Below, piece after piece: positions 1 to 64,000 of a stretch of DNA of 64,000 nt. Below the pieces are notes generated by a model, which saw only the letters and a list, made by a program, of their open reading frames with translations, was not told the DNA's origin and did no database searches. The translations under genes and the position numbers were made by a program. Source of the stretch: Apostichopus japonicus (Eukaryota > Echinodermata > Holothuroidea > Aspidochirotida > Stichopodidae); the NCBI RefSeq assembly GCF_037975245.1, contig NC_092578.1, positions 1,180,001 through 1,244,000 on the forward strand. The letters are read 5' to 3'. Position 1 is the first letter of the stretch, and every line of letters begins with the position of its first letter.

Positions 1-299
1 TCAATCAGGGAATAATTTAGTGTTCTTATATTTGTAGCCTTTAATCGAAGGCTCTGGATATTTTCTCCCATTCAGTGCTGTATTTCCTGTGAAGAAAACT
101 GCTATACATCGTTGCACTTGTGTAGCAGTTGTAGAGCATTTTGCGATGTGATACTGGATAAATAATTCCCTCTATTCATAAGTTTATAAGAAGGTTTAAT
201 TTTTTTTTTTTTTTTTTTACTGTCAGAAATTTGTAGTAAGCCTAGTCTCTGATGACCTTTACCTGGAATGGATTAATTCTTTCTTTGATTAAAAGGAAC

Positions 300-965
300 A
301 TCAACTTTTTAAGTTTTGTTTTGTGACCAAATGCATGGGTCTGCTCTCTTATCTCATCCCATCTGGATTTCTGTAACTCTCTTTCCATGAATCTTCCAGA
401 CTATCAACTGAGTTGCCTTCAAGGTGTTCAAAACTCAGCAGCTGGACCGGTTGCACTGACAAAACCTACATCCCACATCTCGCCAGTTATCCGTACACTG
501 CACTGGCTACCTCTTTGCCAGCGCATTCTCTTCAAGACTCTCCTCCTTGTTTTTCATTCTCTTCATGGCACTTCACCTTCATACATTCAAGAACGCATTC
601 ATCCGTATCAACCTACACGACAGCTTTGCTCCGGCACCAACACAGGGCTCTTGCACATTCCACGGACACAACAATCTTGGGGACACCGATCCTTTTCTGC
701 ATCTGGGCCATCCCTCTAGAACGCGCTCCCTCCTAGCGTTCGGCAGGAAAGCAGCTCCCTCACCCACTTCAAGTCTCAACTGAAATCTTTCCTTTTTGTC
801 AACGCTTAACTATGTTTGATTAACTCTATGTTGCTACTTTTCATTTCATGAGCGAGTCTGTACAGTATAGTTCAAAGTCTTTCTCATTACCTGCGCCAGG
901 AGTGTCATGTTGATAGATATGGCGCGTTATAAGCGGGCACTTCGTTATTTATTATTACATATTTT
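300..965 (+). mobile_element. Degenerate CR1/L2-like LINE tail (copy 1)
   Basis: Forward-frame fragments between about 387 and 780 read like the C-terminal end of a non-LTR retrotransposon reverse transcriptase: a 'LQGVQNSAAGP' segment, then 'ISPVIRTLHWLPLCQRILFK', then 'SLHGTSPSYIQERIHPYQP', then 'SFSASGPSLERAPS'. This order (QNSAAR, HWLP, PSYL..Y.PSR, F...GP..WN.LP) is familiar from CR1/L2/Rex-type elements. The frame shifts between the 387 and 413 frames, so it is dead. The tail near 925-960 (a 'ggcgcgttataag' motif followed by ATT repeats) fits the 3' end of such elements. It lies upstream of the first mucin exon seen here, probably in an intron. The family assignment is from memory of the motif pattern. 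Confidence 0.75.
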
Positions 966-973
966 CGCTTCTT

Positions 974-1565
974 TTGCTATTCACAAAATTGGCCGTATAT
1001 GTAGATATCTTGACAGCACATCCAGGAAGAGTGTTGTGCATTGCTATTGTGTCGTCACGCCTCGGTTACTGTAACAGACTTCTCTATGGACTACCGGCAA
1101 CTGAGATAAGCAAAGTTGCAGCGTGTGCAAAACTCACAGCTGCTCTGCTGGTTACTCGAAGCAGGTAGCATGAACATACCAAACCATTTCTTCAAGAACA
1201 TCACGTGCTACCCATTCTAGACCGTATGAAATACAAATTGCAAGGCTTTTAATACAGGGTGGCATGGCACCAATATATCTGACTGGTCTTGTGTCAGAAT
1301 ACCAGCCTTCTCGCTCCTTTTGCTCATCTTCACGGTGTTTGCTTTGTGGGCCATCATCTGTCCGTACCTCCTACTATGGTAGCTGGTCAATTCCGTTGCA
1401 GCTCCAGCAATATAGAACAACCTACCATTTTGTAGTGCAACATCTGTAAACTCCTTCAAACACTCTCTCAAAACTTACTTGCTCAAGGACTGAACTTTTG
1501 TTAAGCGCTCTGTGATTTTTCTATGTGCGGCACCATATAAAGCTACTGTATTATTATTATGATTA
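974..1565 (+). mobile_element. Degenerate CR1/L2-like LINE tail (copy 2)
   Basis: A second broken reverse-transcriptase C-terminus. The frame at 974-1168 contains 'SRLGYCNRLLYGLPATEI' (the usual form is LDYCNSLLYGLP). A frame near 1264-1449 continues with 'GLVSEYQPSRSFCSSS'. The 3' end at about 1502-1560 has the typical 'aagcgctctgtgat', then 'caccatataaa', then ATT-repeat ending. Frameshifts and stops show it is inactive. Its ATT tail ends about 20 bp before the acceptor of the mucin exon at 1584. Confidence 0.75.
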
Positions 1566-1583
1566 TCTTAATTGTCTACATAG

Positions 1584-4500
1584 TGTCTGCACTGGAGGAA
1601 AATGGGATTGCACGACAGACGTATGTGCAGGAGAATGCACAGTGTTTGGCTCAGGTCTTGTAAAATCTTTTGATGGCCGATTGTTTCATAACACACAGCA
1701 GTGTAAATATACGCTGCTTCGCACATATAATAACATAGCCAACCCGTTTGCTGTCTTCATCGATTTGAAAGGGTGTTATGCAGGAAACTCAGGCAGTTAC
1801 TTCAAAGAAGTAGAGACGAGGATCAATGGTGTTGTGTACAAGTGAGTTAACAAAGTATAGTATATCTTTATCTAAATGTGATCAAGATGCCGTGGGTTTT
1901 GGGGTGGGGAAACGGTCTTTCTCACATTGAAATTACATCGCCCAAAATTTATCTTTTATCTAGTAACCATAGGTTGCCATTATGACCATATATAGAGGTT
2001 TTTTGATAACAATGACCCATTGATCAGCCTGTCTACAGCCCTGCCTATGATAATATTGTCTGAGTGTTTCTCAGGAAATTTTGGCAATCTCACCACTTGG
2101 GATCTGACAAAAAATCTTTTACATTTCTTTCCCAAAATAATGTAAAATTATCCTGAATGAATAATAACATACGCTTTTGATTATTATGCGCCCTAGAAAA
2201 GGGTATGTCACAGCTGACTACTTCACTTTTAGCCTAGGTTTAAACAAGTTTACAGAGTACTGGTATTAAAACGATGACTTTATTTCCAAATTTAATTTTG
2301 ATGTGCTACAAATCTTTGAAATTGCGAAACTCAATGGTGATGTCAGTGCAGGTCACATTTCAGTATCACTTTTAGTTTGAGACTAAATATGGCAATAGTC
2401 AAGTAAAGTGGTTGGATTACCTTGTTAAATTGACAGTCTCATCACATTGTGACTTATCAACAAAAGTTTATATCAGTTTGTCAATCTGTTACAAATTTGT
2501 CAATATCATATGTGAGTGTGTGTGTTTTACTTTCTTCTTGTGTACCCTGCTGTTCTTAAAAGAAGAAGAATACTTTTAAATAAGGTATTAGAATTTGTAA
2601 TGAAGACGTCTGCCCAGACTGAGGACAGAATTTTCATTGAGAGGTGACATTCACATTAACATATTTAGTTCAAGGTGAATATCTTGAAAAAAAAAATTGA
2701 AAATCTACCTGACCTCCAAACTTTTATAGGAATATAATTTAACAGCACTAACATTTTTACCTCTACTTATCCTTTTTTTAGCATGATTAAAAAAAAAAAA
2801 TTTGTACTCATTTGTTCATTTGTTTGTCAATTTGTTGACAGGTTTGAATCTAACACAGAAGTTAAGGTTGGAAATAATCATGTAAGAATTCCCTACAGTG
2901 GACCTGACGTGGAGATTGAAGCCATGCTCGGCCACATGGTCCAAGTCACAGCATCCTTTGGAATGGTCATAACAATGAGCTTTAAAACTGCCAGATTGTA
3001 CATCAAACTTCTGCCTGAGCATCAAGAACAGGTTTGGTGTAGTTTTAGATTTATCTGTGATTACATAGTAGGAGAGTCCAATATGATCATTTTACTTTGT
3101 ATTGAGAAGTTGCATACCCAAAACAAAGAGCCTATGTTATTGGAATTGGGTTAATCTCATGCTGGTGTGACTCATCAGGGGTTTAAATTCTTTAGAAAAT
3201 GTGTGTGATGGATATGGTTTTATTACTTTTGTTGCTGTGTGGTGGTGGCTTTGATGAATAGGGGATATGGTTTAAATAGTCCTAGCAATTCAGCAGACTT
3301 TGCCTTCAAATTCCCAAGTGGGTATTCTTGGTCCCTAAATTTTTGCAATTGTTTCAACCAAATATGCCCTCTCTCTCCCACTGAATCAATATTGACTTGT
3401 GGCACCAATAAATACTTATTATGCATTCTTATATTTGATGCTGTGGTATAGTTTCCATTTCTGTAAAAATCCACTTGGTAGTTTATCTTATCATAACATG
3501 GTTATCACAATTTTGCAATCTTCTTTCCGAACCCTATAAATACTGGATTGCACCAATTAGCTATTGTCCTTCATTGTTATATTTCATGTGTTGGCTCAGA
3601 ACCCACATGTGATTATTCATTAATTTTATATTGTTTACATTTTTTTACTGAACCAGCTCTAAAGTACATCTCTATGAATAATTTGAGGTGCTAATTGACT
3701 GTAATTTTGTAATATTGTATCTGATGTAGAGGTGCAGGTTCCATTGATAACAATCTTTCCATCAATTTTTACAATATTCTGTCTGAACTCATGGAAGTCA
3801 CCCTCCGTCACCATTTCCCTACCTGTGAAAAAACTTGTGGTAATTCTTGACTGCTGTTTTTGCTATATATTTTTTACAGGTGTTCGGTATGTGTGGTAAC
3901 TTCAATGGCAAAGACCATGATGATAGCACTTACTTTGGATTGCCAATGAACAGCCATGCAGAACTATTTTCGAAATGGGTTTCAGGACCTCCTGCTCACA
4001 GTTGTCTTCCCCGATCCGAGTTTGCAGATCCCCTAGCCTACTACTCTCAGGCTCGTCCAAGAGCAAATAATCTTTGTAATTTCCTCAAGTCAGATGTTTT
4101 TGCTGTAAGTTTAATTGATGCCATATTTATTAAAAGAATTTAATAATTTGTTAGAAAGGCAAATCTGAAATGTCCCGCAAAATCAGCAGAAACATTGATA
4201 CTTATCATGACTTGAAAGTGGAAAATGTTTTTTCTCTGCTTCTTTGCATTGTTAGGGAAGAGAGGTGGGGTGGTGTGGAGCTGGGATGGGGGGGAGGGGG
4301 GAGGGTGAAAGATACTGATTGAGGTTTGATTGCATGATTGATTAATTGTATGGAAAAACCATAGGAACATGGTACTAGAATGGGATTAATTGCTATCCAC
4401 TTTTTTATATAGTATGTGTGTATTAAGTTGTGTACACTGATACATCTCTGTTTTCACTTTGTGGTTGTTTTTCTTTTCATTTTCACGATGGGATTCTTCT

Positions 4501-7500
4501 AATTATCAAACCCAAGGGCTTTACTAGAACGCTTCCTTTTGCCAACATATAATATCACTGTAATTTAATCAAGTATCTACGTCTTATTTTTGTTGACAAA
4601 CAAGCACTTCAATAATGATACTTCTAGAGCAAGAAACCTTTTATTCAGTTTGTGCCATGACTGCCCTAAATTTCTATTTGTCATCATTGCTAATGCCTAA
4701 CTACCACTTTCCACTAAACAATCTACTTTCAGAGTTGTGCTAGACATGTCAACCCTGAAATTTACTTTGACCAATGCCTGAAGGACGTGGTTAGAGGGCA
4801 GATTTGTGGCAGAATGGATAACAACGAGTGCTCATCTTTCGCCGCTTATGGACGTGAATGTGCCTTGAAAGGAGAAAAAATCAACTGGCACAGTTCGACA
4901 GTCTGTGGTAGAGACTTGATCTTGTTGTTTTCGTCTTCCCCCGCCTCTCCCCCCGCCCCCCCCCCCCCCCCGTAATAGTAAGACAGAGACACTAGCACGA
5001 TTACATTCTCCTTGGTAATAGTTTTGGTACCATCCATAGTTGCTTCTTTCTCTTTTCCACAATACAGTGCCATTTAAAAGAGAGAACTTAACAACACCCA
5101 CAGTTAACACTTAGTTTATTCTAGAGTTGTAATACTACAACTACAGGAGTATGAGTAGTATTCTCCTTATAGTGATGATGAGTATAAGCTTAGGCTCTAA
5201 ACAATAGTAACCCACTTAACCTTGCAAGTATGAGTAAACAATCCACAAGGACATACAAGAACAGTCAATTACTGTATCCTATAGGACAGGGTTTCCCTAA
5301 CTTTATTCCCCCACAAACCCCCTGTGGATGTCAGAGTTGTACACGAATCCCCAACTTTTCGAGACACGATCTGAGTCCTTATTGTACTGTCATACGCATA
5401 ACAGTGCTTCGTAAGAGATCAAGTTCATAGTGTAATATTGTAATGAAAAAAACAAGCGATGAACAAATATTTATTTGGAAACTTCAAGACCAGATAACGG
5501 ATTGTACCAGGCATTGATCACCCATCACACACGATGAGACGGATGCTCCTGTTTTTCCTTCACGGCGTTTGATCCCCAGAGCTGTTTTAGAGAGGGCCAC
5601 CCTCATGTTGAGGCCAACGTCAAGGCGTGCCCGCAGCTCTGTTTCCATGACGACCAACTTTTGTACATTACTAAATTACATGATATATCAGATTTTAGTT
5701 CAACAAATAGGACTCTAGTTTTGACTTTCAGAAACGTCTCACGACCCCCCTGGGATATAGACTCATGCACCCCCTGGGGGTTCATGCACCCTAGTTAGGG
5801 AACCCCTGCTATAGGATGAGTATAAACTTGCTACAAATCTTCACACAATATATTGGCACAATCCCTATCCGTGTCTCTCTAACAGAACCACAGTGTCAGG
5901 AGGGTATGGAATGGAGGACAGAGTGCAAAGAGATAGGAGCTACAACTTGTACTGATCTCCGATTAAAGCCCCGGACAGTTGCAGCATGTGCAGATGGATG
6001 CTTCTGTGAAGGAAACAAGGTACATGTATAGAATTTGTTGACTCGATCCTACAATCATAAGATAAGAAGATACTCCACATTCTTTGCAGTTACTTTAAAT
6101 ATAGAAGGTCCTGCATCAGAATATTATAGTTTGCAGTTCCAAGAGTAACATAGGGCTGAATGTACAAATCGTTATACCTCTGGGATGATATGTGATTTTG
6201 TAACAAAGCTTTCCACAAGAAGTGGTCCAAAACTGTTTACATATAGCAAAGATATATTACTCATTCTTCATCCATGCATTTACTAGCTTCAGTTTTAACA
6301 AAATTCTAAAGTGTTAATAGGTAATACTTCCTATGGTATTAGTTACACTGTCTGTAAGTTGAAACCTTAGCACTGTCTGCTTTTCTCTTACAGTGAAACT
6401 GTACATGCTAATGTTGTGTTACATTGGAATTCTCTGTTAGTACTCTTGTTCAACTGTACATGATGCATGGTAATACAGTGTCATACTGGAATTCTGTGTT
6501 ACTAGGCTATAGCAAAGTTCAACCCTGTGGTGGTGGCATATTTCAATTTTTTAGCTCAAATAGAAGGCAGTGAGCTGAATCATGAGCATTATGCTTTCCT
6601 CTTGTGCAACTGCATATGGTAATCCCTGGAATTCCCTGGAATTACCCTGGAATTCCTTGTTAGTAGAGCAAAGTTTAACACTGTAGTTGGGGCCTATTGC
6701 AATTTTTTTGCTCAAATAGGAAGGCATATTGGATGGTCATGAAGATCCAGACCATGTGGTTACTAATAGTTGTCAGCAAGCAATCCTAGCACTATTTGAT
6801 ATTTTAGCATGAAATTACAGTCTTGTGTTTTCGATGACATGAGAGATGGGGGTATAATTTATGGGCAGATTGTTCTAAGGGAATGTTACACAGATTTATG
6901 AAATACAATGTCAACATTTTTTGTTATGTGCAAGTTTGGTATTTCTATTTTAGGTTTTGGATCAAAGGAAAGATATCTGTGTGGAACCTGAATTTTGTCC
7001 GTGTATGTACAAAACTAGGCTCTTCGAAAATGGTGACACCAGAGAATCACAATGTGGCTACTGGTATGTTTCATTATTGATAAAACCTAAATGACTAGAT
7101 CCTATTAAAGCAACTAAAGTGACATTTTGTAATTAAAATTAATAATATTAATAATGAAACTGAAATTTTTGCTGAATTATGTTTCTCCCAACTTTGTGAT
7201 AACATTGCCAACCACTGACAAAAAGAAATTAAGGTGCCTGCATGCATCCTATCGTCTGATACTTTTAAATCGACCGAAATGACACTAGAATTAGTGGGAC
7301 ACAGAATTTTCTGAATTGGACTCCATGATTTCCTCTATCAATAGGAGCACCAAACTAGTTGTAAGCATATACATATATATATCTTGGTGAGATTATGGGG
7401 TATCTATATTTTATAGGAACATTACCATACATTATAAGTTTTGCATATACTTTATAATTAAATATTCATACTACTGAAGGAAGAGATTTTACTCTTTAGG

Positions 7501-8190
7501 CAATTGAGGTGGAATCTTCTGTAATTGAGGAGGGAGGGAGGATGTTTAAGTTAGAAATTATCTTTCTTTGCGATAAAAATTGTTATCAATAAAACAAATA
7601 TTTAGGAGGACAAATATCCAATTAATATTAGTTGGTGGTTGGTAAGCATATCTCTGCCTTTGAACTGTAGTTTCCAAGCTATTGATTTAATGAACTATTT
7701 ACACTATTCAATCTGCAGTACCATTGCTTATTCATCTCATTTTTAATTGATCTAATAAAATGAAAATGAAATGGAAGACTTAAAAACCTATAACCTTCAA
7801 GGAACAGATCAAACTTAAATCCAGAAAAACTGAAACATTCTAACAAATTCTGGTCAGAGTTTTGAACCTATTTTTTGGGATCCAGAAATATTGAATGGGC
7901 AATGATAAAATTAATCATGTTTTTCAAATTTTCATATTTTTTTTTTTTATTATTTCAATTGATGCTTTCACTAATAAATTGATTCAGAGTCCTTGGAAGA
8001 TTGGATCTGAAAGTTAGGTACTGTGAAAATGTGATCAAGTATTTAGTCTGCTGTATTGTACTAGTCTCCTCAAATGATTTATGAAGTAAATGAAACATCG
8101 CAATAATGCCATTTTTTCCCAACTTGTTTTCTGACAGCGAGTGTTCAAGGGGAGACTGGACCTGCTATGATAATGAATGTAACGATACAG
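1584..8190 (+). CDS. Mucin D2-like assembly: VWD, C8, TIL, E
   Basis: Seven exons. The first (1584-1841) starts in the end of the previous module (CTGGKWDC) and enters a VWD domain at '[17 protein letters not shown]'. Exon 2842-3031 is VWD core. Exon 3880-4104 carries the VWD end '[15 protein letters not shown]', including the NFNG...DD loop that binds calcium in this family, and starts the C8 module. Exon 4733-4907 finishes C8; I count eight cysteines across the two exons. Exons 5886-6019 and 6954-7063 make a TIL module ([11 protein letters not shown], then CVEPEFCPC). Exon 8138-8190 closes with '[10 protein letters not shown]', an E/VWC-like ending. In VWF and mucins this assembly is part of the propeptide-type tandem that guides pH-dependent packing. 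The CGLC motif typical of D1/D2 in VWF reads FGMC here. Confidence 0.85.
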
Positions 8191-11100
8191 GTAGGTAATT
8201 AAAATCCTCCAAGATTTATTTAATCAATTAATTAGGGTGCCAAAACAAAGAGAAACTGATCAATAATGTGAGAATTTAAGCCCAAGTTTATTATAGCATG
8301 TCTATGTTGTCTGTAAAAATGACCAAAGTTACCAAAGATCTGCAGTCTTTGAAATCACTGAGAATTCCTTTGAGGATTCTCTGACAGACACTTCTGGGCA
8401 AAGTTTGTTTGGCAGCTTCACACATGTCGTCAACCAATCAAAAAGCTTCTTTGAGGTATTTTCAGCGTCAGTGAAATTGTATCCAAGTCTCCAATATTGA
8501 ATATACTGGAATTACACCTGCGATTTTGCCCTTAATTATCGTAAAACAAGATCTTATTAAACATGTTTCACAACTAGCACATGGATGGAGATATGTTACA
8601 GTGCTATACAAAATATTTGGAGATCTTTCAGCAGGATCATAGGTATTAGGACACAAAGCTGTATCTACGGCACTGTGATGATCAATATGACAGTCCCCTC
8701 TGCAGAAATGCTCAAGATCCCTCCCATGGGTGAGATGGGAGTTATCACCCAAAAATTTGTTGACATTTGTGGAGATTCATACGCCAATTGAAAAATATGC
8801 GCCATAGGTAAAAATTATCTCCTCTAAGAAGTATTGTTTTTATTGTTCTTTGCGAATTCTGCAGTTATTTAGTGTGTAGGAGGAGTTTTAAGTTCTCTTG
8901 TAAGTGTTATAGTTGCAATTTGGACAACACTGTTGTATCTAATATTAGACACAGAGCTACCATTTTACTTATTCAATTATTCTTTTAAACTCACTATTTA
9001 TAGCAATGGACAAATGTCACAATGGCCAAGTATGGAGTGAGTGTACTCAATGCGAGAAGAGTTGCACACATCGAGAAATTGATTGTTTAGAAGGAGAAAC
9101 AGCTGAAGACTGCGACGAAGGTTGCGCTTGTCCTAGCGACCAGGCCTGGGATGGACACCACTGTGTACCTGTAGAAGAATGCCCTTGTATACGAAATGGG
9201 GACAAATATCAGGTCGGAGAAACTGTCGAACAACACTGTCAGAAATGGTATGAATTGTAAACCCTGGGATTATTCAAACTGAAGTTGAACCTTTCTTATC
9301 CAGATCTGATATTTGACTTGGAATCAAAACTGAAATACTGAACATATGTATTGTAGTTCCAGTCTAGTACTCAGAAATCCACTGAACATATGTATTGTAG
9401 TTCCAGTCTAGTACTCAGAAATCCACTGAACATATGTATTGTAGTTCCAGTCTAGTACCCAGAAATCCACTGAACATATGTATTGTAGTTCCAGTCTAGT
9501 ACTCAGAAATCCACTGACCATATGTATTATAGTTCCAGTCTAGTACTCAGAAATCCACTGAACATATGTATTGTAGTTCCAGTCTAGTACTCAGAAATCC
9601 ACTGAACATATGTATTGTAGTTCCAGTCTAGTACTCAGAAATCCACTGAACATATGTATTGTAGTTCCAGTCTAGTACTCAGAAATCCACTGAACATATG
9701 TATTGTAGTTCCAGTCTAGTACTCAGAAATCCACTGAACATATGTATTGTAGTTCCAGTCTAGTACTCAGAAATCCACTGAACATATGTATTGTAGTTCC
9801 AGTCTAGTACTCAGAAATCCACTGAACATATGTATTGTAGTTCCAGTCTAGTACTCAGAAATCCACTGAACATATGTATTGTAGTTCCAGTCTAGTACTC
9901 AGAAATCCACTGACAAGTTTTGTTTTGTTATAATTTGATCCGATTCATTTTTGTTCCATTTATTTCTTTGTGAACAAAAGGGACAAGAGAGTATAACATA
10001 TAAAAGCATATCTTAAATATTAAACATACTCTACCTGTAAGCTTACAGAAAGAAAAGTAAGAAAGGAGAGAAATCCTGGAAATAAAGGGCCTGGAAAAGG
10101 GAAGATGTTGTGTGGTCTTTGGAAAAACACCAACTTTAGAAACACTTCTACTTTGAACCTGTTATGATCTAATGCTTATATCCACTGGAAATCTACTATA
10201 GCGCAAAACAGCATTCCTTGGGAGGTTGTCCATTTCACCATTATCGTGTCAAATAGTACTATTCTATGAACCATTACCACGCCAAACTGAACTCTTTGAC
10301 ACTGCTTATTTGTCCTGGTTCTTTTCTTCAGTGTTTGTACCAGCAATGGATGGGATTGTGATGAAGAACCTTGTACAAGGACATGCAGAACGTGGGGTGA
10401 CCCTCACTACGAAACATTTGATGGTCTTCGCTATGATTTTCAAGGTGAGCTTAATCTTTCATAGCCAAACTCAACTCACCAATTATAGATCTATCTATTG
10501 TTTCATGCTAAGAAAGACAACTTCTTTTCCTATTTGGATAGATCTTGTTGAATATTCATTTCCTGTGCCTAAACCACTACTCTGCTCTAATTTCCTCTAA
10601 TTGTGACTTTGTGAAACAACATGAGCATCTATGTAATCAAACTAAAGGTCTTACAAAACGAAAGACATTTTTTAATACCTTGTATGTATTTTAGATCCTC
10701 CTGCAAGCAGGAACTCCCGAAGAAGCCATCATTGGCTCATCAAAGCCGCAAGCTGACAGAAGTCAGTCTCTTAGATTTATATTTAACATCCATGATTATG
10801 AATTGTCAATTGTCAACAACTCTTTTAACTGGACGACATACATTAATCTTAGAGTCACTCGAACTTGGGACCAAATGATTGAAAGGCATCAGCGTTAACC
10901 ACTGATGTTGATGTGATGTGAGATGGATGATGTATAATTTCTCAGTAGGGCTGTTCACATATAGTCAGTTTTCCCGATATCGCAAGTGACAGACATTTGG
11001 CAAGGTTGTTTGCCTGCAATTAAACTGTGCATACTCAGACATCAGTGTACTATCTGCACCTTTCCAATTCTCAGCTTGACATACAGTAAAAGTGTTTTGT

Positions 11101-14100
11101 TTATCTCTAGCCTCCAACATTACAAAATCATGTTTAAAATATATCTGCAATGTTATGATTGGTCAGGACCATTCATCACCATAAATTCAGTGTTGATGGA
11201 AACTGCATAAACTCTCATATTTAAATTGTTACTATCACCACACCTTGAGTTAGCCTGCACATGCTAACACCCACAGATAGAAGATGCTTGAGTTCAGCAG
11301 AGACGACTTTCAGAATAATCTGTTAGCTCTACAGAGTTTCACGACTGATTATTACTTTCCTGCAGGTGTGCAAATGTTACACGCTAATTGAGTGCTGAAT
11401 TGTAATAGACTAATGGCTGTTGAGCATCCCATTAAAATAATAATAATAAATGAACTTATAAAGTGCTAAAATCTACAAAGTATTCAATAGCGCTGTACAA
11501 CCCTAATAGAACGCCAACTTGAAAAAATGAGTCTTCAAGCAAGACTTGAACTTAAAAGACAAAATTATTCTAAGGTTGTGATCAATTTGCTTCAGAGAGA
11601 GTCACCTTTTAGCCTGGAATTGTTGTACATTGGACATAAAACTCTCTTAAAGTTGTGGGTGTCAGTGCAATGTGGTTTAATAGGTCTAAATATTAACTCA
11701 ATTCACCAATTATAGATCTATCTTTTATTTCTAGATATCTAGATGTAAACTCTTTCATATGTATCAATACCTCTCCCACATCCACCCCTCTCTTCACTTC
11801 CTATGTTATCATTAGATGATATTGTCCCAACCTTCTTTCCTTTGAAGTTTTTTTTTCCAGTTTTTTGTCCGAAAGTCTTGCCACAATCGGAAGATTCGTT
11901 AAAATTCAAGTCACTTCAAATGTATTTTTGTTCTGCACCAAATGATGGATATGATTCCAAATAAGTTTTTCCAAAAATTGAAAAAATTGACAACTTGACA
12001 AATTTAACCTTTCAAATCACAGGTGACTGTTCGTATGTCTTGGTAGAGGATAACTGTGGTTCCGATGAAGCAAGTTCCTTTAAAATTATGGTGGAGAATG
12101 TACCATGCGGTGCAGGAGGTGTCTCGTGTACCAAGGCTATTAAGTTCATCATCAGAGGTACTGAAATACGAATGGTTGGAGGAGCACATATATCTGTCAC
12201 TAACTCTGCTGATGCTGCCGGTTTTTCCTATCAGCTGAAGAGGGTCGGTATTTATGATGTGATAGAGACTAAAGTAGGTAAGACAACCAGTATTTACCTC
12301 TCTTTCCAGAGATATTACATTCAATTCAATATGAAGCATCTCCATGTGGGTGTGATATCAGACCCACTGTGGACCTTATTTTGTGCAAATTGATGACCAT
12401 AAGATGAAGAGCTACGGGATAATACCTTTTCAATAATGTGTGAGTGTCCTATCAAAGGTTTATAAAGCTTATGTCTTTTTACACATTCTCTTACACAGGC
12501 TCTTTAGCGGATAAGCAGTTTGCTAACAGTTTTTGTTTTATTTTGTCTTTATAAGTTGTTTGAAAATGCAGTGGAATAAGATATTTTATAGCTCAGTAAG
12601 GAATGGATGAAATATGAAGTTACCTGAGCAATGGCGTAGAGTCTTAATGTTAAAGTATCATATACCAGCGTTAAAGGAGGCATCCTGCTGGCAATCTGCT
12701 TCACCATAATTAAAAAATTAAAAAAGTTTACATTGTAAAACATTATCTGCTACGTTTAGTTTAGCAAACTTTCATCATGAGTGATAAACAAATGTGACAT
12801 TAAATTTTTGGGATGCATTGCTTGGTTAAAATAAGTTAAAGTTATAGGAGATCTCAGATTGCATTTTAAAGTGCAACTCAATCATTATTTTCCAGGTATC
12901 ACCCTCAAATGGGATAGAGGAACAACCATCTATGTCACTCTTGATCCACGATACATAAATAATGTGTGTGGTCTTTGCGGTAATTTCAATGGATTGGCAA
13001 GAGACGATTTTACTACCCCACAAGGGGAGTTAGAGGAGAACCCCGTCATCTTTGGACACTCTTGGAGGGCAAGCTTTTGTGAGCTTCCGTCGCCACCTTC
13101 CAATCCGTGCGACATAAACCCATCCAGAAGACAGTGGGCAGAATATTCATGTTCTATTATTAAACAGGGTATCTTCTTACCATGTCACAGTGAGGTGAGT
13201 ATGAAAGATGAAAGCGTTCAAAGCAACTTATCGTATTTTTGAAAGAGCAAAAGAATTATTGACCAGAATTTCAAGAGAAAATCTTTTTTTTTTTTCTATA
13301 TTTGTGTAGAAAAAATATTAAAATAGAAGAAAATATCATGACCAGACTTATGGTACTACAAATAGAATGTTGGATCAGAATTTGGAAGAGACAAGCTACA
13401 CTATCAACCCATATACATCTTCCACTTCCCTGCATTCCATTTGCCCCTCCCCTCCAGGTCACTCTTCGGTCCCCTTTTCCCTTTTCTTTTCTTTTCTTTT
13501 CTTTTCCTCTCCCTATTTCCCTCCTTTTAGCACCTCTCCTTTTCTCTGCCCTATTCTCTCCTTTGCCCTCTTCTTCTGCCTCCTCTTTTTTACTCCTTCC
13601 CCCTCCTATACTGTATCTCCTCTTTCCTCCTCTGCTGTCCCTCTTTCCCCCTCCTCTGTCCCCCTCTTTCCCCTGCTTTGTCTCCTTTTTCTCCCTTACT
13701 CTGTCCTTCTTTTCCTCTCCTCTGTCCCCTCTTCCCATTTTCTTTTACCCTCATGTCTCCTTTTCCCCCTCATCACCATCCACTTTTCCTCCTCTTTTTA
13801 CCTCTTATTTTCCTTTCTTCCTCTCTTCCCTCCTATGTCTCCTATTTCCTCTCCTCTTCCCCTCTCTTTTTCTTTGCCCCTGTTTTCTCCTTTGTCTCAC
13901 CCTTTTCCCCCCTACTCTATCTCTCTTTCCCCCTTCCTCTATCCCCTCTTTCCCCCTTCCTCTATCCCATCTTTCCCCTTACTGTATCCCTTCTTCCTCC
14001 CTATTCTGTCTCTTCTCCCCTCTTCTTTCCCATCCACCCCTACCTCTGTCCCTTTCTTCTTCTAACTGTTTTCTTGCTACGTCTTACAGGTTGAACCAGA

Positions 14101-15395
14101 AAAATACTATGCAGATTGTGTGATGGACACATGTGCCTGTGATAGAGGAGGGGACTGTGAGTGTTTGTGTACAGCTATTGCAGCCTACACTCAACAGTGT
14201 AGTGAAAATGGTGTTGCACTAAAATGGAGATCTGATGGAACTTGTGGTAAGTCTTCAGACTTGCTGCTTTAAAGTCATAAGCAATGCAGATAACTTCTTA
14301 GTTTGATAGAAGCGATACTAAATGACACTTTTGACCCGAAGTACCCAAAGCCTCAACCTACGTTAAAATCGCTCTCAAATAGCTCGTCAATTGAACCCAT
14401 CTGCATCATCAAAATGTGTTCTGTAGGTTACAGCAAGATGCTGCTGTATAGGGTATTTACTTACCAAAGTACAAAGCGGTTAGGACAGGATAAAGGACCA
14501 TGGCAATGTCAGTTAATAACTTAAATGCTTTTAAGAATGAAGCATGGAAGAGAAAGAAATGGTTTCTGGGGTCACCAGCTATCTATTTAATAGTAAAAGT
14601 TGTAGCATCTACGTAAATGTAGGTAGAATTCAGGTTTCATCTCAACCGTTGATGGTGAGTTATGTCAACTGTAAATAGAGAAAGATAAAAACTGTAAACA
14701 AAGTGGTCTACTGCAAGATATGCTGTCTTATAAAATCAGCAGCGACCTTAGGGTTCATAAATAACACACTGTCATCCCCAAGTGCTTAGAATTGACCCTC
14801 AACAGGATCTTTTTGGGTTAATTAAAGTATGCAATATTGCTTTGATGTTTTTCTTGAGTTAATAACTAACAATTAGTTCTTCATTTTGAGCATTAAACAA
14901 TCTCAACAGATCATGTTGATCAGATGGTCCATAGCTCAGGAATTTCAGTATAAACAAATCCATATATTTATATACAGGATTACAATGTGAAGATGGTAAA
15001 GAATACTCAGAATGTGGATCTTCTTGTGAGAGCGCCTGCTACGTAGAAGGACAGGAAGATTATGGCTGCGAAGAAACTTGTGTTGAGGGTTGCTTCTGTC
15101 CACCGGGACAGGTAGAATTTGAGGGTCGTTGCATTGTCCGTGATCTATGCCCTTGTTATTACAATGGCATTGAAATACCAGCCGGGGAAGACTTTGAAAA
15201 AGGGGACAAATGTTGGTGAGTGACTATTCAAGAATGATTTCCCACATTTGGTTCTATTTATATCCATTATAACTAACTATATGAAAAGACAGATTGAGAG
15301 AATGAGAGATATCACAAAAGATGAAATATTGTCAGTGAGTTAAACAGTGAAAAACTGCGAAACAGTTGTGAAATATATAGTTTAGAATTGTATAT

Positions 15396-15426
<31 letters not shown>

Positions 15427-18400
15427 GTATATATACAAAGGAATTTTTAAAGAGTACTTTTAAAGTTTGGACATATAGGTCCGTTTCTACTGGAGGCTGA
15501 AGATGTCTTTCCTCTGTTTTTTTTTCGCTCCAAACTTCCTCTGTTCGAATGTTGAAATAAGAAATGAAAAACTAAGAAAAAATAATGTTGTAATGGGAAA
15601 CAGACATACTGCTCCTAATCCTGTATAAAATGGTAGGCCTTGGCATACCCTGCGTGATGTGTATAGAGCTTCAGGTGTGGTAAAATAACCTCAAATTGCT
15701 TGGTGTGGTCATGGCTTATTATGTTTTAGTTTAAGTGGAGCGTTTGTGGTAGAGATCTTTGTAATTCTAGTTAATTAGTCTTGCATGTAAATTATCAATG
15801 TGTTCCACTTTTGAACTGTTAGCACCTTTTAAACTGTAAAAAAATCTCAAAACTATTTAGGTACAAGGAAAATTCTGTTGATACAAATGGAACTGACCAT
15901 ATCTTACTTTTTGTAAAGCCATTGCTACTCTGGTGATAGATACGAGTGTTATGATGGACCATGTCCGACAAGGTCTACAGTGGAAAGCACTCCATCATGT
16001 CATCATGAAACATCTACACCTACACCTACATCAACACCAAGAGGTGAGAGTTCATTTATACTTATAACGAAACATGTTACATGGAATTAATTGAGTGACC
16101 AATGAAATTGAAACAATCCTTGTGTCCCTTCAATGATTAACGAGTTCTATTTTGTTTGTTGCGGGGGGGGGGGGGGAGGGTGGGAGTGAGGGTGGTGGCC
16201 TTTTTTATTTATTTTTCATCATTGTAAAACATGTGGATGTGTATTGTGTTCATAAAATAGTAAATGCATGCTTTCCCTTCAATGATATTGTTGGTTACAT
16301 TCCAGCAATTTTTTATCTTGCAACTCTGAAGCATGTTTGAATACGATATTGCAGTTTTTTTGGAAATTGGCAATTGCTTAAAACTAGCCCACCGTAGACT
16401 ATGCAGTTAGTTGAATTCAATGATATCTAGTATTGAAAAAGCTCAGTGGTGTAGATGTCACAGGTGATCTGGAAGGATATGTATACCAAGTGGTGTTCCT
16501 CTCCAAAGTGAAGATAACTCCTGCAATCTGGCTAAATTTGGCAAGATATTTGATCATTTGCTGTAAGTTTTACCAGATTTTCATATAAACTATTCACATG
16601 TGTGCTGTTCCATTTGGCAAAACAATGTCATGGATCTCTCTTCTTTTTGAGGAATTTTCTACTCTTTTATCATTTACTGATGCTCTAGGACATATTTATT
16701 TTCGTGTGTAAATTCAGGTAAGCAATAAGAAGTGACATTCTAGAGATAAAATATCAATATGAAAGGATTTGGCTGGGTCTGAGGAATATTGGGGAGCATA
16801 AATATTTTGAAAATAATTTCATAGACCAGAGATGACATTGATATTTATAATGAATCATTGGAATATGGATCATAAAAATGAATTAAGCAGTACTTCTTTT
16901 GAATGTTTTCTTTTATACAATGAAGATTAATTTTTGTATTAATGTAATAATACCTTGAAAATGAGTTTGCTTATTTTGCATGTATTGAAAATGTGTATAT
17001 TCAGGCGCGTATCCAGGATTTTCCAACCTGGGGGGCGCGAATTACTATCTAAGCGGAGCGCCACCATCGGTTGGCGCGGAGCGTACAAGAAAATTTCAGG
17101 TTTTGATAACACCCCAGATCACCGGAAATGGTACTTTTCGGGCTTGAAAATGACCAACCAGATGTACACTTTTGCCTGAGAACCAAGTATTTCCCAATAG
17201 TTTTTTTTTCATCCATAGCCTTTTTGAAGATTGTCACCAGTCACACATCATGTTCGACCTCATTGCATGTCCAGTGGATCACTGCTTTTGTAGGTGATTC
17301 TACATCACGGCCCACAATATCCGAAAGCCCCACTTTTGAAGGTTTTAAGCCAATTCTTTGTTCAGAATTTGAAAATTCCCATTTCTTGTGAATAAAATCA
17401 CTTGAAAACATACCCATAATGTTGCACAAAATTCAATCTATGGAAAACCAATATAGAAAAACCTCCTTCAACCCCTAACAGACCAGTCAAAATTACACGA
17501 GTAGAGGAAAGTATGAATAAGAATGTCGGTCAGGAAATTTTCGAAAATTCAGAGACACAGTTAATTTATTGGTGTAGAAATATTGCAACCTCTTATAATG
17601 GCTATTATAAAACTTGGTTGAAGGAAATGAAAAATACCAGATATTTCCGATATCAGATATTTCGAAACCGAACAACTACACACATAGGCGTAGGAGGCGG
17701 GGGCTGCAGCCCCCCCCCCCTCCGCAACCCAATTTTTTCCCCGAAAATCCAGGCAATATGCTGAGAAATTGTCGGGCACCTACTGAAAGAAAAATAAATA
17801 GCAATGAATAGTTAAAAAATTATCTCCTTGGTAATTAATATAAAGCTTGGCCGACATTACTACTGTAAAAGAGAGTTTTGACATAATTGGACCTGTATGC
17901 TTTTTCTCCATCTACATAAGACATTTCTTTGTTTACATTAGCATCCGGCGGTATACTGTGCAACTTTCACGGACCGTGCGGTACACGATGGCATGCGATG
18001 TAATGACCGATGCTTGCTTATATGATATTGGCATCGATATGTTGAACGCTCGCTTTGCGCGCGAAAAAATTTGGTTATATTTATCGGGCAAGTCATTACA
18101 GCCTCCAAATCCAATTGGGCTCCTACGCCTTTGACTACACACATAGACAGTTTTGAGGCTGTTCATCGTGGAACATGCATTTCAATGATCACTGATATGA
18201 TGTTATATCTGCTCTTTGCTTTACAAATTCGAACAGACGTGTAGCGAGTAATTTGCCAGGGGAGGGGCGAAGCCTGTAGGCAAACTATCTAAGCGAAGCG
18301 CCACCATGGGTTGGCGTGAAGCGTGCAAGAAAATTTTGGCCGAAAATGCTTCCCAAATCGCTGGAAATGACACTTCCCAGGCCTTGAAAGTTGCATCTAA

Positions 18401-21400
18401 GCATTGTCTATTTTGAAATTACTAGCGATGTCATAAAGAAAATTTGCTCGGGGGGGGGGGGGCGGTCGCCCCTTCCCGAAATACGTCATGTTCCCCGACG
18501 ACTCGGTCGAGTTCAAGACCAGCCACAGTTGGTTCCAAAGCACAATTGTACAATTGTTTAAGGCGTCCATACACACACGCGCGATATGATAGACCATATA
18601 TATAGATACATTAGTGAGAGGAAAAATGGAAACGTCAAAAATGGAGTTGTCGGTGTAAGGAGTAGGGTGAGGCGCACACCCCCTCCGTAATCCTCGATCT
18701 GTCACTGGCTACCCTGTGTATATAATAGCGATCAGTTCTTTAATTATGACTGTTTCTCTTCCCGAGGTCATGGCGTTCTTCTACTACCTCCTTTTCTCCT
18801 TTTTCTCTCTTTCTTCTTTTTCTTTTCCCTTCCTTCCTCTCCTCCTTTTCTTTTTCCCCCCTCCTTTTCTCTTTTTTCTTCTCTTTTTTTCTCTCCTCTT
18901 TTCCTTACCCGGGGGGCGCGCGCCCCCAACGCCCCCCCTGGATACGCACCTGATATTCTTCCTGATATTTCAGTGGAGCCTCCAACAACAACTTCAACAA
19001 CAACTTCAGAACCAAGCAGTACACCATGTAAGATGCAATTTTCTTTGTCAAAGATGTAAACTTTGGCATGCATTTTGTTCTTGATAAAGACGTGTAGCTG
19101 GATCATTTAGGATTAATAATATTTCAGTTATGATTCATGGATTTATAAAACGTATACCGTATCAGGTTAGAATTTTTTCCTTCTTTTTTTGCATGCATTG
19201 AAAATGTGTATTTTCTTAATGAAATTTCAGTGGAGTCTCCAAATTCAACTTCAGAACCAAGCAGTACACCATGTAAGATACAATTTTCTTCGTCAGAGAA
19301 ATTTAACTAGAGTAGACTTAAAATATTTTCTTAATGAAGAGATATTCTTATTTATATGACCCTTTCTAGTTTATTTCAATTTTATTAAAGCATGGATGAT
19401 ATATGAAGTAAATAATGAGTATCACTGTCTTTCACAGCTTCTACACCATCCACAACTCCTGAAACAACACCAACATCAACACCAGTTACAACACCATCTA
19501 CAACACCAGTTCCACCTACCCCATCAACAACTCCAGTGACAACTACTCCATCTACAACACCAGTTACAACACCATCCACTACTCCTGTCACTACTCCTCA
19601 TTCCACTACTCCATTTACAACTACCCCATCAACAACTCCAGTGACAAATACACCATCAACAACTCCAGTGACAACTACTCCATCTACAACACCAGTTCCA
19701 CCTACCCCATCAACAATTCCAGTGACAAGTACACCATCAACAACTCCAGTGGCAACTACTCCATCAACAACACCAGTTCCACCTACCCCATCAACAACTC
19801 CAGTGACAACTACTCCATCTACAACACCAGTTACAACACCATCCACTACTCCTGTCACTACTCCTCATTCCACTACACCAGTTACAACACCATCCACTAC
19901 TCCTGAAACAACACCATCAACTACACCAGTTACAACACCATCTACAACACCAGTTCCAACTACCCCATCAACAACTCCAGTGACAACTACTCCATCTACA
20001 ACACCAGTTACAACACCATCCACTACTCCTGTCACTACTCCTCATTCCACTACTCCATTTACAACTACCCCATCAACAACTCCAGTGACAAGTACACCAT
20101 CAACAACTCCAGTGACAACTACTCCATCTACAACACCAGTTCCACCTACCCCATCAACAATTCCAGTGACAAGTACACCATCAACAACTCCAGTGGCAAC
20201 TACTCCATCTACAACACCAGTTCCACCTACCCCATCAACAACTCCAGTGACAACTACTCCATCTACAACACCAGTTACAACACCATCCACTACTCCTGTC
20301 ACTACTCCTCATTCCACTACACCAGTTACAACACCATCCACAACTCCTGTAACAACACCATCTACAACACCAGTTACAACACCATCCAATACTCCTGTCA
20401 CTACTCCATCCACTACTCCAGTAACAACACCATCTACAACACCAGTTACAACACCATCCACTACTCCTGTCACTACTCCATTCAGTACACCAGTTACAAC
20501 ACCATCCACAACTCCTGTAACAACTCCATCTACAACACCAGTTACAACACCATCCACTACTCCTGTAACAACACCATCAACTACACCAGTTACAACACCA
20601 TCTACAACACCAGTTCCACCTACCCCATCAACAACTCCAGTGACAACTACTCCATCTACAACACCAGTTACAACACCATCCACTACTCCTGTTACTACTC
20701 CTCATTCCACTACTCCATTTACAACTACCCCTTCAACAACTCCAGTGACAAGTACACCATCAACAACTCCAGTGACAACTACTCCATCTACAACACCAGT
20801 TCCACCTACCCCATCAACAATTCCAGTGACAAGTACACCATCAACAACTCCAGTGGCAACTACTCCATCTACAACACCAGTTCCACCTACCCCATCAACA
20901 ACTCCAGTGACAACTACTCCATCTACAACACCAGTTACAACACCATCCACTACTCCTGTCACTACTCCTCATTCCACTACACCAGTTACAACACCATCCA
21001 CAACTCCTGTAACAACACCATCTACAACACCAGTTACAACACCATCCAATACTCCTGTCACTACTCCATCCACTACTCCAGTAACAACACCATCTACAAC
21101 ACCAGTTACAACACCATCCACTACTCCTGTCACTACTCCATTCAGTACACCAGTTACAACACCATCCACAACTCCTGTAACAACTCCATCTACAACACCA
21201 GTTACAACACCATCCACTACTCCTGTAACAACACCATCAACTACACCAGTTACAACACCATCTACAACACCAGTTCCACCTACCCCATCAACAACTCCAG
21301 TGACAACTACTCCATCTACATCACCAGTTCCACCTACCCCATCAACAACTCCAGTGACAACTACTCCATCTACAACACCAGTTACAACTACCCCATCAAC

Positions 21401-24400
21401 AACTCCAGTTACGGAAAGCACAACAGGTAGGCTATAGTTCAAGTTTTTTATTGGATTTAATTTAGTGTTTTTGGTTTGTCATTGTGACCGTTCTTTGGCT
21501 TAACGGTCTGTGGTGACGCTTTCATATTGATCCACTCTCAGTAAAACATGCAAACTAAAAACCAGAAAGATGAGTCTTTTATCAAATGTTCTACCTCTCC
21601 TCTTCCTATTGCACCGTGAGAAAAGGGAAGAAATATCATAAAAAGGAAAGGGGGCTGGGGAATATAACCTGTGCAGAGTAAATTGGAATAGCATTGCTGT
21701 AGTACCCCACACAGAATTGGTGTTATAGTGTTTAATATGTAGAATAGAAAATAACTGAACTGGTTTATATTTATTTGTCAGTTGTAACCTCTCATTTATG
21801 CAAGAAGTGGTCATTAGAAAATCCTGGTACTGAACTCACAATTTAGAAATTACCAAAATTTACCCTAAAAGTATTATTTCCAGACCATCATAGTGTAATC
21901 CCGCAAATGAAATAAAAAACCTGATATGTCCTAGTTGTATTTCAACCTATTTAGCTAAATGTCTTGATGTTGATTTGTAACTGTGTAACTGCTTCAAATA
22001 TTGTCGTATTATTGAAATTGGTTCATTGTACTTGAAAATTTTGTCTTCTTCAGGTTTACCAACTGTACAGACATTAACACCCCCAACAGTAACAAACCTT
22101 TCAAAGGAATTGAGCACAACTACTCCAGGTAAAACAATTTCTTTTTTTGTTTGTCTAACTTTTTATATTGGAAAGAAGCTGAATGTCCTCTCTGAAAGAG
22201 AGTGTGAGAGAAATGTCAGAGAAAGAAGTAACATAGACATTAAGAACAGTGTGTATGACAAGCTGTCCATCAGTGTAATAACTGCATTGATGACTGTTGT
22301 ATGCTCTGTAGGGCTCCTGAAATAAGTAGGGCCCACTAGAGTGCAGAGCAAGACTAAGTAGGGCCCAACTAGGGTGCAGAGCAAGACTAAGGTATTTCCA
22401 AAGTTTCATACTTGTCTATGAAATAAGGCAAACTTTTCATGATTGAAATTGTACCCTTAGCAAAGTAGCGATCTATTTTATTTCAGGGAAGTCGCTGTTA
22501 CTTCAGATTTACATTGAATATAACATATTTTATCAACTTTTATGCTCTGAATAATGTTACGGTAAGTTGTGAACATGCTTTTGTCTATCCTGAAAATTAC
22601 CTAGACAGGCTAGCATAAAGAAGGACATCCTCCTCATTAAGTAACATTCACCTTAAGTCTACTCTAGTTCAATTTCTTGACTTTCATTTGTTTGTTTATG
22701 ATAAGCATGGATATCATTATTGTGATATATATCAAATAAATAATGAGTGTAACTTTCTTTCCCAGCTTCAACACCTTCTACTACACCAATGACAACCCCA
22801 TCGACCACTTCTTTTATTACTCCATCTACAACACCTGTTACAACCCCATCTACAACACCAATTACAACAGCATCCACCACTCCATCTGCAACTACAATGA
22901 CTACTCCATCCACAACACCAGTGACAACCCCATCCACTACTCCAATTTCAACCCCATCCACAACTTATGTACATACTCCATCCACAACTCCAGTGACAAC
23001 ACCATCAACTACTCCATCCACAACACCAGTTACAACTACCCCATCCACAACTCCATTCACTAGTGGTACACCATCAACAACTCCAGTGACAACTACTCCA
23101 TCTACAACACCAGTTACAACTACCCCATCAACAATTCCAGTGACAAGTACACCATCAACAACTCCAGTGACAACTACTCCATCTACAACACCAGAGACAA
23201 ATACTCCATCTACAACACCAGTTACAACCCCATCCACAACACCATTCACTAGTACACCATCAACAACTCCAGTGACAACTACACCATCAACAACTCCAGT
23301 GACAACTACTCCATCTATAACACCAGTGACAACCCCATCCACTACTCCAATTTCAACCCCATCCACAACTCATGTACATACTCCATCCACAACTCCAGTG
23401 ACAACTACTCCATCAACAACACCAGTAACAACACCATCAACTACTCCATCTTCAACACCAGTGACAACACCATCAATTACTCTATCTACAACACCAGTAA
23501 CAACACCATTCACTGTTGTAACAACGCCATCAACAACTCCAGTGACAACACCATCAACTACTCCATCTTCAACACCAACTACTGAAACTACACCATCAAC
23601 AACACCAGTGACAACACCATCAACTACTCTATCTACAACACCATTCACAACACCATTCACTGTTGTAACAACACCATCAACAACTCCAGTGACAACACCA
23701 TCAACTACTACATCTACAACACCAACTCCTGAAACTACACCATCAACTACTACATCTTCAACACCAACTCCTGAAACTACACCATCAACTACTACATCTT
23801 CAACACCAACTCCTGAAACGACACCATCAACTACTACATCTTCAACACCAACTCCTGAAACTACACCATCAACTACACCATCATCTTCAACACCAACTCC
23901 TGAAACTACACCATCAACTACACCATCATCTTCAACACCAACTCCTGAAACTACACCATCAACTACTACATCTTCAACACCAACTCCTGAAACTACACCA
24001 TCAACTACTACATCTTCAACACAAACTCCTGAAACTACACCATCAACTACTACATCTTCAACACCAACTCCTGAGACTACACCATCAACAACACCAGTTA
24101 CAACACCATCAACAACACCATTTTCAACACCAACTCCTGAAACTACACCATCAACTACTACACCATCATCTTCAACACCAACTCCTGAAACTACACCATC
24201 AACTACTACATCTTCAACACCAACTCCTGAAACTACACCATCATCTTCAACACCAACTCCTGAAACTACACCATCAACTACTACATCTTCAACACCAACT
24301 CCTGAAACTACACCATCAACTACTACATCTTCAACACCAACTCCTGAAACTACACCATCAACTACTACATCTTCAACACCAACTCCTGAAACTACACCAT

Positions 24401-27400
24401 CAACTACAACATCTTCAACACCAACTCCTGAGACTACACCATCAACAACACCAGTTACAACACCATCAACAACACCATTTTCAACACCAACTCCTGAAAC
24501 TACACCATCAACTACTACATCTTCAACACCAACTCCTGAAACTACACCATCAACTACTACATCTTCAACACCAACTCCTGAAACTACACCATCAACTACT
24601 ACATCTTCAACACCAACTCCTGAAACTACACCATCAACTACTACATCTTCAACACCAACTCCTGAAACTACACCATCAACTACTACATCTTCAACACCAA
24701 CTCCTGAAACTACACCATCAACTACTACATCTTCAACACCAACTCCTGAAACTACACCATCAACTACTACATCTTCAACACCAACTCCTGAAACTACACC
24801 ATCAACTACAACATCTTCAACACCAACTCCTGAGACTACACCATCAACAACACCAGTTACAACACCATCAACAACACCATTTTCAACACCAACTCCTGAA
24901 ACTACACCATCAACTACTACATCTTCAACACCAACTCCTGAAACTACACCATCAACTACTACATCTTCAACACCAACTCCTGAAACTACACCATCAACTA
25001 CTACATCTTCAACACCAACTCCTGAAACTACACCATCAACTACAACATCTTCAACACCAACTCCTGAGACTACACCATCAACAACACCAGTTACAACACC
25101 ATCAACAACACCATTTTCAACACCAACTCCTGAAACTACACCATCAACTACTACATCTTCAACACCAACTCCTGAAACTACACCATCAACTACTACATCT
25201 TCAACACCAACTCCTGAAACTACACCATCAACTACTACATCTTCAACACCAACTCCTGAAACTACACCATCAACTACAACATCTTCAACACCAACTCCTG
25301 AGACTACACCATCAACAACACCAGTTACAACACCATCAACAACACCATTTTCAACACCAACTCCTGAAACTACACCATCAACTACTACATCTTCAACACC
25401 AACTCCTGAAACTACACCATCAACTACTACATCTTCAACACCAACTCCTGAAACTACACCATCAACTACTACATCTTCAACACCAACTCCTGAAACTACA
25501 CCATCAACTACTACATCTTCAACACCAACTCCTGAAACTACACCATCAACTACTACATCTTCAACACCAACTCCTGAGACTACACCATCAACAACACCAG
25601 TTACAACACCATCATCAACACCAACTCCTGAAACTACACCATCAACTACTACATCTTCAACACCAACTCCTGAAACTACACCATCAACAACACCATTTTC
25701 AACACCAACTCCTGAGACTACACCATCAACAACACCAGTTACAACACCATCAACAACACCATTTTCAACACCAACTCCTGAAACTACACCATCAACTACT
25801 ACATCTTCAACACCAACTCCTGAAACTACACCATCAACTACTACATCTTCAACACCAACTCCTGAAACTACACCATCAACTACAACATCTTCAACACCAA
25901 CTCCTGAAACTACACCATCAACTACAACATCTTCAACACCAACTCCTGAGACTACACCATCAACAACACCAGTTACAACACCATCATCAACACCAACTCC
26001 TGAAACTACACCATCAACTACTACACCATCATCTTCAACACCAACTCCTGAAACTACACCATCAACTACTACACCATCATCTTCAACACCAACTCCTGAA
26101 ACTACACCATCAACTACTACATCTTCAACACCAACTCCTGAAACTACACCATCAACTACTACATCTTCAACACCAACTCCTGAAACTACACCATCAACTA
26201 CTACATCTTCAACACCAACTCCTGAAACTACACCATCAACTACTACATCTTCAACACCAACTCCTGAAACTACACCATCAACTACTACATCTTCAACACC
26301 AACTCCTGAAACTACACCATCAACTACAACATCTTCAACACCAACTCCTGAAACTACACCATCAACTACTACATCTTCAACACCAACTCCTGAAACTACA
26401 CCATCAACTACTACATCTTCAACACCAACTCCTGAGACTACACCATCAACAACACCAGTTACAACACCATCAACAACACCATTTTCAACACCAACTCCTG
26501 AAACTACACCATCAACTACTACACCATCATCTTCAACACCAACTCCTGAAACTACACCATCAACTACTACATCTTCAACACCAACTCCTGAAACTACACC
26601 ATCATCTTCAACACCAACTCCTGAAACTACACCATCAACTACTACATCTTCAACACCAACTCCTGAAACTACACCATCAACTACTACATCTTCAACACCA
26701 ACTCCTGAAACTACACCATCAACTACTACATCTTCAACACCAACTCCTGAAACTACACCATCAACTACAACATCTTCAACACCAACTCCTGAGACTACAC
26801 CATCAACAACACCAGTTACAACACCATCAACAACACCATTTTCAACACCAACTCCTGAAACTACACCATCAACTACTACATCTTCAACACCAACTCCTGA
26901 AACTACACCATCAACTACTACATCTTCAACACCAACTCCTGAAACTACACCATCAACTACTACATCTTCAACACCAACTCCTGAAACTACACCATCAACT
27001 ACTACATCTTCAACACCAACTCCTGAAACTACACCATCAACTACTACATCTTCAACACCAACTCCTGAAACTACACCATCAACTACTACATCTTCAACAC
27101 CAACTCCTGAAACTACACCATCAACTACAACATCTTCAACACCAACTCCTGAAACTACACCATCAACTACTACATCTTCAACACCAACTCCTGAAACTAC
27201 ACCATCATCTTCAACACCAACTCCTGAAACTACACCATCAACTACTACATCTTCAACACCAACTCCTGAAACTACACCATCAACTACACCATCATCTTCA
27301 ACACCAACTCCTGAAACTACACCATCAACTACTACATCTTCAACACCAACTCCTGAAACTACACCATCAACAACACCAGTTACAACACCATCAACAACAC

Positions 27401-30400
27401 CATTTTCAACACCAACTCCTGAAACTACACCATCAACTACTACATCTTCAACACCAACTCCTGAAACTACACCATCAACTACTACATCTTCAACACCAAC
27501 TCCTGAAACTACACCATCAACTACTACATCTTCAACACCAACTCCTGAAACTACACCATCAACTACACCATCATCTTCAACACCAACTCCTGAAACTACA
27601 CCATCAACTACAACATCTTCAACACCAACTCCTGAGACTACACCATCAACAACACCAGCTACAACACCATCAACAACACCATTTTCAACACCAACTCCTG
27701 AAACTACTACACCATCAACTACTACATCTTCAACACCAACTCCTGAAACTACACCATCAACTACTACATCTTCAACACCAACTCCTGAAACTACACCATC
27801 AACTACTACATCTTCAACACCAACTCCTGAAACTACACCATCAACTACAACATCTTCAACACCAACTCCTGAAACTACACCATCAACTACAACATCTTCA
27901 ACACCAACTCCTGAGACTACACCATCAACAACACCAGTTACAACACCATCAACAACACCATTTTCAACACCAACTCCTGAAACTACACCATCAACTACTA
28001 CATCTTCAACACCAACTCCTGAAACTACACCATCAACTACTACATCTTCAACACCAACTCCTGAAACTACTACACCATCAACTACTACATCTTCAACACC
28101 AACTCCTGAAACTACACCATCAACTACTACACCATCATCTTCAACACCAACTCCTGAAACTACACCATCAACTACTACATCTTCAACACCAACTCCTGAA
28201 ACTACACCATCAACTACACCATCATCTTCAACACCAACTCCTGAAACTACACCATCAACTACTACACCATCATCTTCAACACCAACTCCTGAAACTACAC
28301 CATCAACTACACCATCATCTTCAACACCAACTCCTGAAACTACACCATCAACTACTACATCTTCAACACCAACTCCTGAAACTACACCATCAACTACACC
28401 ATCATCTTCAACACCAACTCCTGAAACTACACCATCAACTACTACATCTTCAACACCAACTCCTGAGACTACACCATCAACAACACCAGTTACAACACCA
28501 TCAACAACACCATTTTCAACACCAACTCCTGAAACTACACCATCAACTACTACATCTTCAACACCAACTCCTGAAACTACACCATCAACTACTACATCTT
28601 CAACACCAACTCCTGAAACTACACCATCAACTACTACATCTTCAACACCAACTCCTGAAACTACACCATCAACTACAACATCTTCAACACCAACTCCTGA
28701 AACTACACCATCAACAACACCAGTAACAACACCATCAACAACACCATTTTCAACACCAACTCCTGAAACTACACCATCAACTACTACATCTTCAACACCA
28801 ACTCCTGAAACTACACCATCAACTACTACATCTTCAACACCAACTCCTGAAACTACACCATCAACTACTACATCTTCAACACCAACTCCTGAAACTACAC
28901 CATCAACTACAACATCTTCAACACCAACTCCTGAAACTACACCATCAACAACACCAGTAACAACACCATCAACAACACCATTTTCAACACCAACTCCTGA
29001 AACTACACCATCAACTACTACATCTTCAACACCAACTCCTGAAACTACACCATCAACTACTACATCTTCAACACCAACTCCTGAAACTACACCATCAACT
29101 ACTACATCTTCAACACCAACTCCTGAAACTACACCATCAACTACTACATCTTCAACACCAACTCCTGAGACTACACCATCAACAACACCAGTTACAACAC
29201 CATCAACAACACCATTTTCTACACCAACTCCTGAAACTACACCATCAACTACTACACCATCATCTTCAACACCAACTCCTGAAACTACACCATCAACTAC
29301 TACATCTTCAACACCAACTCCTGAAACTACACCATCAACTACTACATCTTCAACACCAACTCCTGAAACTACACCATCAACTACTACATCTTCAACACCA
29401 ACTCCTGAAACTACACCATCAACTACTACATCTTCAACACCAACTCCTGAAACTACACCATCAACTACAACATCTTCAACACCAACTCCTGAGACTACAC
29501 AATCAACAACACCAGTTACAACACCATTTTCAACACCAACTCCTGAAACTACACCATCAACTACTACACCATCATCTTCAACACCAACTCCTGAAACTAC
29601 ACCATCAACTTCTACACCATCATCTTCAACACCAACTCCTGAAACTACACCATCAACTACTACATCTTCAACACCAACTCCTGAAACTACACCATCAACT
29701 ACTACATCTTCAACACCAACTCCTGAAACTACACCATCAACTACTACATCTTCAACACCAACTCCTGAAACTACACCATCAACTACTACATCTTCAACAC
29801 CAACTCCTGAAACTACACCATCAACTACAACATCTTCAACACCAACTCCTGAGACTACACCATCAACAACACCAGTTACAACACCATCAACAACACCATT
29901 TTCAACACCAACTCCTGAAACTACTACACCATCAACTACTACATCTTCAACACCAACTCCTGAAACTACACCATCAACTACTACACCATCATCTTCAACA
30001 CCAACTCCTGAAACTACACCATCAACTACTACACCATCATCTTCAACACCAACTCCTGAAACTACACCATCAACTACTACACCATCATCTTCAACACCAA
30101 CTCCTGAAACTACACCATCAACTACACCATCATCTTCAACACCAACTCCTGAAACTACACCATCAACTACTACATCTTCAACACCAACTCCTGAAACTAC
30201 ACCATCAACTACACCATCATATTCAACACCAACTCCTGAAACTACACCATCAACTACTACATCTTCAACACCAACTCCTGAAACTACACCATCAACTACA
30301 ACATCTTCAACACCAACTCCTGAGACTACACCATCAACAACACCAGTTACAACACCATCAACAACACCATTTTCAACACCAACTCCTGAAACTACACCAT

Positions 30401-33400
30401 CAACTACTACATCTTCAACACCAACTCCTGAAACTACACCATCAACTACTACATCTTCAACACCAACTCCTGAAACTACACCATCAACTACTACATCTTC
30501 AACACCAACTCCTGAAACTACACCATCAACTACAACATCTTCAACACCAACTCCTGAAACTACACCATCAACAACACCAGTAACAACACCATCAACAACA
30601 CCATTTTCAACACCAACTCCTGAAACTACACCATCAACTACTACATCTTCAACACCAACTCCTGAAACTACACCATCAACTACTACATCTTCAACACCAA
30701 CTCCTGAAATTACACCATCAACTACTACATCTTCAACACCAACTCCTGAAACTACACCATCAACTACAACATCTTCAACACCAACTCCTGAAACTACACC
30801 ATCAACAACACCAGTAACAACACCATCAACAACACCATTTTCAACACCAACTCCTGAAACTACACCATCAACTACTACATCTTCAACACCAACTCCTGAA
30901 ACTACACCATCAACTACTACATCTTCAACACCAACTCCTGAAACTACACCATCAACTACTACATCTTCAACACCAACTCCTGAAACTACACCATCAACTA
31001 CTACATCTTCAACACCAACTCCTGAGACTACACCATCAACAACACCAGTTACAACACCATCAACAACACCATTTTCTACACCAACTCCTGAAACTACACC
31101 ATCAACTACTACACCATCATCTTCAACACCAACTCCTGAAACTACACCATCAACTACTACATCTTCAACACCAACTCCTGAAACTACACCATCAACTACT
31201 ACATCTTCAACACCAACTCCTGAAACTACACCATCAACTACTACATCTTCAACACCAACTCCTGAAACTACACCATCAACTACAACATCTTCAACACCAA
31301 CTCCTGAGACTACACAATCAACAACACCAGTTACAACACCATTTTCAACACCAACTCCTGAAACTACACCATCAACTACTACACCATCATCTTCAACACC
31401 AACTCCTGAAACTACACCATCAACTTCTACACCATCATCTTCAACACCAACTCCTGAAACTACACCATCAACTACTACATCTTCAACACCAACTCCTGAA
31501 ACTACACCATCAACTACTACATCTTCAACACCAACTCCTGAAACTACACCATCAACTACTACATCTTCAACACCAACTCCTGAAACTACACCATCAACTA
31601 CTACATCTTCAACACCAACTCCTGAAACTACACCATCAACTACAACATCTTCAACACCAACTCCTGAGACTACACCATCAACAACACCAGTTACAACACC
31701 ATCAACAACACCATTTTCAACACCAACTCCTGAAACTACTACACCATCAACTACTACATCTTCAACACCAACTCCTGAAACTACACCATCAACTACTACA
31801 CCATCATCTTCAACACCAACTCCTGAAACTACACCATCAACTACTACACCATCATCTTCAACACCAACTCCTGAAACTACACCATCAACTACTACACCAT
31901 CATCTTCAACACCAACTCCTGAAACTACACCATCAACTACACCATCATCTTCAACACCAACTCCTGAAACTACACCATCAACTACTACATCTTCAACACC
32001 AACTCCTGAAACTACACCATCAACTACACCATCATATTCAACACCAACTCCTGAAACTACACCATCAACTACTACATCTTCAACACCAACTCCTGAAACT
32101 ACACCATCAACTACAACATCTTCAACACCAACTCCTGAGACTACACCATCAACAACACCAGTTACAACACCATCAACAACACCATTTTCAACACCAACTC
32201 CTGAAACTACACCATCAACTACTACATCTTCAACACCAACTCCTGAAACTACACCATCAACTACACCATCATATTCAACACCAACTCCTGAAACTACACC
32301 ATCAACTACTACATCTTCAACACCAACTCCTGAAACTACACCATCAACTACACCATCATCTTCAACACCAACTCCTGAGACTACACCATCAACAACACCA
32401 GTTACAACACCATCAACAACACCATTTTCAACACCAACTCCTGAAACTACACCATCAACTACTACACCATCATCTTCAACACCAACTCCTGAAACTACAC
32501 CATCAACTACTACATCTTCAACACCAACTCCTGAAACTACACCATCAACTACTACATCTTCAACACCAACTCCTGAAATTACACCATCAACTACTACATC
32601 TTCAACACCAACTCCTGAAACTACACCATCAACTACACCATCATCTTCAACACCAACTCCTGAAACTACACCATCAACAACACCAGTTACAACACCATCA
32701 ACAACACCATTTTCAACACCAACTCCTGAAACTACACCATCAACTACTACATCTTCAACACCAACTCCTGAAACTACACCATCAACTACTACATCTTCAA
32801 CACCAACTCCTGAAACTACACCATCAACTACTACATCTTCAACACCAACTCCTGAAACTACACCATCAACTACAACATCTTCAACACCAACTCCTGAGAC
32901 TACACCATCAACAACACCAGTTACAACACCATCAACAACACCATTTTCAACACCAACTCCTGAAACTACACCATCAACTACTACATCTTCAACACCAACT
33001 CCTGAAACTACACCATCAACTACTACATCTTCAACACCAACTCCTGAAACTACACCATCAACTACTACATCTTCAACACCAACTCCTGAAACTACACCAT
33101 CAACTACTACATCTTCAACACCAACTCCTGAGACTACACCATCAACAACACCAGTTACAACACCATCAACAACACCATTTTCTACACCAACTCCTGAAAC
33201 TACACCATCAACTACTACACCATCATCTTCAACACCAACTCCTGAAACTACACCATCAACTACTACACCATCATCTTCAACACCAACTCCTGAAACTACA
33301 CCATCAACTACTACATCTTCAACACCAACTCCTGAAACTACACCATCAACTACTACATCTTCAACACCAACTCCTGAAACTACACCATCAACTACTACAT

Positions 33401-36400
33401 CTTCAACACCAACTCCTGAAACTACACCATCAACTACTACATCTTCAACACCAACTCCTGAAACTACACCATCAACTACAACATCTTCAACACCAACTCC
33501 TGAAACTACACCATCAACTACTACATCTTCAACACCAACTCCTGAAACTACACCATCAACAACACCAGTGACAACACCATCAACAACACCATTCACTGAT
33601 GTCACTACACCATCAACAACTCCAGTGACAACACCATCAACTACTACATCTTCAACACCAGTGACAACACCATCTACCACTCCTGTTACTACTACATCCA
33701 CAACTCCTGAAACTACCCCATCCACAACACCATCAACAACACCATTCACTGATGTCACTACACCATCAACAACTCCAGTGACAACTCCATCAACTACTCC
33801 ATCTTCAACACCAGTGACAACACCATCAACAACACCATTCACTGTTGTAACTACACCATCAACAACTCTAGTGACAACACCATCAACTACTCTATCTACA
33901 ACACCATTCACTGTTGTAACAACACCAGTAACAACTCCAGTGACAACACCATCAACTACTCTATCTACAACACCATCCACAACACCATTCACAACTCCTG
34001 TGACAACACATTCTACAACTCCAGTCACAACTCCATCAACAACTCCTGTGACGACAGCCTCCACTAGTACCATTCCAACCTGTACTGAAGGTAAGATTGA
34101 AAAATATTGTTTAGTGAAGTGGTACTCTCAGTCCGATATCTATGCTACAATTATGCTCTCTTAATTTCTCTTACAAATGCTACTAGATTATTCTATTTTG
34201 AGAAATGTCTGATACATGCTAGGCCAATACAGTTATTGTTGAAATTCAGCTGTGAGTGCCAAAAAAAAAAAAAAATCCCTATGGTGGTATTACAGCAGTG
34301 AGATTATTGGGTTATAGTGGAAGCAGATCACATCAACAGACATGTATGCAACTTCTACAGACTTATGTAGCAAACATGAGGCAAACATCTCTGCAGTACA
34401 TGTAATGGTTAAATTTCAGGAATACAGGTTTTTAGTCTTGCAGTTACTATGTTACATGGTTTCAGATCTTCAAAGCTAGTGAGGGCAGTATGCAAATATC
34501 AGCCACCAAGGTCAGATCTGACCAAGACAACCTTTCCCTTTCGATCAGACCCTGTGCTCGATTATTCAGGATTCAATTAATTTTGAATTACTGTGCATTT
34601 ACATTAGACCCTGGCGTGCTTGGTATCAGTGGCCACTCATACATACACACATACATACACGCACATTCGCTCAGGCCCACTGAACAGGAACTTGAGGTTC
34701 CTTTATTGGAAGGAAAGCCCCATAACCATGAGCCATATGATATACAGCACTGCTTTTAATGCCTATTACTATATTTTGTCAAATTATACACAAACAACAT
34801 TGAAAATTTGACTGTCACTGCCTGATCCCTGGTCAACCATGATTCTGCTGCAAGCATAGTTGAAATTTAACACTAAGCATAGGGGATTCCACACCATGCA
34901 TGTTTAGTATAAAACAGAGCTCAAGGAGCAGCTGACACACTTGACTGAGCAAATTATGCAGCAGATGGGATGATTGTGACTATGATACAGCTAGTTTGCA
35001 GTTACCAACTGACAGATTCCCCAAATATATGTTCCCAGGTATCGACATATTTAAGCGGTTTTAATGGTTTGAGTTTTCATGAATTCATCTTGTTAAGTTG
35101 TTGGTTTATATAAATCCCTTTACTCCTTTTAGTTTCAGAATGTACCGGCTGCCTCTATGATGGCACTTTGTATGAGGTAAGTGAAACTTTCTTTGTAGGT
35201 AGATACATGTGGCTAATATAATATATGCATAATATCTCTATGAATATTCATGTTCTGTCAATTTGAAATGAAACCATTGAGAGCCTCATACACCTGTACA
35301 GCAAGGCTTGGCTTCATAGAGCATTTCTTCATGGTTCGGTACAGTGTACTTTGAATTTCTGTAGTAATTGATTACTTTAATATGCAAGCTTCCACTGGGT
35401 TTCATGTTTTGATGTGAAATTGTCAATAGCTTTATAACCTAACAACTCTGTTCTAACTAACAATTTCTTTGTTCTTACAACTTAATTTCACACTCAATTT
35501 TGGGGTTTTGTTGATTTTCCTTACATATTTTTAATTAATTAATGTCTCTTGAAATCCCTGGCCTCTGCTGCTACATGGGTTGTGTTTAATGAAAATACAG
35601 TCAGATTATCTTATGGTTGGAGGTTTCATTTAATTTCTCTTCATTTGGATCTTATCTTTTTCTCTGGACAGTATGGAGACACAATAAGCAATGACAGTTG
35701 CTCGTTCATATACTGCAGTGAAAGTGATGGTGTTATCGTGAATGAAGAGGAATGCAATTTAGAATGTGACGTAAGTTTTTCTTAAGCCTATATGTTATCA
35801 ATAGATTCTTCGTAAGTTTTTCTTAAGCCTATATGTTATCAATAGATTCTTCTTCATTGAGACTTAATAATTTATTTCAGTATTGATTTGAATATGTTTA
35901 ATATCATTATCAGTCCAGTTGCATGCTTTGATCTTACTTGGATCCCTTTTATTCAAAACAGTTGCTAGGTGACCCCAAGTTTCATTTTCATCATCTTGAC
36001 TCCTTCTCCAGTGGTAGATGTTATGGCCTGGAGTAGGAGTCTTCATAGAAAGGTGGTTTCCCCTCCCCTATATAAGAGTCTGTTACATGGTTAAGGAAGT
36101 TTAGTTGCAAAAATGGGTTCATATTTTGCAACTATTAAAGTAATTTAAGTTTCAAAACTTTTTCTTGCACTTCTTTTCCACAAATATTGGGACCTTCTTT
36201 TTCTTTAGAACATTTTTGGCCACCATTTAACATTTTTGGCAATTCTTAAAAGATTTTGCAACCCTTGCAAATAGTTTGGTGACACTCAATAAAAATTGTT
36301 GGGGGGGCAGGAGGGGGGGGTCGTGTCTGACATCTTACTTTTATTGAAAGAATAGTATGAAAGTTATGAGAATGTTGCTGATGGAATACTTTGGTCATAA

Positions 36401-39081
36401 GAAAAATAAAACTTGCTAAAAATTTGTTTGAGTCACTTTCAAAGTTAGTTGCTGTAGTCATGACATTTATGGTTATCATATTTGCTGATGTGTGTTTGAT
36501 ATGAAATAGCAAATAGTACAAGAACACAAAAAGGGGACAAACTAAAACGAATGACAGCGAATGACCGAATGACAATTGACTTTGTACAGGGTTAATTATC
36601 ATTTGCGAATGACAGCGAATGACAGCGAATGACAGCGAATGACAACGAATGACAACGAAGGACAGTGTTGAGTGGAGATAGAATGATTAACGCAGTGGAG
36701 TAAATGCGGTTATTGGTTTTCTGCGCAAAAATGATTTGAGGAAAATCGCATGTTACGGGGTTGCAGGGTTTTGGTGTAATTTACGGATAGAAACCACAGG
36801 GGAAGTTTTTGTGTGAGAATGCGCTTGAGTGCTGTGCTTTTTACCTCTGTAGAAAGATATAGAAGATATAGAAAGATATAGAAAGATAACTGAAGCCTTT
36901 TCAAGATTATAGTATTGGTAGTTTCTAACAATTAATATCGTAAAAATGACGTTAAATTTACTTTTTAAAATCAAACTTACAATTTCGCTTACTATAAGGT
37001 GCGTTTTTATCTTGTCCGTACATTATTAGATCTAGATACCCACGAAGTCTGAACTATGATATGAACTTGAAGCAAATGTCTGTGCTGTCATTACTGTCAT
37101 TCGTTTTAGTCAACGCATTTTTTTAGTGTGCAAAACATATTGTCATTCGTTATGTGTAACGCAATTGTCATTCGTTTTAGTAACACCCCACAAAAAGCTC
37201 CTTGGCACTGTTGTATTTTGATATGATTGTTTGACATTTTTCTTTCAGGGTGATCTTGTGTACAGAGAAAACGAATGTTGCCCAGTTTGTAGTAAGTATA
37301 ATAGGGAATATGGTTGATGATAAGAGTAAAGTAGAAAGGAATTCTAGTCTTGAACATATTACTCTGAATATTTGCTAATCCCAGAAGTATCTATTGCAAG
37401 GAGTTAGTTTTGTTCACATATAACATTGGTATCTTAGAATAAATATTATGTTAATGTGGCTACTGAACTGTTATGCCCAACCGTACCAGTGTTCTAATAT
37501 GATGAAATGAGGCATGGCTTTCTGAGTAACCATGACAAACAAATGGGATATAACAGATATCTGTCAATTTAGCTGAACCTCCACCTTTCTCATCTACATC
37601 TTAAGATGTCCCAAGAAAATTAACTGGGCCTTCTTAAAAATATTATTAGTTAAATTTTATAACTTCTTTGTTTTCATTTTGGAAAACTCAAATTTCCCAG
37701 TGTCATTACTTTTCCTTATTGTTTAGGTGGATGATTTATGCAGAGCTGGTGTTCTGCCCTTTGTGTTTTGATCTTGTACACTCATCCGATTAGAGAGGGG
37801 ATGTTGGGGGGCAGATGTTTGATCTACCTAAGTCCCTTCCTAGTAGCAATATTACACATCTCACTAATGATAATTTTTTTAAATTTGTTTACAGCTCGTA
37901 AAACACCAGATTGTGCAAAGGTGTCAACTATTGAAATGAACTTCAAGCACAAGGGATGCCGCTATAACAAACCACTTCTGATGACATCCTGTGGTGGAAC
38001 CTGCTCATCATATTCTAAAGTCATAACCAGACCTCCTTACCTGGAAACCTCATGCACCTGCTGCAAGCCCTTTAAATTCATCAACAAAACTTTGGAACTA
38101 GTCTGTCCAAATGGGTCATCCAAGTACTATAAACACCTAATTATTGAAGAGTGTCAATGTCAAAGCTGTGAATTTCAGCTAGATTTTGATGGTGGATCAG
38201 AATCTCGCTCTGATCCACACTCCAAGCCAAAGTCTAAACCAGTCTCCAAGCCAAAGTCTAAACCAGTCTCCAACAAGCCAAAGCCTAAACCAGTCTCCAA
38301 CAAGCCAAAGCCTAAACCAGTCTCCAACAAGCCAAAGCCTAAACCAGTCTCCAACAAGCCAAAGCCTAAACCAGTCTCCAACAAGCCAAAGCCTAAACCA
38401 GTCTCCAACAAGCCAAAGACTAAACCAGTCTCCAACAAGCCAAAGCCTAAACCAGTCTCCAACAAGCCAAAGCCTAAACCAGTCTCCAACAAGCCAAAGC
38501 CTAAACCAGTCTCCAACAAGCCAAAGCCTAAACCAGTCTCCAACAAGCCAAAGCCTAAACCAGTCTCCAACAAGCCAAAGACTAAACCAGTCTCCAACAA
38601 GCCAAAGCCTAAACCAGTCTCCAACAAGCCAAAGCCTAAACCAGTCTCCAACAAGCCAAAGACTAAACCAGTCTCCAACAAGCCAAAGCCTAAACCAGTC
38701 TCCAACAAGCCAAAGCCTAAACCAGTCTCCAACAAGCCAAAGCCTAAACCAGTCTCCAACAAGCCAAAGACTAAACCAGTCTCCAACAAGCCAAAGCCTA
38801 AACCAGTCTCCAACAAGCCAAAGACTAAACCAGTCTCCAACAAGCCAAAGCCTAAACCAGTCTCCAACAAGCCAAAGCCTAAACCAGTCTCCAACAAGCC
38901 AAAGCCTAAACCAGTCTCCAACAAGCCAAAGACTAAACCAGTCTCCAACAAGCCAAAGCCTAAACCAGTCTCCAACAAGCCAAAGCCTAAACCAGTCTCC
39001 AACAAGCCAAAGCCTAAACCAGTCTCCAACAAGCCAAAGCCTAAACCAGTCTCCAACAAGCCAAAGACTAAAAAAAACTAA
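1584..39081 (+). CDS. Gel-forming secreted mucin (MUC2/5/6/19-type), 5'-partial, 23 exons in window
   Basis: Secreted polymer-forming mucin that would be O-glycosylated in the Golgi and build mucus or an adhesive gel. Exons: 1584-1841, 2842-3031, 3880-4104, 4733-4907, 5886-6019, 6954-7063, 8138-8190, 9004-9247, 10332-10444, 12023-12277, 12896-13194, 14090-14246, 14978-15215, 15919-16043, 18974-19027, 19231-19272, 19438-21426, 22054-22128, 22766-34090, 35139-35176, 35672-35770, 37249-37291, 37895-39081. Every junction has GT-AG and the phases chain without a break to the TAA at 39079, giving 5808 codons plus stop. The order VWD-C8-TIL-E, TIL'-E', VWD-C8-TIL-E, PTS, VWC, CTCK matches the D2, D', D3 and C-terminal parts of VWF-related mucins. 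The first exon opens inside a domain, so the signal peptide and D1 lie upstream. No D4 assembly or CysD domain is present, which resembles MUC19 and MUC6. Exact orthology cannot be set by eye. Confidence 0.9.
4953..4972. repeat. Poly-C tract
   Basis: A C-rich stretch that becomes an almost pure C run, about 50 bp into the intron after the 4907 exon end. The opposite strand is poly-G. Such runs are assembly-error prone. Confidence 0.8.
5287..5808. mobile_element. hAT-like MITE with 8-bp TSD
   Basis: Non-autonomous DNA transposon of 522 bp in the intron 4908-5885. Left end CAGGGTTTCCCTAACT and the reverse complement of the right end CAGGGGTTCCCTAACT form terminal inverted repeats. The flanking direct repeat CTATAGGA is perfect at 5279-5286 and 5809-5816. 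CAGGGG-type ends plus an 8-bp target duplication are the hAT hallmark. It has no transposase; the short ORFs inside carry no recognisable domain. Confidence 0.88.
6370..6730. repeat. Diverged tandem duplication in intron
   Basis: Within the intron 6020-6953, a segment with a 'ctggaattc...tgttag/ta...' core, then 'agcaaagttcaac', then 'gctcaaatagaaggca' recurs about 155-160 bp later with substitutions (near 6488-6570 and 6645-6725). It looks like an old local duplication. Nothing else is seen in this intron. Confidence 0.55.
9004..10386 (+). CDS. Mucin D' region: TIL' and E' modules
   Basis: Exon 9004-9247 encodes a complete trypsin-inhibitor-like (TIL) cysteine-rich module, from '[18 protein letters not shown]' to '[19 protein letters not shown]', with the regular C-x-C spacing of TIL. 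The exon breaks inside a Trp codon-like position (phase 2), and exon 10332-10444 continues with '[19 protein letters not shown]', the E' ending, before VWD3 starts. The arrangement TIL'-E' between D2 and D3 is the D' region of VWF and gel-forming mucins, which helps covalent multimer assembly. The intron between them holds the 44-bp minisatellite. Confidence 0.85.
9338..9913. repeat. 44-bp intronic minisatellite, about 13 copies
   Basis: Thirteen or so copies of a 44-bp unit (ctgaacatatgtattgtag, then ttccagtctagtactcagaa, then atcca) in near-perfect tandem. Only a few substitutions are seen, such as 'acccag' for 'actcag' near 9459 and 'gaccatatgtattatag' near 9517. It sits 90 bp after the donor of the TIL' exon. 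High identity suggests recent expansion and likely length polymorphism. Confidence 0.95.
10332..16043 (+). CDS. Mucin D3-like assembly: VWD, C8, TIL, E
   Basis: Exons 10332-10444, 12023-12277, 12896-13194, 14090-14246, 14978-15215 and 15919-16043. VWD begins at '[19 protein letters not shown]', continues with '[13 protein letters not shown]', and reaches '[17 protein letters not shown]' in exon 12896-13194, so here the CGLC thiol motif and calcium loop are intact. C8 spans the end of that exon and exon 14090-14246. TIL is in 14978-15215 ('CGSSCESAC', then '[11 protein letters not shown]', then '[13 protein letters not shown]'), and E closes in 15919-16043 with '[17 protein letters not shown]'. 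The last exon then turns into Thr/Ser/Pro (TPTPTSTP), the start of the mucin region. In the family, D3 makes the N-terminal intermolecular disulfides. A GDPH sequence occurs at 10396-10407. Confidence 0.88.
10693..10904 (-). mobile_element. tRNA-derived SINE, reverse orientation
   Basis: Reverse-strand copy of the SINE also found at about 41063-41287. Read on the minus strand it has 'cagtggttaacgctgatgcc', a B-box-like 'agttcgagtg', then the body shared with the other copy ('ttgataagcc'-like and 'gcttcttcg'-like segments) and the end 'gagttcctgcttgcagga'. The head beyond the A-box has diverged. It lies in the intron 10445-12022 of the mucin gene. The forward ORF through it is not a gene. Confidence 0.85.
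13435..14078. repeat. Long polypyrimidine tract (C/T-rich, about 640 bp)
   Basis: Almost pure C and T on the plus strand (cctcttt..., ttcccc... motifs), filling most of the intron 13195-14089 and ending just before the acceptor at 14090. ORFs on both strands here are low-complexity artefacts. Mirror-like purine/pyrimidine tracts of this length can form triplex (H-DNA). Confidence 0.9.
15384..15436. repeat. (TA)n microsatellite
   Basis: Alternating TA run with a few interruptions in the intron 15216-15918. A poly-G run also occurs at 16161-16176 in the next intron. Confidence 0.85.
17004..18953. mobile_element. Composite, nested DNA-transposon insertion
   Basis: A 1.95-kb insertion in the intron 16044-18973. 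Ends are CAGGCGCGTATCCAGG on the left and the reverse complement of CCTGGATACGCACCTG on the right, an inverted repeat with one mismatch (hAT-like). The flanks share ATATT but I cannot define a clean 8-bp duplication. Inside are a GC-rich motif 'tctaagcggagcgccacca' at about 17046 and a variant at about 18286, also found in the element at 58308; a nested element (17683-18133); G- and C-runs near 17711 and 18450; and a C/T-rich block at 18785-18910. Several insertions have probably accumulated. No intact transposase is seen. Confidence 0.7.
17683..18133. mobile_element. hAT-like MITE nested in the composite insertion
   Basis: 451-bp element. Left end CATAGGCGTAGGAG and the reverse complement of the right end CAAAGGCGTAGGAG are inverted repeats. 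The target duplication ACTACACA is perfect at 17675-17682 and 18134-18141. A run of C follows the left end. It has no transposase domain; short ORFs on both strands are spurious. Confidence 0.85.
18974..19272 (+). CDS. Two duplicated PTS mini-exons of the mucin
   Basis: Exons 18974-19027 (54 bp) and 19231-19272 (42 bp), both phase 1 to phase 1. They encode '[18 protein letters not shown]' and '[13 protein letters not shown]'. The exons, their 'atttcag' acceptors and their 'gtaaga' donors are nearly the same, as is some flanking intron, so one copy arose by tandem duplication about 257 bp away. Because both are symmetric (multiples of 3), either could be skipped without a frame change. Confidence 0.75.
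19438..21426 (+). CDS. Mucin PTS exon 1 (about 663 residues)
   Basis: A 1989-bp exon of Thr/Ser/Pro with no Cys. The base unit is 8-9 residues ([26 protein letters not shown]). Three larger blocks start with [14 protein letters not shown] at about 19600, 20044 and 20704; the last two are 660 bp apart and almost identical. Acceptor 'tttcacag' ends at 19437 and the donor 'gtaggc' starts at 21427. The residues are potential mucin-type O-glycosylation sites. Reverse-strand ORFs (TGVVDGVV repeats) are mirror images of this array. Confidence 0.9.
22054..22128 (+). CDS. Short PTS linker exon of the mucin
   Basis: A 75-bp phase 1 to 1 exon encoding '[18 protein letters not shown]' then 'LSTTTP'. It follows a 'tcttcttcag' acceptor and precedes 'gtaaaa'. 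Unlike its neighbours it is not repetitive. It is supported by phase and composition only, so it is less certain than the flanking exons. Confidence 0.65.
22766..34090 (+). CDS. Giant mucin PTS exon, 11,325 bp, 14-residue repeats
   Basis: One uninterrupted exon (about 3775 residues), acceptor 'ttcccag' ending at 22765 and donor 'gtaaga' at 34091. From 22766 to about 23700 and from about 33560 to 34060 it is an irregular PSTTPVTT-type array. The centre is a homogeneous array of a 42-bp unit encoding [14 protein letters not shown], with variants [10 protein letters not shown] and a spacer [22 protein letters not shown] every few units that marks a higher-order period. No Cys occurs until 'TCTEG' at the very end. 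Each unit has one Glu, so the backbone itself is anionic. Single giant central exons are known in vertebrate gel-forming mucins. The reverse strand is also open for over 3500 codons, a side effect of the 3n repeat. Exact copy number depends on assembly quality. Confidence 0.92.
29214..32060 (+). repeat. About 1.8-kb tandem duplication inside the giant PTS exon
   Basis: Rare variants recur in the same order: 'attttct' at 29214 and 31071, 'acacaatc' (Thr-Gln) at 29497 and 31312, and 'atcatattc' (Ser-Tyr) at 30216 and 32031. The offsets are 1857, 1815 and 1815 bp; the 42-bp difference is one repeat unit. This shows a multi-unit block duplicated recently. Confidence 0.85.
35139..37291 (+). CDS. 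Mucin VWC domain (three exons)
   Basis: Exons 35139-35176, 35672-35770 and 37249-37291. They encode '[13 protein letters not shown]', then '[18 protein letters not shown]' onward, then '[14 protein letters not shown]'. The C-x2-C start, the central C-x4-C and the terminal CCPVC are the pattern of a von Willebrand factor type C domain, here about 60 residues. It links the PTS region to the cystine knot, as in MUC19 and other gel-forming mucins. The third exon follows the Mutator-like insertion. Confidence 0.87.
35771..35852. repeat. 41-bp tandem duplication that copies a splice donor
   Basis: The intron start 'gtaagtttttcttaagccta' and the next 21 bases are repeated exactly from 35812. The second copy therefore offers a decoy GTAAGT donor 41 bp downstream. 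Using it would add 41 bp and shift the reading frame. Confidence 0.9.
36534..37188. mobile_element. Mutator-like foldback MITE with 9-bp TSD
   Basis: 655-bp element in the intron 35771-37248. Left end GGGACAAACTAAAACGAAT and the reverse complement of the right end GGGTGTTACTAAAACGAAT are inverted repeats, continuing into GACA. The 9-bp direct repeat CACAAAAAG flanks it at 36525-36533 and 37189-37197. Inside the left arm is a minisatellite of 'gaatgacagc' (about 36545-36665) with matching 'tgtcattcg' in the right arm. A 9-bp duplication suits Mutator-like elements. No transposase is present. Confidence 0.82.
37895..39081 (+). CDS. Mucin last exon: cystine knot (CTCK) plus Lys/Pro repeat tail
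   Basis: The exon starts after 'tttacag' at 37894 in phase 1. The first about 95 residues form the C-terminal cystine knot: '[18 protein letters not shown]', '[12 protein letters not shown]', '[12 protein letters not shown]', 'LELVCPNG', '[15 protein letters not shown]'. This CTCK pattern dimerises VWF and mucins through disulfides in the ER. After 'EFQLDFDGG' the protein does not end: about 30 repeats of NKPKPKPVS (with NKPKTKPVS variants) follow, about 290 residues of Lys/Pro-rich tail, to the TAA at 39079-39081. Mucins normally end at or just after the knot. The tail has no Cys, few Thr, and a high positive charge. Two AATAAA signals follow. Confidence 0.9.
38219..39075 (+). repeat. 27-bp coding minisatellite (about 30 copies)
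   Basis: Tandem 27-bp units 'aacaagccaaagcctaaac' then 'cagtctcc', with a c-to-a change ('aagact') giving Thr in some units. Two shorter 24-bp type units (KPKSKPVS) lead in. Identity is very high. Because 27 is a multiple of 3, several other frames also stay open ([27 protein letters not shown]); these are shadows. Confidence 0.95.
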
Positions 39082-39356
39082 TTCATATATAAACATTGAA
39101 TTCTAATTCACTCTTACTTGTAGCTAGGCAAGTATGGTAATTTCAGTTTCCTGAATAGTTAAGCTTTTAAGCGTAAAGAAAAGATTTTATTTCACATTTC
39201 TCATTTCTTTGATGTATGTATTAATGTCAGAAATATTCTACATTATTTCACCATTTGTTTGTCTAGAGATGGATAGAAATGTATCCTTTAGACGGTTGCC
39301 ATCGGTCCCTATTGAAACAATAATTTGATAATGTAATGTTAAATATACCTTTCTTA

Positions 39357-39484
39357 AATAAAGAATATTAAAAGATTCCACAATAATAATATCAACTGCA
39401 TAGATTTACTACAGTGATTTCATAATTACTGATTCTAAAACAATTACTTTGAAAAGGGTAAATAACCTGTCAAAATGTAATAAA
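39357..39484 (+). promoter_or_regulatory. Polyadenylation signals of the mucin gene
   Basis: AATAAA at 39357-39362 and again at 39479-39484, about 276 and 398 bp after the stop. Either could end the transcript. Confidence 0.6.
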
Positions 39485-39489
39485 GTTTC

Positions 39490-40606
39490 TAACTATGAAG
39501 AGTTAAAACAAATAGTTAAATATTTACAAAACTTGGAAGATGCAACTGCATGGCCCTTTCAGCACTCAGATTATGATATCACTTAGCCTTCAAACAATTC
39601 TATTAATGGAGATTAAGATTACTCTAACATCCATTCGAGAACATTTAATGGTGAACAAATTAACTTAGGATTTAAGGCTTTTTTCAATGAAGTAATATCA
39701 TCTGTTGCTATCTAGTTATTATTTATGTCAAAATTACAAACATAAAATGTCAACTTTCTGAAAATACTTCAGATTCTTGTTTTTGTCTTGTTTTTGTGAG
39801 TGAACAGAAGATTTTTCAACATGTTTTTGGGGGGCTGGTCAACTACTCCACCCCCTCCCCCCTCACACTGTCCTCCATCTGACACCCTCCTGTCTTAATT
39901 TGATTGGTCCTGCCCCAGACCCCATAATCTGTCCCCCAGATCCCATAATCTGGCCCCCAGATCCCTTGATTTGTACCTGACCTAGTAAACTCCCAATGTC
40001 TCCCTCATCCCTTTTACATTCATTGCTTCCTCCATCATACCGTTACTCCCTTCGTCCCCTACCTCCACCCACTGATCTGTACACAGTGCCTCCACCTCTT
40101 GACAAGTTCGTTGAAGGGGGCATATAAAACATAGAATCTACCATTTGCAAGCATAGATTACGCAATACCTCCAAGGCTCATACACTATACTCTATACACT
40201 CGAATTAGACGGTAGAGAAGACGACATGTGCACAGGCCTATGTGCTTCCCACTTCTTGCCAGTTTACCCACACTCCACAGTCAGGTAATCCATCGGTCGT
40301 TTGCTTAATTTAAAGTCGTTCGTTAGATTCGATCTCTTCGCAGAGCAAGTGATATCGACAGACAGGCATATCGTCTTCTTTTGAGCTGATTAGCTACTTA
40401 GTACTGTTTACAAATTACAGCTTAGGACAAGAATTTGAATCCCATACGTTACAATACCGAGCCTAGGCTAAGTAAAGACAAAGACACATTGCCAAAACAG
40501 CCTAACGTCGTGTAGCCTAACTTTTGACCTACCGTACCTGGATTGGCAAATAACGTTTTGGCTAGCGAAACAAACTGCTGTTACTCAGTGTGAAAATTAT
40601 TAAGAC
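39490..40606. other. Intergenic, no gene seen
   Basis: No domain-bearing ORF. A C-rich, low-complexity part lies at about 39840-40090. The rest is ordinary AT-rich sequence. Confidence 0.6.
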
Positions 40607-40614
40607 CAAGACAG

Positions 40615-41627
40615 GGGTCATACTAATTAGCGTCAACAGGCCGATTTCAAGACAACTCAAGACAACAAGTGTAAAATACCATCAAATACAATGGATGTAA
40701 TCAGAGTATATCTGGAAACACATTTAAAACTGACTGGAACCAGCGTGCATACATATTTTTCATAGGAAAAAAATGTTTTTGTCGTAAAATTCATCAAGTT
40801 TCTCCGTCCGTAGCATTGGACGACGTGATGCTAGTGCGCTTGCGCAATGACATTGGACTGCACTACAGATAAGTGCAGTTTTTAAGTCGAGAATGGTGCT
40901 CAAACACTTGTGTCAATGTATTTACAAGACGTCAAAAGTAAAATAAGCAAAGACTTATACAGAATATGATGTGGAGTTCATTCATCATACTACTTTGGTG
41001 CTTTCTTACTACGTCAACCTGCCTTACCAGAGCCGTATATTCTAAATAGTGGAGTGTTAGCTGTGGAGTGTTAGCTCAGTGGTTAACGCCGGTGCCTTTC
41101 AATCATAAGGTCCCCGGTTCGAGTCACTCCCAGATTAATGTTTGTCGTCCAGTTACAGAGTTGTTGACAATTAACAATTCATAATCATGGACGTTAAATA
41201 TGAATGTAAGAGACTGGCTTCGGTCAGCTTGCGGCTTTGATAAGCCAATTAGGCTTCTTCGCGAGTTCCTGCTTGCAGGAGGATCTAATATACATACAAA
41301 TATACGGCTCTGCACCTTACCAACACTGTACACAAAGGAAGTTCGAAAACCCCAACACAAACCAACCCATATCATAATGGTGCGGCCCAAAGTCTTTGCG
41401 CAGGCGCAATAGCATCACATCGTCCAATTCTACGGATGGAGAAAGTCGACTATTTTTACGAAAAACACATTTTTTCCCGTGAAAAATATGTATGCACGAT
41501 ACTTTCAGTCAGTTTTAAACGTGTTTCCAGATACACTTTGATTACAACCATTGTATTTGATGGTATTTTACACTTGTTGTCTTGAGTTGTCGTGAAATCG
41601 GCCTGTTGACGCTAATTAGTATGACCG
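40615..41627. mobile_element. Foldback hAT-like element with about 240-bp inverted arms
   Basis: The left arm (from 40615, GGGTCATACTAATTAGCGTC) is the imperfect reverse complement of the right arm (ending at 41627 with GACGCTAATTAGTATGACCG), and the match continues with gaps for about 240 bp to 'gcgcttgcgcaat' near 40840 and 'tgcgcaggcgcaat' near 41398. Flanking direct repeats CAAGACAG at 40607-40614 and 41628-41635 are perfect (8 bp). The loop holds the SINE. No transposase is seen. Confidence 0.87.
41063..41287 (+). mobile_element. tRNA-derived SINE inside the foldback element
   Basis: The head has a Pol III A-box-like 'ttagctcagtggttaacgcc' at about 41071 and a B-box GGTTCGAGTC at 41116-41125. 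The body is shared with the minus-strand copy at 10693-10904 and ends in the palindromic 'tcctgcttgcagga'. The 14 bp 'gtggagtgttagct' are doubled at the 5' end (about 41049-41076). It is not a functional tRNA gene. Confidence 0.87.
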
Positions 41628-41635
41628 CAAGACAG

Positions 41636-42840
41636 AACTTCTTCTTATGGTTGGGAACCAGTTTAACAAACAACTGTTGCCAACTGGGATTGGCCTATAT
41701 AGTATTAGTAATTGACGCATCCCGTAATTGACCCACCTTCAATTATTACTAGCAACAATACAGCAGGCCACCTGAACTTTTTGGAGTCAAGGAGAATCAC
41801 ATATGTCATGAGTTTGAATCTATTTCAGCTATTTGCTAAGCAAATTGTGGTATTTGTTAAGCTTTTAACACCCTCCCCCCAGTTTTGCACGTTTTTTGGG
41901 CATTTGGAAATCTTACACCCTAAAAATAACCAACATTACCTCAATATGATAACACTACTCTCTGGGACCTGACCTGTGTGAGCTTAGAGGCTCAGAGCAA
42001 AGCAAACAGCATCTAAAGTCAATGGATGTATACTAAGGCCCACAGCCCAGCCCACCATGCTACTAGTAACTGGCCTAGCCTTGTACTAGTAGTAGCCTAC
42101 CAGCTCGGAACAGGTGTGGCACTGGGGCTGCGTTGATAAAGGCAAGGCCACCCGACTGAGTTGGCAAAGGCGCTGATTTCCACTCGGATGCGAATAATAC
42201 TAGTCTTCATAGAGAAGAGAGATTCCTTCTAAGAGAAGCTACTCTAACAAAGAAATATAACCTGTCTTGCCTAACATGGACCCTGCTGACAGAGGCATTC
42301 ACCTCTGCGAGAATCTCACTGTCAGAGTTACCAAAGCCACATTGAGTTTTCATATTGAAGTATTATATCCCGCATATAACTACAACACACATACAGTGTA
42401 TTAACCAAACTTTAATAAGCACTGGCACCTAATTGACTACGCAAATGGTTATTGCCCACAGGTCAAAAAATCTTAAAGATCTGCCTGTGAGATCACTTAA
42501 ATTCACAGGAAATAATCAGATAATACTTATCTCTTAATGCGATCCAAGAATAAAAGTATGCCCAAGATAACTGAATAATTTTAGCCTCCTTAAATGTAAG
42601 GTTACTGTACTTCTTTTAAAGCTTGTTTTAAAGACCAACTATGGAGACAAATTTTTTGGGGGGTATTTTCCCTTAATTTGGGAGTTTACATTTCCATAAT
42701 CAACAGTTGTAAATAATAATCTTCGAAAACCTACTATAACCCATCAAAAAAGGACCACGAAAATGGACATTATGGGTAGTCACGTGATATGAACCTCTGG
42801 AATGTCTGAAAACAGAGATTGACCCAAAGGAGCCTCTGGT
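41636..42840. other. Intergenic, no gene seen
   Basis: No supported coding region. A segment at about 42620-42990 begins 'cttgttttaaagacc' and ends near 'gctttaaacaag', which might be weak inverted ends of another small element. I could not confirm a target duplication. Confidence 0.5.
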
Positions 42841-42847
42841 CACCGTG

Positions 42848-42986
42848 TGACGTCATTGTTGGTATACTGCGAAAATCAAACGCTGAAATAGGCACTGTTT
42901 ATACACAGCTAGCGAACAATTGTACTGTTTTTGACTTCCAATTTCGAGCTTTTGAAAAGCTGTTAGCTTTAAACAAGAACACATGA
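42848..42986 (+). promoter_or_regulatory. Possible DUS3L promoter and 5' leader exon
   Basis: A perfect CRE palindrome TGACGTCA lies at 42848-42855 and an E-box CACGTG at 42781-42786. A plausible non-coding leader could end at 42986 before 'gtaaac' and splice to the acceptor 'ttacag' at 43998, 23 bp before the ATG. This is inferred from motifs only. Confidence 0.3.
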
Positions 42987-44020
42987 AGGTAAACAACTAG
43001 TTTTAAGACAATTTTAAGCAGAAATGTTAGTAAAATGGGTTATTTAATTAGCAAAATTTCCACTCAAATGGAGGCATCATTTACATAGCAGAGCGTCAAT
43101 AGGTCCATACTGTACAATATACTGTAGAACATGCAAGCAGCTTGCCGATTTCGTAATACAATTTGATCGCAAGATACCGCAAACTGAAAAGAAGAATAGA
43201 CCTAAAAGATGCCTCATGCATGATATGTGATGGAAAATGGTAAAAGTTACTGTCAACGAATTACCAATAAAACAATAAACATAATCAACGAGAAAAATCT
43301 TGGCAGATTTCCAGGACATGTTTTACACAGTCCTACTATACATAACATTAAATAGAAAAGAAAATGATGAATTCAATCAACAAATATGCACAGTGCTACT
43401 TCTAAGGTTACCATGTTAAAGGTTACAGAACAAGAAAATTGGCTACTGTATTCCTTCATAACTCAAAAATTTGCAAGATAAATTGGAAGTTGGACCAAAT
43501 AAATCCCATAATCAGGGAATGATAAGTACAAAAGGATTATTTTTCTTTGCAAATGAAGTGTTGCATATATCACATTTGATAATTTAGATAGGAACATTGT
43601 CACATCATAACAGTTAAATGATAGGATAGTTTATATATAAGTTGGTCAGTTGACAAAAATGATTCAGTTGTTGCTGCAGTATTCAGTTCTAAAGGGATTA
43701 TCAAACATTTTAGTTTGTGATACAAAATAATACAGCTTTTTTACCAGTTATAAATAATATAATCTATCATTCTTGGGCATATCTCCAGATAAGTTTTCCA
43801 ATGGTTGATTTGTTTTATCCCATTTCTTTTTAGATGTTTAGCCTAAGTACCATAAAAGACTTTCCGGATCAGTTTTCAATCTGTGAATGTCACAAATAAT
43901 TCATACAAAAAGATTGACTGAAGTATGCAGTTGAAGTTTTATTTTTTTAAGGATAAACTCTCTCATTGCTGATATTTGGTTTTTTCCTAATATTACAGTA
44001 AGTAGATAGACAAGAAAATT

Positions 44021-47000
44021 ATGGAAGAGGATAAAACCCATCTGCATGTTGAGACAACTGTGAAGAGCAGTCCCATGGGACTCTTGCCAGAAGAGAAGAA
44101 GAAACTGTTGGAAAAAATTAGAAGCCGTGAAGGATCTGTGCCAATAAAGGAAGAGTGAGTTTAAGTTATTTATACTCTTTTTTTGAGAGGGGGGGGGGTT
44201 TAGTCTGTCAGTCGTTGAGAAAATTTATGTTTCAAATGTTCGGGAGGTATTATTCTGAGCAGAGCACTCAACATATGATAAATTATTGCCCATTGTGAAT
44301 CCCTTAGCCAATCAGATGTAGAGCCCGAATTTACCGAGCAAACATAACAGGGAGATAATTTTTTTGGCTTACAACTTCAAGTCTAATCTGCTGACTGTTT
44401 TGCTCACAAAATGTTGAGATGATTCATAAATGGCTGACAGAGATGATGAAAAGTTATTAATAATGACATATATAAAGGGGCATACATGGCAATTGTCAAA
44501 AGTACAAAATAATTACCGAAAGAATATATAGTATATATTGTCTCGAAGAGCCGAAAAAAATCATTTTACTTTGACATTACAGTACATCCACACTCACTTT
44601 GTTTCATTAGTTTGGTGAAGATATTTGCAATAATCCTTTAGTTTATAGCAATAATTAACATTTGGTCCTTAAATTACATGGAAATTGCCACACAAAAAGA
44701 ATTTAGATGAGTGATACTAGAACTAAGATTAAAATTGATAAGAAGTACAGTATTCGAGACACCCTGTTTAATTGTTTTCACCAATTTAAGGATAAACAGC
44801 TAGTAATAAAGTGATTCTATTTTACAAATTCCTTCTGCCAGAAGAAGGTTTGGAGACTGTTTTAATTGTAAACATTACAAGAAAGGGTTGTTAAGTTAGA
44901 AAGCTATAAACTTTGAAAGTATTTTGCTTCCATCTTGCCCACAAGCTTTATAGAACATAAAATGCAAATGTAGCCTACAACTTTAAATGTTTGTTGACTA
45001 TGGTGATGTATGGTAATTGTGTGTGTTCCCTAAATTTGCTTACTGTGTTAAACATATACGGTATACAGTGTTGCTGCACTGACAACAACTTTTTTGAATG
45101 GAGGTACTTTTAACCCATACCACCTTAACAAAAATTTATATGGTCAGAGAAGGAAACATCAATTTGATAGTTTGAAGTTCTTCCTTGAAGTGCTATACCT
45201 GTTTACATTCGCACAAATATAAGAAAATTTTGGTTGCTTAATAACTGTTCTCACTCTGGACCTTTTCAATGTTTAATTTATTGTATTAATCTGTTATAAT
45301 CTAATCAAACTTTGATGAAATTACCTACTGTAGTTGTAAAGATAAATTTTAATGACAAAGATCATCATTACGGCTAATCTTTTGAGAGAACAAATGTCGT
45401 CAATTGTGAAATGACCAAATGATACAAACAAAAATAGAATCAGTACTGCTTTATGGTACAGTAAATCAACTTTTTTTACCAATTGAATGATGGCCACATG
45501 CAACCAACTATTTATGAACATAAAGACTGTATCTCAAAGTGAACTATAATGATTCATCACTACTAAGGACAGTTATTTATTTATTTGTTTGTTTGTTCAT
45601 TAATAATTGCATGTTTATTTATTTATTTATTTATTTATTTATTGTGATGCTTACTCTTCTCTTAAAGGTTTATTGATTTCCAAAAGTTCAATCAGCTATT
45701 CAGTGACAGAGGTAAGAATGGAACTTCTAGCCCCGGTGATGATGGGGAAGAACCACCGGCTAAAAAACCAAAGAGAAGTGGTCAGAATAAGTCAAGACCA
45801 AAACCTGTTCGGCTCCTACCCAAAGAGAAACTTTGTCTGAACATGGCCAAGGGTAAAGAATGCCCCTATGGTGAACAATGTAAGTTTAACCATGATCTTG
45901 AGAACATGCTGAAACAGAAGCCAGCTGATATTGGTCCAAAATGTTACAACTTTGATATGTTCGGCCATTGCGAGTTTGGTTTGATGTGTAGGTATGGCAC
46001 TAGCCACATCAGCTCAGATTTTGAGAATATTACGGACGAAGCGAGAAAGATTAATCCAAGTACGTTGACTTCGAATACTCTTTCAATGGAACTGAGACGA
46101 GAGCTACGAAAGAAGAAAATAAATTATCCAAAGGCAGACATGTATCTCAAGACCCTTCCGAGGGATGGTAAAGGGAAAAAGAAGGCAATGAAAGGAAATT
46201 CAAGCTCTCTGGCTGGACCAACTGCAGAACCAAATGTTAATACTAGTACTGTGTCAACAAAGGTTGCCGATAAACCTACCTCTGTCCGCTGTACAGAGGA
46301 AAGTCTGCAAGGTACTGAAGGAGAAATGCTACAGTCTGCTGTTGAACAGAGCAGCATCCCAAAAGATCTTAAAGATGGAAATTCCAGTTCCGATAAATCA
46401 AGGTTGACTGCAACAGCTGCTACAGAGGCAGATACATCAGGAATCTGTGAGCAGCTGGGAGAAACTGATGAACAGAGAACGAGGGTTAAACCAGATCTAA
46501 ATGGATCAAAGGAATCTTCTGTAGGAGGACATCAGCAGAATCCAGTAAAGCAAAGGTCTGATTTAATTGAACTTGGGTCCGGCAAAAAGTCTACAGAGTC
46601 TAATCTCAGCCATGAAAAAAAGGAGGAACCATATTTGGGGAACGTTGAGGTGATATCACCGCCATCCTGTTTAAAGCCAGGGATGGATGGTAAAACAGGT
46701 CCATTGTCTGATGCCGTAAAACAAGATGGTATTGTTGTATCTCATGTTTACAGTGACAAGAGTTCTGTAACAGATGTTGCCATGGCAACAGATATGGACT
46801 GCATGACAGGATCATCGCTAAGAGAGAAGAAGAAGACGTTAGATGTTAAAGGGAAACTACTCTTGGCTCCTCTTACTACTGTAAGTTTGCTGCCCTCAAT
46901 TTATGGAATTTTACTAGTAAAACATCATGGAACATTAACATCTTGCTGGAATTATTATTATTATTTTTTGTTCCTTAAGTGCCTTGACAAGAGAAAGCAT

Positions 47001-50000
47001 TGTTTTTTTCTATGTATAGTTGTAGTTATCTTTTATATAGATCTTTGCAAATAAGCATAGTAGTAATGGTGGGCATTGTAAATATGGTCTGTTTTCTATC
47101 TTACATGCGCTCTCCGGTTGATGAAAAAAAAATATGAAAACATCATCCAGCCATTTTGGTAGTTCTGACAAAGCACATATGTGCTATAAATTAAGTGGAA
47201 GTCCTTTTTGTGCAGAAGTTGGCCATCTTGTAGTCATTCACATATGAGCACAGCAAGAGGCAAGCTGCCATCTTCAAAATCTGGTACAAATCTCATGTAG
47301 GTAGCCTTCAAATCTAGAGGGGGGGGGCCAGGAGGGGAAACTTGTTAACCCAGACCCCTCATCCATGCCACTTTAAGTTGACCTCCTTTCTTTAAATAAA
47401 GTGTGTTAACCCTATGCATAGAAAAATGAAATGTATTCCTGATATCAGACTCGGTAAATTTAAATGTCTTGGTAGTGGAGGTTATCTCACAAAAACCACC
47501 CTACTAAATATATCAAATGTTGGTAAGTGCCTTTTGTTTGTTGTCAACACTGGTGGATTTTCACACAACCCCAAAAAGCATCTGAATTCATTTCTGCGGC
47601 TTTTACAAAACATTGAATTTTATTCAGTAACGAATCAATAGTTTTTTTCCATGTTACATGATGTAGAAGACATGTATATGTGTGTAACATATTTACCTAC
47701 ATGTGTTAAATAAACTAAGTACTAGTAATATTTAAACTTTTTCATCAAATAAATTTTGTCTTACACAAACAGGTTGGCAATCTTCCCTTTAGACGCATCT
47801 GTAAGGGATATGGTGCAGACATTACCTGTGGTGAAATGGCGATGTGCACCAACCTGTTGATGGGTCAGTCGTGTGAGTGGGCACTGCTAAGAAGACATCA
47901 CACAGAGGATGTCTTTGGTGTTCAGGTGAGGAGAGCGGCGGCCACCCATAACTGCTAAAATTCAATAGAACACAGCTCAAGTAAATTTCATAATATACAG
48001 CGGTTTTTGCATTTATTAACTCATTTGTCTATTTTGTAAGTTGGTTTGTCTCTCTGATTGGTCATTTGTCTGGAATCAGCTGAGGTGTGTGAAGCTTCAG
48101 CTTGTATTGATTGGAGTGTCAAAAAACATGTATATATTGAGCTGATGGTTTTCAAGCGTTGTCTGCTTGTATTTAAGTTAATATCTTTTTATTCTTTAGC
48201 TCTGTGGAGGCTTTCCTGACACTATGACTAAATGTGCCGAGCTACTTTCATCTCGTCTTGACATAGATTTCATCGACGTTAACGTTGGATGTCCGATAGA
48301 TCTGGTTTATCACAAGGTAGTATTTGTCACTTTCTGGTCGCCATTAAGGTTGGTAAATCTAGTGAGTATTGCTCAAATGTAAATTACAATTCATTGAGGT
48401 AAGACAGCCTATTAGGTTATTTTCACTAAGAGTATTTCAACTATGCTTACTGAGACATTTGAATTTATATAAAAATTGGAGGGCCTGACGTTTAGATTCT
48501 TGCTGAAAGGGATCCTGTGAGGATCGACACGCCAGGCCCCCTAACTTTCATCTATCTACCTACACAGGCTTTTTGCGGTAGATGAGCCTTTTGCAAACAG
48601 TTTCTATATCTCATTTTGCAGATACTTTGGCACTTTCCAGTTTCTGAGCATGTTCTTTCATGTTTATTGTTATTCTTTGTCTAAAATTCCTTGTAGGGAA
48701 TTTCAAGTGTTATATTTTGTTGACATTATTGTCTTAAATTTTAATTTTTTGTATAGTTATCAGAAAATTGAAATTTGCAAGAGAGAGAGAGAGAGCTCTG
48801 AAAATTGCCATCATAATTTGATAACATAGCAACATGACAACTCATCATTATTCGTCTCTATGTATCTTGGTTACAGGGAGCCGGCTCAGGTCTGATGAAC
48901 AGAATGCCAAAGTTTGAACAAATTGTCCGTGGAATGTCAAGCGTAAGGCTGGATTCTTTTATACATGAACCATTTTTAACTATGTCTCACTCTCATATCC
49001 AACCTAAATCACAATGAAATAAGAAATAAATGCAGAACAGATAATGAAATTACTCTGTATGTTTCTTGATTTTCTACCGTGGTCCAGAGATTTGGAAACC
49101 AAATTAAATTCGATTTGGAGCAAATATTAATGTAAGTCATTTTTGGACATAAATTGTGCTGGCCTGTGTTAATGAATACCATAATTTTTTTTCCCCTCCC
49201 TTTTTTGACGATGTAGGTTATGGACATACCATTGACTGTCAAAATGAGGATAGGAGTTAACGAGAATAAAAGAATTGCTCATTCCATCATCCCTAGAATC
49301 TATGATTGGGGTGCTTCCGTTGTTTCGGTAACATATTTTTTATTGTAAAGCTGTTGTCGCTAAGTTTCCCCAAATGGATATATTCCCAGAAAACTTATTG
49401 CAATGCACCCATTTCTTGGATTAATTCTTGAACATATGAATGTTACATCATGATTAATAATTGATATTGGTAATATTTCAACCCACAAGAAACCATTTTT
49501 GCCCCATCTGTTCTAACTTCTTAAGGTTTTAACTTCGTTGGTCATACTCGTACCTTCTGAAGGATCTCACTAAAGTGTTTGTGTTAAACAGTTAAGACAA
49601 TGAGTGTCATCTCGTTTCCTTTCATTCTTGTTCCTGATCATTTGAAAGTACAATAACTGTAATTTATAAGTTGCTTAGGAGGGGATGATATATTCAGTCT
49701 GCAAGAAATTAAGTTGTTATGATATCATTTTTTCAGATAGTACTTTTAAAGTTATTGCTAAAATTCTGATGGTTGTCTCTCGTTCTATAACAATAAGGTC
49801 CATGGCAGGAGTCGAGAGGCCAGATACACAAGGTCTGCTGATTGGGAATACCTCAAGACTTGTGCAGAAGTAGCTTTGCCTCATCCGTTTATTGGTAGGT
49901 TTCCATATTCATCAGATCATGTGACAGAGGATATTTCAGAGCTCTGGTGTTTGTCCAGGGGTGGGGTCCAGGGGTTCAGTCCTGGTAGCTGCAGCATTTC

Positions 50001-53000
50001 CAGATATTTCTTATTCACTCTACCAATTTTCAATCACAAATAAGTGAGTTGGAAAGAATGATTTCTCTTTGAAACTTCTTTGGAATATTTTTTTGATTGT
50101 TTACATATATCTGGAATAAACACTATCTCCTTTTGAACTTGTATGTTCCTGCTGATTCAGTCCCTTCTTTTGTGCAAAACCTGCAAATTTGTGACAACAA
50201 CATCTTACATCATGGTTTGTCCATGTTCTGAGGGATTTAGTTAGTTAGAAATTGAAGTATAGTGGGACAAAAAGATGCTTTTATTTACTTTTAGAGTGGG
50301 AACTTTATTTTGGAAAAGTGTATCAGAAGCCATACCTTATTGAGCAGTTATGATTGCCTTTGCTTTCATTATACAACCACTGCCTACCAATATATCCTAT
50401 ATTTGGTTTCTATAATAATTAGTACTCGCACACCTAATTTTTATATAGTGTTAGACCAATTCTACATCACTTGCGCCATTTACAAGTTGGAGAGATTGTA
50501 ATGTTTATGTTTCTACTGGTTACTCTGTTCATCTTTTCATCTGATTTATATTATTCCTGATCCTCTATAACTAATCTTCTAGCCAACACTTTAAACAAAT
50601 TATTAAATAAAACACACTTCTTTCTTTATCACACTCTCTTCCCGATTGGGCAATCCTGATTTTGCCATGATTTGTACATATGTATTCAGGTTTTTCAGGT
50701 TCTTTCACATAACTGTATTTCATATTTCAGCGTTTGTCTCAATTTCATATCATACCTCTTTATTTGATTATTCACCTCTCCCCACCCTCTCTTCTTTCCC
50801 CCAGGGAATGGGGACATACTATCGTTTGAAGACGCCAACCAACATTTTAAGTACAGTGGTTCAGCCGGTTTAATGATAGCGAGAGGAGCTCTGATAAAAC
50901 CGTGGATATTTACAGAAATTAAAGAGCAAAGGTGAGGGGGGGGAAATAAAAACCCCAAAATGTTTAGTTGTTGAAAGAAAAGAGAATTAGCAAAGAACTA
51001 TACTAGGTTTAATGTTCAGTATTAATGAATGCAGAAATGTTAAAAGTATAAATTTGTTTGTTTCTATCCTTATTTCTTGCTTTGTTTATCAGGGCATGAG
51101 TACTTTTGTAATTTTCTTATCAGTCTCACACATGCCTATACTTTGCACATGCGCAGGTCGGACAAGTGACAAGGCAAGACAGTATAACCCTGATATGAAT
51201 CCTGGCTACTTGTTTTTTTCTTCTTCTTTGACAGACACTGGGATATCTCAGCTAGTGAAAGACTGGATCTCTTGAGAAATTTTAGCAACTATGGATTGGA
51301 ACATTGGGGCTCTGATACACAGGTTTGTAGGTCGTAATCGGCACAATTCACAATTTTTTCACAAATTTTTCTCTTCAATTTAAACTTTTCAAATTTCAAT
51401 TCAATTTTTCAATTTTTTTATTCACAATTCACAATTTGTTTTCACAATTCAAAGAAAATTCACAAATCGGCACAATTCACCTCCTCCTTTTCCAATGGTT
51501 GATTGTTGAAATTGTCTTAGACTGTGTCTATAAAGTGAACTTAAAGCAAACAGGTGTGATGTCATAGTTGGACATTGACAACATCCAAGAAGGTTTTGTT
51601 TAGCTTTTACTTTATATTTCACTGTATTATCCTGACCCTGGATTTGGTTAGGGTTGCAACTTTATGTTAAGGTGATAGTAACAGTGTAGCAATGAAATTT
51701 TGTGTTGTAACCAGTGATGGAGAAAGTTGATCTCAAACATTGTGTCTGTGAACGGCTGGGTATTCTGTATGTATCTCTGGAATCACTCCTCTTTGCATTA
51801 ACGTTTGGTACAAAAGGTCTTATGAGAAAGAAAGACAAAGAAGAATGAGAATTCACCAAGATGCTAAGAATATGCTCACATCTCATCTGTCACAATTAAA
51901 AGTGATACAGCTTATCAAGCAGAATTTTGAAAATTTTCTTTGATTTACACTGGAAATAGTTTACCAACTATTTCAATAATGAGTGCAAACTAGTCCTAGA
52001 AATTGTTTCAGTTGATTTGGTGTTTTCTTCTTAAGGCCAAAAACTTGATAATAAAAATTATGTACAATGAACACAGGGTGAAAGTTAAACATGTTTTTCC
52101 ATTAACTCGAGACCATTGTCTTTCTGGGTTTTCTTGCAGGGTGTGAACAAAACCAGACGGTTTCTCCTGGAGTGGCTTTCATTTCTTTATCGGTACATCC
52201 CGGTTGGTCTATTGGAACGGCTCCCTCAGAAGATAAATGAAAGACCTCCATTTTACTTTGGCAGAAACGATCTGGAAACATTGATGTCTAGCAATAAATG
52301 TGAAGACTGGATCAAAATCAGGTATTAAGTTATTATCAGTTCTTGAGGATTAGAAGGCTACTGAGGGGAGGAAGATACCAAAGAGGAATTAATATAAAAA
52401 ACAATCATGAATATGCAAATGAACATTTCTAAAACTAAATGACCAAGTCATTCAGATTGATTGTAAGTGAAGTACTATAGCATAAGGAGAGTGAAAGAGA
52501 GCATTAGGTATAAATTGTGTCTCATAATTAAAACTAACGACACCTGACAATCCAATGTTTGGCAATCGTTTTCTGTACTTTGTTGTGAGTTGTTGTACTG
52601 AGAGAATGTTAGCACATAGATCTACTTGCTTGAATATTGAATACTGTTTATTTTGGAATTACTTGTAAAAATGTTGTTAGTGGATGCAATGCTATAGTCT
52701 TTAAGGTCATCACAGTTACCCACCCAAAAAATATTTAGTAGTTTAAAAAATTAGTAGAAGTTTTTTATATTACTTTCCAGTACCATGAGTATCTGGTTCT
52801 CCATAATGTTCCCAGTTAGCCTATTGAGGGTTATGAAAATATCCATTTCCATATCTGATTGTATATAACTACTTTTAGAGTGGCAGTATTTAACTACTTT
52901 TAGAGTGGCAGTATTCAATTACTTTTAGAGTGGCAGTATTCAATTTGAACATGGGTGACCATTATCTGACTTGCTGGCATATTTGGCCACCATTTTGGTC

Positions 53001-53203
53001 TGAAGATAAGCAGAAAGTTGGTCGAACGAAAAAAAAACTGTTATATTCTGCCTCTGACCTAGTCTGTCCTTAGTTATTTGTTGTATCACAACGTCACAAT
53101 TCAAGGATTTATTTTCATTTTCCATTCCAGTGAAATGTTACTAGGGCCTGTACCCGACGACTTTCTGTTCCTCCCAAAGCACAAAGCGAACTCCTACAAT
53201 TGA
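44021..53203 (+). CDS. DUS3L: DUS3L, tRNA-dihydrouridine(47) synthase [NAD(P)+]-like, 11 coding exons
   Basis: Flavin enzyme that reduces uridine 47 in the variable loop of tRNAs (the family also acts on mRNA). Coding exons: 44021-44154, 45668-46880, 47773-47925, 48200-48316, 48877-48942, 49217-49327, 49798-49894, 50805-50931, 51235-51322, 52140-52321, 53131-53203; phases chain exactly to TGA, 786 aa. The start is fixed by an in-frame TAG at 44003. Two CCCH zinc fingers lie near residues 100-160 ([36 protein letters not shown]). A long low-complexity acidic/Ser/Lys linker follows, then the TIM-barrel from 'LLLAPLTT': '[16 protein letters not shown]', '[12 protein letters not shown]' (the NxGCP motif with the family's catalytic Cys), '[11 protein letters not shown]', '[12 protein letters not shown]', '[13 protein letters not shown]' (FMN-phosphate side). 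The C-terminal helical region '[20 protein letters not shown]' is well conserved. Human DUS3L is about 650 aa; the extra length is in the linker. Confidence 0.96.
45601..45645. repeat. (TTTA)n microsatellite
   Basis: A run of TTTA repeats shortly before the acceptor of the second DUS3L coding exon at 45668. Confidence 0.85.
51337..51483. repeat. AT-rich block bounded by a direct repeat
   Basis: The phrase 'aatcggcacaattcac' occurs at about 51337 and about 51466 around a simple 'aattcacaatttt'-type stretch, in the intron 51323-52139 of DUS3L. It looks like a simple-sequence expansion. Confidence 0.6.
52869..52943. repeat. Three tandem copies of a 29-30-bp unit
   Basis: 'actacttttagagtggcagt' followed by 'attyaa' is repeated three times in the last DUS3L intron. 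Confidence 0.85.
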
Positions 53204-53387
53204 TTCCTGGAGGACTAAACTATGATCATTCTCACTGGTTTCAGTCAAACACAGATGGAGACCTGACAGTTTGGATTTGTATTTGGTTAAGAACTCATCA
53301 AGTTTTGATACGTTTATGCTGATTCAGGGGTCTTATTTCATTTGCGTTTGCAAAGTACCAAACATTATATGTGAAGTGAACTAGAGT

Positions 53388-53393
53388 ATTAAA
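53388..53393 (+). promoter_or_regulatory. Possible DUS3L polyadenylation signal (ATTAAA)
   Basis: ATTAAA occurs 185 bp after the stop. No AATAAA is seen closer. Confidence 0.4.
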
Positions 53394-53514
53394 GCTTTCT
53401 TTATCATCCATAGTTATTAAACCGTTGAATTCTTTTAAGGAGTATAAAACCTAGAACGGAGGTCTTAATCCTTGCGAGGGGAATCAGACAGAGGATGGAA
53501 GAAATCCTACACAA

Positions 53515-53650
53515 AATTTATACCCTGTGCACATTGTATAGTATCCTTTATAGTTTTTACCCTGTGCACATTGTATAGTATCCTTTATAGGTTATACCCT
53601 GTGCACATTGTACGGTATCTTTTATACCATGTGCATATTGTACAGTATAC
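53515..53650. repeat. About 37-bp tandem repeat, four copies
   Basis: 'ataccctgtgcacattgta' plus 'yagtatccttta' units in tandem, the last ones more diverged, downstream of DUS3L. Confidence 0.85.
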
Positions 53651-53699
53651 CCAAGACCTTCTGGCAGTTATGTACAAGAACTGCATAACAAGTTTTTTT

Positions 53700-55400
53700 A
53701 AGTCATGTTTGTACATAGTGATTGAAAATACCAACTACCAAAGAAGTGAACATTTAATTTTTGTGATTGATAATTAATAATGGGAAAAGTCTTCCTCCAA
53801 ACACAAAGTATTGAAAAAAACATAAAGTAGGAAATTCTGTAGATTTTATTGTAACAAGTCCACCACTTGCTCTGAGACAGTACTATCTAATCACTGGTCA
53901 GTAATTACTTTTTAAGAACAATGATAACTTAATTTTCATAAAACTATTTGCTTAGTTGGTGGATAGCAATTCTAGGTTGAGAGCTTAACAATTGTTAATT
54001 TCACACTGTTATTTGAAAAAAGGGCTTAAGATAATTTCCAACAACAAAACTGGAACAATATAAAATTTGAGAAAATATCTCATGTACCTTAGTTTATCGT
54101 TGCTAGATTTAACTTGCATTTGATGTATATTTCAGAATGCATTTCCACAAGAGATAAACAGAGTTAAAAACAAAGAAGTGGTGTAAATGTCATGCATTGA
54201 AGGAGCATATTCTTGATTCGATTAAGTTTTCATCTTTTGGCTAGAAAGCTACATAATTTTAATTTCCACTGATAACTGGAAAGATTGTTTTTGTTACTTG
54301 CAAGTTTATAAACATCTGACCATTATTACATCATTACCTGAGAGATCATGAACAGGAGTTTGTCAACATTGTTTTGTATCATATTTTGTCCATTCAAGAA
54401 ATGAAGGTCAGAGGAAAAGAGTCATCTAAGTGCCCAGGCAGCCCTTAGGAGTGTGTGTGTCTCTTTTTTTTGGGGGGGGGGGAGGGGGTGGACCCTCTAC
54501 ATGGGAGCCCCCTTCAACGACCCCATTGCCATACCCTGTCCTTACAACATCCTGAATATTTCTCAGGCCTTTTCATTTAGGTTCATGTCCCCACCTAAAT
54601 AAGGAGTGCAATTAATGACCCCCCCCCCCCAAACACTATCATCCTCCCCCACACACACACTTCCCACCTTTTAAATTCTGTGTACATCACTATGATGTAA
54701 AGCATTTTTCCTTTACAAAATCGAGTCATCAGAGTTCTTAAGTAATCATTTCTCATTAAACTAATTGACTCCAGACCAGAAATTACTGGAAAGCCATTTG
54801 TTTTTACTGGATAAATGTGTAAAATCCAGTCAGAATGTAGTACTCAAAAAGGACTTGGTAATTGAGTAGTACTCAATTACCGTTATAAAAATACTTGGTA
54901 CTTACACTCGATGAAAAGGTCTTGGACAATATCAGCACCATCATTTAGTACTTGCACTTGGATGCTCAAGTACTCATAGTCATTTTAAAGTACTTGGTAC
55001 TCGATCGGGCTGACATCATGTTGATCAAGACCTGCGAGAAAAGGTCTACTCATTTTAGTTCATGATACACATGGAACAAGAAACCTTATAAAATTTGTGT
55101 GTCAGTCAACGTTACACATAACAATCCTTTAGATAGATTCAGCATCTAAGTTTATATGCAGCTTCGAAGCATGTAAAGCTAAGACCTACTGTCTAGCAAA
55201 TAAAGCACGGATTACTCCATCGATTCTGATTCTTGGGTTAACAACGAACTTCACCGACACTGAAATCTGTTGGCGTTCCATACTTGTGTGCATCTGCTGC
55301 TGCGGCTAGGGACAACGGTAAACAAATTGCACAATCATACTCTGATTGTCTTGGTCCGTGCTTCGATATATTACTTCACTAGGCCTCTGTGCTTAACGTC
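53700..55400. other. Intergenic, no gene seen
   Basis: Holds G-run (about 54470-54485) and C-run (about 54620-54632) tracts, and a stretch at 54835-55010 with repeated 'agtacttggtact' and a 'ttgagtagtactcaa' palindrome that looks like degenerate repeat DNA. No supported coding region. Confidence 0.55.
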
Positions 55401-55440
55401 AGTTTTCTTCAAATATGTATAAGTGTTCTTCTTGTACAAA

Positions 55441-58400
55441 ATGTCTCAAAAGAAAAACGTGGGGCTCTCAGAGAAGGTAAATTAATGATTAATTCTCCGT
55501 TCAGCGACCAGCCACTTAGTTGCCTAGGCCTAGCTAACCCGGGCCTAGTTCATTTCAGTTAGAACTTGGGCTAGGCCTAAAGTTTGAAGCTCTCTATCTA
55601 TGTTAGCCTGACGCTACGGTAACGTTAGGTTAATTTCGTTAAACATTAGTTTAACATACACTTTTTTCAAAAAGAAAGTCGCATTCCGATCATGAATTAC
55701 ATTTTGCGATGCGATACTGGAAAAAAAATTCCCTGGAACAATGCTTGGTTTGTGTTTAAGGTGATATATAGTCCTAGACTACATAGAACTAAATTTGTGC
55801 ATATCACAGTAATCATAAACAATGCTGACTTTGTTCAATGGTAAAGCAGTAGAGATATGGGAAATGCACTTGCAGAGTTTAGCTTACAATGTTTTCTTTC
55901 ATTTACAGGTTCAAGACATTAAACGTATGCAGAATAACTGGATGAAGCAAAGATCTGCTGCTGCTGAGGAAATCACACCTGTTGTTGAAACTAAACAAAA
56001 AACCAAGAGAGGAAATGTTACTTCAAACACAAGAGTCAATACTGACAAAGGTAACTGAACATTTCTGTCAACAGGTATAGTCTGTTAAAGGGTCTGAATA
56101 CTCGGGCACAAAGAAACGGCTCATGCCGGTAATCTGACCTAGTTTCGACTCAGGTGTTACAGAAGTGTTAGACACCACCATCGATCCCAGAAAATACACA
56201 CGCAGCTTGCTACCGTCGGTAATTAGACACTAGTGTACAGTCAATACATGCAGCTATGGTCAATAAACACAACACAGTGTACATAGCAGTGATGGACATC
56301 TCAGGTCTAGATAAAAGATAACAAGGTATCACGTTTCATTACTGCATTTTGTAGCCACAAGAAAGAAACTTCACTTGCAAGCAACGGAAACTTTTTCACA
56401 GGGCGGCACACAGTTTGGGGCAAGTCTTCTATGCCTTTAAGAGTTATTTTGATCTTCCTGGCTGAAAAGTTGCGTCAAATTTCTTAGAAAGTTAGTTCTT
56501 TGCTCTCTCTGGAGATGAAAGGAATTGTTGCAGTCATGATAATGTGTGCACACTTTTTTGCATATGATATTGGCTTGATAACATGTATTCCATTGATGAA
56601 ATTGTTGATGAATCTCATCAGTTGTATGAGAATGGCAATCATTGATTATACATTGAGTATATTTCAAGTAAATTGTGGTCAGCTGTGGTAAAAAACCTGA
56701 AAACTTATTGAATGTCTCATTATGCATTCCATTATAAACACGACCTTCCCAGATTCCCCATGCTGCAATCTTTATTGGTACTCAAATTGTAGTAAATAAT
56801 CATGACGATGTATATGGCATTGTTGCTATAGTTTCATGTTTAATTGTTCCAGCCTGCTCCTCCTCTCTGCAGACACTCTGTCTTGGATAGTTGGTGGCGG
56901 GCAAAAGAAGAAATCTGCAGCACCAATCTCCATTCGTTCGAGATCTGCGTCACCAGCCAGAAATTCATCCAGTAAGCAAGAGAAGGCGAGGCAAACGCCT
57001 CGATCACGACCGGCTAGTGGCAAGGTCACCTCCAGGTCAAATCCAACTTCCTCAAGGAGCCATAGAGATTCTCGACCACCAAATGGCATCTCTGGGAAAG
57101 TCACCCATGATAACAAAAATGTTACTTCCGAGAAAATTGTCAACAGAAAGCAAAGTTACCAACTTGATCGTTCCCTCTCTGAAACTGACTTGAGGCAAGC
57201 ATTCGATAAGGTTAAGACAGATACCACACAGGGGACCGGTGAAGGTAGTAATTACGGTAAACCATCATTACACAATGGCAGATCAGAAGATAGATCGACA
57301 GATCTACTGAATCAAAACAACTTTGACAATTTGGCTGATCAGCTAAGTCAAAAAGTGAGGAAAACAATTCTAGAGGAACAGAAGACTGCTCTTCTGAAGC
57401 TTGGCATTAACCAAGACAGTATACTGTTAAATGAAACAGACCAGGGTTTACCGGAAGCTCATTGCTGTAATAAATGTAAACAATTCATGGTGAGTATCAA
57501 AATCAAATTGAGGAATCTTTCATAACATCTGTACTATGATTTTTGCCTATATGACATACAAGCAATTTGAAAAATTTTCCATTAATAAAAGAAAAAAGTA
57601 TATCATCTCATCGGGTCACGTTAAGGTCGCCCATATGGTTAAGCTTCTGGGTGGAATTATACAGATCTTAAATATACCAGAGAGGTTTATTTCATATGTT
57701 GCTGTTTTAAATCTTTCTTTCAGATACCTCCAGATCACGCACCTGTGTTACTGGTCCCTTGTGGTCATACCTTTTGTGAACCTTGTGCCGAGGCTAGGAT
57801 CAAGTGTCCAGCTTGCAGGACCAAGGGTAAACAATCTGAGTTTCATTGTTAATCTGGATCAAACTTGATGGTAATGGTCAGTTGATTCGGTGGCCACAAA
57901 ATAGTACAAGGCTTTGAGAGGTCATTCTTCATAGAGCTTTCATCTTATAATGAACAAAATTGGTAACAGTCTTTAGTCTTTGACTGTAAGGTTGAAGGGA
58001 GTACACAGGAATAGGAGGTCAGAGGTCATGTAACGTTATTTACAGTCAAAAGAAAAAATTATCCATACCTCTTTGCATCTATCTTAGAGTGTTGCTCATA
58101 TTGTAATGGCAGTTAAACTATTCAGTTTGCAAAGGTAAAGAAAAAGGCAAGAGAGCCTTATGGGCATGTTACAGAATAATTGATTCCAGTAGAGGGCTAT
58201 TTATCTTGGACAGTCTTTGCACCCTCTCTTTCAAAGACCTTTCTATTGTACCTTCTTAGTTTGGGCCTCTAGTCTTTCACCACTCTTTATAGAATTGCTC
58301 TTGTGAACAGTGGCGGAGCTAGCGGTATTGGCCAGGGGTCGAGAATGGTCTGTAGGGGCGCTTTCGACACTATCTAAGCGGAGCGCCACCACAGGTTGAA

Positions 58401-61400
58401 ATTTTTTGAGTAAAGATACTCCCTAGATCGCCGGAAATTACCATTTCCGGGCCTTGCCAATTTGCAGATAAACAAAGAATAAATAGGTGTCATCGCCATT
58501 TTGTCAGAAAATTACACCAACAAAATGTGACAAATGTTAATAGGTATTTGAGAGCCCAATAAAAAAATCAATAACTGCGAATAAGTAAAAAGTGGTAAAA
58601 AGCTGAAAAGGGCGCCAGCATTCCATTTGAGTCCGTCGGGGGGGGGTCAACTGCCCCCTCTGACTATATGGACACTCCGCCACTGCTTGTGAAACCACAG
58701 GTCAAACCCTTTGCAGGTTTAATGGCACTTCAGTAGCATTTTACTTTAAACAAACTTGATCATGTTTCCAAGGATTCCATCTTTGTCCTCTGCTGACCTG
58801 AAATGACCTTTGACCTCCCAAAAGCAATAGGACCTTACCATTCAATAGCATCTACACGTATGCAGTTCGACTGTGCTGTAATTTTGTAGTTAAATGTTTC
58901 ATGAGCCAGGCCATTACATACTGTACACAGAGACACAAGAAGTTAAGAACCATCTCATTTGGCAAGGATTGAAATACAGGTAATGGCCAGTGCTATCTGT
59001 TATAATTATTATTTCTCCAGTTGTGTTAATGTAATGTTCACACTATCTCTTTCCCTGAACATTGCTCTTTCAGCAAGCAATTTCTGTTTAAACCTTTTAT
59101 CTCTTTACACTGCAAGGCTATACCTTCTGTGATGATGTAATGAAAATCTGTGTGTGTGTTTGACTATAAAGGTATTCCTTTGTTGACTGGAATGTCTGAG
59201 ATATGGAAAGCCTTGACTGAGATTCCTTCTTTAATATATAAATGAGTTAAGTCCAGGTATCCCCATTCATTGGAATGAGTTCTGCTGAATGCATGACAGT
59301 GTATTGTAGCATTCATGGCAAATCTGTTCAGTAGTAATGGACCATTCAGCAACACAGTGGCTAGTTCTGTGTTATATTTATGTATAGGGCCCTGTTCTGT
59401 CCATTACAGGGGCAAATTGACTTTCTAGGTTACTGGAAAACTCATGTTGGATTTCTTTTAGTTTGTTTAGAGCTTGTGAAATTATCATTTGAATCTGGAG
59501 TTGAGAATGGAATCACTTTGGTTGATTTAATTTGAATTTTCATATGTAGGTCCCTTCCTAGGTGCCTGTTGTGTTTTTTACTCCTGTGTGCAAACAAGCA
59601 GTGTGTACTGATATAACAGCTGGAATATTCTTGTGGTGGACAAACTTGGCCTAGTAACGTACAATAGCAGTGGAAACCAATTCGTAACACATGAGAGCTC
59701 ATGTCAGACGAGAGTTTCTTTGGAATCATTTTAAGCACTGTCGTAATATTTCCTGAATTATTATATTGAATATATCAGTATTCTCGGCCTTACTTCCCTA
59801 TTCATTTCAGTTTTGTCGACAGCTGTGAACGAGTCACTCCAAGAGATCATTCTGAGAACAGCTGGTAAGGCAAAAGGAGAGACCTTGTCTGGTAGTCGTT
59901 CAACAAAAGCAGAAGGTGCTACCCAATCAAATGTGTCAGAAAAATCTAGAAGTTACAATCCATCAGATTATTCAGATGATTCAAGTAATAAATGGGAAAA
60001 TGGAGGTGGAAGAATTGGAGACCAAAATGAAATGGTTTTTCGTCAGGATGGAGATTTCCGCTCCACATTTACTCCTCTCACGAGAGGTACAGACATTTCG
60101 GAGCAATTGGAGAGATATAAGGAAGAGTTCGAGTCACTCTCTATCAGATGTGAAGCTTACGAACATGAAGAAGAAGATACCTTGATTAGAGTGAAGAAGA
60201 AAACTGAGGAAATTGATAAACAGAAAGTAAGTTACATTTGCATAATACAAATATCTAGATGCTGGTCACAATCCTATGCTAAATACATATAATATTAATA
60301 CTAATATAGACATTAGGTCTGAGTCCTATGCATAATACAAATATTAATATAGATACTGGTCTGAATCTTGTGCTTTTAAATACAAATAATGGGGAATGGT
60401 CAGTGACCATTGTCAGCGTACCCAGTCGACCAACACTAAAGGATGTTCCTACTGCCACAACAACATGGAAAACTATTTTATATTTGAAATTGTACATGTG
60501 CATTGCATATCTGTAATAATATCCTATCTCAAGAATTGGCGCCACATTCTCCACAAAATACCTGGCTTTCCTTTCATGTCAGTCAGTGAAATTCATCAAT
60601 TTAGTTGATTTATTGTCGAAGAAAATAATTGCTACTATATCATAGGGTACTGTGGACCGCATTAACAGGGCATTGAAACATTGCAAACTGCAGGAACTTT
60701 TCCTACTTGTGGTATTGGTCATCCGTCTGTACTTAATAGAGGGATAAGTTGATTTTTTCTATTTATTTATTTGTTTATTTACTTATTTTATTTACGTCCC
60801 AGTCAGAAAGGACGGCACTCCCAAGCGGCAGATCCATAAATTGTCCATATTGCAGGTCTGTTAGCTTCATGCTGTGGTAAAGTGACACTGTACATATTCA
60901 TTAATGAATTATGTTACCAGTGTTTGCAAAATGAAGGGAAAAAAAAGAATTGCCGCAATATCTTTATTTCCTTCCCAGAAACAAATCTGCAATATTGAAC
61001 GAGAACAACAAAGGATAAAAGATGAGATTACGAGTCTACAGGAGAAGTTGTCCGTATTGCATTCTCATCAGGAGGAATTTCAGTCACAATGTAATGCATT
61101 GGAAGAAGTAAAAGAAAATGAGTTCAGGCAATTGAAATCAATTAGGGACACGAAGAAAGGAATAGAGAAACAAAGAGATAAGGTAGTTAACATTTTGTTT
61201 TGTACTCATTTTGTTTTGTTTTGATTATTTATGGTCGACCGTAAGATTTTGAATACATGTGCTTTTATATCTTCATTTCGGGTACCTCCCCGAGTCACAT
61301 GATAGCTGAATGATAAACTCAATTTTGTTCCAAGAATATCAGGATCTTCCAGTGTTAAAAGGCAGGTTTATACCAAGGCAGGGCAATATTTTAAGACAAC

Positions 61401-62367
61401 CAGGTCCTAAATTTGGTTGTCCAAAAACATGTAGCAAAACAACAAAGAATGCCCAATATGTATGTATGATAGGTGAATAGAACACCAGCTTTGAGCTGTT
61501 AAAACTCCACTTTGGGTGGATCAAGGGCCTACCACTATTTTGTTTTATTTTACTACCTCCAAAGTGATGGAGGGCGAATTCAATTCAGAATGTTTGGGGG
61601 GGGGGGGGGGGATTATGGGGATATGTAGTTCAGTCCAATCTGAATTTGATTGTCTCCTTTGACCATTAAAACTTTGCCCTGCGAAGGATGTATTTCAATC
61701 TACCCAATCACTGTTATGTGATATCTAAAAGGTCATAATAGGCAGCTTCATGAAGTCTGTCACAAGAATATCAGGATAGGAGAAACTTCCAATTTTCAAA
61801 TGCCAGTTTAGTTTTTTTCAATAAAAATGATGAAATCTAATAGAAAAACAGTTCATCCTTGGGAACTTCTTCAGTCTGTTTCTCCAGTGAAGCAAGGATC
61901 TGCCCTGATTGTGGCATAAGGACAATGTGTTACTAAGATGGTAAATGTTGAGCTCCAAGATATGGAAAAACTATAATGCATAGACCCAAAGCATTTCAGT
62001 CAACAACAATACTGGGATGTGAGGTTCCTGGCACAAGGCTATACCATACTGAATCCCCAAATTGAGATATAAGTTTAAGAAGTTAGTCTGAAGGCCAGGA
62101 AGAAGTGCATCATCTATTGTGCTCAAAATTCATAATGCATTTTTTGGTAGGGTTTTACATGTTTTAATCTTTTATTTTCACCATATTGTAAATGTGGTCA
62201 AATCAATTCATGTCCCCAGTCTCTTGATGTGGGAAGATACAAAGTAGGGATGATACAAATTAGCATCTTTTTCAAATTTCCCGGACTATTAAGGTTACAT
62301 CTTTTCTTTTCTTTCCTTTTGACAGATCAAATTTCTTGCCAGAAATGTTGGTCTCACTTTGGATTGA
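55441..62367 (+). CDS. RING-finger and coiled-coil protein, probable E3 ubiquitin ligase (family not recognised)
   Basis: Seven coding exons: 55441-55476, 55909-56050, 56873-57489, 57724-57826, 59811-60226, 60979-61182, 62326-62367; all GT-AG and phase-consistent, 519 aa. The start ATG follows an in-frame TAA at 55420. The N-terminus (MSQKKNVGLSEKVQDIKRMQ) is basic; residues about 60-235 are Ser/Arg/Lys-rich and look disordered. A RING-HC finger follows near 260-300: C-N-K-C, then 16 residues, then C-G-H-T-F-C-E-P-C, then C-P-A-C, exactly C-x2-C-x16-C-x-H-x2-C-x2-C-x6-C-x2-C. The intron at 57490 splits it. Residues about 390-505 are charged heptad-like helix (RYKEEFESLSIRCEAYEHEE; QQRIKDEITSLQEKLSVL), a likely coiled coil. 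The end is KFLARNVGLTLD. RING fingers recruit E2 enzymes; the substrate is unknown. Confidence 0.82.
58308..58685. mobile_element. hAT-like MITE with perfect 8-bp TSD
   Basis: 378-bp element in the intron 57827-59810 of the RING gene. Left end CAGTGGCGGAGCTAG and the reverse complement of the right end CAGTGGCGGAGTGTC are inverted repeats. CTTGTGAA flanks it at 58300-58307 and 58686-58693. It contains the motif 'tctaagcggagcgccacca' shared with the composite element near 17046 and 18286, so these belong to one family. No transposase. Confidence 0.93.
61590..61611. repeat. Poly-G run
   Basis: A G run of about 18 in the last intron of the RING gene. No coding sequence is seen in 61183-62325. 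Confidence 0.75.
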
Positions 62368-62972
62368 CTAAATCTGTAAAGATTACCTCAGGAATGATGC
62401 TGCATGTGTGATAAAGATCTCATGAATATGCATATATCGATTGAGGACACTTCATCCATTGAAAGCAGAGCCTGCAGGGTGCGTAGAGGAGGAATGCACA
62501 CCACACCTGTGAAGAACCAAGATTATGGAGAACCAGGAGTAGAGATGACTGGGTTCTATCTACATGCAGGATATTGTCATGGTTCTTACCCTCTCAGTTC
62601 AATACCATGATGGAGATTTATTCAGTAAGATATGAACAGATGACAGTTCATATCGGATTCAGAAGAATTATGTGTAAATTAGGACTTGAGTAGTAGTAAC
62701 TGGTAGTATGACAGTGTATGGGTTAGCAAGGAGGAAGATGGACCAGTACTAGAAATGGTTCCTGAAAAGCCAAGCCACATCTCATATTTTCCTGTTGAAT
62801 TCTACTGTACATATTTTAACCAGAGACGAGCGAAGATGAGGATGTGTCTGGTTAGGTTAATGATAAAGAAGAACGACAACTCCTCAAAGGAAAATATTGG
62901 AAAGTTACCCTAACCTATGTTAGTGTATGGCTACACCTCCTGATTAGTATGCTATGTAGATTTAGCAAAGAA

Positions 62973-62978
62973 AATAAA
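62973..62978 (+). promoter_or_regulatory. Polyadenylation signal of the RING gene
   Basis: AATAAA about 600 bp after the stop codon, just before the satellite starts. Confidence 0.6.
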
Positions 62979-62995
62979 TTTGGCTAATAGAAGGC

Positions 62996-64000
62996 CAAAT
63001 GGTCCAAAGGTCAAACCCTTGTCCTATTTTTTGCCCAAATCGCCACTTTTTTAATATTTCCCAAAATTGGACCTGCGGTGTGTGGCGCCCTTTGGATTCC
63101 TTTTCTGGTGGCAAGAGTAGTATAAACACTCATATTTGTTGGAAAAATGAAATTTCAAAACCATATCTCAACATCATTTCATATGGAATTTAAATGACTA
63201 AAACTTTGTTGAATGACACTTTTGTCTTGGGGGAGAAGCGTCTACTGGGTGCTGGGAGTCCGTTCTACGTATCCAGCGAGAAATTTAAGAACTTTCATTT
63301 TTGGCCCAAATTCTCCAATTTTGTAAGGCTATACCCTTATGATTTTGTCTGATTTTGGCCCAAATCGCAACTTTTTTAATATTTCCCAAAATTGGACCTG
63401 CGGTGTGTGGTGCCCTTTGGATTCCTTTTCAGGTGGCAAGAGTAGTATAAACACTCATATTTGTTGGAAAAATGAAATTTCAAAACCATATCTCGACACC
63501 ATTTCATATCGAACTTAAATGACTAAAACTTCGTCAAATGACACTTTTGTCTCGAGAAAAGCGTCTACTGGGTGCTGGGAGTCCGTTCTACGTATCCAGC
63601 GAGAAATTTAAGAACTTTCATTTTTGGCCCAAATTCTCCAATTTTGTAAGGCTATACCCTTATGATTTTGGCCCAAATCGCAACTTTTTCAATATTTCCC
63701 AAAATTGGACCTGCGGTGTGTGGCGCCCTTTGGATTCCTTTTCAGGTGGCAAGAGTAGTATAAACACTCATATTTGTTGGAAAAATGAAATTTCAAAACC
63801 ATATCTGGACATCATTTCATATCGAACTTAAATGACTAAAACTTTGTTGAATGACACTTTTGTCTTGGGGGAGAAGCGTCTACTGGGTGCTGGGAGTCCG
63901 TTCTACGTATCCAGCGAGAAATTTAAGAACTTTCATTTTTGGCCCAAATTCTCCAACTTTGTAAGGCTATACCCTTATGATTTTGTCTGATTTTGGCTCA
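62996..64000. repeat. Satellite array, about 313-325-bp unit, runs off the end
   Basis: At least three copies: the landmark 'aatatttcccaaaattggac' occurs at 63053, 63378 and 63691 (spacing 325 and 313 bp). The 12-bp difference is loss of a 'tgtctgattttg' segment. The units are over 90% alike by eye. ORFs inside are repeat artefacts. Confidence 0.93.

Follow-up and report, generated by a model that had tools for sequence, protein, structure and literature searches.

How does a gel-forming mucin come to end in a long run of lysine and proline, and what might such an ending do? The question is raised by the 64,000-nucleotide stretch analysed here (the window), which carries a mucin gene of echinoderm origin, most likely from the sea cucumber Apostichopus japonicus, for which the original prediction had proposed a cationic repeat tail behind the cystine knot. 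The mitochondrial code of the genome indicates an echinoderm. Mucins are usually viewed as polyanions whose condensation depends on calcium or on the addition of cationic proteins.

The gene is, by its predicted domain content, a gel-forming mucin, and the identity first proposed for it holds up: three D-type assemblies (Pfam), long PTS repeats and a CTCK are all present. Three N-terminal VWD-C8-TIL assemblies are recognised, with several matches below the Pfam cut-offs and with scores taken on open-frame pieces joined with X rather than on spliced exons. D1 yields 20.4 bits for VWD (below the cut-off of 22.9), 30.7 for C8 and 24.5 for TIL (at the cut-off). For D2 the corresponding values are 48 bits for VWD (piece 1516-1842) and 42.4 for C8 (piece 4718-4972), while the Cys-rich piece at 5795-6028, at the place expected for its TIL, gives no Pfam match at E <= 0.01. 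The D3 assembly scores 116.2, 53.3 and 35 bits for VWD, C8 and TIL. In an inspection of open frames by eye for a signal peptide, the start of the gene was not located. A separate feature of this part of the window, distinct from the array discussed below, is a second young-looking minisatellite of 44 bp x 13.1 at 9337-9913, with 0% indels according to TRF.

Downstream lies a long region of PTS repeats. The first block contains 395 Ser+Thr and 175 Pro, with 3 Glu, 1 Arg and neither Asp nor Lys. The main PTS exon encodes 3774 residues, among them 2543 Ser+Thr, 863 Pro, 219 Glu and 2 Asp, with 0 Lys and 0 Arg, its Glu being placed within mucin repeats of TPETTPS-type units. The anionic core that the original prediction assumed is thus present in the backbone of this exon itself.

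A five-exon model runs from the main PTS exon through the VWC and the CTCK into the tail, free of stops and with AG/GT at the internal junctions. Over its joined exons the VWC reaches 22.3 bits in Pfam, below the cut-off of 27.6. The last exon (37895-39081) holds the CTCK and then the tail. The CTCK scores 39.4 bits against PF00007 (cut-off 24) and matches MUC2 (E 3.4e-9) and VWF (E 3.7e-4) in the PDB; all ten query cysteines within the VWF (4nt5) alignment pair with Cys, as counted by eye, and the C-terminal cystine knot is present with its knot cysteines.

Is the tail then part of the protein? Stops are missing from four of the six frames across the array and, in one frame, from 76% of shuffled 27-mers, so that a long open frame is in itself no evidence of coding. 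The evidence for coding is that the tail, as modelled, continues the CTCK, in an exon whose phase matches that of the preceding exon. Loss of the tail through splicing or a frame error, or its origin as an assembly artefact, would be compatible with the many open frames, but one exon is common to CTCK and tail, a donor scan of that exon (6/8 consensus bases) found none, the splice phase agrees with the exon upstream, and the published A. japonicus assembly was built from HiFi reads. We regard such a loss or artefact as extremely improbable.

Table 1. Coordinates, in window positions, of the features of the mucin gene.
Feature	Positions	Strand	Remarks
D2, second VWD/C8 assembly	1516..6028	+	Several exons; outer bounds are open frames, not exons
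D'-like Cys-rich, TIL-like exon	8949..9257	+	Pfam TIL 22.6 bits, below cut-off 24.5
D3, third VWD/C8/TIL assembly	10300..15216	+	Includes CGLCGNFNG; bounds are open frames
First PTS block	19419..21434	+	Stop-to-stop frame, 672 codons
Main PTS exon	22766..34090	+	11325 bp; AG acceptor and GT donor
VWC exon 1	35139..35176	+	Five-exon model
VWC exon 2	35672..35770	+	Five-exon model
VWC exon 3	37249..37291	+	Ends CCPVC; splice phase fits CTCK exon
CTCK and 17-residue link	37895..38220	+	Pfam PF00007; PDB matches
Lys/Pro repeat tail	38221..39078	+	286 aa, 97 Lys, charge about +96, calculated pI 12
Stop codon TAA	39079..39081	+	
AATAAA, possible poly(A) signal	39357..39362	+	Hexamer match only

The tail agrees closely with its original description as some 30 repeats, about one third Lys, in the exon and frame of the CTCK. 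It opens with two degenerate, SKPKSKPV-like units, continues through 29 units of the pattern NKP-K-(P/T)-KPVS (by exact pattern, 23 NKPKPKPVS and 6 NKPKTKPVS) and closes with a cut-off unit, NKPKTKKN. Lysine makes up 34% of its residues, and Asp, Glu, Arg and Cys are all absent, so that the large polycation predicted for this gel-forming mucin is borne out. Trypsin hardly cuts Lys-Pro bonds, and as 86 of the 97 lysines stand directly before Pro, it would hardly cut the tail. Many enzymes that act on Lys also work poorly where proline follows. This bears on the proposal that the lysines serve as substrates for covalent cross-linking by enzymes like transglutaminase or lysyl oxidase, in a secretion that sticks or hardens. 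The density of Lys would suit such a role, but its sequence context and the absence of Gln and aromatic residues from the tail argue against it, and we consider it very unlikely.

MUC2 offers a precedent for a basic segment in this position. Its post-knot tail is short, and in the rat the cationic C-terminus reportedly aids dimer formation, to go by the title of the Muc2 study by Xu in 2000. According to the original prediction, gel-forming mucins stop at the knot or close to it; as worded, this is not borne out, for in the available extract of PMC10082768 MUC2 has an unstructured tail directly after its CK domain, marked by two double-Arg motifs and removed by furin. A chicken MUC2 paper describes this cationic domain as conserved in rodents and not found in chickens. 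By this precedent the tail could be transient, active only in intracellular dimer formation and then cleaved off. Like MUC2 as described in that extract, the present protein is a gel-forming mucin with a basic segment right behind its knot, +96 over the tail. MUC2 differs in its additional C-terminal VWC domains (PMC10082768, same extract) and in the double-Arg marking and cleavage of its tail, whereas the tail here is built of 286 residues of Lys/Pro repeats and the whole last exon contains no furin-type RX(K/R)R motif, its only basic pairs being an RK where the exon begins and a KK where it ends. A transient tail thus strikes us as improbable.

Other cystine knots provide partial parallels. 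The CK domain of VWF forms dimers. The mucin resembles it (4nt5, 9qrv) in the knot itself, but the aligned VWF chains stop 6 residues past the match, without a repeat tail. The long form of PDGF-A and VEGF189 carry a basic retention stretch behind the knot that binds sulphated glycans; unlike the mucin tail, these stretches are short, unrepeated and borne by growth factors. We found no mention of the KPKPKPVS unit in the literature searched, nor of lysine-rich extensions of cystine knots. Among the matches listed, literature on cationic tails includes no mucin tail, by title or start of abstract, and that on gel-forming mucins, echinoderm mucins and sea cucumber mucus does not describe this protein. 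A search by a few terms found nothing on knot tails in PMC13228809, PMC9080433 and PMC10475054. Two A. japonicus papers report a strong change of a 'Mucin-2' during skin ulceration and a drop in a 'mucin 5ac' upon pathogen challenge, both given by name.

The array itself is not due to chance: TRF finds 31.6 copies with 97% matches and 0% indels, and a genome search with the 27-mer at up to 3 mismatches returned 31 matches, all 31 inside this array, against 0 for the reversed control. The same confinement rules out a dispersed satellite or mobile repeat. The tail is, to judge from these searches, private to this locus within this genome, and its repeat is young.

Relatives of the knot were also sought. 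Besides the mucin of the window, genome searches gave 3 + 1 further CTCK-type matches, a count from which weak ones may be missing. None of these four loci has a K/P tail, and on these matches we reject the idea that the genome holds several tailed mucins. The nearest paralogue, L002 (C18:9962167-9962448), has a knot 45% identical by BLAST and 42% in a separate alignment. Like the tailed mucin, it carries the knot in its last exon, preceded by VWC-like exons (both by eye), but it ends 18 residues after CEFQ with a net charge of -2.4 and without a K/P repeat, so that such a knot can do without a cationic end. The L007 locus terminates at the knot, among TSP1/TIL-like neighbours (by eye) that we take to resemble SCO-spondin; L008 is gremlin-like in appearance, and L003 resembles a glycoprotein-hormone knot. 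PKPKPKP was found 29 times at 15 places, no more than chance given that the reversed control also gave 29. These sites were rejected as tails, the six of the 15 places inspected having Lys-Pro runs of 3 or 4 dipeptides; the same filter found no Lys-Pro run at a C1 locus, the site of one weak protein match.

Might the tail, then, be a neutral or nearly neutral coding minisatellite, a 27-bp unit multiplied by slippage in a terminal part of the gene where added residues matter little, variable in length between animals and without function? The 29 units vary at a single codon (CCT/ACT), with zero synonymous changes, and give no independent sign of selection on the tail; the unit lacks further matches in the genome at up to 3 mismatches, the window holds the other young-looking minisatellite noted above, and the L002 paralogue has no such tail. 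On the other hand, three lysines are kept in every unit, including the two degenerate first ones, and a polycation of this charge on a secreted polyanion would hardly be inert. A functionless tail is, in our estimation, somewhat unlikely.

The reading that we favour, and to which we would give an even chance, is that in this gel-forming mucin of an echinoderm the tail is a polycation that stays on the knot dimer, grown as a minisatellite and binding polyanions. A short Lys/Pro-rich segment after the knot would have expanded into a flexible, extended polycation, translated and kept on the mucin, and each knot-linked dimer would bear two tails side by side. Their binding partners could be sulphated glycans or the Glu-rich, glycosylated cores of adjacent mucins. 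The tails may first help dimer formation and tight packing within the secretory granule and later, once in the slime, cross-link it ionically or make contact with surfaces. The precedent of a cationic post-knot segment aiding dimer formation (PMC10082768, in extract; title of Xu 2000) supports this reading, as do the in-frame model from PTS to tail, the CTCK matched to MUC2 and VWF, the three D-type assemblies, the charge and composition of the tail, the Glu-rich, Lys-free main PTS exon and the lack of a furin motif. It is weakened by the acidic end of L002, by near-identical units that show no selection, by the scores of the D1 VWD, the D'-like TIL and the VWC under their Pfam cut-offs and by the lack of a TIL match in D2. 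Sea water strongly screens simple charge contacts, which weakens the case for extracellular cross-linking more than that for granule packing.

A bolder, distinctly doubtful extension is that of a block-polyampholyte mucin, in which one gene would supply both a long polyanionic core bearing glycans and, apart from it, a polycationic block at the C-terminus. Such a secretion could condense by itself inside the granule and re-knit at each knot with no cationic proteins added; a gel-forming mucin designed in this way does not appear among the literature matches listed. If the favoured reading is true, a mucin that bears a long polycation where its dimers are knotted would offer a natural way to test the control of mucin packing and slime strength by charge, and the tail repeat would be an easily made peptide for materials work. 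The known cationic knot tail, that of MUC2, would then also have an echinoderm counterpart, one that is retained and built of repeats.

The original prediction, that the gel-forming mucin gene of the window ends in a C-terminal cystine knot (CTCK) followed in the same exon and frame by a Lys/Pro repeat, is borne out. The last exon matches the cystine-knot family PF00007 at 39.4 bits (Pfam cut-off 24) and also DAN at 26.5 bits (cut-off 22), and its translation passes from the knot through a 17-residue link into a 286-residue tail that ends at TAA. Against the PDB, the knot finds MUC2 (E 3.4e-9) and VWF (E 3.7e-4), with ten of ten cysteines, counted by eye, falling on cysteines in the VWF alignment. 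The tail is built from two SKPKSKPV-type units, 29 units of nine residues (23 NKPKPKPVS and 6 NKPKTKPVS) and a closing NKPKTKKN. In total it comprises 97 Lys, 86 Pro, 34 Ser, 31 Val, 31 Asn and 7 Thr. Computed with the last Asn left out, its charge is about +96 at pH 7.4 and its pI 12; there is no aromatic residue and no Asp, Glu, Arg, Gln or Cys. This gene end is real, and is unusual for a gel-forming mucin.

Features of the mucin gene within the window
Feature	Position	Strand	Remark
Additional PTS frame	19419-21434	+	open-frame composition
Model exon 1, PTS	22766-34090	+	five-exon model
Model exons 2, 3, 4	35139-35176, 35672-35770, 37249-37291	+	five-exon model, VWC
Model exon 5 (last exon), CTCK and tail	37895-39081	+	five-exon model; acceptor ATTTGTTTACAG before 37895; stop TAA 39079-39081
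Tail, 286 residues	38221-39078	+	in last exon, after knot and 17-residue link

The five-exon model, in which AG precedes every exon and GT follows the first four, translates without a stop from the Ser/Thr/Pro-rich (PTS) region through VWC and CTCK into the tail. Its PTS exon encodes 3774 residues, among them 2543 Ser and Thr, 219 Glu and 2 Asp, with neither Lys nor Arg. Upstream, open-frame pieces and Pfam matches reveal three assemblies of VWD and C8 domains, accompanied by TIL-like parts; D1, the first, lies outside the window in locus L001. The VWD of D1, the D'-like TIL (8949-9257) and the VWC score below Pfam cut-offs, the TIL expected in D2 has no Pfam match, and neither gene start nor signal peptide was found by eye in the upstream open frames. 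A probably intronic 44-bp tandem repeat (9337-9913, 13.1 copies, 98% matches) follows the D'-like TIL exon and precedes D3, and the intron preceding the last VWC exon carries about six copies of the decamer GCGAATGACA (36605-36665).

At the DNA level, TRF describes the tail array as 31.6 copies of 27 bp with 97% matches and 0% indels. Searches of this genome (671.58 Mb, 35 contigs) placed all 31 matches to the 27-mer, at up to three mismatches, within the array (reversed control, 0), along with 23 of 23 matches to a degenerate codon pattern for NKPKPKP (reversed control, 3); a shortened tail used as protein query found seven places in the array and one weak match elsewhere (E 0.003, 27% identity). 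The open frame by itself proves nothing: no stop interrupts four of the six frames along the array, and 76% of 27-mers keep one frame open after shuffling. The 29 units vary at a single codon position, with no synonymous change, so the array is young and gives no sign for or against selection. That the tail is simply a neutral minisatellite we consider rather unlikely, if a serious alternative.

The closest knot in the genome (C18:9962167-9962448; 45%, E 9e-22) is likewise preceded, by eye, by VWC-like exons, and stops PKIPQLGVIADEDSTVQT after CEFQ, with a net charge of -2.4. Three further knots (C18:5232321, C8:22409406 and C8:30675583) lack a K/P tail, leaving it on one of the five knots found in this genome. 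Upstream of the closest paralogue (L005 and L006, C18:9965501-9985500), nearly identical exon blocks recur several times, one recurring exon encoding ...VLTPLEDTSELFEDLDTSLEPNSFDVFVLED..., with short Thr-rich frames alongside; this is a modular, recently duplicated gene. Mucins with a cationic tail after the knot are already known, though the feature is scattered: in MUC2 the knot is followed by an unstructured segment with double-Arg motifs that furin removes (PMC10082768), the cationic C-terminus of rat Muc2 is reported to aid dimer formation, and this domain is reported as conserved in rodents but not found in chickens. Unlike the MUC2 segment, the window tail has no furin motif, and its length, repeat structure and Lys/Pro make-up are also new; none of the literature matches listed offers a comparable tail on a mucin knot.

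Elsewhere, VWD genes are strongly expanded in this genome, with at least 164 domain matches in large clusters on C15 (e.g. 15.82-15.94 Mb), C10 and C1. On C35, the presumed mitochondrial contig, the COX1 gene makes good sense, judged by eye against the usual COX1 sequence, only when AAA is translated as Asn, ATA as Ile and TGA as Trp, which is the code used by echinoderms and flatworms. Contig C29 also carries a set of COX1 pieces (14745-31219), which points to either a copy in the nuclear genome or a misassembly of the scaffold. The window also holds an open frame with CCCH zinc-finger motifs (45666-47051), which we take to resemble the dihydrouridine synthase DUS3L, and a 313-bp tandem repeat (63028-63985; 3 copies, 93% matches).

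Lys-Pro repeats are expected to be extended and flexible. Because Lys-Pro bonds are poor trypsin substrates, the predicted tail may outlast digestion and be missed by ordinary proteomics. Among the roles considered, polyanion binding is the most likely; in its general form, the reading from sequence that the tail binds polyanions such as Glu-rich PTS cores or sulphated glycans stands at about an even chance. The main PTS exon alone contributes 221 acidic backbone residues per chain, acidic sugars not counted, and highly sulphated chondroitin sulphates occur in echinoderm matrix (PMC10381214). As mucins are joined as dimers through their knot domains (PMC10082768), each C-terminal junction would bear two tails, together near +192. 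A polyanion-binding tail might then assist dimer formation and granule packing and, provided that binding withstands sea-water salt, bridge chains in the slime.
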